Translations under genes and position numbers: made by a program | In this document: one piece after another, positions 1-64,000 of the stretch | Layout: every line of letters begins with the position of its first letter | Position numbering within the stretch: the stretch's first letter is position 1 | The notes under the pieces: model-generated | Told to the model about the DNA's origin: nothing | Databases searched by the model: none | The model's input: the letters and a program-made list of their open reading frames with translations, nothing else | Assembly (NCBI GenBank): GCA_943736015.1 | Contig: OX031066.1 | Location: forward strand, 24,412,127-24,476,126 | DNA from: Tridacna crocea | Lineage: Eukaryota > Mollusca > Bivalvia > Cardiida > Cardiidae | DNA: 64,000 bases | Reading direction: 5' to 3'

Positions 1-449
1 CGGTGCCTCCATCTATATCATACAGAAGAAAAACCATTAATGAACAAATCTGCAATAGTAAATAGATTTATTTATCTGTTTTCGTTTAAACATTATTTCT
101 GAAATGTGACTGGAGTCAAATTTTTTTCCATTTCGTTGCACACCTTGTTTTACTAGAGAGCAATGCAGAGGGAATTCCAATATACTATTTATGGTAGCCG
201 TGTCCGATAATGAAAATTTAGTTATTCCTCGACAGACCAATGGAGTTTCAGAGGCCTAAAACTGCAAAGGAAAAAATCGGACTGCACAAAGATGCTCTCT
301 TTTCCTGCAAGTGCACTGTCCAGCATGAGATACTATGATATCTCCAATTGAACCCTGAATTTACAAACTTTAGACATTAATCAGTACGAGAAAATGACAA
401 TTCCTTTCAGTCAGCAGTAAAGGAATCAACACTGTGCCACACAACAAAG

Positions 450-696
450 CTTTAGACTCCTAAAACTTGAAAGCACCTACAGATCACGAAAAAGATATTC
501 ACTGCACGGTAAAATTTGTCTGTGTCAGGACAGAAAACATTGTTGGAAAAGGAGAAAATGCTGGTTACCAGCATTTTCTCCTTTTCCCACTATGTTTTTA
601 ACACAATCAAGGGCAAATTATGAGCCATGTTTAATTTGCCATCTGCAAATGCTTTCTGTGTAGATAAGTTCAAAGTTTTGTCATTTAGTAAAGAGT
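450..696. mobile_element. TTAA MITE, degenerate
   Basis: Palindrome 540-605 (GGAAAAGGAGAAAATGCTGG). Right end AAAGAGTTAAG. Left end decayed. Confidence 0.75.
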
Positions 697-847
697 TAAG
701 ATGCATCAAAATCAGTATGAGGAGTACAATAGATGACAGTACTATTACAAAAGTATGACCTTCTAGTATTATGTTAGTGGGTGGTTTGTTACATATTGAG
801 CCATTTTAAGGCAGTTTTGTGTAGTTGAAACACTTTATAAAGACCGA

Positions 848-1075
848 GTTTAACTCTAGGAAACATTCCCAAGTTTTAACATCCCTGATGAAGTAGCCTT
901 GTGAAAACATGGTGGAAAAAGCAGAAAATGCTGGTTACCAGCATTTTCTCCTTTTCCTACAATGTTTTCTATATTATTACAATCAAATCTAACCATTCAA
1001 TCAATGTTGAATTTGTTGTCTGCAAATGCTTCTGGTTTGAAGCAGTCTAAAATGTTGTTGTTTGGTACAGAGTTA
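848..1075. mobile_element. TTAA MITE
   Basis: Starts TTTAACTC, ends GAGTTAAG; palindrome near 905-972. Confidence 0.8.
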
Positions 1076-1148
1076 AGCTAGGATATCCAATAAAATATCA
1101 AATAGAGTAGATCCAAGGTCAAAACACTCAGTTAAAGCCTAACCTTTC

Positions 1149-1376
1149 TTAACCTTTCCCAAACGACAAACTTTTGGACTAGACCAAATTGAAAGCATTT
1201 GCAGACGACAATTTAGCTCTTGCTGAAAAGATGATTTTTGTCGATGATAGGGTAGAAAACATTGTGGGAAAAGGAGAAAATGCTGGTTACCAGCATTTTC
1301 TCCTTTTCCCACAATGTTTTCAAAAGGCTACTTTTCCAGACCAGTAAAAACCAAGGATTGTTTGGGAAAGGGTTAA
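1149..1376. mobile_element. TTAA MITE
   Basis: TTAACCTTTCCCAAACGAC to TTTGGGAAAGGGTTAA. Near-perfect palindrome 1254-1322. Confidence 0.92.
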
Positions 1377-2039
1377 ACCGCCAATAAATGAAACTAGAGT
1401 AGTGTTTAACGACAACTTAATAGCTAATATCATAATATAAAACATCTTCATTTACATGTGCAGACTTTTTTTTTCTTTTTTCTTCCATATGCATGAATAA
1501 TTATAATGTACAATATATACTACTCACACTTTGATTGGGATCATTTAGATACTTCAATATGGGTTTATGTTACAAAAAGACAAGGCAATGTTCCATATTG
1601 CAAAAAAAACCCCAAACACACAGGATTCATGCTTGACATAACAAATCAGCTGAATCTATGATGGTGATCCCTAGCAAATTTTGAGTAGTATATTTAAAGC
1701 TATTATGCATGATTATGTCTTAACTTCTGTAATCAAACCTATAGGGCATATTTTACAGATTTGTTGAAAACCAAAATATATTGGTGAAATGAGGGCGACA
1801 TGTGTGTTGTGATCTAATAATTGCACTGTAACTATGTTGATATCCAAGATTTGTTTTCATTTAGGTCAAATAATTATATTATCATCTTTTTAATAACCTG
1901 CTGCACATGTTTGCTGTACAACAAGTTATGTTGAACATGCAGTATATTCAAAATTGTGGCCAGAATTAAAAGAAATAATAGTATGTCCAAAATGACAAAA
2001 AATTATACAATGCAAACAAAAATACAATTTTTCTTTTCT
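1377..2039. other. No feature seen
   Basis: AT-rich sequence downstream of the CREB3L3-like gene. No ORF or repeat recognised. Confidence 0.5.
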
Positions 2040-2463
2040 CATCCATGCTTATAGTACGTACAAAACATTACACATTTTATTCAATGAATTACAACAAAGT
2101 AACTGTCATTCATTTTTCAACTAGAAAACGGTGAACATATACAATTTTCATATATAAAAAAAATCTTGAACTACATTTCACAGAAATGAAATAATACTCT
2201 ATTTCATAATGCTTCCCCCCTCCCATTAAAATAAATGGAAAAAAAAAAAGTTAGTTGTAAAAGCTAATCATAAAAAGAAATTAGTTCAATTTATAATTAT
2301 AAACTGTTCACTCACACTTTTAGTATTCTCACTCTTCTTCCAAACCTCCTAATTAATAATTACAAATGAAATCTCAGATTTATCACTTTTTTCTTCATAT
2401 AATCTATAGCACATGAATGTAATATTGGTATTTATTTACTTGCAATCAACATGAATCACTTTT
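2040..2463 (-). other. Probable 3'UTR of the CREB3L3-like gene
   Basis: AT-rich sequence after the stop. Minus-strand AATAAA (plus TTTATT) occurs at about 2431-2440 and again near 2078, so either could be the polyadenylation signal. No ORF or repeat recognised. Confidence 0.4.
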
Positions 2464-3027
2464 TTATAGATCCTGAATTCTCTCCTTGGTCTTCTGTGGT
2501 GTCTTTTTACTACCAACGGCATCCCCAGCCAACATTTCCTGATCATCATGTTTCCCTGAAGTATCAGAAGGCAGGATTTTGGCTTCAAAAGTGTCTTTAT
2601 TTTGGAATCTTTCTCCTGTATCTTCCATATTTACATCTGGATTGAACTCTTCTTCACTTGTTAAGTATGTAACATTTGATTCTTTTAGCTCGTTATTATC
2701 TATAGTCTTTTCTATCTGAACATACACAACTTTTTCCAAATCGTGTTTGTCACTGACAATGTCCGAGTCTTTGTTCTCTTGAACTTCCCTGATTTCTGGC
2801 TGATTGTTGATGACTGGTGTTTGAGGCTGAGTCTGCCAGAATGTGGCTGGTTTCATGGTGATACCATATGGATTGTCATCCTCAGGTAGCAAGTTTTCTG
2901 ATGACTTGTGTAAGAGATTCCGAGAATTCCCTGGTAATGGAATGGCTTTCATCTCCTCTGTTTCTCCAAGCTCGCGGAAAGGATTGAAGTTTGGAACCAC
3001 AAGGAAAGCAAATGACAGCAATAAGAC
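2464..3027 (-). CDS. CREB3L3: CREB3L3-like terminal coding exon (membrane segment and luminal tail)
   Basis: Acceptor cattacag. Starts with [17 protein letters not shown] (membrane segment), then the RNLL candidate S1P site and a polar, acidic luminal tail of about 150 residues that ends at the TAG at 2464-2466. The luminal tail is low in conservation in this family. Confidence 0.92.
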   Translation of the reverse strand, partial: VLLLSFAFLVVPNFNPFRELGETEEMKAIPLPGNSRNLLHKSSENLLPEDDNPYGITMKPATFWQTQPQTPVINNQPEIREVQENKDSDIVSDKHDLEKVVYVQIEKTIDNNELKESNVTYLTSEEEFNPDVNMEDTGERFQNKDTFEAKILPSDTSGKHDDQEMLAGDAVGSKKTPQKTKERIQDL

Positions 3028-6000
3028 CTGTAATGAAAATGAAAACCATTCAAAACCGTTTCAGAAATGCTCTATGAAAATGGGATTAAAATATCTTCGA
3101 AAGTATCGACCCAGGTCAGCCTGTGCAGTCTGCAAAGGATAACGCTGGTTTGATACCCTGCTTGGCCAATTTCTTTCCAAGGATTGATGACAGGATTCAT
3201 TCCTCTCTCACATTTGTACATTGTTTAGACAAAACTTATAACTATGTGCTAGCGGCTTGGAAAAGAATATTGTGCGGAGAAATGGTAAAAGAAATTCTAG
3301 AAACGCATGAATAGGTGCATTAGCCACGGCACTATAACCAAAATAATGTTGAAAACGGTGTTAAACACCATAAAATTAACCATAGTCTCCATGAAGTAAC
3401 GCTATCTCTGGCTGACTAAGACAAATTACATCCGTAAGCAAGAGGTGAGACACCTTGAGTGAAGTGATATACAGGTATCTGTGCTCTATTGCGTTTTCAT
3501 TTTACCTTTATAACATCAAGTTTTATTTTTACAGCTTTTTAACTCATTACCACATAGCAATATTTAAGGCTTGTCGAAATCGAAAGCATTTGCAAAAGAC
3601 AAAATAAAAGTGACTGAAAATTTTAAATTTGTTTGGTGAAGAGTAGAAAAAATTGTGGGAAAAGGAGAAAAAGCTGGTTACCAGCATTTTCTCCTTTTCC
3701 CACAATGTTTTCTAAAGGCTTCTTTCTCAGGTTTGTCAAAAGTAGGGATTGTGTGGTAATCGGTTAATTTGAAAAAGACAATAAAAAAATGAAACAAGAA
3801 CACCACATGCCGTAGCCATCAATTGACCGCAAGTGCTTGATTTCCTGTGAAAATTTTAAGTTGAAAAAGGACATAACTGAGTCAAAAATATTTTGATGGT
3901 TACCTGCTTTTGTTTTATAATTTCACAATTGGCAAGTTAACCCCTTGTTCAAGTTTGAAGTAAATATTTTCCATTATGTGACAGATATAACAAAATCTCA
4001 AAGTTTCTGCATGAAGACAACACATATGTCGCCACGGCTATGTTTTGTTCAAAAACAGTCAAGAGTACAATCAGTGAAATTTTAAATGTTTCTAAATTTT
4101 AGATGTTTATGTCTAAAATGAGTTTATGAATTCCAATTTTCACATTGTTGAGAATATCGCAAACACACAAAGGCTCACCATGACACATGTTGACGCTTGA
4201 GCAGATCTTGTTGTTCTACTAGTAATCAGAGTTTGTAACTTTTTCAACTGTGACATCAAGGACCTGTTGGAAAAAGAGAAAAAAATGTTTGACTCTTGTT
4301 GTTTTTATGAACCAAGTAGTTCAAGATCAGACTTCACATAATCCATGATCTGGGCCATTCTTTAGAGCACTCTTTGTCTCATTCAGTTTAGCCAATCAGA
4401 AGTTGTGTTACTTACAAATTTAGAAAATCTAGGAGAGTAAGACAAAGAATATTCTCAAGAATAGTTGGTGAATATAGGCTCTGATCTAGCAACCAAACTG
4501 TCAGCTATTCTGGCTAAGGAATTACAATCTTTTGACAGATTTTCTGAAATTGAAAAGGCCTATTACGTTAATTTGTAAATCTTTAACTTCTTCTAGTAAG
4601 CTAAAGAAAACAAAAGGTTGAAAATCCTTTACTGGTGTGTCTAAAAAATCATGCATGATAGTGATTACTCAAAATGATTGTGTTTTATTTTTTCCCCAGT
4701 TTTTAGATGGAAATTAAGACAACAGACCAAAAGACCGACTGACCGGCCCATCTGATCCACTGAATATAAGCAATCCTCTGTGATAAGAGAATGACATGCA
4801 TCTGAAAAAAGGACTGACCCATGTCAGCCTGTATGGTCAACATCAGCTACTACAGGTTGGTACTTTTTCTGCTAAAATTTTCTGCAGTTAAAGGACCATT
4901 TTTACCTGGGATTCATTCACTTGTTGGAAAAATGGACTTAACTCATTATCATATGACAAAAATTTAGACAGGTCCAAATTAAAAGGATTTGCAGACGACA
5001 AAATAAATGCAACTGAAATAAAGATTTTTGTTTTGGATGGGGATGAAAACATTGAGGGAAAAGGAGAAAACGCTGTTCTCAAAGGCCTTCTCCTACATAG
5101 TCATTAAAACTCGGGATCATGTGCTAATGGGTTAAAGGATGCATAAATGTGGTGACCCGCTTTGTGTAATCATTTACAGAGATGCACTAAACCCCCTTTT
5201 TTCAAGCTGGAACGTACTCATTTTGTTTCTCGAGACTCTGAACTTTCTTCTGCAAAGTCTGATTCTCCACTGTGCAGATTTTTACCCTTTTCTCTAATCC
5301 ATCAACATAATCCATTTTCCTTTTTCTACTTTCTTTGGCAGACACCTATTTCAAAAGAAAGACAAAAAATTTATTTCATGTTAATAAATGACAGGTTTCA
5401 AATCATCAGATGACAAAGCATTTATTGCACATTTTTTTTTTTGTACATGTATTTGTTAAATTTGTTAAAACCAGTGTTGAATATAATCATGACAGTTTCT
5501 GAACACTTAACCATATAATTTAAGTTTTAACAAGCTTAAGGAAAAAAGGCTTTTGAAAACATTGTGAGAAAAGGAGAAAATGCTGGTTCACCAGCATTTT
5601 CTTATGATGTTTTCTACTGTTTAAAAGGCAGAAAACAACTCTAAGGCTGCATTGAAATTGTTGGCTGCAATTGCATGTAGTTCAGTTGAATCTATCACTA
5701 TGTCATTTAGTAAAGCCATTGCAAACATGCACAAAAATTTGTTGCTTTGAGCAACAGGCTGCTTTCCCACATGACCAAGATAATGGCCAGCGTAGGGAGA
5801 GGAAAGAATTCTGCAGAAATAACAATCAACAGTCCTTGGAAAGAAATTGGTCAAGCCAGGCATCAAACCCATGACCCCATGTTCTCAAGTCATGCAAGCT
5901 ACCGACTGAGCTACCGAGGCTCTGCTCAAATTCTAACTTCTGAAACCAACACATTGTTTCTAAGAAAACTTCTGAAAACCACATGTTCCTAACCAGCATT

Positions 6001-9000
6001 GTGTCCAGTTCCCACAATGTTTCCAAAACCTTTCTCTGTTGGGGTCGTTAAAGTAAGGGATTATCTTGTAGTGATTGTGCAAACTATACTAACTTTATTT
6101 CTGATTTTTCTCCTGACAGCTTTCAGTGCCCTCTCCTCCTCTTTCGTAAGGGGCATGTTGGTTGGAAGAGATATTCCATCTCTGGCTAATAAATCTAGTT
6201 CCTCTTCCGTCAGTTTTAATTCTGGAAATTTCTCATTTTTCTGTGTTCCAGTGGAAACATCCTGCATTGTGAAAGGTAAAGTGTCTGTGTTGGTTGCTGA
6301 TACTTTGATGATTTTGATGGTCTTTGTTGTGCTTCCATCAGAGTGTATGGATGTATTAGTCGCTGTATCAAATGTCATCAAGTCTGCATGGCTACCTGTA
6401 ATTCAAGATAATCATCGCTGTACCCAAATCAAAATACAAAAATTTCATTGAGGTGTATTGTAATTCTACTAACCCATGGCACTGACCACAGAAACTGTAC
6501 GACAGAATAGCTAATTTTTTTTTATTTATTTTTATTGCTCCTTCATCCTACTAAAAATAGCACATTGGCAAATAGCCTCTACATCCCAACTGATAAACAG
6601 TGGATAATTGTTTTTTTCCGGTGAGAGATGGAAACTGTTTCATCATAAGAACATCATCGGTAATATTTCAAGAGTCTTGATATAGCCAAGAGTGTAAATT
6701 TTACTGATGATGTCCACAAGATGAAGTAAATTTCAATCTACCAGTGAAAAAAGTGTTTTTGCTAATTCCATCTTAAATACATCCCCTCAACATAACACAT
6801 CACAATATTGCATATAACACAAGAAATGTAGGGTTAATGTGTATAAATGATATTTCCCTCTAATTGAAGTACAGGATGCCCTCTTTACTCAGGTAACTAG
6901 TAAGTTGGAACTACTATTTCTGCCCTCAGCTCAAGAGTTAGGAAAAATCAGTATTTTTCACTTGTCATAACAATTAAATATCAAATCATAATCCACAATT
7001 ATTTCTCAATAAACTACTTAAAAGTATGGAACAACAGTTAGTACATGTATTATATATGTAACATTAATTTATAGGGGCAGAACCAATGTGCTATTTCTAG
7101 TAACAGTGTTCAATGATCAACCAATGAAAATATAAAAGTTATGTGATAGGCGACCAATGGAGCCTCAAAGGCCTGTGCCCATAAAAATCCCAGGACAACT
7201 TTGGGTGCATTGTTGTCTGTTACATGGAATCTGTGTGTGCAAAGCCACAAAAGGCTTATACCTTATTAGTTTTATATGTACAAGTGATTTTCCTCTGATT
7301 TGTAAACAAGATACTTATACATGAACCGAGTTCAGACAAAAGAATTATGTGCACAATGGCCATAAATGAAAATGTTTCAATTGTTATTTTTCAATAAGGT
7401 GCATTACTTTAAATGAAATAAGTCACTTTATCTTATGAAAACCATTAAAGTAAAATCAATCTTACCAAATTCTTTTATGCAAGTTCTAGAGTATTGCTCC
7501 CTGTACCCTTTAAATTTCAAAAGCAACATACTGTGCTCTAGGGCGTAATTCAACTCTTTACCAAACAATCCCTGGTTTTTTAAATCCCGAGATAGAACAC
7601 TTTTGAAAACACTGTGGGAAAAGGAGAAAATGCTGGTCATCAGCATTTTCTCCTTTTCCCACAACGTTTTTTACCCAGCTTGAAACAAATTTCAATTTTT
7701 GAGGTACCATTATTTTATTGTCTGCATGTGCTGGCAATTTGGACCTGTCTAAAAGTTTTGTTGTGTGGTAAAGAGTTGACTCTTTACCAGATGAAGATGT
7801 TTATCAGACTTTCCCAAATTAAAAGAATTGCTGGTTCAAATCATAAGGTTTGTATTGGCTGGGATAGAGCACAGTGTGGGAAAAGTTCACCAACATTTCT
7901 CAATGCTTTTCAAAGCTTTATCGATTATGGACATTTTGTGCATATAATTTTTTGTGAATTAAAGACACTCATTATTGATTTTGTTGGCATACTTATGGGT
8001 AAATAATGCATGTAGAAAAGTTTCTTGAATTTTTCTAAAATTAGCTTGTGAATTTTTCTAAAATTTTTAGGTCGCAATAATCTCCACTTTTACAGTAATT
8101 CTATCTCTTATTCAAGTCTCAGAAGGGGGCCTTTGAAACTTGGTGGGTAAAAAAAAAGACCGTAGAAAATGCCAATTTCGATCCTTACAAAGACAAAAGC
8201 TGGCATTTGCGCCATGCTTTATTTGTGGTCTACAAATACTCACAGTATGGCAAATTAACCCATTACCACACAATCCCTACTTTTGACGCCTCTCAGAAAC
8301 AAGCCTTTTGAAAACACTATGGAAAAAGGAGAAAATGCTGGTAACCAGCATTTTCTCCTTTTCCCACAGTGTTTTCTACCCTTCCCAGAACAAATTTAGT
8401 CACCTTTGTTTTATCGTCTGCAAATACCTTCAATTTTAACCGGTCTAAAATTTTCTCATGTGGTAAAGAGTTAAACAACTTTGTCAGTAAAGGAAATAGT
8501 TATCACCTAGTGATTTACTTTATGTAAAAATAAAAATCCAAATAAATCCACACCACACTGTTATTAGTATTTCCTACACAAATTCCAGTGACAAACTTGC
8601 CATTACCTAAGTCTATGGAAACATTTTTGTCTGGGTATGATTCATCATCTGGAGTCCCCACTAAAGCATCTGCATCTATTGTGTCAAAATCAATATTTGT
8701 TATTTCACCAAAGTCAATATTTTCAAGTCCAAGTGGATCCATTTGCTCATCATGAACTGGGCTACATGACAACTGGTCCCCTGAGTTTGGGCTTAGTTCA
8801 ATATTAGTGATTATCCCGGGGCTGAACTGTGATGGACTTCTTGGTGAACCAGACATGCTGTTGATATCTGATCCTGTGTAGGACATTGCGTCATACTGAG
8901 GTGAAAGTGCACTGGATTCTAAGGAGACTCCACTGTCACTGTTTGAAGGGGAATGTGCTGGCTGCATGACATAGTCATGGTCTGTGTAGACTGGGCTCCT

Positions 9001-10311
9001 TGGTGTTGTTTGTTTTTCTTGATCTCGGAAGATTGAGTCTACATTAAAATCCTCACTTAGAAGACCCAGTGTTGACTGTAAGATGAAATATTGATTTACA
9101 TTGTTTATGTAACTGGTGACTGGTTTATATAAAATACAACTCTCTACTTGGTTAACTGTTTAAACTGTTTAACAAAAAAGCAATCCCTGGTTTTCAGGAT
9201 CTTGGGGAAGGAAACCTTTTGAAAACCTTGAAGGATAAAAAAGAGAAATGCTGGTTATCAGCATTTATCTTTTTCCCATAATGTTTTCAACCCTTTCAGA
9301 GACACATTTGACACCTGCAGATGCTTTCAAAATGGACCGGTATAATATTTTGTTGTTTTGTAAAAAGGTAACACTTTATCACGTAGGGATCTCCAGTCAT
9401 GTAATTAACAAAGCCTCTTGAATTAAGAATGCAAAGAGCAAACAATACTTGCATGTAGTGATTAGCATTAAAACATTGTAAAAAATAGAGGAATTTCAGA
9501 GGTACCTTCATAATGTCATAATTCATGAATGCTTTCTATGCTTTCAAAAGGTGTCATATACACATAAGAATAAGCGTCATCCTTGCTGTTATTTAGGGTC
9601 AATTAGAGATAGCATAGAAATGCCCTTTGGGGTAGAGTTAAACATAGTGGAAAAGTGTGAAAATGATAGTAACTGGCATTTTCTTCTAATTCAACCATGT
9701 CTTCTAACCTTAAAAAAATAATCAATTTGTAATCACCTGTCCAAAAGTTAACCCTTTCTCACACAATCCCTAAATCTAACAACCCTGCCAGAGATGCCTT
9801 CTGCTGGTAATGCAGGTAATCTGCTTTTTCGCTTTTTCAAACAATGTTTTCTACTCCTCTATGGTCAAGTTTCAATTTTTCAGAACTTTACATTTATTTT
9901 GTTGTCTGCAAAAGTTTTCAATTTGGACAAGTCTAACATTGAGTTATTTGGTAAGGAGTTAACCCATTACCACTCAATCCCTACTTTTGACGACCCTGAG
10001 ATAGAAGCCTTTTGAAAACATTGTGGGAAAAGGAGAAAATGCGGGTAACCAGCATTTTCTCCTTTTCCCACAATGTTTTTTTTCCCTTCCTAAAAGAAAT
10101 TTTAATTCTTTTGTCACATTCATTTTGTTGTCTGCAAATGCTTTCAATTTGGACCAGAATAAAATTCTGTCGTTTGATAATGGGTTAAGTTGCATTACAT
10201 GCCATAACTTACAAAATCCAATGTTTGAATCTCTGGCATATCTTCCTTCACTAGAATGCCATCGTCTGTATCGAACAACAGGTCGAGGATCGCTGTTGAT
10301 TGACCCTCCAT
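2464..10311 (-). CDS. CREB3L3: CREB3-like membrane-bound bZIP transcription factor (CREB3L3-like), 6 coding exons
   Basis: ER-anchored bZIP factor. Family members are cut by S1P/S2P proteases in the Golgi and the N-terminal half then enters the nucleus. Coding exons are 10311-10213, 9075-8607, 6395-6094, 5345-5218, 4263-4179 and 3027-2464. All introns are GT-AG, the phases fit, and the product is 548 aa. Seen: acidic N terminus with [12 protein letters not shown] (CREB3L3 has nearly the same), a serine-rich activation region, the 'LTEEE..LL..DGISLP' segment before the bZIP, basic region [12 protein letters not shown] (residues 289-300), leucine zipper to about 345, a membrane segment about 357-378 and a possible S1P site RNLL (397-400) on the luminal side. 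The zipper and membrane segment match CREB3L3/L4 better than CREB3L1/2. Start chosen as the first ATG after a splice acceptor at 10365. Introns hold many TTAA MITEs. Family assignment is sure; the exact paralogue is inference. Confidence 0.93.
3160..3255 (+). repeat. SINE fragment
   Basis: GGCCAATTTCTTTCCAAGGATTG matches the inner part of the SINE at 5740 in the other orientation; the tRNA part is missing. Confidence 0.4.
3539..3767. mobile_element. TTAA MITE
   Basis: TTAACTCATTACCACATAGC to TGTGGTAATCGGTTAA; palindrome 3645-3713. In the last CREB3L3-like intron. Confidence 0.9.
4179..4263 (-). CDS. CREB3L3: CREB3L3-like coding exon 5 (end of zipper)
   Basis: 85 bp; acceptor ccaacag, donor GTGAGC. 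Encodes [12 protein letters not shown] and then SAQASTCVM, which leads into the membrane segment in exon 6. Confidence 0.92.
4325..4485. repeat. 'TTCACCAACC' hairpin repeat, decayed
   Basis: TTTAGCCAATCAGAAGTTGTG and AAGAATAGTTGGTGAATATAG match the family at 50130-51260. Confidence 0.6.
4938..5135. mobile_element. TTAA MITE with half palindrome
   Basis: TTAA at both ends. The palindrome's second arm is mostly deleted (5045-5090), so the hairpin is lost. Confidence 0.75.
5218..5345 (-). CDS. CREB3L3: CREB3L3-like coding exon 4 (bZIP)
   Basis: Acceptor aaatag, donor GTACGT. Encodes [19 protein letters not shown] and the first zipper heptads ending KQNE. The N-x-x-S-A-x-x-S-R DNA-contact signature is complete across the exon 3/4 junction. 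Confidence 0.95.
5528..6060. mobile_element. Fragmented TTAA MITEs around a SINE
   Basis: Palindrome remnant at 5550-5620; another half arm (GTTCCCACAATG) at 6008. The SINE at 5740-5932 lies between them. Confidence 0.5.
5740..5932 (-). repeat. tRNA-derived SINE
   Basis: Minus strand: CCTCGGTAGCTCAGTCGGTAG (A box) and GGGTTTGATGCC (B box), followed by a CAAGGACTG tail region. A different SINE family from 16205. Lies in a CREB3L3-like intron inside MITE debris. Confidence 0.8.
6094..6395 (-). CDS. CREB3L3: CREB3L3-like coding exon 3 (pre-bZIP and start of basic region)
   Basis: Acceptor ttacag at 6401-6396, donor GTTAGT at 6093. Carries the conserved 'LTEEE...SLP...[11 protein letters not shown]' segment and ends at RRKIRNK, where the basic region begins. 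This is the same exon boundary position expected for the family. Confidence 0.93.
6595..6775. repeat. Degenerate copy of the CGGTGAAAGAT hairpin element
   Basis: TTTTTTTCCGGTGAGAGATG..ACATCATCGGTAATATTTCA, then an inverted GATGATGTCCACAAGATGAA..CCAGTGAAAAAAG. Lies in a CREB3L3-like intron. Confidence 0.6.
6776..7551. other. No feature seen
   Basis: AT-rich intron sequence of the CREB3L3-like gene. No exon, hairpin or repeat recognised. Confidence 0.5.
7552..7778. mobile_element. TTAA MITE
   Basis: AACTCTTTACCAAACAATCC to GTGTGGTAAAGAGTT; palindrome 7605-7672 with loop GGTCATC. Confidence 0.88.
8255..8474. mobile_element. TTAA MITE
   Basis: TTAACCCATTACCACACAAT to GTGGTAAAGAGTTAA; palindrome 8315-8375. 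Confidence 0.92.
8607..9075 (-). CDS. CREB3L3: CREB3L3-like coding exon 2 (activation domain)
   Basis: Acceptor cttacag ends at 9076; donor GTAATG begins at 8606; ends in phase 1. Serine-, proline- and aspartate-rich, with an SDSGVS motif like SDSGIS of CREB3L3. No folded domain is visible, as expected for a transactivation region. Confidence 0.9.
9166..9375. mobile_element. TTAA MITE, decayed
   Basis: Left GTTTAACAAAAAAGCAATCC, right TTGTAAAAAGG; weak palindrome at 9222-9285. Confidence 0.7.
9530..9645 (-). repeat. Fragment of the CAAAAGGTG-type MITE
   Basis: Reverse complement of the left half of the variant at 39783 (TGTTATTTAGGGTCAATTAG, AAATGCCCTTTGGGGTAGAG). Hairpin missing. Confidence 0.6.
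9748..9962. mobile_element. TTAA MITE, first of a joined pair
   Basis: TTAACCCTTTCTCACACAAT to TTTGGTAAGGAGTTAA; palindrome largely lost. Its right TTAA is also the left TTAA of the next copy. Confidence 0.85.
9959..10188. mobile_element. TTAA MITE, second of a joined pair
   Basis: TTAACCCATTACCACTCAAT to TTTGATAATGGGTTAA; palindrome 10014-10078. Ends 25 bases from CREB3L3-like exon 1. Confidence 0.92.
10213..10311 (-). CDS. CREB3L3: CREB3L3-like coding exon 1
   Basis: Codes residues 1-33, including the LDLLFD activation motif. The donor GTAAGT follows at 10212-10207. The acceptor-side 5'UTR starts at 10364 after tttcag. Confidence 0.85.
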
Positions 10312-10364
10312 TTTGAATATTTGGGGTCAAAAACAGCGTCGGTGAAATCACTTCTTCCACGTCA

Positions 10365-10760
10365 CTGAAACCAAGGTGTAAGTTTTGACATAAAAATTAG
10401 CACAATTTCCAAAAACAAGAGACATAAACAAATGTACACAAAATGGAGCTTGAATATGTAAAGTGGTTGTCAACGAAGCAGTTTCCTACTGAAAAATATC
10501 ACTGAATAATTTTGTAACAAAATCGTAATTAAGAGTTGCTAAAAATTCATTTCAATTTGATTGAACCAGTAATTTTTGACAGAAGAAAGACAATAAACTA
10601 CTATATTTAGGTCTTACGCTTGGATTTTGTTCAAGTTCCGCCTTGTCTTTCTCAGTGACGTGTTCCGGAAGTCGCTATATCCAGACCTAAAAATAGTAAC
10701 ATGGAAATTTCGCAATGAACTTGTTCCCGACCTCATTTGAATGCGAAAAAAAAAAAGGTA
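10365..10760 (-). promoter_or_regulatory. Probable promoter and 5'UTR exon of the CREB3L3-like gene
   Basis: A noncoding exon is suggested by a minus-strand donor GTAAGAC at 10617-10611, pairing with the acceptor at 10365. Upstream are TGACGTG (10656-10662), the core of CRE/UPRE sites that this protein family binds, overlapping TTCCGGAA (10662-10669), a palindromic ETS-type site. Another TGACGTGG lies at 10364-10357 at the first base of coding exon 1. Autoregulation is inference. Confidence 0.4.
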
Positions 10761-11027
10761 ACCAGAAGGATTTGGTCTAAACATACAGTCCGAGCTTTTT
10801 TCGTCTGTTCAATGTTACTATTTCTTTTTTTTTTTATGTAGGAAAAGAATTTTTAATTGCATATATAATGGAATTGAGATATTCATAACGAAAAGAATTT
10901 ACATCAATCAACCTATACAAACATTTCCACCGTTTTGAAAGCAGTTATACTCAGCCTGATGTTGTTCTGGGACCCTCCATTGCTTTATAAATTTTCTAAC
11001 AATCCACAATTGGGTAAGAGAGAAATT

Positions 11028-11256
11028 CTAACCCATTACCATACAATCCCTACTTTTGACGCCCCTGAGAAAGAAGCCTTTTGAAAACATTGTGGGAAAA
11101 GGAGAAAATGCTGGTAACCAGCATTTTCTCCTTTTCCCACAATGTTTTCTACCCTTTCCAGAACAAATTTCAATTTTTCAGTCACCATCATTTTGTCGTC
11201 TGCAAATGCTTTCAATTTGGACTAGTCTAAAATTTTCTCGTATGGTAAAGAGTTAA
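11028..11256. mobile_element. TTAA MITE, first of a joined pair
   Basis: CTAACCCATTACCATACAAT to TATGGTAAAGAGTTAA; perfect palindrome 11084-11150. Confidence 0.92.
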
Positions 11257-11456
11257 CCTTTGACCCTCAGGAAGAAGCCATTTGAAAACATTGTAGAAAA
11301 AGGTTAAGATGCTGGTAACCAGCATTTTCTCCTTTTTCCATGAAGTTTTTTTTACCCCTCTTACACGTTTTACTTTTTCAGCTACATTCAATTTGTCGTC
11401 TGCTAGTGCTTTCAATTTGGCATAGCCTAAAATTTTGTCTTTTGGTAAAGAGTTAA
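11253..11456. mobile_element. TTAA MITE, second of a joined pair
   Basis: Shares TTAA with the previous copy; left end shortened (no CACACAATCCC); palindrome 11283-11350. Confidence 0.85.
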
Positions 11457-11674
11457 AGTATACGAAGCCTTATAGCTGTATAATTTCACAAGATAAGTTA
11501 AGTATGGGTTCTTTCCCAGGTTCGTTAAAGGTCGGCATTGTGTGGTAAAGAGTTGGGTAATGAGAAACAAAAGTCAGTCTAATTTTCTCCAGTACTCGTA
11601 CAGAATTTTGGCCACAAATAACCTCTGGATTATAAACCTGGCATGTTAATAAGTGGTAAAAAGGCTCAAATCAC

Positions 11675-11905
11675 TTAACTCTTTACCACACAATTCCGAC
11701 TTTTAATGACCCTGGGAGAGAATCCTATAGAAAACATTTTGGGAAAAGGAGAAAATGCTGGTTACCAGCATTTTCTCCTTTTCCCCACAATATTTTCTAC
11801 CATATCAAAGTGAAAAATCATTTTTTTTTTAAAGATTTAATTTGTTGTCTGCAGATGCTTTGAATTTGGTTCAGTCCAAAAAACTGTCATTTGGTAAAGT
11901 GTTAA
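11675..11905. mobile_element. TTAA MITE
   Basis: TTAACTCTTTACCACACAAT to TTTGGTAAAGTGTTAA; palindrome 11730-11798. Confidence 0.9.
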
Positions 11906-11932
11906 AATGAACAATGCTCTGAAAAAAGGTTT

Positions 11933-12153
11933 TTAACTCTTTACCAAACGACAAAAGTTAAGGCTTGTCCAAATTAAAAGCATTTGCAGAAAACAAAATG
12001 TAAGTGACTGAAAAATAAAAATTTGTTTTGTAAGGGTAGAAAACATTGAGGGAAAAAGAGAAAATGCTGGTTACCAGCTTTTTCTCCTTTTCCCACAATG
12101 TTTTCAAAAAGGCTTCATTCTCAGGGGTGTTAAAAGTCTTCATAGTGTGGTTA
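11933..12153. mobile_element. TTAA MITE, first of a joined pair
   Basis: TTAACTCTTTACCAAACGAC; palindrome 12038-12106; runs directly into the next copy at TGTGGTTACC. Confidence 0.85.
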
Positions 12154-12424
12154 CCAAATGACAAACCCTTGGACTGGTCCAAATTGAAAGCATCTGCAGA
12201 TGATAAAATAAAGGTGACTCAAACACTGAAGTTTGAGTTAGGAAGGGTAGAAAGCATTGTGGGAAAAGGAAAGAAAATGCTGTTTATTCACATTTTTTCC
12301 TTTTTTCACTATCTTTTTCACCCTTTCCAAATCAAGTTTCAATTTTTGATTCACATTTATTTTGTTGTCTGCAAATGCTTTTAATTTGGACTAGTCCACA
12401 ATTTTGTCCTTTGGGAAAGAGTTG
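12149..12424. mobile_element. TTAA MITE, second of a joined pair
   Basis: GTTACCAAATGACAAACCC to TTTGGGAAAGAGTTG; imperfect palindrome 12253-12320. Confidence 0.8.
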
Positions 12425-12489
12425 AGATTTGTTCACTTGGATTGATATCACTCTATCAATAAGTTGAAAAATAAAAGAACAACAACAAC

Positions 12490-14012
12490 AAAACAAGAGG
12501 ACCATGATGGGTCTATATCGCTCACCCGAGTACCAAGCATCAAAGGTCTAATATGAAAATAAATACCAAATATCAAAATTCAAGGCAAATTGATAATGAA
12601 ACAACAGCACGAAAATGTTGCAATTTGACTTGAGACTTTGAAGTTCCACTCCAAACAAGCAAGAAATACTGTAAAAAATTCTTGCATACTGTACTCCGTA
12701 ATATTGAAACAAACATGCATACCATGTTTGAAGTCGTTCTGACTTGAACTTGAGATGACACAGTTATATTCCGGACAGGCACTAAATGCTGTAAAAATTA
12801 CATTCAAAGAGAAATAACTCAGCACAAGGTAGAACTACAATTCTTGTGCGCTGCACTTTAAAATTTTGCAACAAATAAGCATACCAAATTTCAAGTCATT
12901 CCTACTTAAGATGACAAAGTTTTGCTCCAGACAAGCGAGACATGCTATGAAAATGAAGGTCAAGGGGGAATAACTTAAAATTTGTGCTAGGAAGAGTTAT
13001 GGTTCTTGTGCACAGCACTCTTTAATTTTTTAACAATCATGCATATCAAATTTGAAGATGTTCAGGCTGTAGATGACAAAGTTATATACCAGACAAGCAG
13101 AAAATGCTGTAAAAATGACAAAGGGAAATAACTCATAGAATGAAGACAGTATGAGTTAGAGTTATGGTTCTTTCACAATGCACTCTGTATTATTGCAGCA
13201 AACACAAATGCCAAGTTTCAAGTCAATCGGACTGGAGATGACAAAGTTACACTCTAGACTAAGAACTATTCTAAAGAATTTTCTAATTCAAGGGCAAATA
13301 AGTCCAGTTGTTCTGGTCCAATTATACCCATAATGAAACTCATCCAAGATATTAGAGTCATATATATTTTGAACAAGTTGGGTACTGATTGGTTGACATT
13401 TGTAGATGCTAGAGTGTAAACAAAGTCAAATATAGCAATTTTTCTCATTCAAGGGCAAATAACTCCAGTTGTTCTGGTATGATTACACCCATAATTGAAC
13501 TCATCCAAGTTTTACGGTCATGTATATTTTGACCAAGTTTGGTGCAGATTGGTTAATATTTGTAGATGCTAGAGGGTAAATAAAATAAAATATAGTAATT
13601 TTTCTAATTCAGGGGCAAATAACTTCAGATGTTCTGGTCCGATTAGAGCCAAAATCAAATTCATTGGAGATCTTATCGTCATACATACTTTGACCAAGTT
13701 TGGTGCTGATTGGTTGATATTTGTAGATGTAAGAGTCTAAACAAAGTGAAATATAGCAATTTTTCTAATTCAAGGGCAAATAACTCCAGATGTTCCCATC
13801 CGATTAGAGCCAAAATCGAACTAATCCGAGATCTTATGGTCATACATTCTTTGATCAAGTTTGATGCTGTTTGGTTGATATTTGTAGATGCTAGAGTGTA
13901 AACAAGGAAATGTGAACGGACAGACGACGGATGTACAGACGGACAGACGTCGACGGGCGGTGAGTGATCACAATAGCTCACTCTGAGCACTTCGTGCTCA
14001 GGTGAGCTAAAA
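12490..14012 (+). repeat. Long mollusc dispersed repeat with ~150-160 bp internal tandem units
   Basis: Starts AACAAGAGGACCATGATGG..ATCGCTCACC and ends in a GAGCACTTCGTGCTC hairpin followed by AGGTGAGCTAAAA. The interior holds units such as GGCAAATAACTCCAG about every 160 bp. A hairpin followed by CTAA near the end recalls a Helitron 3' end, but the 5' end does not begin TC, so the class is open. Confidence 0.75.
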
Positions 14013-14354
14013 ACAGTCAAATATACTATGAATTTTCACACTTTTATTAATAGACTCTTAGCTTGTATGGGAGCATGTTTATATACATGTATCTACTGTT
14101 AAAGCTTTGTAAATGAAGACTTGCATGACAATGTTTTTCTCGGAACTTCCGAGGGAGCCTTTGGTCTTCTTTTTCCTTTGTCGGTGTTCTTTCTATTACA
14201 TGCACATATCTCTATGTACTCTGTAGTTATAGCACTTTACTTTCTTTTCTTTTCCTCTGCGTCAATTTGTGTTTTCTAGTCAAGTCTGAAACTAGCCTGT
14301 GTAATAATTGGTTACTTAAATTCACTATCATCCTTGCATAACTGCACCAATCCA

Positions 14355-14474
14355 TCAACTTTCCACTCCTTTTATTTCTAATTTGTATATAGTTATACGT
14401 CCAAAAAAGTCTGTGCTATTATTGAACACTAATCTTAGAATCTGTACACATGCTGGACTTTGCAACTGAAAAAT
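14355..14474 (-). CDS. NR2C2AP: NR2C2AP terminal coding exon 4
   Basis: Starts after TTATTCAG and encodes IFQLQSPACVQILRLVF, then NNSTDFFGRITIYKLEI, and stops at TGA. The STDFFGR motif matches the conserved C terminus (ATDFFGR in human). Confidence 0.92.
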   Translation of the reverse strand: MFQLQSPACVQILRLVFNNSTDFFGRITIYKLEIKGVES

Positions 14475-17400
14475 CTGAATAACTGTTAAGGAAATATCTT
14501 ATTGAAAAACTATCACATTCCTTAGAAAAATTTATAGAGAGCAAAGTTCTTTATTCTTAAACTTTTTGTTTGAGACATCTACCAAAAATTTTCAAAACCA
14601 TTTAAAATCTACAGTGAGTGACTTTGCCCTTCTGTAAACAACAATAGATAAAACTCAGGAAATATTTTCAGTCTAGTGATAAGAAGTTGATAACTGCATT
14701 GTCTGTTTACTAAACAACAAAATTTTGAACTTGTAAAGATCCAAAGCATTTGTAGGTAATAAATTCAGTATCACAGAAATGGTTAAAATAGTCTTTGAAA
14801 GGGTTGAAATATTTTGAGAAAAGGGGAAAATGCTGTTAACCAGAATTTTCTCCTTTTTCCAAACTGCTTTTAACCCTTTACCAAACAGCAAAGTAATAGA
14901 CTGGTCCAAATTAAAAGCATTTGCAGATGACAAAATAAATGTGACTAAACAATTCAAATGCCATTTAGGAGCGGTAGAAAACATTGTGGGAAAAGGAGAA
15001 AATGCTGGTTACCAGCATTTTCTCCTTTTCCCACAATGTTTTCAAAAGGCCTCTTTCTCAGGGTCGTTGAAAGTCGGGATTGTGTGGTAAAGAGTTAAGA
15101 AAGCTGTCTGACTGGCATTGTCTCCTTTTCTGAATTTGCTTTGCTTTACAAAACATCAAAATTTAAGGTTTGTCCAAATAAAAAGCATTTGCAGACAACA
15201 AAATAAAAGTGACTGAACATTTGAAATTTGATTTGTGAGGGGTAGAAAACATTGAGGGAAAAGGAGAAAATGCTGGTTACCAGCATTTTCTCCTTTTCCC
15301 ACAATGTTTTCTACAGGCTTCTTTCTCAGGGGCGTCAAAAGTAGGGATTGTGTGGTAATGGGTTAAAATGGCTATCAACTGCATCTTATTTCTACACTGA
15401 AAATGTTCCAGCTGGTTCATATGACACGAAAGGGGCTATAATCAATCAGAAATGGATTTGCAAGGATATTTGTGTCGAGTTGACATCATCTGGATAGAAC
15501 TCCTGTATTCTGCTATAGTTTTCGGATGGTTCTTTCTTGCCCTCTATTAAACACTCCCTGCCAGCAAATCCTCCCTGAAACTGTATATGAATCTCCTCAA
15601 CTGTGACCAATCTTTCAAAGTCTATCTGTATCCACTGTGGAGACCCCTATCAAAATATTGTTGGATATTTCTCTTAGTATTCAATCTTGCATTAGTAGCA
15701 CAAGATAAAGTACTATATAGCAACAGACTGATGTTTGCATATTTCAGAAGTGGTTCCACTTCCACTGTCACCAACTCTTTACCACTTGACAAAATTTTAG
15801 AACTGTCCGAATTGAAAGCATTTGCAGACAACAAAATAACTGCTGTCCAAAACATAAAATTTGTCTTTAAAAGGGGTAGAAAATATTGTGGGGCAAGAAC
15901 AGCAAACATACAGTTTTTTCTCCTTCTCCAAAATTGTTTCCAAAAGCTTTCTTCCTCATTGAATGAATTACAGTTTAACCCTTTCCCAAACAAGCCCTGG
16001 TTTTACGTGTCTGCATTAACAGTCTTTTGAAAACACTGTAGAAAAAGGAGAAATTGCTCGTAACGAGCAATTTCTCCTTTTCCCACAGTGTTTTCTACCC
16101 TTTTTGAGAACTGTCTGCCATTTTCTCCAAATCTAAAATTGTCGTCTGCAAACTCTTTTGGTTTGAAAGAGTCCAAAATTTTTTGTTTGGGAAAGGGTTA
16201 ACTCCGCTAAACAGCTTAGGTCATATCACGCGGGTCAGTGTATGTACTTGTGTGTTTCCTGGCTTTCTCACACAAGTACCGACACAACTGTCTTTCCAAG
16301 TCACTACCCTCACATGCATCAGAGGTGCGAGGCGAAAAATTGCCACAAAGAAAGTTTGCCTTAATCCGGTATCAAACTCACAGCCACCAGGTCATGAGTC
16401 AGATATGCTAACAACTGAGCTAACCAACAGGCTCTTCTTTCCTTGGGTCCTTGAAATATACTCTCTCAAAAAAGAAACGCAACATACAGAAAATAGGAAA
16501 TTTACTTCATATATTATTTTCATAATTTATGATATAAATAATTTACACAGGAATGCAAAAATTGGCACACTTCTTGTTCATGAGTTCTTTTACCTTGGAA
16601 TATCACAGTTTGTCACATATTGTCAATAAATCACTCATAAATTATATAAATAATATATGAAGTAAATTTCCTATTTTCTGTATGTTGCGTTTCTTTTTTG
16701 AGAGAGTATATATTCACTGTTTAGGAGAGATTTAGGCTTCCAGCATTTTCTCCTTTTCCCACAATGTTTTCAGAGGGTTTTTTTCCACAAGGTCATTATC
16801 AAAATGCTCTAAAGCACTGATGGCTAGGGGCAAATGGAAAGTGCATATCATGTGTAGAGCAATTGGATACACACCATACAAGTCTTATCAATCAAATATC
16901 AATTACCCCTCTTTCCATATACATCCAAAGGTGTACACACAGCAATGGCCGAGCTTTCAATTTCTATTTTACATCACGGATGAATAACTTGTAATGTGTT
17001 AGGCAGTTTTGAGGGGTGTGTCGTTTCAAGACAATAAGAAATGGCAGTTGCAGTTCCAGCAAATCAGAGACAGTGAATAGCGCACATTTATACATGATGT
17101 GGAGAGTGGTTGCAGTTTTCATGCAAAAGTCTGAAACATGGTTACTAAGAATTATGGACATTTCGTACCATAACAATTTTGTACCAGTCATTTCGTACCA
17201 TAGGACTGGTCATTTCGTAGCATGAAATTACCATTTCGTACCATAGTATTAGTCATTTCGAACCATGATTTCACCATTTTGTACCATATTTGTGGTCATT
17301 TTGTATCATGATTTCACCGAGAAAATCTATTTAAATAATAGAAAATAACAGTCGAACTTTGATAAATAATACTTGCAATATAAGATAAGATTATAGTAGA

Positions 17401-20202
17401 TACAAACGAAACATAATGGATGAATGTGTAGATGAATAACACAATGATGATATTTTTTGCTTTTGCATTCGACATTTCTATTTCAATTTTGTAACAAACA
17501 TCAAACAAATTATTTTCAAATTGTAATTACCAATCATGTAACAAACATCAACCAAACAATGTAATTATCTATCAACTGTGTTAAACATCAATTGTTTCCT
17601 TTAATTGATTAGCCAATATTTACTTTATACATATGCAACAAATGCAGCTGTTAAAAAATTTTGCAAATTATAAAAGGAACATTTTAAAAAAAAAAATCAT
17701 CGAAAAACACATCTTAATAACCTTAAGGTAAATAAACTATCAACTTGGTACAAATTCTTAAGTTATGGTACGAATTTGAAATATTATGGTACAAAATGGT
17801 CAATGCATGGTACGAGATGGTAATCCTTTGGTACGAAATGGTAATACAGTGTATAATATATGGTACGAAATGGTTATGGTACGAAATGTCTGTATACTGT
17901 TACTAAGGCTAGGTGCCATTGTCCCCTAGCCAAAAACCAGGTATTATGGGAAAAGGGGACCATGCTGCTTATCAGCATTTTTTTTTTACAAAAACTGCTC
18001 ATGCAAAGACATGCAAAGAAAGCTTATGCCAGTTGTACTTTCTTTCTTTGGATTTGGATAAGTCTGTCAAAAACTTAACTGCTTTATTTTTTCACTACTT
18101 TTGTTTTCTTCAGAGGTCTCTAACACCATAATTCCTAAGAAGAAAACTATTCTGAAACAATTATTTGCCAGAGAAAACTAAACCTGATCTGAATTCCAGC
18201 ATGTATCATCATCTGTGTCCACCAAGTGCTTTTTGCCAAACTGCTTAGTATCTCTATTTAGCACAGAACTAACCCTGTAAAAGAAATGAATATATACAAA
18301 ATCAAAAACTGCATGTTGACAAGTGTCACATTCATAAAAATGCCTTTTCAATCTCTTTATCAGTTTAATTTTGATTGTCATACATGTAACTTTACAATGT
18401 ATACACAGAGCTCCAGATAGAGGGAGTGATTTTGATTTTGAAATTGAAAATATTATACTCCACTAACCCATATGTTGTGGGTACTCATTAGAATCGTCTC
18501 AATGTAGGGTTTCTGAGAGAAATTATGGATGTAAAATGCCATTTCTCTCTCATATCAAGAGTTCTGACAATGTATGCAACAACAATTGTATGACGTCAAA
18601 AAGCTTGAATCATTCTACCCTACATTGGACAACCACCGAGCTACCTGGGCGAGCAAAAATCGATCAGGACATTCAAGTAGCATTAAACAATACCCTGAAC
18701 ATTTCCAAATTATGGTTAATATCATAATTTCTTGGTTAAAATTAGATGTAAAAAAGGAAATGTCTGTATGGCATGTTCTATGTTTAAAAGCTTTTCTTAT
18801 CTGGGTGAAAATATCATCAATGTGGACCGCTAGTTGGTAACCATTATTCTCCTCACAATCACAAAAAATGTCATCAGAGCATTCCTTCAGACTGAAGGTG
18901 GTCTAAGGGGTAAGTATGGTACCTTGAAACAAAAAGCTGTCTGTTTGTGTCGCAACAACCCCTTAGTGGGTGCAATCAGCCACATTGTGACGGGTCACTA
19001 GCCGTCATAGCTGAGTTGACTAAAGTCACTTTAGATAATTCTGCCATGGATACATAAACCTGTACTCAAGTGTTGGTGCAATTATGTACCAAGGTTGGAC
19101 TCATCATAGGACTTGCAGTTCAAACAGTCAAATACTACACATAGACATAGTATTGGACCAGGAATCAAGCTTGTAAATGCCCAGATATGGGGACTTTTTT
19201 TTTTTTTCAAACTGAATGGGAAAAAGGGGACTGCCATTTTGGAGGAAGTCAATATAAATCTTGCAGATGATGATTTCAGTAGAAACGTCTAAAAGATGGG
19301 TCGGCTTAAAATACACATTAGAAATTTTCCACTTAATGGATGAAAGAGAAATCCTTTGACTAGATCTACATGAAAATAGTTATGGTCTGAAATTGACCGC
19401 TGAGCAAAAAATTTTCACTACTATTTTAAGTCAACTGTCTGAAACACGTCACTCTATAATCCAAGATGGAACAGAATGGCTTAGGATGAAGCACATAGCA
19501 CAAAATCGAGAAAAAAAATAGAAAAAGGAAAGTCACTGGTCAGCCGTAGGTTAGGCTTAATAAAACCATGGTACTAAAAGGCATGAATATGGGACGAACA
19601 TGAAAAAATTATGGTCTGAAATTATTTAACCCATTACCTCACAATCCCTACTTTTGATGCCCCCGAGAAAGAAGGCTTTAGAAAACATTGTGGGAAGAGG
19701 AGAAAATGCTAGTAACCAGCATTTTCTCCTTTTCCCACAATGTTTTCTACCCATCGCAAAACAAATATATAATTTTCAGTCACTTTTATTTTGTCGTCTG
19801 CAAATGCTTTCGATTTGGACAAACCTAGAATTTTGTCGTTTGGCAATGAGTTAAACTATAGCACAAAATGGTAAAGTTATGCTAGGAAGTGCCTGGTACG
19901 AAATGGTTATGGTACGAAACGTCCGTTATTCTTGGAAATTTACTGATTTTAAGCAAACATTGTAAATTAACAATGAAAGAAGAAATGGAAATAAAGGAAA
20001 AAATTATCTACATTCTCTGTGACAGCGGTTTTCTAAACAAAGAGTGTTTTTCTCAATTTATTGAAAAATATTCTAACCGTAAGTGATGTGAATCTATCTC
20101 TAAGGAGGCTGACATGTTTATCAAAAGTGATTAGCTAATATGTCGTAACAATTTAGCGTTATAACATTACCTTTTCGTGGTCCCAGAAGGAAATATTTGC
20201 AT
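14355..20202 (-). CDS. NR2C2AP: NR2C2AP (nuclear receptor 2C2-associated protein, TRA16)
   Basis: Small protein with a discoidin/galactose-binding-like beta-sandwich; in mammals it binds and represses the orphan nuclear receptor NR2C2 (TR4). Coding exons are 20202-20171, 18274-18184, 15646-15470 and 14474-14355. Phases fit and the product is 139 aa, the length I recall for human. Seen: RVSSVLNRDTKQFGKKHL, DDTCWNSDQ, PQW near residue 44, HIQFQGGFAGREC, FYPDD and STDFFGRITIY at the C terminus, all collinear with the vertebrate protein. The first exon (10 residues) is the least certain part. The last intron has minor-spliceosome signals and AT-AG ends. Introns are large and full of MITEs, a mariner-like MITE and a 9-bp-TSD element. 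The gene is head to head with INTS14. Confidence 0.93.
14698..14873. mobile_element. TTAA MITE, truncated, joined to next
   Basis: GTTTACTAAACAACAAAATT left end; palindrome at 14808-14870; right half replaced by the next element. In the U12 intron. Confidence 0.75.
14870..15098. mobile_element. TTAA MITE
   Basis: TTAACCCTTTACCAAACAGC to TGTGGTAAAGAGTTAA; perfect palindrome 14977-15044. In the U12 intron. Confidence 0.92.
15136..15366. mobile_element. TTAA MITE
   Basis: GCTTTACAAAACATC to TGTGGTAATGGGTTAA; palindrome 15246-15314. In the U12 intron, about 100 bases from its 5' splice site. Confidence 0.9.
15470..15646 (-). CDS. NR2C2AP: NR2C2AP coding exon 3
   Basis: 177 bp, phase 0 to 0; acceptor ttgatag. 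Encodes GSPQWIQIDF, IHIQFQGGFAGREC and EFYPDDVNSTQ. It has no GT donor: the exon is followed directly by ATATCCTT, the U12-type 5' splice consensus. Confidence 0.92.
15771..15978. mobile_element. TTAA MITE, decayed, joined to next
   Basis: CAACTCTTTACCACTTGAC left end; palindrome eroded (15880-15945); right TTAA shared with the next copy. Confidence 0.8.
15975..16201. mobile_element. TTAA MITE, GCTCGTAACGAGC hairpin variant
   Basis: TTAACCCTTTCCCAAACAAG to TTTGGGAAAGGGTTAA. Hairpin GGAGAAATTGCTCG TAACGAGCAATTTCTCC at 16040-16082. Confidence 0.92.
16205..16437 (-). repeat. tRNA-derived SINE
   Basis: Minus strand: GTTGGTTAGCTCAGTTGTTAG (A box) and GAGTTTGATACC (B box). Body shared with the copy at 44518. 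It follows directly on a TTAA MITE. Confidence 0.8.
16457..16712. mobile_element. Mariner-like MITE with ~63-bp terminal inverted repeats
   Basis: Begins TACTCTCTCAAAAAAGAAAC and ends with its exact complement, flanked by TA/TATA. The TIRs match over about 63 bases. The terminus is typical of Tc1/mariner-type MITEs. Lies in the NR2C2AP intron between exons 2 and 3. Confidence 0.85.
16738..16800. repeat. TTAA MITE half arm
   Basis: CCAGCATTTTCTCCTTTTCC then CACAATGTTTTC; the left arm is absent. Confidence 0.7.
17150..17898. mobile_element. 749-bp element with inverted arms of TGGTACGAAATG repeats
   Basis: Left arm holds six or more spaced copies of CATTTCGTACCAT; right arm holds the same motif inverted (ATGGTACGAAATG). 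Both ends show GACATTTCGTACCATAAC within the terminal inverted repeat. A perfect 9 bp direct repeat GTTACTAAG flanks it (17141-17149, 17899-17907). 9 bp duplications fit Mutator/Foldback-type elements. No coding capacity. It lies in an NR2C2AP intron (exons 2 to 3). Confidence 0.8.
17935..17985. repeat. Decayed TTAA MITE hairpin
   Basis: GGGAAAAGGGGACCATGCTG..CAGCATTTTTTTTTT; only the hairpin core is visible. Confidence 0.45.
18184..18274 (-). CDS. NR2C2AP: NR2C2AP coding exon 2
   Basis: Acceptor cttttacag, donor GTTTAG. Encodes VSSVLNRDTKQFGKKHL and then DDTCWNSDQ, almost identical to the vertebrate protein. Confidence 0.95.
19626..19854. mobile_element. TTAA MITE
   Basis: TTAACCCATTACCTCACAAT to TTTGGCAATGAGTTAA; palindrome 19681-19749. 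In NR2C2AP intron 1. Confidence 0.92.
19888..19926 (+). repeat. Solo fragment of the TGGTACGAAATG element
   Basis: CTGGTACGAAATGGTTATGG followed by TACGAAACGTCCG; matches the right end of the 17150-17898 element. Confidence 0.7.
20171..20202 (-). CDS. NR2C2AP: NR2C2AP coding exon 1 (predicted)
   Basis: Short exon starting ATGCAAATATTTCC and ending in phase 2 at donor AAAAG|GTAATG. It was chosen because it supplies AG to complete the arginine codon of RVSSVL and gives a protein of expected length. Its residues are not conserved enough to prove it. Confidence 0.55.
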
Positions 20203-20420
20203 GAAATACCTTATCTTAGAAAGAGGATGGTGACTATATGTTTCATTTTTTCTGAACCAGAATTTCTTGACCAGAAGAATATCGCGACATTCCAAATTTC
20301 GTCCGGCGTAATTATTTCAACACGACGTAAGAAACACTTCAAGTTGGACGTTGAAATATTCCTGACTGTGTAAGTTTAATTTGGCACAAGTGACAGGGGC
20401 CTTTAAATAGAAGATTTTTG
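20203..20420. promoter_or_regulatory. Candidate shared NR2C2AP/INTS14 promoter region
   Basis: CpG-containing patch (TATCGCGA, GTCCGGCG, CACGACG) in otherwise AT-rich DNA, directly upstream of the NR2C2AP start. On the plus strand GTAAGA (20327) or GTAATT (20307) could be the donor of a noncoding first INTS14 exon joining to the acceptor at 22821. No TATA box seen. Inference from layout. Confidence 0.3.
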
Positions 20421-20629
20421 TCACAAGAGGACTTGCAGCTGTTTCAAATATTGCATTTGATGGACTGGCAATTTTACCAAGAGCTCTGATGTTTTCAACA
20501 CGATTGTAATTTGAAGATATGATCCCATTCTTTGAGCCACATTTATTTGTCTTCATCTGCAAATGCTTTGAATTTGGGCAAGTCTGAAAGTTTATCATCT
20601 AGCTTGCAACAGGAAAAAAGGAACATTTT

Positions 20630-20890
20630 GGCATTTGTGTAAAGTGTCGTCTCAGATCAGCCTGCGAAGGCTAATCCAAGATGGCACTTTAAGTTTATTG
20701 CTACATTAGGTTTTGTGTTACAGTAGACTTGCTCAAAAGAGAAAATTACTTAAAATCAGAAATCGTTGTTTCAGAGTAGCCTACTTAGACTGCACAGGTT
20801 TATTTGGGATAACACTTTACGCAAATGTCTGAATGCCCCTTTTCCCATTATGGCGTGTTGCAAGCCATCTGGTAAAGGGTTAACAAAACA
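20630..20890. repeat. 'GTGTCGTCTCAGATCAGCCTG' hairpin fragments
   Basis: Decayed relatives of the 50.4 kb hairpins (AAGTGTCGTCTCAGATCAGC; TAGACTGCACAGG..ACACTTTACGCAAATG), plus a TTAA MITE end at 20868-20882 (GGTAAAGGGTTAA). Another fragment at 21205-21275. Confidence 0.55.
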
Positions 20891-20934
20891 ATCAGCTTAC
20901 ATCTTCCAAAACCAGCTGTCTTTGATACAATGAC

Positions 20935-21020
20935 ATCTCGATAGGTGATTGCAACACTATTCTAAGTGCCTGTACAATGTACAGGCACTTAGAATAGTAT
21001 TGCACTCACCTATCGATCTG
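20935..21020. repeat. ~80-bp near-perfect palindrome
   Basis: CGATAGGTGATTGCAACACT..CTAAGTGCCTGTACA, then its complement TGTACAGGCACTTAGAATAG..CACCTATCG. Only two or three mismatches; no other copy in the window. Confidence 0.85.
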
Positions 21021-21297
21021 TGACTTGTTAATAGGTATTTAGAAGCAATTTGCAAAGCAGATGTATCCCATAACTTACTGGGAAATTGATTTATTTATCA
21101 TCTAAAAAGATATGGGGGACTCACTGGCAAAAGGGGATTAGTACATTTTCTTTTCATTTTTCTGTTTTTTGCAAGCTTACTGTTGGATAAAATCTTTTGT
21201 TGTTGTAAAGTGCTGTCTCAGATAAGCCTGTACAGACTGCGACATTTTACGCAAATGTCCCATGTCGCACGCCATATAAAGTTATTTGTCACATAAC

Positions 21298-21440
21298 TTG
21301 GGGTCCAGCGTGACTCAGTGGTGAAGTGTAGAGTTGTACCCGGGAGTCCACTAGGTTCAAGCGGCACTGGATCAACTTGATTTTTCAAGGGAATGTCTTT
21401 GGGAAGGAGTCTTCAGAGCCTAGTACTGTTAAAACCCAGA
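21298..21440 (+). repeat. tRNA-like SINE fragment
   Basis: GGGTCCAGCGTGACTCAGTGG (A-box-like) and AGGTTCAAGCGG (B-box-like), spaced as in a tRNA. No folded tRNA can be drawn, so a SINE rather than a tRNA gene. Confidence 0.55.
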
Positions 21441-21594
21441 AAAAATATTAATGAGTGTTTGCTGTTATATTACTAAAATTATGTTGAAGGTTGTGGAAAA
21501 CACCATTCAACCAACCATCATTTCATCTAAAACCAAATCGACCAAATCATGAGTTGAAGTGGTCTTTAGCTATACAGAAAATTTAATGATAGCT

Positions 21595-21770
21595 TTTACT
21601 TTTTACCAAATGACAAATTTTTAGAATGGCTCAAATGGTAACATTTATTCTTGATAGAGTAGAAAACATTGTAGGCAAAGGAGAAAATGCTGGTTTCCTG
21701 CATTTTCTCCTTTTCCCTGAATGTTTTCAAAAGGCTTCTCACCTTGGATTGTTTAGTAAAGAGTTTAAGT
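21595..21770. mobile_element. TTAA MITE, internally shortened
   Basis: TTTTTACCAAATGAC to TTTAGTAAAGAGTTTAAG; palindrome 21660-21728. Confidence 0.85.
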
Positions 21771-22224
21771 TTAGACCCAGCTAAACTGGGTGAGTACTTT
21801 TGCCAGTGCATAATACCCTCATTTATAGAGCAAGGGTCATAGAAGTGACTAGGTGTCTTTCTCATTTTGGACTTCCAGTGTTTAGATGTAATCATACAGT
21901 ATGAACCGGTAGCAGACTTGAGCCTTCACCTTCACATTGCAGCACGGTGAGGATATTCATCAATTTCAATACACATTTAGTTTTTTACTATAAAACCATA
22001 TTTACATATATGACGCATCATGCAAAAAGGGACCATCTGGGAACTGCAAAAGTTTCGAACCTGATCACACTGCGCAGATTGTCCAGGCTGATCAGGCTGA
22101 TCAGGTTTGACACTTCGCTTTTATGGTACTTTTTGGATGAAAATGGGTCATTCTACCTTACTATACAATCATTTCTTAACTATCAGCTTGAAATTGACCT
22201 GATCCATCTTTGATCTGTTTTCAT

Positions 22225-22453
22225 TTAACCCATTACCACACAATTCCTACTTATGACACCCCTGAGAAAGAAGCCTTTAGAAAACATTGTGGGAAAAGGA
22301 GAAAATGCTGGTAACCAGCATTTTCTCCTTTTCCCACAATGTTTTCTACCCTTCACATAACAAATTTCAAATTTTCAGTCACTTTTATTTTGTCGTCTGC
22401 AAATGCTTTGGATTTGGACAAGCCTAAAATATTGTCGTTTGGTAATGAGTTTA
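22225..22453. mobile_element. TTAA MITE
   Basis: TTAACCCATTACCACACAAT to TTTGGTAATGAGTTTA; perfect palindrome 22280-22348. Confidence 0.92.
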
Positions 22454-22539
22454 TTGATTTATGGAATGTTCAGATTGTCCCTTTTTGCATGGCAGGTCAC
22501 ATACTTTAAAAAGGCTATATACTCTCATCAACTGGACTT

Positions 22540-22770
22540 TTAACTCTTTAACAAACGACAAAATTTTAGACTGGTCCGAATTGAAACCACTTGCAGATCT
22601 ATGTCAAAATAAACATAACTCACAGATCGAAATTTGTTTCCAACAAGGTAGAAAACATTGTGGGAAAAGGAGAAAATGCTGGTTACCAGCATTTTCTCCT
22701 TTTCCCACAATGTTTTCAAAAGGCCTCTCTCTTTGTAATGGTATATGTTAAAAAACATTGTGTGGTAAAA
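22540..22770. mobile_element. TTAA MITE
   Basis: TTAACTCTTTAACAAACGAC to TGTGTGGTAAAACTC; perfect palindrome 22649-22716. Ends about 50 bases before the INTS14 5'UTR acceptor. Confidence 0.9.
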
Positions 22771-22857
22771 CTCAAAATATAACATTTCTTATAAAAATCT
22801 TGATACTTTTTCTTTTACCAGATACATATAGGCTGGAAGTACCTGTCGGCTAGAAAT

Positions 22858-23019
22858 ATGCCAGTGGTACTGGGTTTAGATGTTTCCCTTTCCATGGGAA
22901 GACTTGTCAAAACAGAGAGTGGGACAGAAGAGATTAGTCGGAAACATTTAGCTATTGGTGGACTGACCCATCTCCTGGATTTGATTGGTACAAATCTTAA
23001 ACTCGAGTTCACTTCACTG
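22858..23019 (+). CDS. INTS14: INTS14 coding exon 1 (VWA, MIDAS)
   Basis: Residues 1-54, with DVSLSMGR at the MIDAS and [14 protein letters not shown]. 5'UTR joins at acceptor ttttaccag (AG at 22820-22821). Donor CTG|GTACG. Confidence 0.95.
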
Positions 23020-23535
23020 GTACGATACCTGTAAATCATTTGTACATTGTTGTTTGTAACTCATCAGCAAATTTGAGGACACACCACTTAATTATTAAAC
23101 TTATTTCTTGTTATTATCCAGTCATTTAAATGATGGGAGTTGTCTTTGAAAAGATGTGAAATATACATTGTAATGGAGAGAATGCTTGTTACGAACTTAC
23201 CAGCATTTCTCCTTTTCCCAGTTTGTTTTCAAAAGGCTTTTGCCTTAGCCCTTTACTAAACAATCCTGGGTTGTCACGACCCCAGGAAAGAAGGCATTTG
23301 AAAACATTGTGAGAAAAGGAGAAAATGCTGGTGACCAGCATTTTCTCCTTTTCCCACAGTGTCTTCTACTGTATCAGAGAACATCAGCTCATTTGTGTCA
23401 AGTTTTAAATTATTGTCTGCAGATACTGTCAAATTCACAGTCTAAAATTTGTTGTTTGGAAAAGGGTTAAGGTCATTAGAACAAGAAATAGCTTGGCAAG
23501 GATTAGAGTGAGAGGGAAAGAGAGAGAGAGAGAGA

Positions 23536-23588
<53 letters not shown>

Positions 23589-26500
23589 GTAGGAAGAGGG
23601 GGAAGAGAGAGAGAAAGAGAGAGACTTTGTGTGTACATTGTATTTGAGTCTTTTTCTATATTGTAAATGATGTTGTTTATTTAATTTTCAGATATTATTT
23701 TCATATTTATGGGAACAGCTTGTACCTTTTACCCGTGACATAGATTCCATCAAGGCAGCTTTAACTACAGTTGGTGATTACAGTAAAACCTGTTTTGGAC
23801 CAATCCTCAATGGACTTGGCAGTATTGTAATAGATGAATGGGGCGGAGCAACACCAGTACAGGTACTCATAATTGCTGCAGATATGAGCAAGTCATTAGT
23901 ATCTTTCATTGTTTACTATACAAAAAGAAATTCAGACTACTTCATCAAGCTGTATCTTTGCAAGGGTAAAAACATGTGGAAAAAGAAAAGGAAAAAAGCT
24001 AGTAACAAGCATTTTCTTTTCTTTTTTTCTCGCTATGTTTCTGCCCTGAACTTTTTAATTTTTTTTGGTTGTACACTGTGTAGTTCAATACCACACTGTT
24101 TTAACTTCTTATTAAAAGACAAAAATTTAGATTGGTCCAAATTGAAAGCATTTCGAGACAACAAAGTTAACATGACGCTAAAATCTGTTCTGAGACGGTA
24201 AACATTGTGGGAATAGGAGAAAATGCTGGTTACCAGCATTGCTGCATTTGCTTCTTTTTCCCATAATGTTTTCAAAAACTTCTTTTTCAGAGTTGTGAAA
24301 ACCAGGGATTGTTTGGGAACAGGTTAAATGTTGGTTATAATCTTGGATCTTTGCTCTCTTTTATAAAATAGTTTGGGAAAACCATAGGAAATTGATATAC
24401 ATTTACCTTTTTTGTTTTCTTTACAGTTAACATGCTTGAGAACTTGGAAAGAAGTTAAAAAATTAAGCAAAATGTGGTTGTTTTAACACTTTACCAGATG
24501 ACAAAATTTTAGCCTTGAAATTGAAAGTATGTGCAGACGACAATTTCAGTGTGGCTCTAAAATGGTGTAATTTTTCTTTATTAGAGCATAAAACATTGTG
24601 GGAAAAGGAGAAAATGCTGGTTACCAGCATTTTCTTCTTTTCCCACAATGTTTTCAAAAGGCTTCTTTTCCAGGAGTGTCAAAAGTGGGCATTATTGGTA
24701 AAGGGTAAATTATTTGTTTTCATGTTGTATGGACATTGAAAGAAGTTCTGGTTGGTGTAAGTTTCAATAAGTCTTTTTGCTTTTGATGAAATGAAATCAA
24801 GTTGTTTCTACTCCCCTTACATTTCAGGTTATACTCGTCACAGATGGTAGTGCAGGAGTTGGCACAGGCTCTTTGAAGTCCATTATTGATGCCTGGACAA
24901 ATACTTCAGAGACAGAGCAGACAAAATGTCCACTTCCTTTTCCATTCAAGACCAAATTACACATTGTTTGTATAGCGTCTCAGAATGATCCAGAACTACG
25001 CAAATCACTTCCATTATACCAAAAACTTGTTGAACTGAATAACAATGGTAAACACATATTTTGTCTTATTATCTTTTTTCCTTACATTATTTGTTCATTA
25101 GCCTTTAGTGTGGAACAATGTATTGATGCTCTTCTTAGCACAGTGAAAATTTTATCAGTCATTTTAAATGAACATATTTGGTGTCATGGAATTTATCACT
25201 TTAAAGAACTGTAAAGTACTGTGTATATTAGAAATTGTGTACCACTAGAATTGTTTTTGGCTAAATTGTTATACATATGTGAAAGTTGGCAAAATTGCAT
25301 AGCTCAAATACAATTCACACTTGGCTGGATTCGAACCTGTGCAGAAAAGATTTGCATCTATTGTGAGGTTTAGCAGGCCCATACCATAACCACCGTGGTA
25401 TAGAATGTCATGAACTTATAATTAAAAATGATATATTTTTGATTAGTATTAACACTTTATCAGGCAATCTTATATATAACAACCCTGAAGAAGACATCTT
25501 TCAAAAACATTGTTTACAAAAAAGAACCATGTCTTCTAATCTATCAAGGACAAGTTTTGTCATTTGGGCCACCTTAAGTTTGTAGTGTCTGCAAATACTG
25601 TCAGTGTGGACCAGTCTGAAATTTTGTTCTGTAATAAAAAGTTAAAGTTGTAACAAATTACCTTTTTCAGAGGGTGAGGTGCATATACCTGATGGGAATC
25701 TGTCACAAAATAGTGTGAATGAACTTTTTTCTAAACTGGCAGACAGGTATTTTACAGCTTACAAAGGTATTCTCAATTGTGGCCATTTGAAATGCAACAT
25801 CACATTGTTCCCGTCTCCAGAACCCTATGATAGGTGAGAAACATTTACGTTGTAATATTAACACTTTATCAACTCTATAGATGCCTTTGCAGCCAGTGTA
25901 GATGAGGATCAGACTGCACAAGATGTACAGTCTGATCCATCATCTACACTGTCTGCTGAGTTAAAACTTTTCCCTAACCAAAAAGTTTAGACTCTTTTCT
26001 AAATCTAAACTTACACAGAGGACAAAGTCAACATTGGTATAGACAGGTCCTATCAGATACAGAAAATATTGACCAATGTCAAAAACTTTGACTTTGGCCA
26101 GACTGCAAGGACAATTCACGGTGACTTAAGTTGATACTTTTTCGGATTTGCATTAACTCTTCACCAAACAACAAAATTTTAGATCAATCCAAATGAAAAG
26201 CAATTGCAGGCAACAAAATGTGACTCTAAAATTTTTTTTTTTCTGAGAGGGGTGGATGACATAGTTGGAAAAGGAGAAAATTCTGGTTACCATCATTTTT
26301 TCCTTTTCCCACTGTGTTTGCAAAAGGCTTTTTTCTCAGAGTTGTGTAAACCTGGGATTGTTTGGTAAAGAGTTTTATGACAAAATATTTTGACTTGTCC
26401 AAATTGAAAGTGTTTGCACACAACATTTTGAATTCAAATAATGGAATTTTTCTTTGTGGTAGAAAACATTGTGGAAAGAGGAGAAAATGCTGTTAACCAG

Positions 26501-29500
26501 AATTGTTCCTTTTTCCCACAATATTTTCAAAAGGCTTATTTTTCAGGGTTGTTTAAATGTGGGATTGTGTGGTAATGGGTTTAAACACCCTTTTAACAAA
26601 GCATGGCTTATGTGATTTTATGATGAATTCATTGCAACAGAGAAGATGAATACAATTGCTTCCACAAGACAGTTGCCGACACGTTAGATATCTGTGGGTT
26701 TATGGACTTACAAGATGTAGCAAGTCCACCTACCATATCCAGACATCTTGTTCTCCCCATACCATCTAAACAGAAGTCATCAGCAAGCCCTAGTTCAGGT
26801 AATGATATAGTCTTCTTAGTTTTCTTTATTGTCATTTTAACCCATTACCGCATAATCCCTACTTTTGACACCCCTAAGAAAGAAGCCTTTTGAAAACACT
26901 ATGGGAAAAGGAGAAAATGCTGGTAACCAGCATTTTCTCCTTTTCCCACAGTGTTTTCTACCCTTCCCAGAACAAATTTCTGTTTTTCAGTCACCTTAAT
27001 TATGTTGTCTGCAAATGCTTTCAATTTGGACCAGTCTAAAATTTTCTTGTGTGGTAAAGAGTTAAGGTTTGACAAACGATCATTAGTATTCATATGAACA
27101 AAGTCCATAACGAAGAAACTAATGAACAAATGCATAGCAGAAATACAGGGACTGGGTAGGATTTGAACCTAGAATGCCCAGATGAAAGGTCAACACAATA
27201 GCCACTGAGATAAAGAGAATTCCCCCTAGAGCATTTTTAGGTATTGTATTTTAAACTGGGATAAAGCTGTGCATGAAGGAGTGGTCTAGAGTAACACACC
27301 CCCCTCTGAAAGTCATCATTTATTGATAACTTATAGCCTTATTATGCAGAAAGTCTGTTTTTGGACAACATGTGGTATAAATGGCTCAATGGCCTATCCC
27401 GGATGAGCCCCCGTCTTACGAACAAGGTCAGTAACAAAAGACAAAAGAACAAATGCATAGAAGAAGTACAAGGACCAGGCTTGATTCGAAACCAGAACGC
27501 CCAGATGACCATAACACTGAGCTAAAGAGAATTCTCCCTAATGCATTCGTTAGGTATTGTATTTAAATGGGGATGAAGGCATGCATGAAGGAGAGATCCC
27601 CTCTAACACACCACCTCTTTAAGTAATTTATTGATCAAATCAATGTCTATATCCATCCTAGATTCAAATGGTGATAAGAATAAAGAAGAAGAGGAGGATG
27701 AAAGTTCCGACGATGGAAAATGTCCATCATTTACCGTACTGTTACATGGCAGTCTAAAAGTGGAGGGAATGGTGGCAGTGACTCGTGTAGCGTAAGTTGT
27801 CTCAGTACCATATGATAAAATTTTATGATTATCCAAATTGGAAGCATTAATTTTGCAGAGTACGAATTGAATGTCATTTAAAATAATACTTTTTTGTCTC
27901 AGATTTGTCCCCGTTTCTCACTATGTTTTCATAAGCTTACTTTTCCAGGGATGTCGATAGGCATCATTGGATAGTAAAGGAACTTTAAGTGTAATCTTAA
28001 CAGACTTACATTACGCTTGTTATGAAATTAGTTCTATATCTTACTGTACCCTACACAACAAAGTGGAGGGGGTATGCTGGAATCGCCATGGCTGTCTTTC
28101 CGTCTGTCTGTCAGTACACACAAATTTGTCTGGCAAAATACTCCGTTTTTCAGGGACTGAACCCAAATTTACACACCGTATTCCTATATGTATGAAGTTC
28201 TGCATGTGCAATTTCCATGACTTTGCAGCTATTTGTTGGAGAGTTATTGCCCCTTGAACTTTTTTCAGCTCTTACTTATGTACTAAACCATCCTGCATTC
28301 TGTTACAAAGACCTGTTTAGTAACAAGGAGCTAGTGGGCGGGCTTTAATCACATTTAGTGACAGCTCTAGTTATTAATCACTTTGAATGTTTACTCTCTG
28401 GAAACTTTTACCAGTACCACTGATGAGGGTAGTTGCAATGGTTGACCCTGTTCATCACAGTATTTGAACTTAAAACTACAGCCAAGCATTGGCACCAGAA
28501 TGCAATGTTCTTGTTTTATCAAGGTTTTGTATTTTGATTTTTCTTTTATTTACAGAGAAGACTGGTATGGTATACTATATTCCTGGGCTGATAATAAAAA
28601 GAAATCCAGCCTGATGTTGTCTCTCTTTGAACCAGGTAAAGCTTTTTGTATATTTAAATGTATGTATGGAAAGAAATTAAAAAAATCAAAATTAACTTCC
28701 TTTGACAATTTGAACACTAGATCTAACTCTTTTCCTCACAATTTCCTGCTTAATCAACCCTGAAGTAGATGGGTTGTAACATTTCTGGAAAAGAAGAAAA
28801 TACTAGTAAAGACAGAAATTACGATTGGAGCTACATTTATTTTGTTGTCTGCAAAATGCTATCAATTTGATCCTGCTCAAAATTTTGTTGTTTGGTAAAG
28901 AGCTAATTTAGCAAATTTTGCCAGCTTTTTCTCCTTCCTCTGTAATGCTTACTTAGAGCATCTCAACCAGGTCTTGAAACTCAGGGTTGCTTGCTAAAGG
29001 ATTTGATAACAAAGAAATAGGATTGAAAATTTTGGTCAAGTAAGAGGACCTGAACATTGTGGTTGAAGCTTGATTTGTCTGACATTACACTTCACAAAAT
29101 AACCAGACAGCAGAGATTCAAGATCAAAGAGTTTGCTTTGTGCAATGTAACTAAATCTTCACTATCTTTAAAGAAATCTTTTAAGATTTGCAGGCTCTAG
29201 AGGTGTTTTTTTTTTCTTTTTTTTTCTTTTACAAATTACCATAGAAAATATGTGCATGTATTGACTACTGTTCAATCGGAAATGTATGAGTCATGAAAAT
29301 GTTCTAAATTTTGCATCTCCTGATAAAATCACGAAGATGCCCTCCAGCATAGAATTATTATTAAGCTACACTGATGTATATTTTACCTAGACACTGTGTC
29401 ATGTGGGAAAATTGACTGGGACTGTTGCCAACATCAATAAGTTCCTTTTTTCATCAGTCCAGAATACCAGTCTAGTTCGTGTTTAATGCAGCCTGTTCAA

Positions 29501-32500
29501 CATTTTTCATCAAAGGAGAAATGGAATTTTATTAAATTGCATGATTAGTTAGTTTATGCACAAGTACTGTATTGCAGTTTCTGTGGAAATTAGAACATGC
29601 ATAAGGTCAGTTTTTGGTAATTCGCGGAATTTTTTAATCATAAGGTAAGTTGGTCCTTTGAGCCACAGAAAATTGACATAAAGCAAAATAGCAAAAAGTT
29701 TCAGACCATGTTAGCCTGCGCAGATTGCGCAGGCTGACATGAGTTGATTCTTTTTTTTCCAGATGCATTAAGCCCCCTTTTCACAGAGCATGGGCCAATT
29801 AGAAATATTGTTTGTTTTATATATTCAGGTATTGACGCAGTGTCTTGGCTGGGTAATTTAAACTATTTGACTCCAATATCTGATTTTTCTGAAAACCCGT
29901 ATGGAAAAGACGATGATCGCTCACCATTTCCTGTGAGGCCAAAAGAAAAGAGAAGTTATGCTCAAAGCTGTGTGGTGTGGATCAAAGCTGTTGGATTGCA
30001 GGTTAGTAAATCTAGACTTACTGCAAAATAAAAACTCTGAAGTTGTAATCACTGTTGCAGAGATCATTATACAAGTTAATCTCTAGTAACCATAAACTTA
30101 TAACCTTATAACTCATCATTAATCTGTTGGCCCTGAAAGTTAAAAAAAAATTGTCTAACTCTTTACCAAACAACAAAATTTTGGACTAGTCCATATTGAA
30201 AGCATATGCACACAACAAAATAAATGTCAATCACAAATTTAAGTTTGATTTGGAAAGGGGAGAAACATGGTGAGAAAAGGAGAAATGCTGGTTACCAGTT
30301 GAACAAGTTATATGGGATTGTTACCTATATGATTTTTAGCTCACCTGAGCACATAGTGCTCAAGATGAGCTATTGTGATCGATCGTTGTCCGGCGTCCGT
30401 CCGTGCGTCCGTCCGTGCGTCTGTCCGTCCGTCCGTGAACAATTACTTAAAAATTATTCTCCTCTGAAACCGCCCAACAGATTTCAGTGAAACTTCACAG
30501 AAATGATCCTTAGGTGATGCACTTTCAAAATACTTCAAAGATTTGAATTCCATGGAGAACTCTGGTTGCCATGGCAACTGAGAGAAAAAACTTTAAAAAT
30601 CTTCTCGTCCCAAACCGTAAGGGCTAGAGCTCTCATATTTTGCATGTAGCATCATCTAGTGACCCTCTACCAAAATACTTCAAATTATGGCCCTAGTGTT
30701 GAAAATGGCCCTATGTTGTGGATTCTTGGATTTCACATGGAGATAAAGAAGGAAATCTTTAAAAATTTTCTTGTCCCAAACCATAAAGGCTAGAGCTCTC
30801 ACATATGGCATGTAGTATCATCTAGTGGCCCTCTATTAAAATACTTCAAATAATGGCCCTAGTGTAGAAATTGGCCCTATGTTGTGGGTTCTCGGATTTC
30901 ACATAGAGATAAAGAAGGAAATCTTTAAAAATCTTCTTGTCCCAAACCGTAAGGGCTAGAGCTTTCATATTTGGCATGTAGCATCATCTAGTGACCCTCT
31001 ACCAAAATACTTCAAATTATGGCCCTAGTTTGAAAATGGCCCTATGTTGTGGGTTCTCGGATTTCACATAGAGATAAAGAAGGAAATCTTTAAAAATCTT
31101 CTAGTCCCAAACCATAAGGGCTAGAGCTCTCATATATGGCATGTAGTATCATCTAGTGGCCCTCTACCAAAATACTTCAAATAATGGCCCTAGTGTGGAA
31201 ATTGGCCCTATGTTGTGGGTTCTCCGATTCCACATAGAGATAAAGAAGGAAATCTGTAAAAAACTTTATGTCCCAAACCTTAAGGGCTAGAGCTTTCATA
31301 TTTGGCATGTAGCATCATCTAGTGGCCCTCTACCAAAATACTTCAAATTATGGCCCTAGTTTGAAAATGGCCCCATGTTGTGGGTTCTCGGATTTCACAT
31401 ATGGTCGTCTGCAAATTGGTCCAAATTGGACAAGGCCACAGTTTTCTTGCGTGAAAAAGAGTTTAGCATGTCTAACACAAATCATGGTTTTTACTACCCT
31501 GTTAAAGGAGAACAACACAAAGGACAATGCCTTTTGAAAAAAAAAATGTGGAAAAAGTAGAAAATGCTGGTCACCAGCATTTTCTACTTTTGTAACAGTT
31601 TACAACCCCTTCAATGCAAATTTTATTTTTTTTTTCATATTTATCTTGTCGTCTACAAATACTTTAAACAGGTTTTTAATTTTGTTGTTTGGTAAACTGT
31701 CAAAGCAGTCACTTTAAAATAGCTCTTTAAAATGCCCTTTACTAAACAATCCCTGTTTTTAGGAACCTGAGACAAACCTTTTCAAAACATCGTAGGAAAA
31801 GGAGAAAATGCTGGTAACCAGCATTTTCTCCTTTTCCTACAATGTTTTCTACCCTTCCGGAAACTAGTTTCTAATTGTACTCACATCAATTATATCATCT
31901 GCAAATGCTCTTCTCCCTATTTTTCAACAACTACTGTGGATTCATATAATTTCGTTGGTATGAAATTTCGTGGATTTTTCAAATTCGGCATTTTCGTTGG
32001 ACCGTAAATTCGTTGATTTTCCATTTCCAAACGAATTTTTTTTGTATAAAAAAATCTTAACTGACCATTAATAAAGTGTGTGAAAGAAAGAAAAAAAGAT
32101 AACATAAGACCGGACTCGATCGATGACAAGTATACAGGTATCGAATGTAAAGGGTGTAAAGTTTATGACACTTATCTGATAATCTAATCGCCGGTCTCGA
32201 GTCTATCAATTAAGACGTGCGTAATTATTAACAATTTACACCGTTATTATTTAATACTGTAGTCACAGTTTACAATCAAATTTTAAGCCGTAAAAGATAC
32301 GACGACGTTTTCAGAATCGTCTGCTTAGAAACTGCTGTCTTCCGAAGCTACCCTTCCCTCATGTCTGGGTCACTTAGGAAAACAAGACTGCTTCTCGCAT
32401 ATTCGCCGACATATTGTGACAGATGAAAAGAGATCGTTTGTTTAGAGCGCGAGTCGTTACTGACATGATACGTTTTACCTTGTTGTCCAAAAGTGTGTCC

Positions 32501-35500
32501 GAAATAGTAAGTGTGAACTCCAACAAATTTGCATCTAGATCTATATTTAGAACAAGCGTGAAGGGTCAAAATTGTAGTAGACCTAAGTTTCGGCTTCCAT
32601 TCAATCTTGTGCGACTTCCTAAAGTTGCTTTCTTATACGAGCTTGTTCAACTGCATGGGATAAATCGACGATCAGACTGCAAGTTTTGTTTAGTCTGACA
32701 CCGTCCAACAACACGTTGAAATCCGCCATCTTGTCATCACCAAATTCAATATTGGAACGACCCAAATATAAAACAAGCCGTACGTCAAATGAACTGGCCA
32801 CCGTTGTATACCGTGTATTACAACAGGCACAAGCTAATCGTACCGTGCCCTGTGATTGGATAATTGATACGGCCAATGAAACGGCTCGAAACATATATCG
32901 AGTAACCTGACAATGTGCTCAGTTGACTTTATTTCATTCTTATTTTGATTATTATTTTATTGATAAATAATAGAATACAGGTATTCATAGAGCATAATTT
33001 ATAACATTCAGATAAAAGGACCTTTTCCATCTAGAATGATTATTTTTTTTTAGATAAAAAGGAGAGGGAAATCTGAACATTCCATTGTGAGAAAAGGAGA
33101 AACTACTTGTAACAAGCAATTTCTCCTTTTCTCACAAATTTTTCTACCCTATATAGTACTTATTTTCAATTTAAATGTTCTTTAAAATGTCGTCTGCAAT
33201 TTGTTTCAATTTGGACTAGTCTAAAATTTGGTCGTCTGGTAATGGGTTAATTAGATACTTTTATTTCAAATCCTCTCTAAATTCTTTATTCATTTAATTT
33301 TTTGACTATTAGACATCTGAACAACTGAGTAATACATAAATATTCGGCAAGCAATTTTCCCCCCCTTTTAATTTTTTTCCCCCAAACACTTGTTAGTAAA
33401 TGTTGAAACATGCTTCTTTATTCCTTACAAAACAAAGAAATTAAATGTTAAGGGAGAATTAAATGATGATTAGACACCACATGTGTTTTATTGCCCCTAG
33501 GCTTATCTCTGCAGGCTTCTTCAAAGGGACAACAGACTTTAATCTTTGAGAATTGTAACCTACAATTCAATTTATAAGATAATTGATTATCTTATTACCC
33601 TTTCTGCTTTATCAAGTACAATCTTGTGCATTATATTTGTTATTTTGATGTTGATTTTTTTAGTAAAAGTTCAACGTCAGCACTTGAAAATTTTTCATGT
33701 ATTCATTAATTTAGCTTTTATTATAAACATAATAATCAAATAATACTCTTATAATCATTAACATTTTTTTTCTATCAAATTTTAGACATTCAGCTATTGT
33801 TTGTTGAAATGATACCATGCATAAGTAATTATATTATGATCACAAAACAATCACTTTAAAAGACAGTAATATCGAAAATTATTTTCATAGCTATTGCTTT
33901 TTACACCCACCAAAAACATACACACAAAAATCAAGAGACGCTACTCTAAGTTACTACTTGCTCAGTTACCTCGCATAATACGGGCAGAATTCGCCCCGTT
34001 TCGATTTAGCCTGTACCGGTCCCTATACACGTAGTGAATCAGGGGCGGTAACCAGTCTATACGTCAAAATGATTTATGCCTGTCGCAGGTACACACGCGA
34101 TTGCAGTAAAATTTTGATTTGGGGTAGATCTATGACGTAACGTGTGGGTCATACGAGCAAGAGGGTTGTAAAACAAACGTTTGTTGTACTAATTTACGAT
34201 TATTTTACCCTGTTTTGCGTTTAGAAATGGCTGTTTCAAAAACACCTGGGCAGTCGTGTCACATGTTTTGTGTAGTCGGCAGAAATTTGGTTTGGCTGTT
34301 TGCTAAAAAATATCCTCGCAGCCGAAATGCAACAGTAAAAAATAAACATGGATTACTTGACTCGATGCGTGTAGGTAATTTTTCAACAGTGTTTATGCCG
34401 TCGTCGCCGGGATAACAAAAAAAGAAATGAAGTTAAGGCAATGGAGAAATCACCTTTTTTACTCCGTAATTGTTAAGTTTCAACAAAATCTTTATAGGAA
34501 CAAATAATCTAAGGTGTAAATAACTTTCTGTTCGATAGGGAGTGGGTACATTTTAACGTTAGCGTCGTCATGTTCGTTATTAATGAAGCCAAACCAAACT
34601 AAGTTGAAGATGGCCAAGGACCTATCTTTCGTCGGGAACTTGAATTCGTGGACTTACCTACCCACGAAATCAACGAAAATTAGTACTCAACGAATATTAA
34701 TGGTTTCACAAGTATTGGACAAATATCATTCAAACTTCTCTTAAATATTTATATAACCGGGTTTGGTTAAGAAAGATTATCTTCTTATCTAAACCAAGAA
34801 GACCTAAAGCTTTGGCCTTGCACTTCGATATTTGGTATTTATCTTCATTGTAAATCTTTACTGCTTGGTACTCAGGTGAGCGATATAGGACCATCATGGT
34901 CCTCTTGTTGCTTTACCCAAAGGTATGAGGTGGCATAAAGTTTTGTAAATATTTACAGGAATTGTAAGGTTATGCAGTTTAGTGAAATTTGTTTGATACT
35001 TAAGGATTTTTCTTTCTAATAACTTGTAATCCTGTACTGAACAATCCAGTATATAAAGGACCATGATGAAAGAGGCTTTTGAAAACATTGTGGGAAAACA
35101 AGAGAATGCTTGTTATCTGTATTTTCTCCTTTTCATGCCTAATTTCTGCCACTTTGAGAACAGATTTAATCATTTTAGCCATGATTAATGGCTATCAGTG
35201 TGGATAACGCAAAATATTTGTTGTTTGGTGAAAAATCAATCTTTTCGTTTTATTTTTTTATGCGAGAAGGGTTGAATTATGTTATGGTCCCGGCTATATG
35301 TCTGTCTGTCCATCCATCGATCCATCCATCCATCGATCCATCCATCGATCGATCCATCCATCCATCCCATCCATCCATCCATCCATCCATCCATCCATCC
35401 CATCCAATCCCGTCGCGTCCGTTAGCAGTTTCTTCTGTGCGCAACCCCTCCTACAGTCTCCATTTGAACAACTTGAAACTTACCTCAATGAATCTTTATG

Positions 35501-35971
35501 ATGTATAGTTGTGCATGTGACTTAGAATTTAGATCTGTGCAAGCATACTAGATTTTAACCCATTTCACTGACAAGCCCCTTCGGCATATATGCACCACTC
35601 TGCAAAGCTCTTGTTTAGCTCTAGATGTAAATTTTTAACTTTAACTGAAACTGGGCACAAATATTCTCTGTTTACAGGCTGATTTACAAAAAGTTATCCG
35701 CCATGCCAGAAAACTACCGGACAAGCAGCAACAGTTTTACAAGGAATTAAACAGAATAAGAAAAGCAGCTTTATCATTTGGTTTCACAGAACTACTTACT
35801 GCTATGGCAGCCATGCTCGAGAGAGAGTGCACAATGCTGCCTGGTTCAGCTCATCCTGATGCGGCCCTACAGCTGACCCATGCAGCCTCAAGTCTCTGCT
35901 CAGACTCTGCCACCGATATGAACCAAACCATCGTTCCGTTACGGACGAACTTTACTCAAGAGGATAGTTAA
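22858..35971 (+). CDS. INTS14: Integrator complex subunit 14 (INTS14/VWA9), 9 coding exons
   Basis: Subunit of the nuclear Integrator complex, which cleaves snRNA and paused RNA polymerase II transcripts. INTS14 forms the INTS10-13-14 arm that binds nucleic acid. Exons: 22858-23019, 23692-23862, 24828-25047, 25671-25833, 26641-26798, 27662-27791, 28556-28635, 29829-30001 and 35678-35971. All introns are GT-AG and in phase; the product is 516 aa against about 518 in human. Seen: N-terminal VWA domain with MIDAS DVSLS (residues 8-12) and VTDG (115-118), [98 protein letters not shown] and [13 protein letters not shown]. Start codon follows a splice acceptor at 22821, so a noncoding 5' exon must exist upstream. 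A polyA signal lies 31 bases after the stop. Confidence 0.97.
23246..23470. mobile_element. TTAA MITE
   Basis: TTAGCCCTTTACTAAACAAT to TTTGGAAAAGGGTTAA; palindrome 23300-23366. INTS14 intron 1. A decayed hairpin (23160-23235) lies just left. Confidence 0.9.
23507..23625 (+). repeat. (GA)n microsatellite
   Basis: Almost pure GAGAGA over ~80 bases with short interruptions, in INTS14 intron 1. Confidence 0.97.
23692..23862 (+). CDS. INTS14: INTS14 coding exon 2
   Basis: Residues 55-111; acceptor taattttcag, donor [19 protein letters not shown] and [10 protein letters not shown] match the vertebrate VWA domain. Confidence 0.95.
24101..24327. mobile_element. TTAA MITE
   Basis: TTAACTTCTTATTAAAAGAC to TTTGGGAACAGGTTAA; palindrome 24203-24272 has gained a TGCTGCATTTGC insertion in one arm. 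A decayed hairpin sits at 23965-24045. Confidence 0.85.
24483..24710. mobile_element. TTAA MITE
   Basis: TTAACACTTTACCAGATGAC to TTGGTAAAGGGTAA; palindrome 24590-24658. INTS14 intron 2. Confidence 0.9.
24828..25047 (+). CDS. INTS14: INTS14 coding exon 3
   Basis: Residues 112-185; acceptor catttcag, donor ATG|GTAAAC, phase 1. Begins [16 protein letters not shown], the second metal-site loop of the VWA fold, then [16 protein letters not shown]. Confidence 0.95.
25318..25415 (-). repeat. tRNA-like SINE fragment
   Basis: Minus strand has a perfect B box GGTTCGAATCC and an A-box-like GGTGGTTATGG. Stems do not pair, so not a functional tRNA. Confidence 0.55.
25449..25647. mobile_element. TTAA MITE without hairpin
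   Basis: TTAACACTTTATCAGGCAAT to GTAATAAAAAGTTAAAG; central palindrome deleted. INTS14 intron 3. Confidence 0.65.
25671..25833 (+). CDS. INTS14: INTS14 coding exon 4
   Basis: Acceptor ctttttcag, donor TAG|GTGAGA, phase 2. Encodes [33 protein letters not shown], collinear with 'LKCGHL...VFPRPEP' of human. Confidence 0.93.
25876..25965. repeat. 'GTGTAGATC' hairpin MITE
   Basis: AGTGTAGATGAGGATCAGAC and complementary GTCTGATCCATCATCTACAC; INTS14 intron 4. Confidence 0.75.
26154..26374. mobile_element. TTAA MITE, joined to next
   Basis: TTAACTCTTCACCAAACAAC to TTTGGTAAAGAGTTTT; palindrome 26262-26327, imperfect. Confidence 0.85.
26374..26584. mobile_element. TTAA MITE, joined to previous
   Basis: Left end decayed (ATGACAAAATATTTTGAC); right TGTGGTAATGGGTTTAA; palindrome 26461-26528. 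Confidence 0.8.
26641..26798 (+). CDS. INTS14: INTS14 coding exon 5
   Basis: Acceptor attgcaacag, donor CAG|GTAATG, phase 1. Encodes [20 protein letters not shown], matching the '[13 protein letters not shown]' stretch of the family. Confidence 0.95.
26837..27065. mobile_element. TTAA MITE
   Basis: TTAACCCATTACCGCATAAT to TGTGGTAAAGAGTTAA; palindrome 26893-26957. INTS14 intron 5. Confidence 0.92.
27090..27312 (-). repeat. tRNA-derived SINE, copy 1 of a close pair
   Basis: Minus strand: TTATCTCAGTGGCTATTGTG (A box) and AGGTTCAAATCC (B box). Tail includes GCATGAAGGAGTGGTC. Confidence 0.75.
27415..27620 (-). repeat. tRNA-derived SINE, copy 2 of a close pair
   Basis: Minus strand: TTTAGCTCAGTGTTATGG and TTTCGAATCAAGCC. 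Same tail as copy 1. It ends about 40 bases before the splice acceptor of INTS14 exon 6. Confidence 0.75.
27662..27791 (+). CDS. INTS14: INTS14 coding exon 6
   Basis: Acceptor atcctag, donor GC|GTAAGT, phase 2. Acidic linker followed by [20 protein letters not shown], nearly identical to human. Confidence 0.95.
28556..28635 (+). CDS. INTS14: INTS14 coding exon 7
   Basis: 80 bp; acceptor tttacag, donor CCAG|GTAAAG. Encodes [20 protein letters not shown] and LSLFEPG. Confidence 0.95.
28715..28905. repeat. Decayed TTAA MITE
   Basis: CTCTTTTCCTCACAATTTCC left, TTGTTTGGTAAAGAGCTAA right, no hairpin. INTS14 intron 7. Confidence 0.6.
29829..30001 (+). CDS. INTS14: INTS14 coding exon 8
   Basis: Acceptor atattcag, donor CAG|GTTAGT, phase 0. 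Encodes [39 protein letters not shown] and VWIKAVGLQ. Confidence 0.95.
30155..30300. repeat. Left half of a TTAA MITE
   Basis: CTAACTCTTTACCAAACAAC to one hairpin arm at 30270-30298, then broken. Last INTS14 intron. Confidence 0.75.
30346..31400 (-). repeat. Long mollusc dispersed repeat, reversed and interrupted copy
   Basis: Enters at AGCTCACCTGAGCACATAGTGCTC and a CCGTCCGTCC tract (the 3' end reversed), then five ~167 bp units with GGGCTAGAGCTCTCATAT. The opposite end (GGTGAGCGATATAGGACC, reversed 5' end) is at 34878-34914, so later insertions may have split one element across 4.5 kb of the INTS14 intron. Confidence 0.75.
31400..31695. mobile_element. TTAA MITE fragments with an AGTAGAAAATG hairpin
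   Basis: Hairpin AAAAAGTAGAAAATGCTGGT then CACCAGCATTTTCTACTTTT (31553-31591): the usual GGAG/CTCC is changed to AGTAG/CTACT on both arms. Confidence 0.75.
31735..31910. mobile_element. TTAA MITE
   Basis: GCCCTTTACTAAACAATCCC left; perfect palindrome 31785-31850; right end cut off at GCAAATGCTC where another element begins (31925). Confidence 0.85.
32639..32729 (-). CDS. Possible promoter-proximal first exon inside an INTS14 intron
   Basis: Minus-strand ATG in GACAAGATGGCGG (the YY1/initiator context common at housekeeping gene starts). It opens [18 protein letters not shown], then [12 protein letters not shown], and ends at donor GTATAAG (32638-32632). Two CCAAT-box sequences lie 120-150 bases upstream (ATTGG 32877-32873, CCAAT 32858-32854). 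The product is not recognised and no second exon was found. It sits between inverted repeats at about 31930 and 34700, so it could be a promoter and exon captured by a transposon. Confidence 0.3.
33045..33249. mobile_element. TTAA MITE, TTGTAACAA hairpin variant
   Basis: Hairpin GGAGAAACTACTTGTAACAA then GCAATTTCTCC at 33095-33128; right end GTCTGGTAATGGGTTAA. Confidence 0.8.
34874..34914 (-). repeat. Reversed 5' end of the long mollusc repeat
   Basis: Reads CTCAGGTGAGCGATATAGGA and CCATCATGGTCCTCTTGTT, the complement of the start at 12490. Probably belongs with the reversed copy at 30346. Confidence 0.65.
35020..35235. repeat. Decayed TTAA MITE
   Basis: TGTACTGAACAATCC left; ATTGTGGGAAAACAAGAGAA arm at 35088; right TTGTTTGGTGAA. 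Last INTS14 intron. Confidence 0.6.
35305..35410 (+). repeat. (CCAT)n / (ATCG)-interrupted microsatellite
   Basis: CCATCCATCCATCGATCCATCC-type tandem tetramers, in the last INTS14 intron. Confidence 0.95.
35678..35971 (+). CDS. INTS14: INTS14 terminal coding exon 9
   Basis: Acceptor ctgtttacag after a 5.7 kb intron. Encodes the helical C-terminal domain ([56 protein letters not shown]) and ends TAA at 35969-35971. Confidence 0.96.
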   Translation, partial: ADLQKVIRHARKLPDKQQQFYKELNRIRKAALSFGFTELLTAMAAMLERECTMLPGSAHPDAALQLTHAASSLCSDSATDMNQTIVPLRTNFTQEDS

Positions 35972-36001
35972 CATGGACTAACTTTACTCAATAGGATAGT
36001 C

Positions 36002-36007
36002 AATAAA
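36002..36007 (+). terminator. INTS14 polyadenylation signal AATAAA
   Basis: AATAAA 31 bases after the INTS14 stop. A very short 3'UTR would result; later signals may also be used. Confidence 0.55.
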
Positions 36008-36039
36008 GATCTCATCTCTTGATATGATTTTGTTGGATT

Positions 36040-36375
36040 GTAAACCATATCAGATGACAAAATTTTAGCCTTGTCCAAATTGAAAGTAAAAATTTGCAGA
36101 CAAACTGAAATGCATCATGGTTTAAATGGTGCAGTTTTTCTTTCATAGGTTAAAAACATTGTAAGAAAAGGAGAAAATGCTGGTAACCAGCATTGTCTCC
36201 TTTTTTCTTAATGTTGTAAAAAGGCTCCTTTCCCAGGGTCATTAAAAGTCAGCTTTTTTTTTGTTTATCTCTTCTGGAACAAATTTGCAGCTCATAGGTT
36301 AGAAAACATTGTGGGAAAATGCTCCTTTCCAAGGGTCATTTAAAGTCAGCATTGTCACTATTGTGTGGTTATCTC
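36040..36375. repeat. Decayed TTAA MITE just after INTS14
   Basis: ACCATATCAGATGACAAAAT left; hairpin 36150-36210; part of the right half (AGGGTCATT..AGTCAGC) is repeated at 36205-36260 and 36300-36350. Confidence 0.65.
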
Positions 36376-37054
36376 ATCTGGAACAAATTTTCAGCTGCTG
36401 ACTTGGCAAATATCTTTCGTTTTGCAAGCCTACATTTCACCCTTTGCAATAATCATAATGTTTCAGAAGTTTTCTGTTGTAAGATGAAAAGGTGTCCGCA
36501 ACTGGTAATTTGTTAAGAATTCCTAGATATTCTTGTATCAACTTATCATAGCATGTAGATCTAAGACCATACTACATGTTGTGAAGTCTTATCTTGATCA
36601 ACAATGTGTACAGACTAAGACTGTAGAGTAAGTTGAGGAGGACAAAGGGAATGTAAAATGCAACGGCCTGGTACCCTTCCAAGCACTTTCACAGAGAGAA
36701 CTACACCGTTGTAAGACTAGCTCAATAGGAAGGCAGTTTTGAAGTGCTTATATATCTTGCTTCTCTCCGTTACAGGAATACTGATGGGATTTTAAGTTCA
36801 CTTACAAATTGCAACACAAATATAATAAAAGTTAAAAAGCCTAGAATTTTGCTTGTAGTGCTTTGTATTCCAAGTGACAACATTAAAAAGAAGAGATTTA
36901 TTCATTAAAGCATAGCTACTGGTTTCATAGTAAGTTCGGCTCTCCTCAATTTTTAAGCCTTGGAACATTGAATAAACCCAAGTAATATTTTCAGTCTAGA
37001 AATACGGCCCATTTTAGTGCAATTTTAAGGATGCTTTTGTCTAGAGTGTTTCAG

Positions 37055-37130
37055 CAAAGCCAACAGTGTAGATCAGAGACCAGATGGCTTGTTTTGTGCA
37101 TTCTGATCTTGATCTACACTGGCTGCAAAG
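37055..37130. repeat. 'GTGTAGATC' hairpin MITE, decayed
   Basis: CAGTGTAGATCAGAGACCAG and TTCTGATCTTGATCTACACT. Confidence 0.65.
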
Positions 37131-37227
37131 GTAGATACTATATGCACACAATGGTTTTTGCACCTTTATTCACACATGAAAACAACATCGACTTGTTGCT
37201 TAGTAATTTAGACAAGTGGCTTGTGAT

Positions 37228-37464
37228 AGTATATTCAACTCCTTTCCAAACAACAATATTTTTAGCTTGTCCAAATCCAAAGCATTTGCCGACAACAAAG
37301 TAAAAGTGACTGAAAATTTGAAAATTGTTTTGTGAATGGTAGAAAAGCATTGTGGCAAAAGGAAAAAATGCTGGTTACCAGCATTTTCTCCTTTTCCCAC
37401 AATGTTTTCTAAATGTTTCTTACTCTGGGTCGTCAAACGTAGGGATTGCGTGGTAATGGGTTAA
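37228..37464. mobile_element. TTAA MITE, joined to next
   Basis: AACTCCTTTCCAAACAAC to CGTGGTAATGGGTTAA; palindrome 37340-37408. Confidence 0.9.
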
Positions 37465-37605
37465 CCAACATTTTCTCCTTTACCCAGGCTGTTTTCTTCA
37501 CTTTCAAAGACAAATCTGATTAATTTAGCCCAAATTTATTTTTTGTCAACATATTCTTTCAATTTAGACTAGTCTAAAATTTTGTTGTGTGATAGAGTGG
37601 TAAAC
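37461..37605. mobile_element. TTAA MITE right half
   Basis: Shares TTAA with the previous copy; starts in the hairpin arm (CATTTTCTCCTTTACCC); ends TTGTGTGATAGAG. Confidence 0.7.
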
Positions 37606-37983
37606 ACATCGTTCCTTGTTTTGATAAATGTGTTGAAGCTCAAAGAGGGCATACCGGTATTCAAAGTTTTGTCCTAATCAGATGCAATGAATTAAAAGAA
37701 GGAAATTTTTTCAAGCCACAGAGTCTAATTACAATACGAATTCGTCAGGATATGGTTTGATTTCACATGAATGTCCTGTTTATGTCATTTGATACCTTTT
37801 CAAAATAATCATCACAAATGTGATGTTTAATACTAGATCTCCTACATTATCCTTTGGTTTCAATAGCAGTATTGAGGATTACTAAAATATATTAAAGGAT
37901 AATTCCTTCTAGTCCTCTGTTGTTGTTTGATGAAAATATGTCTGTATCCTATTCAAGAGCTTAGACCACAGTACGGAAACCAA

Positions 37984-38201
37984 TAACACTTTACCAAACA
38001 ATCCCTGGTTTTTATTACCCTGAGGTAGGAGCCTTTTGAAAACATGGGAAAAGTAGAAAGTGCTGGTAACCAGCATTTTCTCCTCCCATAATGCTTTCTA
38101 CCCTGCTGGAAACAAATTTCAATTTTTGAGTTAAGTATATTTGTCTGCAAGTGCTTCCAATTTGCACCAGTCTAAACTTTTATTGTTTGGTAAAGGGTTA
38201 A
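37984..38201. mobile_element. TTAA MITE, joined to next
   Basis: ATAACACTTTACCAAACAAT to TTTGGTAAAGGGTTAA; shortened palindrome 38037-38095. Confidence 0.88.
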
Positions 38202-38426
38202 CCCATTACCACACAATCACTACTTTTGATGACCCGGATGAAGACGCCAATAGAAAACATTGTGGGAAAAGGAGAAAATGCTGGTAACCAGCATTTTCTC
38301 CTTTTCTCACAATGTTTTCTCTCTTCACAAAACAGTTTTCAAATTTTCAGTTGCTTTTATTATGTCGTCTGCAAATCCTTTCGATTTGGACAAGCCCAAG
38401 ATATTGTCTTTTGGTAATGAGTTTAA
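38198..38426. mobile_element. TTAA MITE next to a possible exon
   Basis: TTAACCCATTACCACACAAT to TTTGGTAATGAGTTTAA; palindrome 38254-38322. Right TTAA abuts the possible exon at 38428. Confidence 0.92.
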
Positions 38427-38427
38427 C

Positions 38428-38544
38428 AAAGTTCATTCCTCTCAGTAATACTGGATAAAACCTTTCAAGAATTAGCTGTTGTGCTGTTCCTTGTAGAAAA
38501 GAAAGACACTGAAGGGCTACATAATTGCATATAGCCTCAAAAAC
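38428..38544 (-). CDS. Possible internal exon of an unidentified (HEAT-like helical) protein
   Basis: Acceptor ttctacag at 38552-38545 opens an uninterrupted 39-codon stretch: VFEAICNYVALQCLSFLQ, then LERFYPVLLRGMNFV. The helical, leucine-rich composition resembles a HEAT repeat; a resemblance to condensin-II subunit D3 is too weak to name it. The only donor (GTTAAA) coincides with the TTAA target of a MITE inserted at 38198-38426. Partner exons were not found, so it may be an isolated or dead exon. Confidence 0.35.
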
Positions 38545-38579
38545 CTGTAGAATAAATGTTAGTAGCATACGTTCTTACT

Positions 38580-39780
38580 ATGCCGCAAAATGAGTTTTTC
38601 CCTGCACTGGGGCCCATGTTGATTCTCGCGCAAATACAAGCCGGGCAACAGTTATACTCTCTACAGAGGAGAAGGTTGTTAAATTACGAATGAGAATTCA
38701 AATCGAACTTTGACGTAAATAACGAACGTTTTCTTACTTTTTGGGGAAAATTCTTTATGAACATTCCATAAATACAAAACATTTCATCGCCCAATCTTTG
38801 GAATACGAATAAATAGGTTGTTAATATAATAACGTAGCCCAAGGTCGAAACGGTCCCTGGTCAAAAACAAAAGGGGCGAAATTAGGACGAAAACTATATT
38901 CTTGTAATAGTAACGATCAAAATAATCAAAGTGCTGTACATAAGCACTCTCTGCTGTTCAGGTTTGAAATGATCTTATGGATACCAAAATAAAGCTTTAG
39001 ATCTGTTAGAGCAGGGATCTCATCTATCGTCGGTTTACTTAAAAAACCTCGTAACTACAGCTTGAAACAATATACTTGTATATAGGATCCATTGTTAGAG
39101 AATGATATTTAAGATCAATATAAGACTGCGACCATTGTTTGTTAAGGGTTTTTATCGGATGACGATGGTATTTTTTTATTCGGCGAAACCTGTGGACGAG
39201 AAGATAATTTCTTTTTTTAATTTTCTCTGAACATTATGATCAGACAAAACGCTGAACTTCATTTGAAATGTTCAATCACTAGTCCTTTCCAAATCAAGTG
39301 CGTATAAAATTTATCAAATAGTGTAGCTCTAATCATTGACATAGTCTCGCTGTCCATTTGTTATTCAGTTTGCAAATATATATGTACATGTATGTAGTCT
39401 AATTTAATTTATGGTTATGGAAATAGACATAAACACTATTCGTGACTGTTATAGGACAGTACCTGTTATTTATCTGCAGATATTTGTCAAAATTTTCTGA
39501 AATTGATGAATTTATTTGACACTTTAAATTGCAAGTCATATAATCTCGTATTTTCTCTTGATACCCTGATGATTCAAAAGAAGTGATATTTACTTTTCGG
39601 CTTTATAGGCAAAATGTTCTCTTTTGCGGTCGAATCATCTTGGATCTATACCGTGTCGCTTTTTTAACCCCTTACTACACAATGACGACTTGTAGCTCCC
39701 CTGGGAAAAAGGCCCTTTAAAAAAAAATTGCGGTTGTCTCATAGAAAAGTAATTCGGTTCTGTGTCCAGAATGCCCAAAC
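38580..39780. other. No clear feature
   Basis: Mixed AT-rich sequence with some CpG. Contains only a half arm of the TCGTCGGTTTACTT palindrome (39025) and a decayed MITE end at 39665-39735. Confidence 0.4.
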
Positions 39781-39782
39781 TA

Positions 39783-40011
39783 TTAAGTCTTTACCCCACA
39801 TGGCATTTCTATGGTATCTCTAATTGGCCCAAAATAACAGCACGGATGAAGGCGTTTCTTATGTGCATATGACACCTTTTGATAGCATAGAAAACATTTT
39901 GACAAAAGGTGAAATTGCTCGTCACGAGCAATTTCACCTTTTGCCACAATGTTTTCCAAAGGCTAATACAAGCAATGCGTAGAAATGAGTATCTATGGAG
40001 TAAAGGGTTAA
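39783..40011. mobile_element. TTAA MITE, CAAAAGGTG hairpin variant
   Basis: TTAAGTCTTTACCCCACATG to GGAGTAAAGGGTTAA. Hairpin GACAAAAGGTGAAATTGCTC then GTCACGAGCAATTTCACC (39900-39948). A diverged subfamily also seen at 49563 and 9530. Confidence 0.9.
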
Positions 40012-40267
40012 TAGACATGTATTTGTAGAATGTCATCTAGCGGGAGATAACGAAGTCGCAGAGACAGGTTTGAAGTTAATGTATTTGCCGCTGAAAGAGT
40101 TATTAAGTACTGGATTCATGAGCGTAATGTCTGTGCACCAGTGCCTTGCATGCTTTTACCAAATATTGATTGTTTGGTTGATTGTATGGTGTTTAACGCC
40201 GTTTTCAATATGTTTTCATTTATTTCGCAGCGGCCCGTGCAACTATCCATACTTTCCTGGAATCTCC

Positions 40268-40496
40268 TTAACCCTTTCCCAAACAATCCCTGGCTTTTAC
40301 GACCCTGAGATAGAAGCCTTTTGAAAACATTGTGGGAAAAGGAGAAAATGCTGGTAACCAGCATTTTCTCCTTTTCCCACAATGTTTTCTACCCTGCTGG
40401 ACACAAATTTCAATTTTTAAATTCTGTTTATTTTGTCGTCTGCAAGTGTTTTCATTTTGGACCATTCTAAAATTTTGTCGTTTGGGAAAGGGTTAA
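40268..40496. mobile_element. TTAA MITE
   Basis: TTAACCCTTTCCCAAACAAT to TTTGGGAAAGGGTTAA; perfect palindrome 40323-40390. Confidence 0.93.
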
Positions 40497-40497
40497 C

Positions 40498-40706
40498 TAG
40501 TACTGCGCTCAATAAGGTTTCCAAGCCCTTTTCCCACTGGCTCATCTCCCACATAAACATCGTCCAAACAACGGTCAGCGCTGAGAGGGATATGAATCCT
40601 GTCGCAATGACTATCATCAATCCTCGGGGGAAAAAAAACTGGCCGAGCCAGGGATCGCATCCCACGAAACCCAGTTCTCAAGTTCTGTACCGACTGAGCT
40701 TTTTCA
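40498..40706 (-). repeat. tRNA-derived SINE, same family as 5740
   Basis: Minus strand: GCTCAGTCGGTACAGAACTT and GGGATGCGATCC (decayed B box), then GCCAGTTTTTTTTCCCCCGA. Follows directly on a TTAA MITE. Confidence 0.7.
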
Positions 40707-41034
40707 AATATAAAGAAATCTGCTGAAACAGAACTTTTCTATGCAAAAGTACTATAGTTTTCCTTTTTTGTTATCGTGACTGTCTCTTACTCTTTCGAAT
40801 AGCATTATTGGCGAATCAAAAAAAAAACCAAACTTTAGCCAACGGTATAGATTCGGATCAGACCGCAGTCTGGAGGTGAAATCTGACTAAGATATATGCC
40901 GTCTGCTGGTGAATTCACGCCTGTCTACGGAATCCAGATGGGGCCACCCAAATATGCGCATGTCTCTATATGCGACAATTTGAGTTTTGGCCCCATTAGG
41001 AATCCGTACCTACGCGATAAAAAGCTTTCAGCCT

Positions 41035-41240
41035 TTAGTATTACCAGACGACCAAAAAGATCGTGCTATGTTTAGCACTGAAAGAGCCTTTTGAAAATAA
41101 CATTTTCTCCTTTCACCGCTTTGTCTCTTTCCCTGCCAACAATAAATTTAAATTTTTAAGTCCCATTTAATATGTCGGCTGTAAGTGCTTACGATCCCGC
41201 AAGATCTAAAATTTTGTCGTTTGGCAGTCAAGAGTTAACT
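41035..41240. repeat. Decayed TTAA MITE
   Basis: TATTACCAGACGACC left, TTTGGCAGTCAAGAGTTAA right; hairpin mostly lost (41090-41110). Confidence 0.6.
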
Positions 41241-41487
41241 GTGAGAAGTTTTCTGAGAATTGACTGGAAGGTCTAATCTAATAAATAAACGCGTGGGCTG
41301 TTTCCCAACACAAGTGAAAAGTACATTTAGCAAAAAATATAACTTTTTGGAGGGAAGGAAATGGATTTTATGTTAAAAAAAATACTTTTAAAAATGCAAG
41401 GACATGTAAGGCAGTAATGTCTGTTAGAATATCTTTGCACAAGTACTGCCCTGCAGGGATTTACTTTGTTGTTGTTGTTGTAACAAA

Positions 41488-41990
41488 TATATAGAGGATA
41501 TTTGTTTTTTTTCGGTGAAAGATCGAAATTTATTCCATCGAGTGAACACCATCGGTAATATTTTCACAAGTGGCACAACCACGAGTGAAAATATTACCGA
41601 TGGTGTTCATGAGATGAAATAAATTTCATCTTTCACCGACAAAAAAAAACCCAACAACAAATATTCTATTCATTTCATGCTTTTTAATCCTTTCTGGGAG
41701 GAGCTATATCAAAATCCAGTACAGTTCTTTTCCGTTATTCCCCGTTGCGTACCCTTCCAACATTGCAAGTCATTACGATATTACGTCAAGCCCGGGAAAT
41801 GTAAGGTAAATGACGTCATATTTCCATCTGGTTGTGAGGCACGAGTAATTTACCTAGGCAACAAAAACATGAAAATCCGTATTTTCACTGGTCGTACCCG
41901 TGTAATATCGAAAAATATTTTCACTGCTATTTCTCGATATCCTACCGGAAATAATGAAATAAAAAACATGCTTTGACATAAGAGGGGTTA
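41488..41990. mobile_element. Hairpin element with TTTTCGGTGAAAGAT arms
   Basis: GATATTTGTTTTTTTTCGGT and the complementary ACCGACAAAAAAAAACCC frame a palindrome with CACCATCGGTAATATTTTCA on each side. A further ~300 bp to the right (ORF-like but unrecognised) ends AATGAAATAAAAAACATGC. A degenerate relative is at 6595-6770. Confidence 0.6.
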
Positions 41991-42119
41991 ATGTACATGT
42001 GTTTCTGTGATTCAAGATACCAATTAGGACATTACTTGATCATGGATCCGAAAATCCCTTTTGTCTAACAATCAACAAAATCATGAGGTAAACTGGTCCC
42101 TTGACATTAAGATAATTGA

Positions 42120-42262
42120 CCGATACTCGGCATTCTCTCCCGTCCAATCACTGTTTTCTACTTTATTAAATACCGAAACAGTCATTAAAGCAACTTTTAA
42201 TTTGTGGTCTGCAGATGCTTTCAATGTGGTCCAGTCCAAAGTTTTATTGTTTGCTTAAGAGT
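42120..42262. repeat. TTAA MITE remnant
   Basis: Right half only: TGGTCTGCAGATGCTTTCAA and CCAGTCCAAAGTTTTATTG..AAGAG. Just downstream of the 301-aa gene's end. Confidence 0.5.
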
Positions 42263-42385
42263 ATACCGATCAGATTGTTTGTCTTGTGTGAATCGGAGTT
42301 AAAGTACATGTAAAATTCGGTCCCTGGCTTTGTGTCAAGATAGTGTCATCACAAGTGAATTAAATGGACCAATTAAACATGTCGT

Positions 42386-42391
42386 TTTATT
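42386..42391 (-). terminator. Polyadenylation signal for the 301-aa gene
   Basis: AATAAA on the minus strand, 17 bases downstream of the stop codon. Confidence 0.5.
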
Positions 42392-42407
42392 GCTTTGGAA
42401 TGAACAT

Positions 42408-43313
42408 TCAATCAATCGACGAATTTGAATCACTGAACTCTCGAACAGTCACGTCTGTCAACTTAAAAGCTGTCCACGTATTGCTTACTTTATTGAAGTG
42501 AATTATATGTTCGTCTGACATCGAAAACGAGGTTCTGCTGTCAATACTATCACCACTTGTCAGATCGTCACTAAAACTGTCATGAATATCAAACCCTGTA
42601 TTGTCTTGTAACACAGGACCAATGTCATCCAGATGGGCTTCCATTATCTCTTCATACACGCCACAATACGCATCATTTTGAACACTTCCGGTTTTACAAC
42701 ATTCACTGTATCGCCGTAATATTTTTGCCTGAAAATCCGAACTATTTTTCTTTCTTCGGCAACTGTTCACTTTTCTAGAGTATGAATATGGCCCGAAATT
42801 CGAAATGCTTTTCCACGATTGGCTACAACCATCACTACCAGAATGCATTGCGTCACTACTATCACTTCCGGCTGATACAATAGAAAGATCAGACGGAGAA
42901 TTTCCTGTATTTCCCGTCTTCCACGTATCACACTGAATCCACAATGGATATTTTTCGTTGAACTTAAAATTTTGGATATTATGACCACACATTTGGCAAT
43001 CGTCTGCTAGATCCAAATATGTATAATCAATAAAAGGCGATGGTAATTTTGATTGGTTAGAAAATCCTGGCGTTTCCACAATCTCGTACTGGTTTTTGTT
43101 GGCATCTAGGAGTATATTAGATTTGCTTCTTTTTTGTTCGTACTTACTTTCCAGCCTCGATGTAATTGAATCAATTTGTTTAACAAGCACTCCCATGTCA
43201 CCGAGGACAAGGTGTATGTTGGACATCACGTTTTCTATGTTTGTCACCATATCAGTGATTGTTTGGCGTAGTTTTAGGTTCTCATTCCGACGCACACCCG
43301 ACGTTCTGGCCAT
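42408..43313 (-). CDS. 301-aa protein with N-terminal coiled coil (possibly INSYN1-like), single coding exon
   Basis: Intact 301-codon ORF, much longer than chance in this AT-rich DNA. It starts MARTSGVRRNEN and has a hydrophobic heptad region at residues 15-55 ending LVKQIDSITSRLE. A serine/aspartate-rich middle and end follow, with a CxxC (CQMCGH) near residue 107. An in-frame TGA precedes the ATG, a splice acceptor (cttatttcag) lies at about 43375, and AATAAA is on the minus strand at 42391-42386, so this looks like a real terminal exon. The 'VxQIDxLTS' end of the coiled coil resembles INSYN1 (inhibitory synaptic factor 1, gephyrin partner), but the rest does not clearly align. That name is a weak suggestion only. 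Confidence 0.65.
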   Translation of the reverse strand: MARTSGVRRNENLKLRQTITDMVTNIENVMSNIHLVLGDMGVLVKQIDSITSRLESKYEQKRSKSNILLDANKNQYEIVETPGFSNQSKLPSPFIDYTYLDLADDCQMCGHNIQNFKFNEKYPLWIQCDTWKTGNTGNSPSDLSIVSAGSDSSDAMHSGSDGCSQSWKSISNFGPYSYSRKVNSCRRKKNSSDFQAKILRRYSECCKTGSVQNDAYCGVYEEIMEAHLDDIGPVLQDNTGFDIHDSFSDDLTSGDSIDSRTSFSMSDEHIIHFNKVSNTWTAFKLTDVTVREFSDSNSSID

Positions 43314-43454
43314 ACATTCAGATTCGTGTATTATTAATCAACGGAAGACTTCTCTGTGATCTATACAGTTTTACTGAAATAAGAAATAGATCAATCATGT
43401 TCTGTTAAAAGGGAGTTTATCCGTTTGGCTGCTAAGTGCGACTCATTGACCTTT

Positions 43455-43523
43455 TTGCGGGCAGTGTAGATCAAGATCAGACTGCACAGAACGTGCAGTC
43501 TGATCTTGGATCTACACTGTCCT
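43455..43523. repeat. 'GTGTAGATC' hairpin MITE
   Basis: AGTGTAGATCAAGATCAGAC then the complement after a short loop (GTCTGATCTTGGATCTACAC). Relatives at 25876-25962 and 37062-37130. Confidence 0.8.
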
Positions 43524-43729
43524 ATGAGGAGATTGTATGTATATTTGATGTTTGACGCAGTTTTCAACATTATTTCAGTTATATCGCACCGGCCAGTGCA
43601 CCTATCCAGCCGATGAGATGCTATAACCTAAAACATTACTTTGAAATAGAAATATTTGGGCGTTCACTATCGAATTGAAAATTTCACTTTAGTAATTCAG
43701 CAGCTTAGCAGGATATGGCTTAATGCAAG

Positions 43730-43803
43730 TGCAAAAAGTATCGACCCAGGTCAGCCTGCGCATTCCCCGCAGGCTGACCTGGGTCGAAACTTTTTGCTCT
43801 TGG
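43730..43803. repeat. 'GGTCAGCCTGCGCA' hairpin
   Basis: AAAAGTATCGACCCAGGTCA..and GGCTGACCTGGGTCGAAACT form a ~28 bp arm palindrome. Relatives at 3095-3150, 4805-4870, 22050-22110, 29690-29760, 45035-45110, 45360-45440 and 47455-47525. Confidence 0.8.
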
Positions 43804-43998
43804 TCAATTTTCTCCAGAAAAATGTTTTTTTAGCCCTGTTACACACAAATCCGAGTCTCTACGAGCTTGAAAAGATAAAGGCTTACGAAAACATCGTGGG
43901 AAAAAGGACAAAACACTGGTAACCTTTCTTTTTTTATAACCACGTCAGACAGAAATCGTCATTAGAACTATATTTGAGTCATATTCTGGTAAGAGAGG

Positions 43999-44227
43999 GC
44001 TTACCCCTTTCCCAAACAAGCCCTGGTTTTTACTTGTCTGCAGTACAAGTCTTTAGAAAACACTGTGGGAAAAGGGGAAATTGCTCGTAACGAGCAATTT
44101 CTCCTTTTCCCACAGTGTTTTCCCAGCCTATCCGAAAACTTTCTGCCATTTTTATCAAATTCAAAATCGTCATCTGAAAACACTTCAAGTTTGGGACAGT
44201 ATAAAATTTGTCATTTGGGAAAAGTTG
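43999..44227. mobile_element. TTAA MITE, GCTCGTAACGAGC variant
   Basis: TTACCCCTTTCCCAAACAAG to TTTGGGAAAAGTTG; hairpin 44060-44123, same loop variant as 15975. Confidence 0.88.
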
Positions 44228-44272
44228 ATGCATCTCCGTGACCCATAATACTAAGCATCCTTGAAATGGATC

Positions 44273-44473
44273 CTTAACTCACAACTCCGACTTTTAACGA
44301 CCCTGAGATAGGAGTCTTCTGAAAAAAATTGAAGAAAAAGGAGAAAATGCTGGTTACCAGCATTTTCTCCTTTTCCCACGTTATTTTCCCTCCTTCAATC
44401 ACTTTTATGTTGTTGTCTGCAAATGCTTTCAGTTTGGACCAGTCTAGACTTTATCATTTGGCAAAGAGTTGAA
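44273..44473. mobile_element. TTAA MITE
   Basis: TTAACTCACAACTCC to TTTGGCAAAGAGTTG; palindrome 44333-44385. Confidence 0.85.
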
Positions 44474-44517
44474 ACCCCATTGTGTTTTTGTTTGTATTGG
44501 AGTTTATTGCCATTGTA

Positions 44518-44958
44518 ACAGCTTAGGTCATATCATGGCGGTCAGCGACCTACTCATGTATTTCTTCGCTTTCGTACACCAGTACTGACACAACATTCTT
44601 TCCAAAAGACAGTGGTGACTTCTCACATGCATCAGAAGTGAGAGGCGAAAAATAGGACCGGAGAGAAAGTTCGTTGCAAACGAGTATCGAACCCACAACG
44701 TCCAGGCCACGAGTGAGATACGTTAACTCAATACCAAACGACAATATCTTAGACTTGTCCAAATCGAAGACATTTGCAGACGACCAAAAAAAAAAAAAAG
44801 CTTTGTGAAGGGTAGAAAACATTGTGGGAAAAGGAGAAAATGCTGATTACCAGCATTTTCTCCTTTTCCCACAAGGTTTTCTAAAGGCTTCTTTTTCAGG
44901 GTCGTCAAAGGTAGGGATTGTGTGGTAATGGTTTAACCACTGAGCTACCCGGCCGGGC
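44518..44958 (-). repeat. tRNA-derived SINE interrupted by a MITE
   Basis: Minus strand reads GGGTAGCTCAGTGG (A box, split by the MITE) and then GGGTTCGATAC (B box). The body (ATGCATCAGAAGTGAGAGGC) matches the SINE at 16205-16437. Confidence 0.8.
44723..44936. mobile_element. TTAA MITE inserted in a SINE
   Basis: Starts after TTAA at 44723-44726 and ends before TTAA at 44933-44936. Removing it and one TTAA restores a continuous tRNA-like SINE (GATACGTTAA + CCACTGAGCTACC). Central palindrome at 44815-44882. Best proof of the family's TTAA duplication. Confidence 0.92.
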
Positions 44959-45359
44959 CCATAACTATTTAGTCAAACAACTGACTGAATCTGGGAATAG
45001 ACCGGTCCAAAGACATGCAAAAAAATTGACCTATAGTTAAAAGTATTGGCCAAGGTCAGCCTGCACAGACAGCACAGGCTGATCTGCATCGATATTTTTC
45101 GCAGATGCATTTAGCTCCCTTTTCACAGATTATGGCTCATTTACAATTGAAACGCATATTCCACATTTTCCCCCCGAAATATACAATGTACATGCATGCA
45201 CAGACCGAAACTGAATTTTCACGACTATTTTTTTCCCGAAATATACACACAGACGGACAACAACTGAGTAACTAACAGATAAAGGAATTTATTTCTATAG
45301 CAACGAGGCAATTTACCCTACGTTGATAGTATTTTAGCGATGCTCTGTGTAAAAGGGGA

Positions 45360-45442
45360 CTTAGTGCATTTGCAAAAGTTATCGACCTCGATCAGCCTGC
45401 GCAGTCCGCGCAGGCTGACCGGGGTCGAAACCTTTTGCTTAT
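45360..45442. repeat. 'GGTCAGCCTGCGCA' hairpin
   Basis: GTTATCGACCTCGATCAGCC TGCGCAGTCC, then GCGCAGGCTGACCGGGGTCG. Confidence 0.75.
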
Positions 45443-45651
45443 TAGAATATTCTATGCATGTCAAAGGATCATTCTGCCACATGATATAGTCCTTTGTTAA
45501 ACACAACCGCATTTTATATACCCATAATTATAATGATAACTTTCTTGCTAAAATGCAACACGGAGATGCATTAATTTCTCAAGGTCCCCCCCCCCCTTTG
45601 CTATCGCGCCGTGCAATTATAAAAACGAATATTCATGTGCTTATCACTTAT

Positions 45652-45738
45652 CGTCGGTTTACTTCTAAAACGTCGTAACCACAGCTTGAAACAAGCTGTG
45701 GTTACGAGGTTTTTGAAGTAAACCGACAATATATATTA
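45652..45738. repeat. Palindrome 'TCGTCGGTTTACTTC'
   Basis: CGTCGGTTTACTTCTAAAAC..CCACAGCTTGAAAC pairs with AAGCTGTGGTTACGAGG..GAAGTAAACCGAC. A single arm is repeated at 39025-39072. Confidence 0.8.
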
Positions 45739-46286
45739 TATATTTAATTCCATGACACGGCAATATCAGCTACAACAAATAACAAATAACTAGTTTACGG
45801 TCATGCACCACTCATACCATTTAATTCCAGTAATCATGTAATAACTTGCGCCGTTCATTCTACCATTCCACATTAACTTCCGAAAAAATAGACTGAGCTA
45901 TTTCCGCGTTCACGACCGAAAACCCGCTGTAATATTTCTATAGACTGGAACCCTTCACCAATTTCCACGTATTTCAGGTCTATCGATAAATAGTTTGCAA
46001 TCGGATTTAAAACAACAATATATTATGTACCACATCTATGTTGTGGGTTAACATATCAACAATCTAGTCAAGACAATTTATATGTGTCCCAACAACAAAG
46101 GGTTTTTGGGGATTACCGATGCTTTGAGCATTATTAATGTACAACTTATGTGGACCACTATCGATTGTTCGGCAGACGGTCTGAAGATAGCGAAAGATAC
46201 ATGTCTTACGTCATTTCCTCCCCAACAAACGTCTTTTTGTCAGCTTTTTCCAGGGAATGAACATTACCTTCCTGTCTGAACAACTA

Positions 46287-46657
46287 TTAACCTTTTACCA
46301 AACGACGAAATTTTAGACTTGTACAAATCGAAAACTTTTGCAGACGAAAAATTTAAATTGGTTCAAGTGACATAATTTAGCACTCAAAGGACAGAAAAAC
46401 ATTCGCGGGAAAAGCAGAAAATGCTGATTACCAGCATTTTCTGCTTTTCCCACGATGTTTTGAAAACCCTTCTACCTCAGTGTCTGTTAGATTTGTCCAA
46501 ATTGAAAGCATTTGCAGACGACAAATTTAAAGTGGCTCAACCTTGCGGGTAAAGCAGAAAATGCTGGTTACCGGCATATTCTGCTTTTTCCAAAATGGTT
46601 TTAAAACCGTTCCACTTGAGGATAGTTAGAACGCGGGATTATGTGTTAACGGGTTAA
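46287..46657. mobile_element. TTAA MITE with duplicated GCAGAAAATGC hairpin
   Basis: TTAACCTTTTACCAAACGAC to GTGTTAACGGGTTAA. Two hairpins (46410-46460, 46545-46600), both with GCAG/CTGC instead of GGAG/CTCC, separated by a repeated GTCCAAATTGAAAGCATTTG segment. Confidence 0.88.
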
Positions 46658-47108
46658 TAACCACAGGTATTGTTTCTTCTTTAAAAGAAAACAGGAAATT
46701 ATCTCAAAATTTTGGCCTGCACAATTACAAAGTGACATTCAGATCAATTTGACGAGAAAAATGGGAATGATATAAAAGCTACTGATGTTTTAGTCCGAGT
46801 CCATTTGCAGTTCATATTCATGCTGCACAAAATTTGAATCTGCGAATTTGCAGTGTATTTAAAGAGTCGGCAGTGGTTTTAAAATTATGATTTACCACAG
46901 CCGTGAACAAGTTTCCACGTCCCTTGCCACTTGACCGTACAACGAATTTATTATACTTCAAAGTTTTACAATTCCAACGTATGTTAAACGTTTTTTACTT
47001 GTTTTCTTTAGTTTACAAATTTGAGGACGCATACGGAGTAGAATTTCCCCGTCTGATTGCCCCTATTCAATGAAAACTGACGTCACGGGGAATGGATGTC
47101 ACTGAAAC

Positions 47109-47178
47109 CTTGGTAATACGTGCTAAAGCGTGCTTCTTGGTGCATAATCTTGATGTTAATCTTAATCGACGCCGCCAT
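47109..47178 (-). CDS. Possible first coding exon, product unknown
   Basis: ACAATGGCGGCGTC gives a good initiator/Kozak context; peptide MAASIKINIKIMHQEARF followed by STYYQ. It ends at a weak donor AAG|GTTTCA. No recognisable family, no partner exon. Confidence 0.2.
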
Positions 47179-47454
47179 TGTTAATAGTTTAATCATGTTT
47201 ACGGTGCTCCCGAAAGGGAAACTGCTTATACGTTGGTTTTGCAAGTGTACATGATATATATGTATCAATATCCAATCAGATCGCGAGAAATTTCTTTGCA
47301 GTGTAATAAATATTTTAGAGCGCTCTGGCAACAAAGGGTTCAATAGATCTCCGAGATGCAATATAGGCTACCAAGAAACCTGTAACACTATTATGCATCC
47401 CTTTAACAGGATCTGTAGGTAGAATGGTCATTGGACACGCAGAAAACTTGCGAA

Positions 47455-47530
47455 GAGCAAAAGTATCCATTCATGTCAGCCTGCACGGACTGTACAGTCT
47501 GACATGAATGAATACTTTTTGCAGATGCAT
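47455..47530. repeat. 'GTCAGCCTGCACGG' hairpin
   Basis: AAGTATCCATTCATGTCAGC and TGACATGAATGAATACTTTT pair closely around a short loop. Confidence 0.75.
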
Positions 47531-47884
47531 TTAACCCCCTTTTCACACAGCATGGCTCGTTTGTATTGGGGAATTATTTCTTTCCTGTCGTAGCGGTCAT
47601 ACAAATCCATATCAAATCCATTAACCCATGCATGGTAATGTTTCGTTCATACAAAATCCAAGATATCGTGAGATAAAGGAGGAAAAAGTAGAACAATAAG
47701 TATCAATGTTGTAGGCATTCAATTGATGAAGAAAAAGCCATATAAAGGTCTATTTGACAAATGAATAATTTACACAATTAAGGTGCTCTGTTATCCATCG
47801 AATCTCATGACAGACAGTGGTTGTAAGAGTTAGCTATACGTACGGAATACCGTAAGGGCCATCGCCTATGATATGTGTTCATTT

Positions 47885-48560
47885 TAAACGCGTGTGTTAC
47901 CATCGTACTGTCGTGTTATCGTTATCGCACTATCGTTTTATAGCCATCGCACTGTCGCGTTATCGTCATCGCACTATCGCCTTATCATCATCGTGCCAGC
48001 GCGTAATCGTCATCGTACTTTCGTGTTATCGTAATCGTACTATCGTATTATCACCATCGCATTATCGCGTTATCATCATCACACTATCGCGTTATCATCA
48101 TCGCACCATCGCTTTATCATCATCGCACTATCGCACTATAGTCATCGCACTATCGCACTATCGTTATCGTACTATCGGCTTTCGGTGTGCATGCTCATAG
48201 GGAAATTTCTCCTTCATGCGACAAGATAGATTCAACGTCGGGTAACGAAAGTAGGCATAAACATTATTAATTTTGATTATTTAGGCAATTAATATTTTTT
48301 TAAAGCTTTATGAGGTATTCACTGGTTGGTTTCTATTACTGTATAGATCTAGTCTCATGGTATGTCCTGAAGATCTTGCATGCCCAAGAGCACCGGAAAG
48401 CGATAGTACGATGACGATAACGCGATAGTACAATTACAATGACGCGATAGCACGATGGCGATAGCACGATGACGATAAGGTGATAGCACGATGACGATAA
48501 CACGATAGTGCGATAGTGATAATGCGATATTACGATGACTATAACACGATAGTGCGATGC
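47885..48560. mobile_element. Inverted minisatellite element (CGCACTATCG... arms)
   Basis: 47885-48180 is a degenerate ~22 bp tandem repeat (CATCGCACTATCGCGTTATC). 48396-48560 is the same repeat inverted (CGATAGTACGATGACGATAA). The inversion extends into the spacer (GGCTTTCGGTGTGCATGC against GCATGCCC..CACCGGAAAGC). A 110-codon ORF across the left arm is only repeat translation. Confidence 0.7.
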
Positions 48561-49560
48561 TGATACTCTCTTTTAAAATCTACAAATTCAAAGGTGATGG
48601 CCCGAATGGTATTCCTTATATACGGGGGTGTATGAATTACGAGAAATGTCATTGTCGATTTCGTTTCGTTCCAATATCCGGTTTGAACAGCAAAACAACT
48701 TCAGTTGGAAGTAACTTATTCGTCGAGGCTTCGATTTTTGACCTATATTATCGACAAATCCCATTTTATTTTGAAGAAATAATATTATTATTTCAAGAAT
48801 GATGAAACCATACATACAGATTTGCAGCTATTGACTTGGTCATGTCAAGCAGATCAGCGTCCAACTTACATTTTATACATGTATCAACTCTTTATTTGGC
48901 TAACAGCTGAAAGAGGTATTATTTGAATTTGTAACTCAAACCTTGCGACGATTCTAGTTTATACTCATAATATAGGGTTTTAGTAAGTGAATTATTTTTT
49001 TCTTTTTCGAATACAAACAAACCCAGAAAATAAATTATTCTTTGTCAAATCTGAGAAAATGCTTTTTCCGTTGATTAGTTTCCAGAAGAGCAATGGCAAA
49101 AATTGTACTAAACTCAGTCTTCTCGTTAACTGCTTGTTATAAACTGGAATTTTCATGAAAGAAGATAAACCGGTTTTTGGCAAATTTACAGCTCTTGCAG
49201 TGAAAAAAAAAATCAGGAAAAAAAAAAGTAATCAGAACAGTAATCGCAAAGCGTGGGTGAAAGACAGTGCTAAATACTCTGTGCAGTCGTTTCCCTGGTC
49301 TACACTGTTCGAAATTTTTAAGCCTATAGGTTCGCCCCGTAACCCAACGAGAGAAAACAATACGACATCGATTTTCTCAACACTTGTGATTCCGTATAGT
49401 TTATGGATTCTGTCGAGAATCATAAATAGCATAGGACGAATAAAAGTCTACAGCCCATAACTCTTATATAAAGACGGAGGCTTCCGAGATTGGCCGAACA
49501 GCCATTACGAGAAAGTCGCGATGTTACACGATATTTACCGATAAGGTAGAGGCTGTAATA
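48561..49560. other. No clear feature
   Basis: No convincing gene. Short overlapping ORFs on both strands at 49155-49460 do not resemble any family I know and lack codon or splice support. Confidence 0.4.
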
Positions 49561-49562
49561 CT

Positions 49563-49882
49563 TTAACCCTTTACTCCGTAAGGCATTTCTAAGGTATCTC
49601 AAATTGACCCTAAATAACAACAAAGATGAAGCTGTTTCTTATGTGTATATGGCACCTTTTTGAAAGCATAGAAAACATTGTGACAAAAGGTGAAATTGCG
49701 TCACAATTCTTTTTCTATGAAACCGCTGGTCAGATTTCAAAATAATTTAAGACAAATGTTCCTTGGATGACCCTTTTCAAAAACTGTTTGTGAAACGAGC
49801 AATTTCACCTTTTGCCACAATGTTTTCAAAAGGCTCCTACAAGCAATGCGCAGAAATAAGTATCTATGGAGTAAAGGGTTAA
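49563..49882. mobile_element. TTAA MITE whose hairpin loop carries a captured ~93-bp segment
   Basis: Same subfamily as 39783 (TTAACCCTTTACTCCGTAAG to GGAGTAAAGGGTTAA). The loop between GGTGAAATTG (49690) and ACGAGCAATTTCACC (49795) is filled by a segment matching the reverse complement of 62833-62927. Confidence 0.9.
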
Positions 49883-50124
49883 GTTATTTCTGATTCTGGA
49901 ACTATATTGTCAACAAATACAAGATAGTGATGTTCTGACAAAAAATGGGGGTTAATGCCACTCCGTGATACATCACATCAAGCAAGTCATCACATATCAC
50001 ACATCACACTGATCCATAAAATCCGTTTCGTCTAACAACCGACTGAATCATGAGGTAGATTGATCTTAGAACACACAAAAATTCACAAAAAGTGAAAGGT
50101 TTCGACTTATATAAGCCTGCGCGG

Positions 50125-50300
50125 ACTTCTTAGTCTTATTCTCCAGAATTAGTCAAGCTTGAAAGTAACCCAACTTCTGACTGGCTAAACCATTTTGGTT
50201 TAGCCAATTGGAAGCAGCCTTAATTTCCGGAGAATAAGACTAAGAATGTTCTGAAGAATGGTTGGTGAATAAGGGCCCAGGGTCCGCATTCACCCCGTTG
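50125..50300. repeat. 'TTCACCAACC' hairpin repeat
   Basis: TTAGTCTTATTCTCCAGAAT..GGCTAAACCATTTTGGTTTAGCC, then ..GGAGAATAAGACTAAGAATG and GAATGGTTGGTGAATAAGGG. Long palindrome. Confidence 0.8.
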
Positions 50301-50379
50301 TCTGCGCATGTCATATTCTTCGAAGATTCGACCTGTCTGCAATGACGCATCACACACACACCCCTCCCATATGGAGTGC

Positions 50380-50640
50380 AACACGCGAAAAGGGTCATTC
50401 GGACATTTGCGTAAAGTGTCGTCTCGGATCCGCCTGCGCAGTCCGCAGAGGCTAATCCGAAACGACACTTTCCGATTTTATGTGATTTTCTGTTTTACGC
50501 AAGTCTACTGTAGCACAAAATCTAATGTAGTCGTAAAGTGCCGTCTCGGATTAGCCTGCGCGGACTGCGCAGGCTAATCCGGGACGACGCTTTACGCAAA
50601 TGTCCGAATGCACCTTTTCGCGTGTTGCACTCCATATTGG
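50380..50640. repeat. Paired 'GTGTCGTCTCGGATTAGCC' hairpins
   Basis: Two palindromes (50412-50475, 50535-50600) of the GCCTGCGCAGTCCGC type within a larger inverted repeat: GCAACACGCGAAAAGG at 50391 and CCTTTTCGCGTGTTGCACTC at 50612. A common bivalve MITE type. Confidence 0.8.
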
Positions 50641-51074
50641 GGGATTGTAGTAACACGCGCTATATAATAGCAATGGTGAGAAAAGCTTTTATCAGTACAT
50701 TTGAGGAGAAATCAGGCCTGAATTAGCTCCAGATTTATCTAAACTGCTGATCATAGCTGAATGAATCGCACCAGGTATAGCGTTTTATTGAGTAAACGTT
50801 TATTTTAGTTCAAGAAATTCAAAGTAACGGTAGATGCGTAGAAGAGTAGTCCGGTTCTGTACCCAGGATGCCAAAATTAGATGTGAATTTGTAGAATGCC
50901 ATCTAGCGGGAGATAATGGTATTCACCCTTCATTGATCAGAACATTATTTATCTTAGTTTCCAGAAGTTTCTAGATTTGAAAGTAACGGAACTTCTGATT
51001 GGCTAAACCATGTGATACATTCAACTTTAGAAAAATCTCGAAGTACAAGACTAAGAACGGTAGGTGAATATGGA

Positions 51075-51262
51075 TCCAGGGCCCGTATTCACCAGCCTAA
51101 CATTCTTAGGTCCTATTCTTCAGAATTTCGTAAATGTAAAAGTAACAGAACTTTTGATTGGCTAAACCATTTGGTTTAGCCAATCAGAAGTTCTGTTATT
51201 TCCACACTGACGAAATTCTGAAGAATAAGACCAAAAACGCTGTTAAGAAAGGTTGTTGAATG
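51075..51262. repeat. 'TTCACC' hairpin repeat, long palindrome
   Basis: GGGCCCGTATTCACC left, GTTGTTGAATGAGGGCC right; perfect core GATTGGCTAAACCATTTGG then TTTAGCCAATCAGAAG. Partial relatives at 50940-51070 and 51355-51455. Confidence 0.85.
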
Positions 51263-51580
51263 AGGGCCTAGGCTAGTTCCGAATTCTACATCTTCGCCAA
51301 TGAGCCCCCTTCCCCCCATCCGTGGGACCCCACAGATAGGTAAATAAAGTAACTATTTGGTTTAGCCTTTAAGAAATTCTGTTACTTTCACACTGAAGAA
51401 ATTCTGAGGATTAAGACAAAAACGTTTTTAGAATGGTTGGTGAATAAGGGCCTCGGCTAGTCCCCCCCCACCCCCACCACCACCACCACCACGTGGGATC
51501 CCACAGATAGGCATATAAAGTAAAACTACGTATATAGCCTTTCTATTTCCCTATGGATTCCTAATTGAAAAAAAAGTCGC

Positions 51581-51588
51581 TGTGCTCT
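51581..51588. other. Left target-site duplication of the giant element
   Basis: TGTGCTCT; matches the right flank AGTGCTCT at 7 of 8 positions. Confidence 0.55.
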
Positions 51589-54500
51589 GTAGCAACCAGT
51601 TTTGCAATAAAAACGAGAATTGCAATAAATTATTGCAAAACTCGTTGCGATGACAGGAACTTTATTACATTTGACTTCACAACCAGTTTTGCAATAAAAA
51701 CGAGAATTGCAATAAACCCATTATATGGACCATGTATGATCGTTTTCTAGTCAAAACCAAATTCAAATACAATTTAATGTTAAATGGGAGTATATAAGAC
51801 CCAAATTAAGTTACAGAAAGTGTGCTTCAAAGACCAATAGAAACATTTCAGGCTAAAGACTATTAAGACTGAAATCATTTGGAAACTGTCATAAAATCTA
51901 TTAGATGACGTAAACAGCATGAAATTTGGATCTGTTCAGAAACAATATGTTTTAAACCAGTATTGCAGGAAATTATTGCAAAACTCGTTGCGATCACAGG
52001 AACTTTATTAGATTTGACTTCACAACCAGTTTTGCAATAAAACCGAGAATTGCAACAAACTCTATTATATGGAACATACTTGATCGTTTTCTAGTAAAAA
52101 CCAATTTCAAATACAATTTAATGTTAAATGGGACTATGCAAGACCCAAATTAAGTTACAGAAAGTGTGCTTCAAGGACCAATAGAAACATTTTAGGCTAA
52201 ACACTATTAAGGCTGAAATCATTTGGAAACTGTCATAAAGTCTATTAGATGACGTAAACAGCATGGAATTTGGATCGTTTCAGAAATAATACGTCTTAAA
52301 CCAGTATTGCAGGAAATTATTGCAAAACTCGTTGCGATGACAGGAACTTTATTAGATTTGACTTCACAACCAGTTTTGCAATAAAACCGAGAATTGCAAT
52401 AAACTCATTATATGGACCATACTTGATCGTTTTCTGGTCAAAACCAAACTGAAATACAATTTAATGTTAAATGGGACTATATAAGACCGAAATTAAGTTA
52501 CAGAAAGTGTGCTTTAAAGACCAATAGGAACATTTCAAGCTAAACACTATGAAGGCTGAAATAATTTGGAAACTGTCAGAAAGTCTCATAGTTCACGTAA
52601 ACAGCATGGAATTTGGATCGGTTCAGAAACAATTCGTCTTAAACCAGTATTGCAGGAAATTATTGCAAAACTCGTTGCGATGACAGGAACTTTATTAGAT
52701 TTGACTTCACAACCAGTTTTGCAATAAAACCGAGAATTGCAATAAACTCATTAAATGGACCATATTTGATCGTTTTCTAGTCAAAACCAATTTCAAATAC
52801 AATTTAATGTTAAATGGGACTATGTAAGACCCAAATTAAGTTACAGAAAGTGTGCTTCAAGGACCAATAGAAACATTTCAGGCTAAACACTTAAACACTA
52901 TTAAGGCTGAAATCATTTGGAAACTGTCAGAAAGTCTATTACATGACGTAAACAGCATGGAATTTGGATTGTTTCAGAAACAATACGTCTTAAACCAGTA
53001 TTGCAGGAAATTATTGCAAAACTCGTTGCGATGACAAGAACTTTATTAGATTTGACTTCACAACCAGTTTTGCAATAAAAACGAGAATTGCAACAAACTC
53101 ATTATATGGACCATACTTGATCGTTTTCTAGTCAAAACCAATTTAAAATACAATTTAATGTTAAATGGGACTATGTAAGACCCAAATTGACTTACAGAAA
53201 GTGTGCCTCAAAGACCAATAGGAACATTTCAGGATAAACACTATTAACGCTGAAATCATTTGGAAAATGTCAGAAAGTCTATTAGATGAAGTAAACAGCA
53301 TGAAATTTGAATTGTTTCAGAAACAATACGTCTTAAACCAGTATTGCAGGAAATTATTGCAAAACTCGTTGCGATGACAAGAACTTTATTAGATTTGACT
53401 TCACAACCAGTTTTGCTATAAAAAAGGAGAATTGCAACAAACTCATTATATGGACCATACTTGATCGTTTTCTAGTCAAAACCAATTTAAAATACAATTT
53501 AATGTTAAATGGGACTATGCAAGACCCAAATTAAGTTACAGAAAGTGTGCTTCAAGGACCAATAGAAACATTTCAGGCTAAACACTATTAAGGCTGAAAT
53601 CATTTGGAAACTGTCAGAAAGTCTATTACATGACGTAAACAGCATGGAATTTGGATCGTTTCAGAAACAATACGTCTTTAACCAGTATTGCAGGAAATTA
53701 TTGCAAAACTCGTTGCGATGACAGGAACTTTATTAGATTTGACTTCACAACCAGTTTTGCAATAAAAACGAGAATTGCAATAAAGTCATTCTATGGACCG
53801 TACTTGATCGTTTTCTGATCAAAACCAACTTCAAATACAATTTAATGTTAAAGGGGACTATGTAAGACCCAAATTACGATACAGAAAGTTTGCTTCAAGG
53901 ACCAATAGGAACATTTCAGGCTAAACACTATTAAAGCTGAAATCATTTAGAAACTTTCAGAAAGTCAATTAGTTGACGTAAACAGCATGGAATTGGAATC
54001 GGTTCAGAAATAATACGTCTTAAACCAGTATTGAAGGAAATTATTGCAAAACTCGTTGCGATGACAGGAACTTAATTACATTTGATTTCACGACCAGTTT
54101 TGCAATAAAAACGAGAATTGCAATAAACTTATTATATGGACCATACTTGATCGTTTTCTGGTCAAAACCAACTTCAAATACAATTTAATGTTAAAGGGGA
54201 CTATGTAAGACCCAAATTAAGTTACAGAAAGTGTGCTTCAAGGACCAATAGAAACATTTCAGGCTAAACACCATTAAGGCTGAAATCATTTGGAAACTGT
54301 CACAAAGTCTATTAGATAACGTAAACAGCATGGAATTTGGATCGTTTCAGAAACAATACGTCTTAAACCAGTATTGCCGGAAATTATTGCAAAACTCGTT
54401 GCGATGACAGGAACTTTATTAGATTTGACTTCACAACCAGTTTTGCAATAAAACCGAGAATTGCAACAAACTCTATTATATGGACCATACTTGATCGTTT

Positions 54501-56083
54501 TCTGGTCAAAACCAAATTGAAATACAATTTAATGTTAAATGGGACTATGTAAGACCGAAATTAAGTTTCAGAAAGTGTGCTTCAAGGACCAATAGAAACA
54601 TTTCAGGCTAAACACTATTAAGGCTGAAATCATTTGGAAACTGTCAGAAAGTCTATTACATGACGTAAACAGCATGGAATTTGGATCGTTTCAGAAACAA
54701 TACGTCTTTAACCAGTATTGCAGGAAATTATTGCAAAACTCGTTGCGATGACAGGAACTTTATTAGATTTGACTTCACAACCAGTTTTGCAATAAAAACG
54801 AGAATTGCAACAAACTCATTATATGGACCATACTTGATCGTTTTCTAGTCAAAACCAATTTCAAATACAATTTAATGTTAAATGGGACTATGTAAGACCC
54901 AAATTAAGATACAGAAAGTGTGCTTCAAGGACCAATAGAAACATTTCAGGCTAAACACTATTAAGGCTGAAATCATTTGGAAACTGTCAGAAAGTCTATT
55001 ACATGACGTAAACAGCATGGAATTTGGATCGTTTCAGAAACAATACGTCTTAAACCAGTATTGCAGGAAATTATTGCAAAACTCGTTGCGATGACAGGAA
55101 CTTTATTAGATTTGACTTCACAACCAGTTTTGCAATAAAAACGAGAATTGCAATAAAGTCATTCTATGGACCGTACTTGATCGTTTTCTGATCAAAACCA
55201 ACTTCAAATACAATTTAATGTTAAAGGGGACTATGTAAGACCCAAATTACGATACAGAAAGTTTGCTTTAAAGACCAATAGGAACATTTCAGGCTAAACA
55301 CTATTAAAGCTGAAATCATTTAGAAACTTTCAGAAAGTCAATTAGTTGACGTAAACAGCATGGAATTGGAATCGGTTCAGAAATAATACGTCTTAAACTA
55401 GTATTAAAGGAAATTATTGCAAAACTCGTTGCGATGACAGGAACTTTATTAGATTTGACTTCACAACCAGTTTTGCAATAAAACCGAGAATTGCAATAAA
55501 CTCATTATATGGACCATACTTGATCGTTTTCTAGTCAAAACCAATTTCAAATACAATTTAATGTTAAATGGGACTATGTAAGACCCAAATTAAGTTACAG
55601 AAAGTGTGCTTCAAGGACCAATAGGAACATTTCAGGCTAAACACTATTAAGGCTGAAATCATTTGGAAACTGTCATAAAGTCTATTAGATGAGGTAAACA
55701 GCATGGAATTTGGATCATTTCAGAAACAATACGTCTTTAACCAGTATTGCAGGAAATTATTGCAAAACTCGTTGCGATGACAGGAACTTTATTACATTTC
55801 ACTTCACAACCAGTTTTGCAATAAAACCGAGAATTGCAATAAACTCATTATATGGACCAGACTTGATCGTTTTCTGGTCAAAACCAAATTGAAATACAAT
55901 TTACTGTTAAATGGGACTATGTAAGACCGAAATTAAGTTACAGAAAGTGTGCCTCAAAGACCAATAGAAGCATTTCAGGCTAAACACTATTCAGGCTGAA
56001 ATCATTAGAAAACTGTCATTAAGTCTATTAGATTACGTAAACAGCATGGAATTTGGAAAGTTTCAGAAACAATATGTCTTAGA
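51589..56083 (+). repeat. Left arm: ~344-bp satellite, 13 units
   Basis: The landmark ATTGCAAAACTCGTTGCGAT recurs near 51629, 51970, 52317, 52660, 53010, 53355, 53697, 54040, 54385, 54727, 55072, 55413 and 55757, steps of 341-350 bp. Units differ by roughly 5-10 percent. A diagnostic variant (ATTGGAATCGGTTCAG, no indels) recurs at about 53990 and 55365, four monomers apart. Confidence 0.95.
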
Positions 56084-59000
56084 AGACTTAAAGCGTTTCA
56101 GAAACGATCTAAATTTCATGCTGTTTATGTCATCTAATAGACTTTATGACAGTTTCAAGATAATTTCAGCCATTATAGTGTTTAGCCTGAAATGTTCCTA
56201 TTGGTCTTTGAAGCACACTTTCTGTAACTTAATTTAGGTCTTACATAGTCCCATTTAACATTAACTTATACTTGAAGTTGGTTTTGATTAGAAAAAAATT
56301 ATTGCAATTCTCGTTTTTATTGCACAACTGGTTGTGAAGTCAAATCTAATAAAGTTCCTGTCATCGCAACGAGTTTTGCAATAATTTCCTGCAATACTGG
56401 TTTAAGACGTATTGTTTCTGAACCGATCCAAATTTCATGCTGTTTACTTCATCTAATAGACTTTCTGACAGTTTCCAAATGATTTCAGCCTTAATAGTGT
56501 TTAGCCTGAAATGTTTCTATTGGTCCTTGAAGCACAAAATCTGTAACTTAATTTGGGTCTTACATAGTCCCATTTAACATTAAATTGTATTTGAACTTGG
56601 TTTTGGCCCGAAAACGATCAAGTATGGTCCATATAATGACTTTATTGCAATTCTCGGTTTTATTGCAAAACTGGTTGTGAAGTCAAATCTAATAAAGTTC
56701 CTGTCATCGCAACGAGTTTTGCAATAATTTCCTGCAATACTGGTTAAAGACGTATTGTTTCTGAACCGATCCAAATTCCATGCTGTTTACGTCAACTATG
56801 AGAGTTTCTGACAGTTTCCAAATGATTTCAGCCTTAATAGTGTTTAGCCTGAAATGTTCCTATTGGTCTTTGAAGCACACTTTCTGTAACTTAATTTCGG
56901 TCTTACATAGTCCCATTTAACATTAAATTGTATTTCAATTTGGTTTTTACCAGGAAACGATCAAGTATGGTCCATATAATGAGTTTATTGCAATTCTCGG
57001 TTTTATTGCAAAACTGGTTGTGAAGTGAAATGTAATAAAGTTCCTGTCATCGCAACGAGTTTTGCAATAATTTCCTGCAATACTAGTTTAAGACGTATTA
57101 TTTCTGAAACGATCCAAATTTCATGCTGTTTACATCATCTAATAGACTTTCTGACAGTTTCCAATGATTTCAGCGTTAATAGTGTTTAGCCTGAAATGTT
57201 TATTTTGGTCCTTGAAGCACACTTTCTGTAACTTCATTTCGGTCTTACATAGTCCCATTTAACATTAAATTGTATTTTAAATTGGTTTTGACTAGAAAAC
57301 GATCAAGTATGGTCCATATAATGAGTTTATTGCAATTCTCGATTTAATTGCAAAACTGGTTGTGAAGTGAAATGTTATAAAGTTCCTGTCATCGCAACGA
57401 GTTTTGCAATAATTTCCTGCAATACTAGTTTAAGACGTATTATTTCTGAAACAATCCAAATTCCATGCTGTTTACGTCATCTAATAGACTTTCTGACAGT
57501 TTCCAAATGATTTCAGCCTTAATAGTGTTTAGCCTGAAATGTTTCTATTGGTCCTTGAAGCACACTTTCTGTAACTTAATTTGGGTCTTACATAGTCCCA
57601 TTTAACATTAAATTGTATTTGAAATTGGTTTTGACTAGAAAACGATCAAGTATGATCCATATAATGAGTTTGTTGCAATTCTCGTTTTTATTGCAAAACT
57701 GGTTGTGAAGTCAAATCTAATAAAGTTCCTGTCATCGCAACGAGTTTTGCAATAATTTCCTGCAATACTGGTTAAAGACGTATTGTTTCTGAAACGATCC
57801 AAATTCCATGCTGTTTACGTCATGTAATAGACTTTCTGACAGTTTCCAAATTATTTCAGCGTTAATAGTGTTTAGCCTGAAATGATCCTATTGGTCTTTA
57901 AAGCACACTTTCTGTATCTTAATTTGGGTCTTACATAGTCCCCTTTAACATTAAATTGTATTTCAGTTTGGTTTTGACCAGAAAACGATCAAGTATGGTC
58001 CATATAATGAGTTTGTTGCAATTCTCGGTTTTATTGCAAAACTGGTTGTGAAGTCAAATCTAATAAAGTTCCTGTCATCGCAACGAGTTTTGCAATAATT
58101 TCCTGCAATACTGGTTTAAGACATTTTATTTCTGAACCGATCCAAATTTCATGCTGTTTACGTCATCTAATAGACTTTATGACATTTTCCAAATGATTTC
58201 AGCATTAATAGTCTTTATCCTGAAATGTTCCTATTGGTCTTTGAGGCACACTTTCTGTAACTTAATTTGGGTCTTACATAGTCCCATTTAACATTAAATT
58301 GTATTTGAAGTTGGTTTTGACTAGAAGACGATCAAGTATGGTCCATATAATGAGTTTATTGCAATTCTCGTTTTTATTGCAAAACTGGTTGTGAAGTCAA
58401 ATCTAATAAAGTTCCTGTCATCGCAACGAGTTTTGCAATAATTTCCTTCAATACTAGTTTAAGACGTATTGTTTCTGAACCGATTCCAATTCCATGCTGT
58501 TTACGTCAACTAATTGACTTTCTTAAAGTTTCTAAATGATTTCAGCTTTAATAGAGTTTAGCCTGAAATGTTCCTATTGGTCTTTAAAGCAAACTTTCTG
58601 TATCGTAATTTGGGTCTTACATAGTCCCATTTAATATTAAATTGTATTTGAAGTTGGTTTTGACTAGAAAACGATCAAGTATGGTCCATATAATGAGTTT
58701 ATTGCAATTCTCGTTTTTATTGCAAAACTGGTTGTGAAGTCAAATCTAATAAAGTTCCTGTCATCGCAACGAGTTTTGCAATAATTTCCTGCAATACTGG
58801 TTAAAGACGTATTGTTTCTGAACCGATCCAAATTCCTTGCTGTTTAGGTCAACTATGAGAGTTTCTGACAGTTTCCAAATGATTTCAGCCTTAATAGTGT
58901 TTAGCCTGAAATGTTCCTATTGGTCTTTGAAGCACACTTTCTGTAACTTAATTTCGATCTTACTTAGTCCCATTTAACATTAAATTGTATTTGAAATTGG

Positions 59001-61912
59001 TTTTGACTAGAAAACGATCAAGTATGGTCCATATAATGAGTTTGTTGCAATTCTCGTTTTTATTGCAAAACTGGTTGTGAAGTCAAATCTAAGAAAGTTC
59101 CTGTCATCGCAACGAGTTTTGCAATAATTTCCTGCAATACTGGTTTAAGACGTATTATTTCTGAAACGATCCAAATTCCATGCTGTTTACGTCATCTAAT
59201 AGACTTTCTGACCGTTTCCAAATGATTTCAGCCTTAATAGTGTTTAGCCTGAAATGTTTCTATTGGTCCTTGAAGCACACTTTCTGTAACTTAATTTGGG
59301 TCTTACACAGTCCCATTTAACATTAAATTGTATTTCAATTTGGTTTTGACCAGAAAACGATCAAGTATGGTCCATATAATGAGTTTGTTGCAATTCTCGT
59401 TTTTATTGCAAAACTGGTTGTGAAGTCAAATCTAATAAAGTTCCTGTCATCGCAACGAGTTTTGCAATAATTTCATGCAATACCAGTTTAAGACATATTG
59501 TTTCTGAAACGATCCAAATTTCATGCTGTTTACGTCATGTATTAGACTTTCTGACAGTTTCCAAATGATTTCAGCCTTAATAGTGTTTAGCCTGAAATGT
59601 TCCTATTGATCTTTGAAGCACACTTTCTGTAACTTAATTTAGGTCTTACATAGTCCCATTTAACATTAAATTGTATTTGAAGTTTGTATCGACTAGAAAA
59701 CGACCAAATATGGACCATATAATGAGTTTATTGCAACTCTCGTTTTTATTGCAAAACTGGTTGTGAAGTCAAATCTAATAAAGATCCTGTCATCGCAACG
59801 AGTTTTGCAATAATTTCCTGCAATACTGGTTTAAGACATATTGTTTCTGAAACGATCCAAATTTCATGCTGTTTACGTCATCTAATAAACTTTATGACCG
59901 TTTCCAAATGATTTCAGTCTTAATGGTGTTTAGCCTGAAATGTTTCTATTGGTCTTTGAAGCACACTTTCTGTAACTTAATTTGGGTCTTACATAGTCCC
60001 ATTTAACATTAAATTGTATTTCAATTTGGTTTTGACTAGAAAAGGATGAAGTATGGTCCATATAATGAGTTTATTGCAATTCTCGTTTTTATTGCAAAAC
60101 TGGTTGTAAAGTCAAATGTAATAAAGTTCCTGTCATCGCAACGAGTTTTGCAATAATTTCCTTCAATACTAGTTTAAGACGTATTGTTTCTGAACCGATT
60201 CCAATTCCATGCTGTTTACGTCAACTAATTGACTTTCTTAAAGTTTCTAAATGATTTCAGCTTTAATAGAGTTTAGCCTGAAATGTTCCTATTGGTCTTT
60301 AAAGCAAACTTTCTGTATCGTAATTTGGGTCTTACATAGTCCCATTTAATATTAAATTGTATTTGAAGTTGGTTTTGACTAGAAAACGATCAAGTATGGT
60401 CCATATAATGAGTTTATTGCAATTCTCGTTTTTATTGCAAAACTGGTTGTGAAGTCAAATCTAATAAAGTTCCTGTCATCGCAACGAGTTTTGCAATAAT
60501 TTCCTGCAATACTGGTTAAAGACGTATTGTTTCTGAACCGATCCAAATTCCTTGCTGTTTAGGTCAACTATGAGAGTTTCTGACAGTTTCCAAATGATTT
60601 CAGCCTTAATAGTGTTTAGCCTGAAATGTTCCTATTGGTCTTTGAAGCACACTTTCTGTAACTTAATTTCGATCTTACTTAGTCCCATTTAACATTAAAT
60701 TGTATTTGAAATTGGTTTTGACTAGAAAACGATCAAGTATGGTCCATATAATGAGTTTGTTGCAATTCTCGTTTTTATTGCAAAACTGGTTGTGAAGTCA
60801 AATCTAAGAAAGTTCCTGTCATCGCAACGAGTTTTGCAATAATTTCCTGCAATACTGGTTTAAGACGTATTATTTCTGAAACGATCCAAATTCCATGCTG
60901 TTTACGTCATCTAATAGACTTTCTGACCGTTTCCAAATGATTTCAGCCTTAATAGTGTTTAGCCTGAAATGTTTCTATTGGTCCTTGAAGCACACTTTCT
61001 GTAACTTAATTTGGGTCTTACACAGTCCCATTTAACATTAAATTGTATTTCAATTTGGTTTTGACCAGAAAACGATCAAGTATGGTCCATATAATGAGTT
61101 TGTTGCAATTCTCGTTTTTATTGCAAAACTGGTTGTGAAGTCAAATCTAATAAAGTTCCTGTCATCGCAACGAGTTTTGCAATAATTTCATGCAATACCA
61201 GTTTAAGACATATTGTTTCTGAAACGATCCAAATTTCATGCTGTTTACGTCATGTATTAGACTTTCTGACAGTTTCCAAATGATTTCAGCCTTAATAGTG
61301 TTTAGCCTGAAATGTTCCTATTGGTCTTTGAAGCACACTTTCTGTAACTAAATTTAGGTCTTACATAGTCCCATTTAACATTAAATTGTATTTGAAGTTT
61401 GTATCGACTAGAAAACGACCAAATATGGACCATATAATGAGTTTATTGCAACTCTCGTTTTTATTGCAAAACTGGTTGTGAAGTCAAATCTAATAAAGAT
61501 CCTGTCATCGCAACGAGTTTTGCAATAATTTCCTGCAATACTGGTTTAAGACGTATTGTTTCTGAAACGATCCAAATTTCATGCTGTTTACGTCATCTAA
61601 TAAACTTTATGACCGTTTCCAAATGATTTCAGTCTTAATGGTGTTTAGCCTGAAATGTTTCTATTGGTCTTTGAAGCACACTTTCTGTAACTTAATTTGG
61701 GTCTTACATAGTCCCATTTAACATTAAATTGTATTTCAATTTGGTTTTGACTAGAAAAGGATGAAGTATGGTCCATATAATGAGTTTATTGCAATTCTCG
61801 TTTTTATTGCAAAACTGGTTGTAAAGTCAAATGTAATAAAGTTCCTGTCATCGCAACGAGTTTTGCAATAATTTATTGCAATTCTCGTTTTTATTGCAAA
61901 ACTGGTTGCTAC
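56084..61912 (-). repeat. Right arm: same satellite inverted, 17 units
   Basis: Reverse-complement monomers from the inversion point to the right terminus. The complementary landmark ATCGCAACGAGTTTTGCAAT recurs every ~343 bp. Contains a near-identical five-monomer higher-order duplication (58437-60151 and 60152-61866). Confidence 0.95.
58437..61866 (-). repeat. Higher-order repeat: five-monomer block (~1715 bp) in tandem
   Basis: Variant monomers recur in the same order at a 1715 bp offset: CCTTGCTGTTTAGGTCAAC (58830, 60545), GTCATGTATTAGAC (59526, 61241), GTATCGACTAGAAAACGACC (59685, 61399). The two blocks are almost identical, so the duplication is recent. Confidence 0.9.
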
Positions 61913-61920
61913 AGTGCTCT
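61913..61920. other. Right target-site duplication of the giant element
   Basis: AGTGCTCT immediately outside the terminal GCTAC. Confidence 0.55.
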
Positions 61921-62523
61921 CCTTACCATTACGAGAAAATTGCATGTCAAAAAAAATTACTTTTTTGGGCCTATTTTTGCGTTGAAGTTACCGAATATTG
62001 GATTTTGCTAGAGTGCTGAGCTTGGTTTTTACGACCATTCGCTCGATGAAAGCTTTTTTCTTGAAATGTCGAGGCTGAAAGTCATGGAAGTTCTTTCGAT
62101 ACTGGTATACTTACAATATTTGCGAACTGCACGGGGTTGCAGTATGATGTATGGCTTTTACTCTCAACTAATTCAGACATTTTTGCCAAGAGCCGCGTTG
62201 AAAATGCGAAACTTTGGCCTTTTTCTCTGACTTTCAATGTCCATTTTGACTATTTTGCATCGTTACGGTTTAAAAGATTTGCAACAGTCCTTGTTTGCTT
62301 CTGAATAATATTTAGGTGGATCTCTATTTTCTAAAAGGCACGAGACCCAATTTGTAGAGTACCCTGCCATCGCTTTTTTTTCCAAAAACACTTCAGCCCA
62401 ATCTTCTAGATTATATGGATATACTAGAATTCGAATATAAACCTGCTCAAACAGTAAACGCATTGTCAGCGTATTGCTTTTGATATAGAGTCATTTAAAG
62501 TGACAGTAAAGGCCAAATCTAAA
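61921..62523. other. Unique-looking flank of the giant element
   Basis: No ORF above 66 codons and no repeat recognised. Not satellite. Useful as the right unique flank for checking the element's insertion. Confidence 0.5.
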
Positions 62524-63850
62524 CAAGACGGCCAAGATGGCCCTGGATCGCTCACCTGAGTTTTTTTAGGTCTTGAAACTTCCAAACGATTTTGAAGCGG
62601 TCACCTGTAACAGTCATTTCAAAATCTGTCACTCCAGCCCTACTATCATCACCACAGCAATGATTTTGATGAATCAGAATTAAAAAAAAAAAAAAAAAAA
62701 AAAGGAGGTAGATCACCAAATGACAATCTCTTGAAGAAAAGCACATCCTCAATAGTGACCACAAACATAAGTCAAGCAAAAGCACCATATGCTGGTGCCA
62801 ACAATTGGCTGTTGTTTTTCGAAGGATCAAAATTTCACAAACAGTTTTTGAAAAAGGATCATCCAAGGAACATTTGTCTTAAATTAGTTTGAAATCTGAC
62901 CAGCGGTTTCATAGAAAAAGAATTGTTGAGAATTTATCGGTTTCCGTATGGTGCAAGTAGCCCCCAGTCACCAGAGCCATGTTTCTTGAAGGATCAAAAT
63001 TTTGCGAACAATTTTTGGAAAGGGTCACCAAAGATTATATCTGTGAAATTATTTCAAAATCTGACCAGCCATTTCAGAGAAGAAATATTTAAGAATTTCT
63101 TCATCTCTGTGTTGAGCAAGTAGCCCACATTCACCAGAGCCATGTTTCTTGACCTATCAAAATTTAGCGAACACGTTTTGAAAAGGGTCACCCAAGGAAC
63201 ATCTCTGTAAAATTATCTTAAAAATCTGACCAGCCGTTTCAGAGAAGAAGAATTTTCAAGAATTTCTTCATTTCCATATAGTGCAAGTAGCCCCCATTCA
63301 CCAAAGCCATGTTTCTTGACGGATCAAAATTTCGCAAATAAACTTTGAAAAGGGTCACCCTAGGAATATCTTTGTGAAATTAGCTCAAACTCTGATCATT
63401 GGTTTCAGAGAAGAAGAATTTTAAAGAATTTGTTCATTTCCCTATAGTGCAAGTAGCCCCCATTCACAAGAGCTATGTATCTTGACGGATCAAACTTTCG
63501 CGAGCACTTTTTTTAAAAGGGTCACCCTTGACAACATCTTGATTAAATTATTTTAAAATCTGACCAGCGGTTTCATAGAAGAAGATTTTTAAAAAATTTC
63601 TTAGAACATTCCATTTGGTTGCCATGGCAACCAGAGTTTTTGATGGAATCAAATTCTGTGAACAATTCTTAAAGAGGACCTCCCAAGGAACATCCTAGCC
63701 AAGCTTAGTCCAAAGTGGCCCAGTGGTTTAGGAGGAGTTGATGTTTAAAGAAATGTTGACGACGCACGGCTCACGACGGACGACGCACGACGGACACCGG
63801 GTGATCCTAAAAGCTCCCCTTGAGCACGTTGTGCACAGGTGTGCTAAAAA
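62524..63850 (+). repeat. Long mollusc dispersed repeat, second copy
   Basis: Starts AACAAGACGGCCAAGATGG..ATCGCTCACC and ends GAGCACGTTGTGCACAGGTG after a CGACGGACGACGCACGACGG tract. Four or more ~165 bp tandem units, each with GCCATGTTTCTTGA and TCTGACCAGC. Confidence 0.8.
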
Positions 63851-64000
63851 GCTGGTGTTTAAATCCATTTGAATGTATATCATACAATTTAAAAGTATGG
63901 AACTTGGTGTGAAGATGACAAAATATCATTGTACGGTCGGTCCCAGTGTTAGTCGCTGACAAAGAAATTAATTTCAAAAAATTAGGTTTAAACCTGCCAG

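Follow-up and report, generated by a model that had tools for sequence, protein, structure and literature searches.

Architecture of the palindrome

The window, a stretch of 64,000 nucleotides of the Tridacna crocea genome (contig OX031066.1), contains a palindrome of 10,326 bp (51588–61913) in which 13 and 17 copies of a 343-bp monomer face each other across a 2-bp dyad. Tandem Repeats Finder reported two arrays of this monomer (51611–56081, 13 copies, and 56299–61890, 16.3 copies); cut at unit starts, these resolve into 13 forward and 17 reverse units, in agreement with the thirty units in one insertion given in the initial annotation. The left arm of tandem 343-bp units occupies 51588–56081 on the forward strand and the right arm 56082–61913 on the reverse strand. 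Both arms end at a unit boundary at the palindrome centre, GTCTT-AG-AAGAC (56076–56087), consistent with the earlier description of opposed arrays meeting with almost no spacer. Being long and built in tandem from a homogeneous monomer, the arms qualify as satellite DNA. The innermost unit of the right arm is shorter by 24 bp and shows the greatest divergence, and unit comparison revealed a five-unit (1715 bp) duplication on this reverse-strand arm (units R1−R5 and R6−R10, 58460–61889), in which R2−R5 and R7−R10 are 99–100% identical and R1 and R6 98% identical.

The two arms share their outer terminus, as had been noticed at the outset: TGTAGCAACCAGTTTTGCAATAA lies at the outer end of each, with 98.5% identity over the outer 135 bp and 93.3% over the next 225 bp. 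On the left (51588–51646, forward strand) the terminus consists of TGTAGC, the 18-mers AACCAGTTTTGCAATAAA and AACGAGAATTGCAATAAA and an inverted TTATTGCAAAACTCGTT, while the right terminus (61855–61913, reverse strand) has the same modules and ends in GGTTGCTACA. This end block had been taken for added sequence, which is true of one extra 18-bp module, but the block is otherwise a monomer start. Versions of the 18-bp module occur four times in each satellite unit, once in degenerate and once in inverted form. A left-end query against the rest of the window yielded just 11–15 bp words (E 0.31 or worse).

When the ends are parsed as TGTAGC../..GCTACA, a perfect 6/6 flank repeat, GTGCTC (51582–51587 and 61914–61919), lies just outside TGTAGCAACC..GGTTGCTACA. 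A flanking direct repeat of 7–8 bp had been reported; the target site duplication is indeed present, but it is not of that length. The 8-bp version matches at 7/8 positions, and the best parse in the window alone has a simulated P of 0.003. The other copies settle the duplication at 6 bp and rule out an 8-bp (hAT, P or Mutator) reading.

A dispersed family with 6-bp target duplications

The genome-wide search for the terminus at other array ends that the initial annotation had suggested returned 222 such ends (≤2 mismatches) in the 1.05-Gb genome to which the window belongs, against one in a reversed-pattern control. Copies were found on many contigs, and four open reading frames (ORFs) from other contigs (ENA) enter the same terminus from different flanks. 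The palindrome recurs with other unit numbers at 14 further loci, making 15 giant copies that span 5.3–10.3 kb, with 5–18 units counted per arm. The centre junction is retained with few substitutions in 13 of the 15 and is absent from C1a and C17. Copies of 70–238 bp are also present in the family. Across 48 ends, positions 1–60 deviate from the consensus by 0.3–0.5%, compared with 4.5–7.3% at positions 143–380, and the first ~60 bp, comprising three 18-bp modules, are nearly invariant, though for the first 22 bp of pattern-found ends this conservation comes partly from the selection of matches.

Flank duplications were looked for at the other copies as well. Perfect 6-bp target duplications border 23 of the 28 end-paired copies examined, a non-random sample that excludes six further loci with a single end within the stretch read; among the giant copies the figure is 14 of 15. 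Insertion shows a preference for RAGCTY, and the centre of the duplication is GC in 39 of 42 strand readings (first 21 of the perfect-duplication copies). The five exceptions are C8c, C8d and C11c (5/6 each), C9b (2/6 in register) and C8b (1/6), which carries a 169-bp flank duplication instead. C8c and C8d perhaps represent one event, since their flanks are closely similar. The search for empty sites was successful for one copy only, C5, for which three repeat copies aligned as paralogous empty sites, 91–92% identical and with the target hexamer itself matching at 5/6 or worse. Inverted arms of tandem repeats with little or no middle, target duplications at the flanks and dispersed insertions with empty sites are all features of Foldback-like elements, and the description of the locus as a giant element of this kind stands.

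Evidence for transposition of whole arrays

The left and right ends of the 15 giant copies are clearly split into two types. In subfamily A (10 copies), divergence is 0.94% between left ends, 1.09% between right ends and 4.25% between left and right ends within a copy; the corresponding values for subfamily B (5 copies) are 0.70%, 1.10% and 4.25%. The split is absent from seven older copies (C1c, C4, C6, C8e, C8f, C9b and C13) among nine added later. The order of units was compared between loci with the outermost and innermost units dropped and 200 shuffles per comparison. Same-arm order was conserved at P ≤ 0.01 in 80 of 106 comparisons (64/90 in subfamily A, where 26 fell short of the threshold, and 16/16 in subfamily B), which are non-independent because copies are shared among them, compared with none of 106 for opposite arms (0/90 and 0/16). 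The right arm of C2a, for example, is in register with both C5 and C2b over 12/12 units. The end divergence pattern and same-arm unit order therefore indicate that multi-unit palindromes were duplicated in one piece rather than built up again from small insertions. Judging by these sequence comparisons, multi-unit palindromes are transposed as whole units between loci, and the earlier suggestion that the satellite spreads to new chromosome sites by means of this element agrees with the whole-palindrome copies and their conserved unit order.

An alternative is that each site first received a small inverted-repeat element, with a single unit in each arm, whose arms then expanded tandemly in place. 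Growth of this kind has been described for Galileo (PMC3573991) and proposed for Tetris (PMC4079207) in the excerpts of those reports consulted, and the varying unit number between arms and copies, the recent five-unit duplication in the window and the existence of very short copies would all suit it. It does not predict a unit order common to loci in the same arm only. Furthermore, arm labels do not cluster on a tree of the window monomers, and the left arm as a single clade is rejected (p-AU 5e-7); because the arms are intermixed in this way, they were not each grown from their own single unit. We consider this alternative very unlikely: from the sequences, growth in situ from one unit per arm is rejected as the sole cause, and it probably operates alongside transposition of whole arrays without being able to take its place.

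Assemblies are known to go wrong at long palindromes, so a hairpin read or mis-join might be suspected. However, the arms are unequal in length, and the structure stands at 15 loci whose flanks are independent and, at 14, carry matching duplications. A hairpin-read artefact and a recent mirror duplication are both rejected, as mirrored units resemble each other no more closely (0.927) than any left-right pair does (0.930), and the probability that the palindrome is an artefact appears negligible. Scarcely more plausible is a chance inversion of an ordinary satellite with spread via segmental duplication or ectopic recombination: the flanks of C8b, C8c and C8d might be so explained, but not the common termini, the 6-bp duplications with a target preference or the empty sites. 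Finally, the same element could owe its mobility to a Mutator- or P-type transposase, like other Foldbacks, leaving an 8-bp duplication with one mismatch. The 7/8 match in the window taken alone would allow this, and the duplications of Tetris, Tm1 and Galileo are reported as 7–10 bp (PMC4079207, PMC3169594, PMC3573991, all consulted in excerpt); with a 6-bp duplication across copies and TG..CA ends, we think it improbable.

It is thus our firm expectation that the window element is a copy of a dispersed, non-coding Foldback-like DNA transposon family, whose whole body is formed by a satellite array folded on itself, which moves as an entire palindrome under a transposase supplied in trans, and whose arms change unit number between jumps. 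The moving unit would be the complete palindrome, 5–10 kb in those copies that were read from end to end. Its ends (TGTAGC and three 18-bp modules) would be bound by a transposase produced elsewhere, which would excise the element and, with cuts staggered by 6 bp, insert it at sites resembling RAGCTY. Copy number would be gained by gap repair, and arm units gained and lost between jumps, probably by unequal exchange. As every unit carries versions of the 18-bp module, the arms may serve as arrays of extra binding sites. A bolder form of the proposal, to which we give an even chance, is that of a self-mobile satellite: the array would be the transposon, with putative transposase-binding modules in every unit, longer arms tolerated or favoured, and an integrase-type transposase (TG..CA, 6-bp) seeding complete arrays of dozens of units at new sites, while growth between jumps would be secondary. 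Satellites would in that case disperse by ordinary transposition.

It has long been asked how satellite DNA comes to occupy new chromosome sites. Because multi-unit arrays keep their order across loci between target duplications, transposition of a complete kilobase array can be read from the assembly. Palindromes of 5–10 kb are expected to be unstable; the present copies suggest that a cut-and-paste system can carry them. Mirrored satellite blocks of 5–10 kb would be whole transposons at many chromosome sites, a direct route for satellite spread. Precedents, in the excerpts consulted, are satellites growing out of a Foldback in Tetris (PMC4079207) and short arrays riding on Helitrons in bivalves (PMC5139131). 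What appears new is that the satellite array is itself the mobile unit, within an otherwise known Foldback-like kind.

Known elements and a putative partner transposase

Comparisons with known systems draw on excerpts of the cited reports. Tetris, a Foldback of Drosophila virilis with three complete copies, has arms of tandem ~220-bp repeats, and fiber-FISH reveals long repeat arrays inside an element; like the present family it is non-coding, linked to satellite arrays and built of inverted tandem-repeat arms whose repeat and outer end have a stretch in common (PMC4079207). Its arms reach at most 1.7 kb, whereas those of the window copy are 4.5 and 5.8 kb, and it has separate outer flanking and middle domains where the window copy has neither, its end being a modified unit. 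The satellites of Tetris are inferred to grow from the element, whereas here arrays moved with their unit order (PMC4079207). Galileo (P superfamily) also has long inverted arms, with tandem repeats in those of one group; the arms of one copy vary independently, and secondary transposase sites have been proposed. It differs in its arms, which hold two or three repeats and measure at most about 1.26 kb, and in having a known transposase (PMC3573991). The initial annotation had compared the locus with these two elements; close kinship to either is not supported, the duplications being 6 bp here against 8–10 bp in Tetris and 7 bp in Galileo. Tm1 (Mutator/Foldback, Meloidogyne) resembles the family in its inverted arms of short tandem repeats and its non-autonomous members, but its repeats are about 14 bp long, its duplications are mostly 9 bp and show no clear target consensus, its outer motifs are asymmetric, and members that encode a transposase are known (PMC3169594). 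The Pearl/Helitron satellites of bivalves are likewise tied to mobile elements, but as short arrays within them, no large head-to-head arrangement being mentioned in the excerpts (PMC8268682, PMC5139131). A literature search of titles and abstract starts found no bivalve Foldback of comparable size.

With its TG..CA ends and 6-bp stagger, the family would be matched more closely by integrase-type (GingerRoot/IS3EU-like) transposases than by the Mutator or P groups to which known Foldbacks belong. GingerRoot and IS3EU, groups defined by their own transposase, share the 6-bp duplication; TG..CA is an occasional, rarer form among GingerRoot ends, whereas IS3EU and most GingerRoot elements have TA..TA (PMC10045372). 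The listings consulted and the excerpts of that report mention no Foldback form among these integrase-type elements (PMC10045372). Ginger1 and Ginger2 were rejected: TGTAG fits their TGTNR ends, but their duplications are 4–5 bp. Viral and prokaryote collections held 0 exact-pattern matches to the terminus or the monomer, and an 18-base piece of the terminus gave none in full-text literature.

An autonomous transposase with the same termini, anticipated at the outset, was not found in the stretches inspected, and Pfam named no transposase in 10 of the 11 window ORFs of at least 120 aa. A 719-aa ORF adjoining one end (L051), which we take to be Penelope-like, and a presumably gypsy-integrase-like piece (L052) had no Pfam match above the cut-off. 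Copies on C13, C8, C2 and C1 have a common middle domain, which in C13 and one C8 copy contains what we read as a Tc1-like remnant, rejected as the partner transposase. The 18-kb C13 copy also includes a 6-kb non-satellite stretch, rejected in the same role; its 1133 aa ORF, of endonuclease-RT-RNaseH type, presumably marks a nested LINE.

Architecture of the window element

In the element at window 51588-61913, a 343-bp monomer forms two head-to-head arrays (13 units in the left arm, 17 in the right) that meet at a palindrome centre at 56076-56087 (GTCTT-AG-AAGAC). Both arms start with TGTAGC, followed by 18-bp modules AACCAGTTTTGCAATAAA and AACGAGAATTGCAATAAA and then an inverted module, TTATTGCAAAACTCGTT; an ordinary unit starts with one degenerate module, AACCAGTATTGCAGGAAA, and the same inverted module, with the direct module pair recurring from approximately position 70. 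The element terminus thus equals the start of a unit plus one extra module. At their inner ends, both arms stop at the dyad, on a unit boundary. The longest stop-to-stop frame within the element is at most 89 codons, so it is non-coding.

Outside the symmetrical ends (TGTAGC..GCTACA), the flanks read GTGCTC on both sides (6/6), while an 8-bp reading matches at 7/8; with all parses of the window flanks tried, random flank pairs match as well in 0.3% of simulations. The initial annotation was right about the satellite palindrome and its flanking duplication, once the claimed length of 7-8 bp is corrected to 6 bp.

Unit identity between the window element's arms is about the same as within them, and 55 of 86 non-consensus alleles (those present in at least two units) occur in both arms. 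In a tree of 28 units (L13 and R17, from the left and right arm respectively, were left out), arm label takes 9 changes where shuffled labels take 9.3, and monophyly of the left arm is rejected (p-AU 5e-7). Mirrored unit pairs are no closer (0.927) than all pairs (0.930). Units R1-R5 and R6-R10 represent a recent duplication in the right arm.

Ends, target duplications and empty sites across the genome

The 1.05-Gb assembly (31 contigs) was searched with a 401-bp left-end query, yielding at least 312 matches, a lower bound because 14 of 194 first-look candidates were scored. The pattern GTAGCAACCAGTTTTGCAATAA, with up to two mismatches, occurs 222 times, versus once for its reversed control, confirming that array ends elsewhere share the terminus. 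We read 14 loci, taken among the matches listed for the left-end query, in full with their flanks; with the window, these comprise 15 giant copies (named by contig) of 5,291-10,326 bp (median 8,775). The outer ten bases are identical at 28 of their 30 ends, with one substitution each in C7b and C8a. Nineteen further places were picked, not at random, from approximately the first hundred listed ends: 11 were two-ended in the stretch first read, C4 and C6 after an extended read, and six one-ended places (L049, L051-L055) were not counted among paired copies.

The 6-bp flanks are identical in 14 of the 15 giant copies. The exception, C8b (C8:39676607-39685131; L035-L036), has no 6-bp duplication; beyond its right end, after two extra bases, lies an exact 169-bp copy of the left flank ending in CTGCTC, probably the product of aberrant insertion or repair. 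Target duplications, which the initial annotation expected at other array ends, are perfect in 21 of 26 paired copies, or 23 of 28 once C4 (C4:30621790-30631749; GAGCCT) and the outer ends of C6 (C6:29037416-29052378; TATGTT) are added. The remaining five are C8b, C9b (2/6 in register), C8c and C8d (5/6 each, flanks much alike) and the 70-bp C11c (5/6). The 21 perfect sites read RAGCTY, with a central GC in 39 of 42 strand readings.

An empty site had also been proposed as a check. When the 15 joined flanks were compared with the sequence at hand, only C5 gave a match spanning the insertion point (71%, window 43972-44257). The joined flanks of C5 lie near the edge of a repeat, other copies of which match uninterrupted across that point. 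The three empty sites aligned (L058-L060) are paralogous, with 91-92% identity, and to the left of the insertion point the alignments extend over 31-38 bp, counting the target; their hexamer is one base off AAGCTT in two cases and more in the third. Paralogous empty sites were obtained for one copy, with the target hexamer never exact.

In 24 copies (48 ends), the ends diverge from their consensus by 0.26% at positions 1-24 and by 0.46% at 25-60 (positions 1-22 are biased where copies came from the pattern search; 25-60 lie outside that pattern), with divergence rising to 1.2-1.3% at 61-142 and 4.5-7.3% at 143-380. Across 21 inner units of the window element, 23 of 105 columns are variable in the corresponding box, versus 88 of 238 (P 0.006). 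The conserved ends and box fit a putative recognition of the modules by a transposase.

Several copies are unusual. The approximately 15-kb C6 copy (L050, L062) carries an extra forward end at 29042525 within the array, resembling the insertion of one element into another. An 18-kb copy at C13:7506750-7524817 (L039-L040; duplication ATGACC) contains an insert that we take to be a nested LINE of approximately 6 kb, and its middle domain is common to copies on C8, C2 and C1. Copies of 70-238 bp with family ends (C8:43440257-43440494, C8:43452254-43452470 and C11:52114950-52115019) are probably minimal forms of the family. At C14:33970400-33973300 (L049), two reverse ends lie 1.1 kb apart with units ahead of each, probably tandem or nested partial copies.

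Transposition of whole arrays

Every giant copy has one left-type and one right-type end, and forward units on one side and reverse on the other, unmixed (15/15). In subfamily A (10 copies), divergence is 0.94% left-left and 1.09% right-right, versus 4.25% between the two ends within a copy; in subfamily B (5 copies), the values are 0.70%, 1.10% and 4.25%. The nine later-added copies are mixed: C9a and C15 partly group with subfamily A, and seven older copies (C1c, C4, C6, C8e, C8f, C9b and C13) have no split into end types. The centre junction is common to 13 of the 15 giant copies, missing in C1a and C17. Across loci, 64 of 90 same-arm comparisons in A and 16 of 16 in B show conserved unit order (P<=0.01), versus 0 of 90 and 0 of 16 for opposite arms (200 shuffles each, outermost and innermost units dropped; comparisons share copies and are hence non-independent). 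In subfamily B, 12 of 12 right-arm units are in register for both C2a versus C5 and C2a versus C2b.

From the end types, unit order and shared centre junction, we conclude that palindromes whose arms already comprised many units were copied to numerous sites; the arms also gained and lost units. The interpretation of the palindrome as a Foldback-like transposon holds, and is stronger than the window sequence alone could show. The element is of the Foldback kind; what is new is that the unit mobilised is the satellite array as such.

Known transposon systems, other assemblies and neighbouring repeats

The family's 6-bp duplications and TG..CA ends disagree with the published criteria consulted for Ginger1/2 (4-5 bp), Tetris (8-10 bp), Tm1 (8-10, mostly 9 bp) and Galileo (7 bp). 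By the criteria consulted, GingerRoot duplications are 6 bp long and the ends occasionally TG..CA; for IS3EU, 6 bp is usual, with TA..TA ends. No transposase bearing the element's ends was seen in the stretches examined, so a GingerRoot- or IS3EU-like enzyme is the best lead rather than an assignment.

Six short ORFs on ENA-source contigs match satellite frames, four of them entering the terminus from differing flanking residues; this suggests that the family is shared with at least one further assembly, probably that of a close relative. One ORF has 94% identity to an ENA protein and 41-46% to Ruditapes, Mercenaria and Mactra proteins, on which basis we regard the source as a heterodont clam.

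The window holds two other tandem-armed inverted elements. An inverted pair of arrays of 22-bp units (47835-48624) includes an element at 47841-48618 with ends TACGGAATACC / TAAGGAATACC, whose TA..TA termini and perfect 6-bp duplication (TATACG) fit IS3EU. The other (17141-17907) has 21-bp CATTTCGTACCATA units and a perfect 9-bp duplication, GTTACTAAG, the usual length in Mutator-like Foldbacks. A repeat family of approximately 230 bp occurs in both orientations (11029-11256, 22225-22451, 37237-37464 and other places), alongside several palindromes of 265-478 bp (22265-22732, 11685-12151, 50362-50643 and 16452-16716). Short arrays of 161-167 bp repeats (30587-31401, 13279-13905 and 62813-63602) match bivalve pearl/Helitron-type satellites in size and may be related to them.
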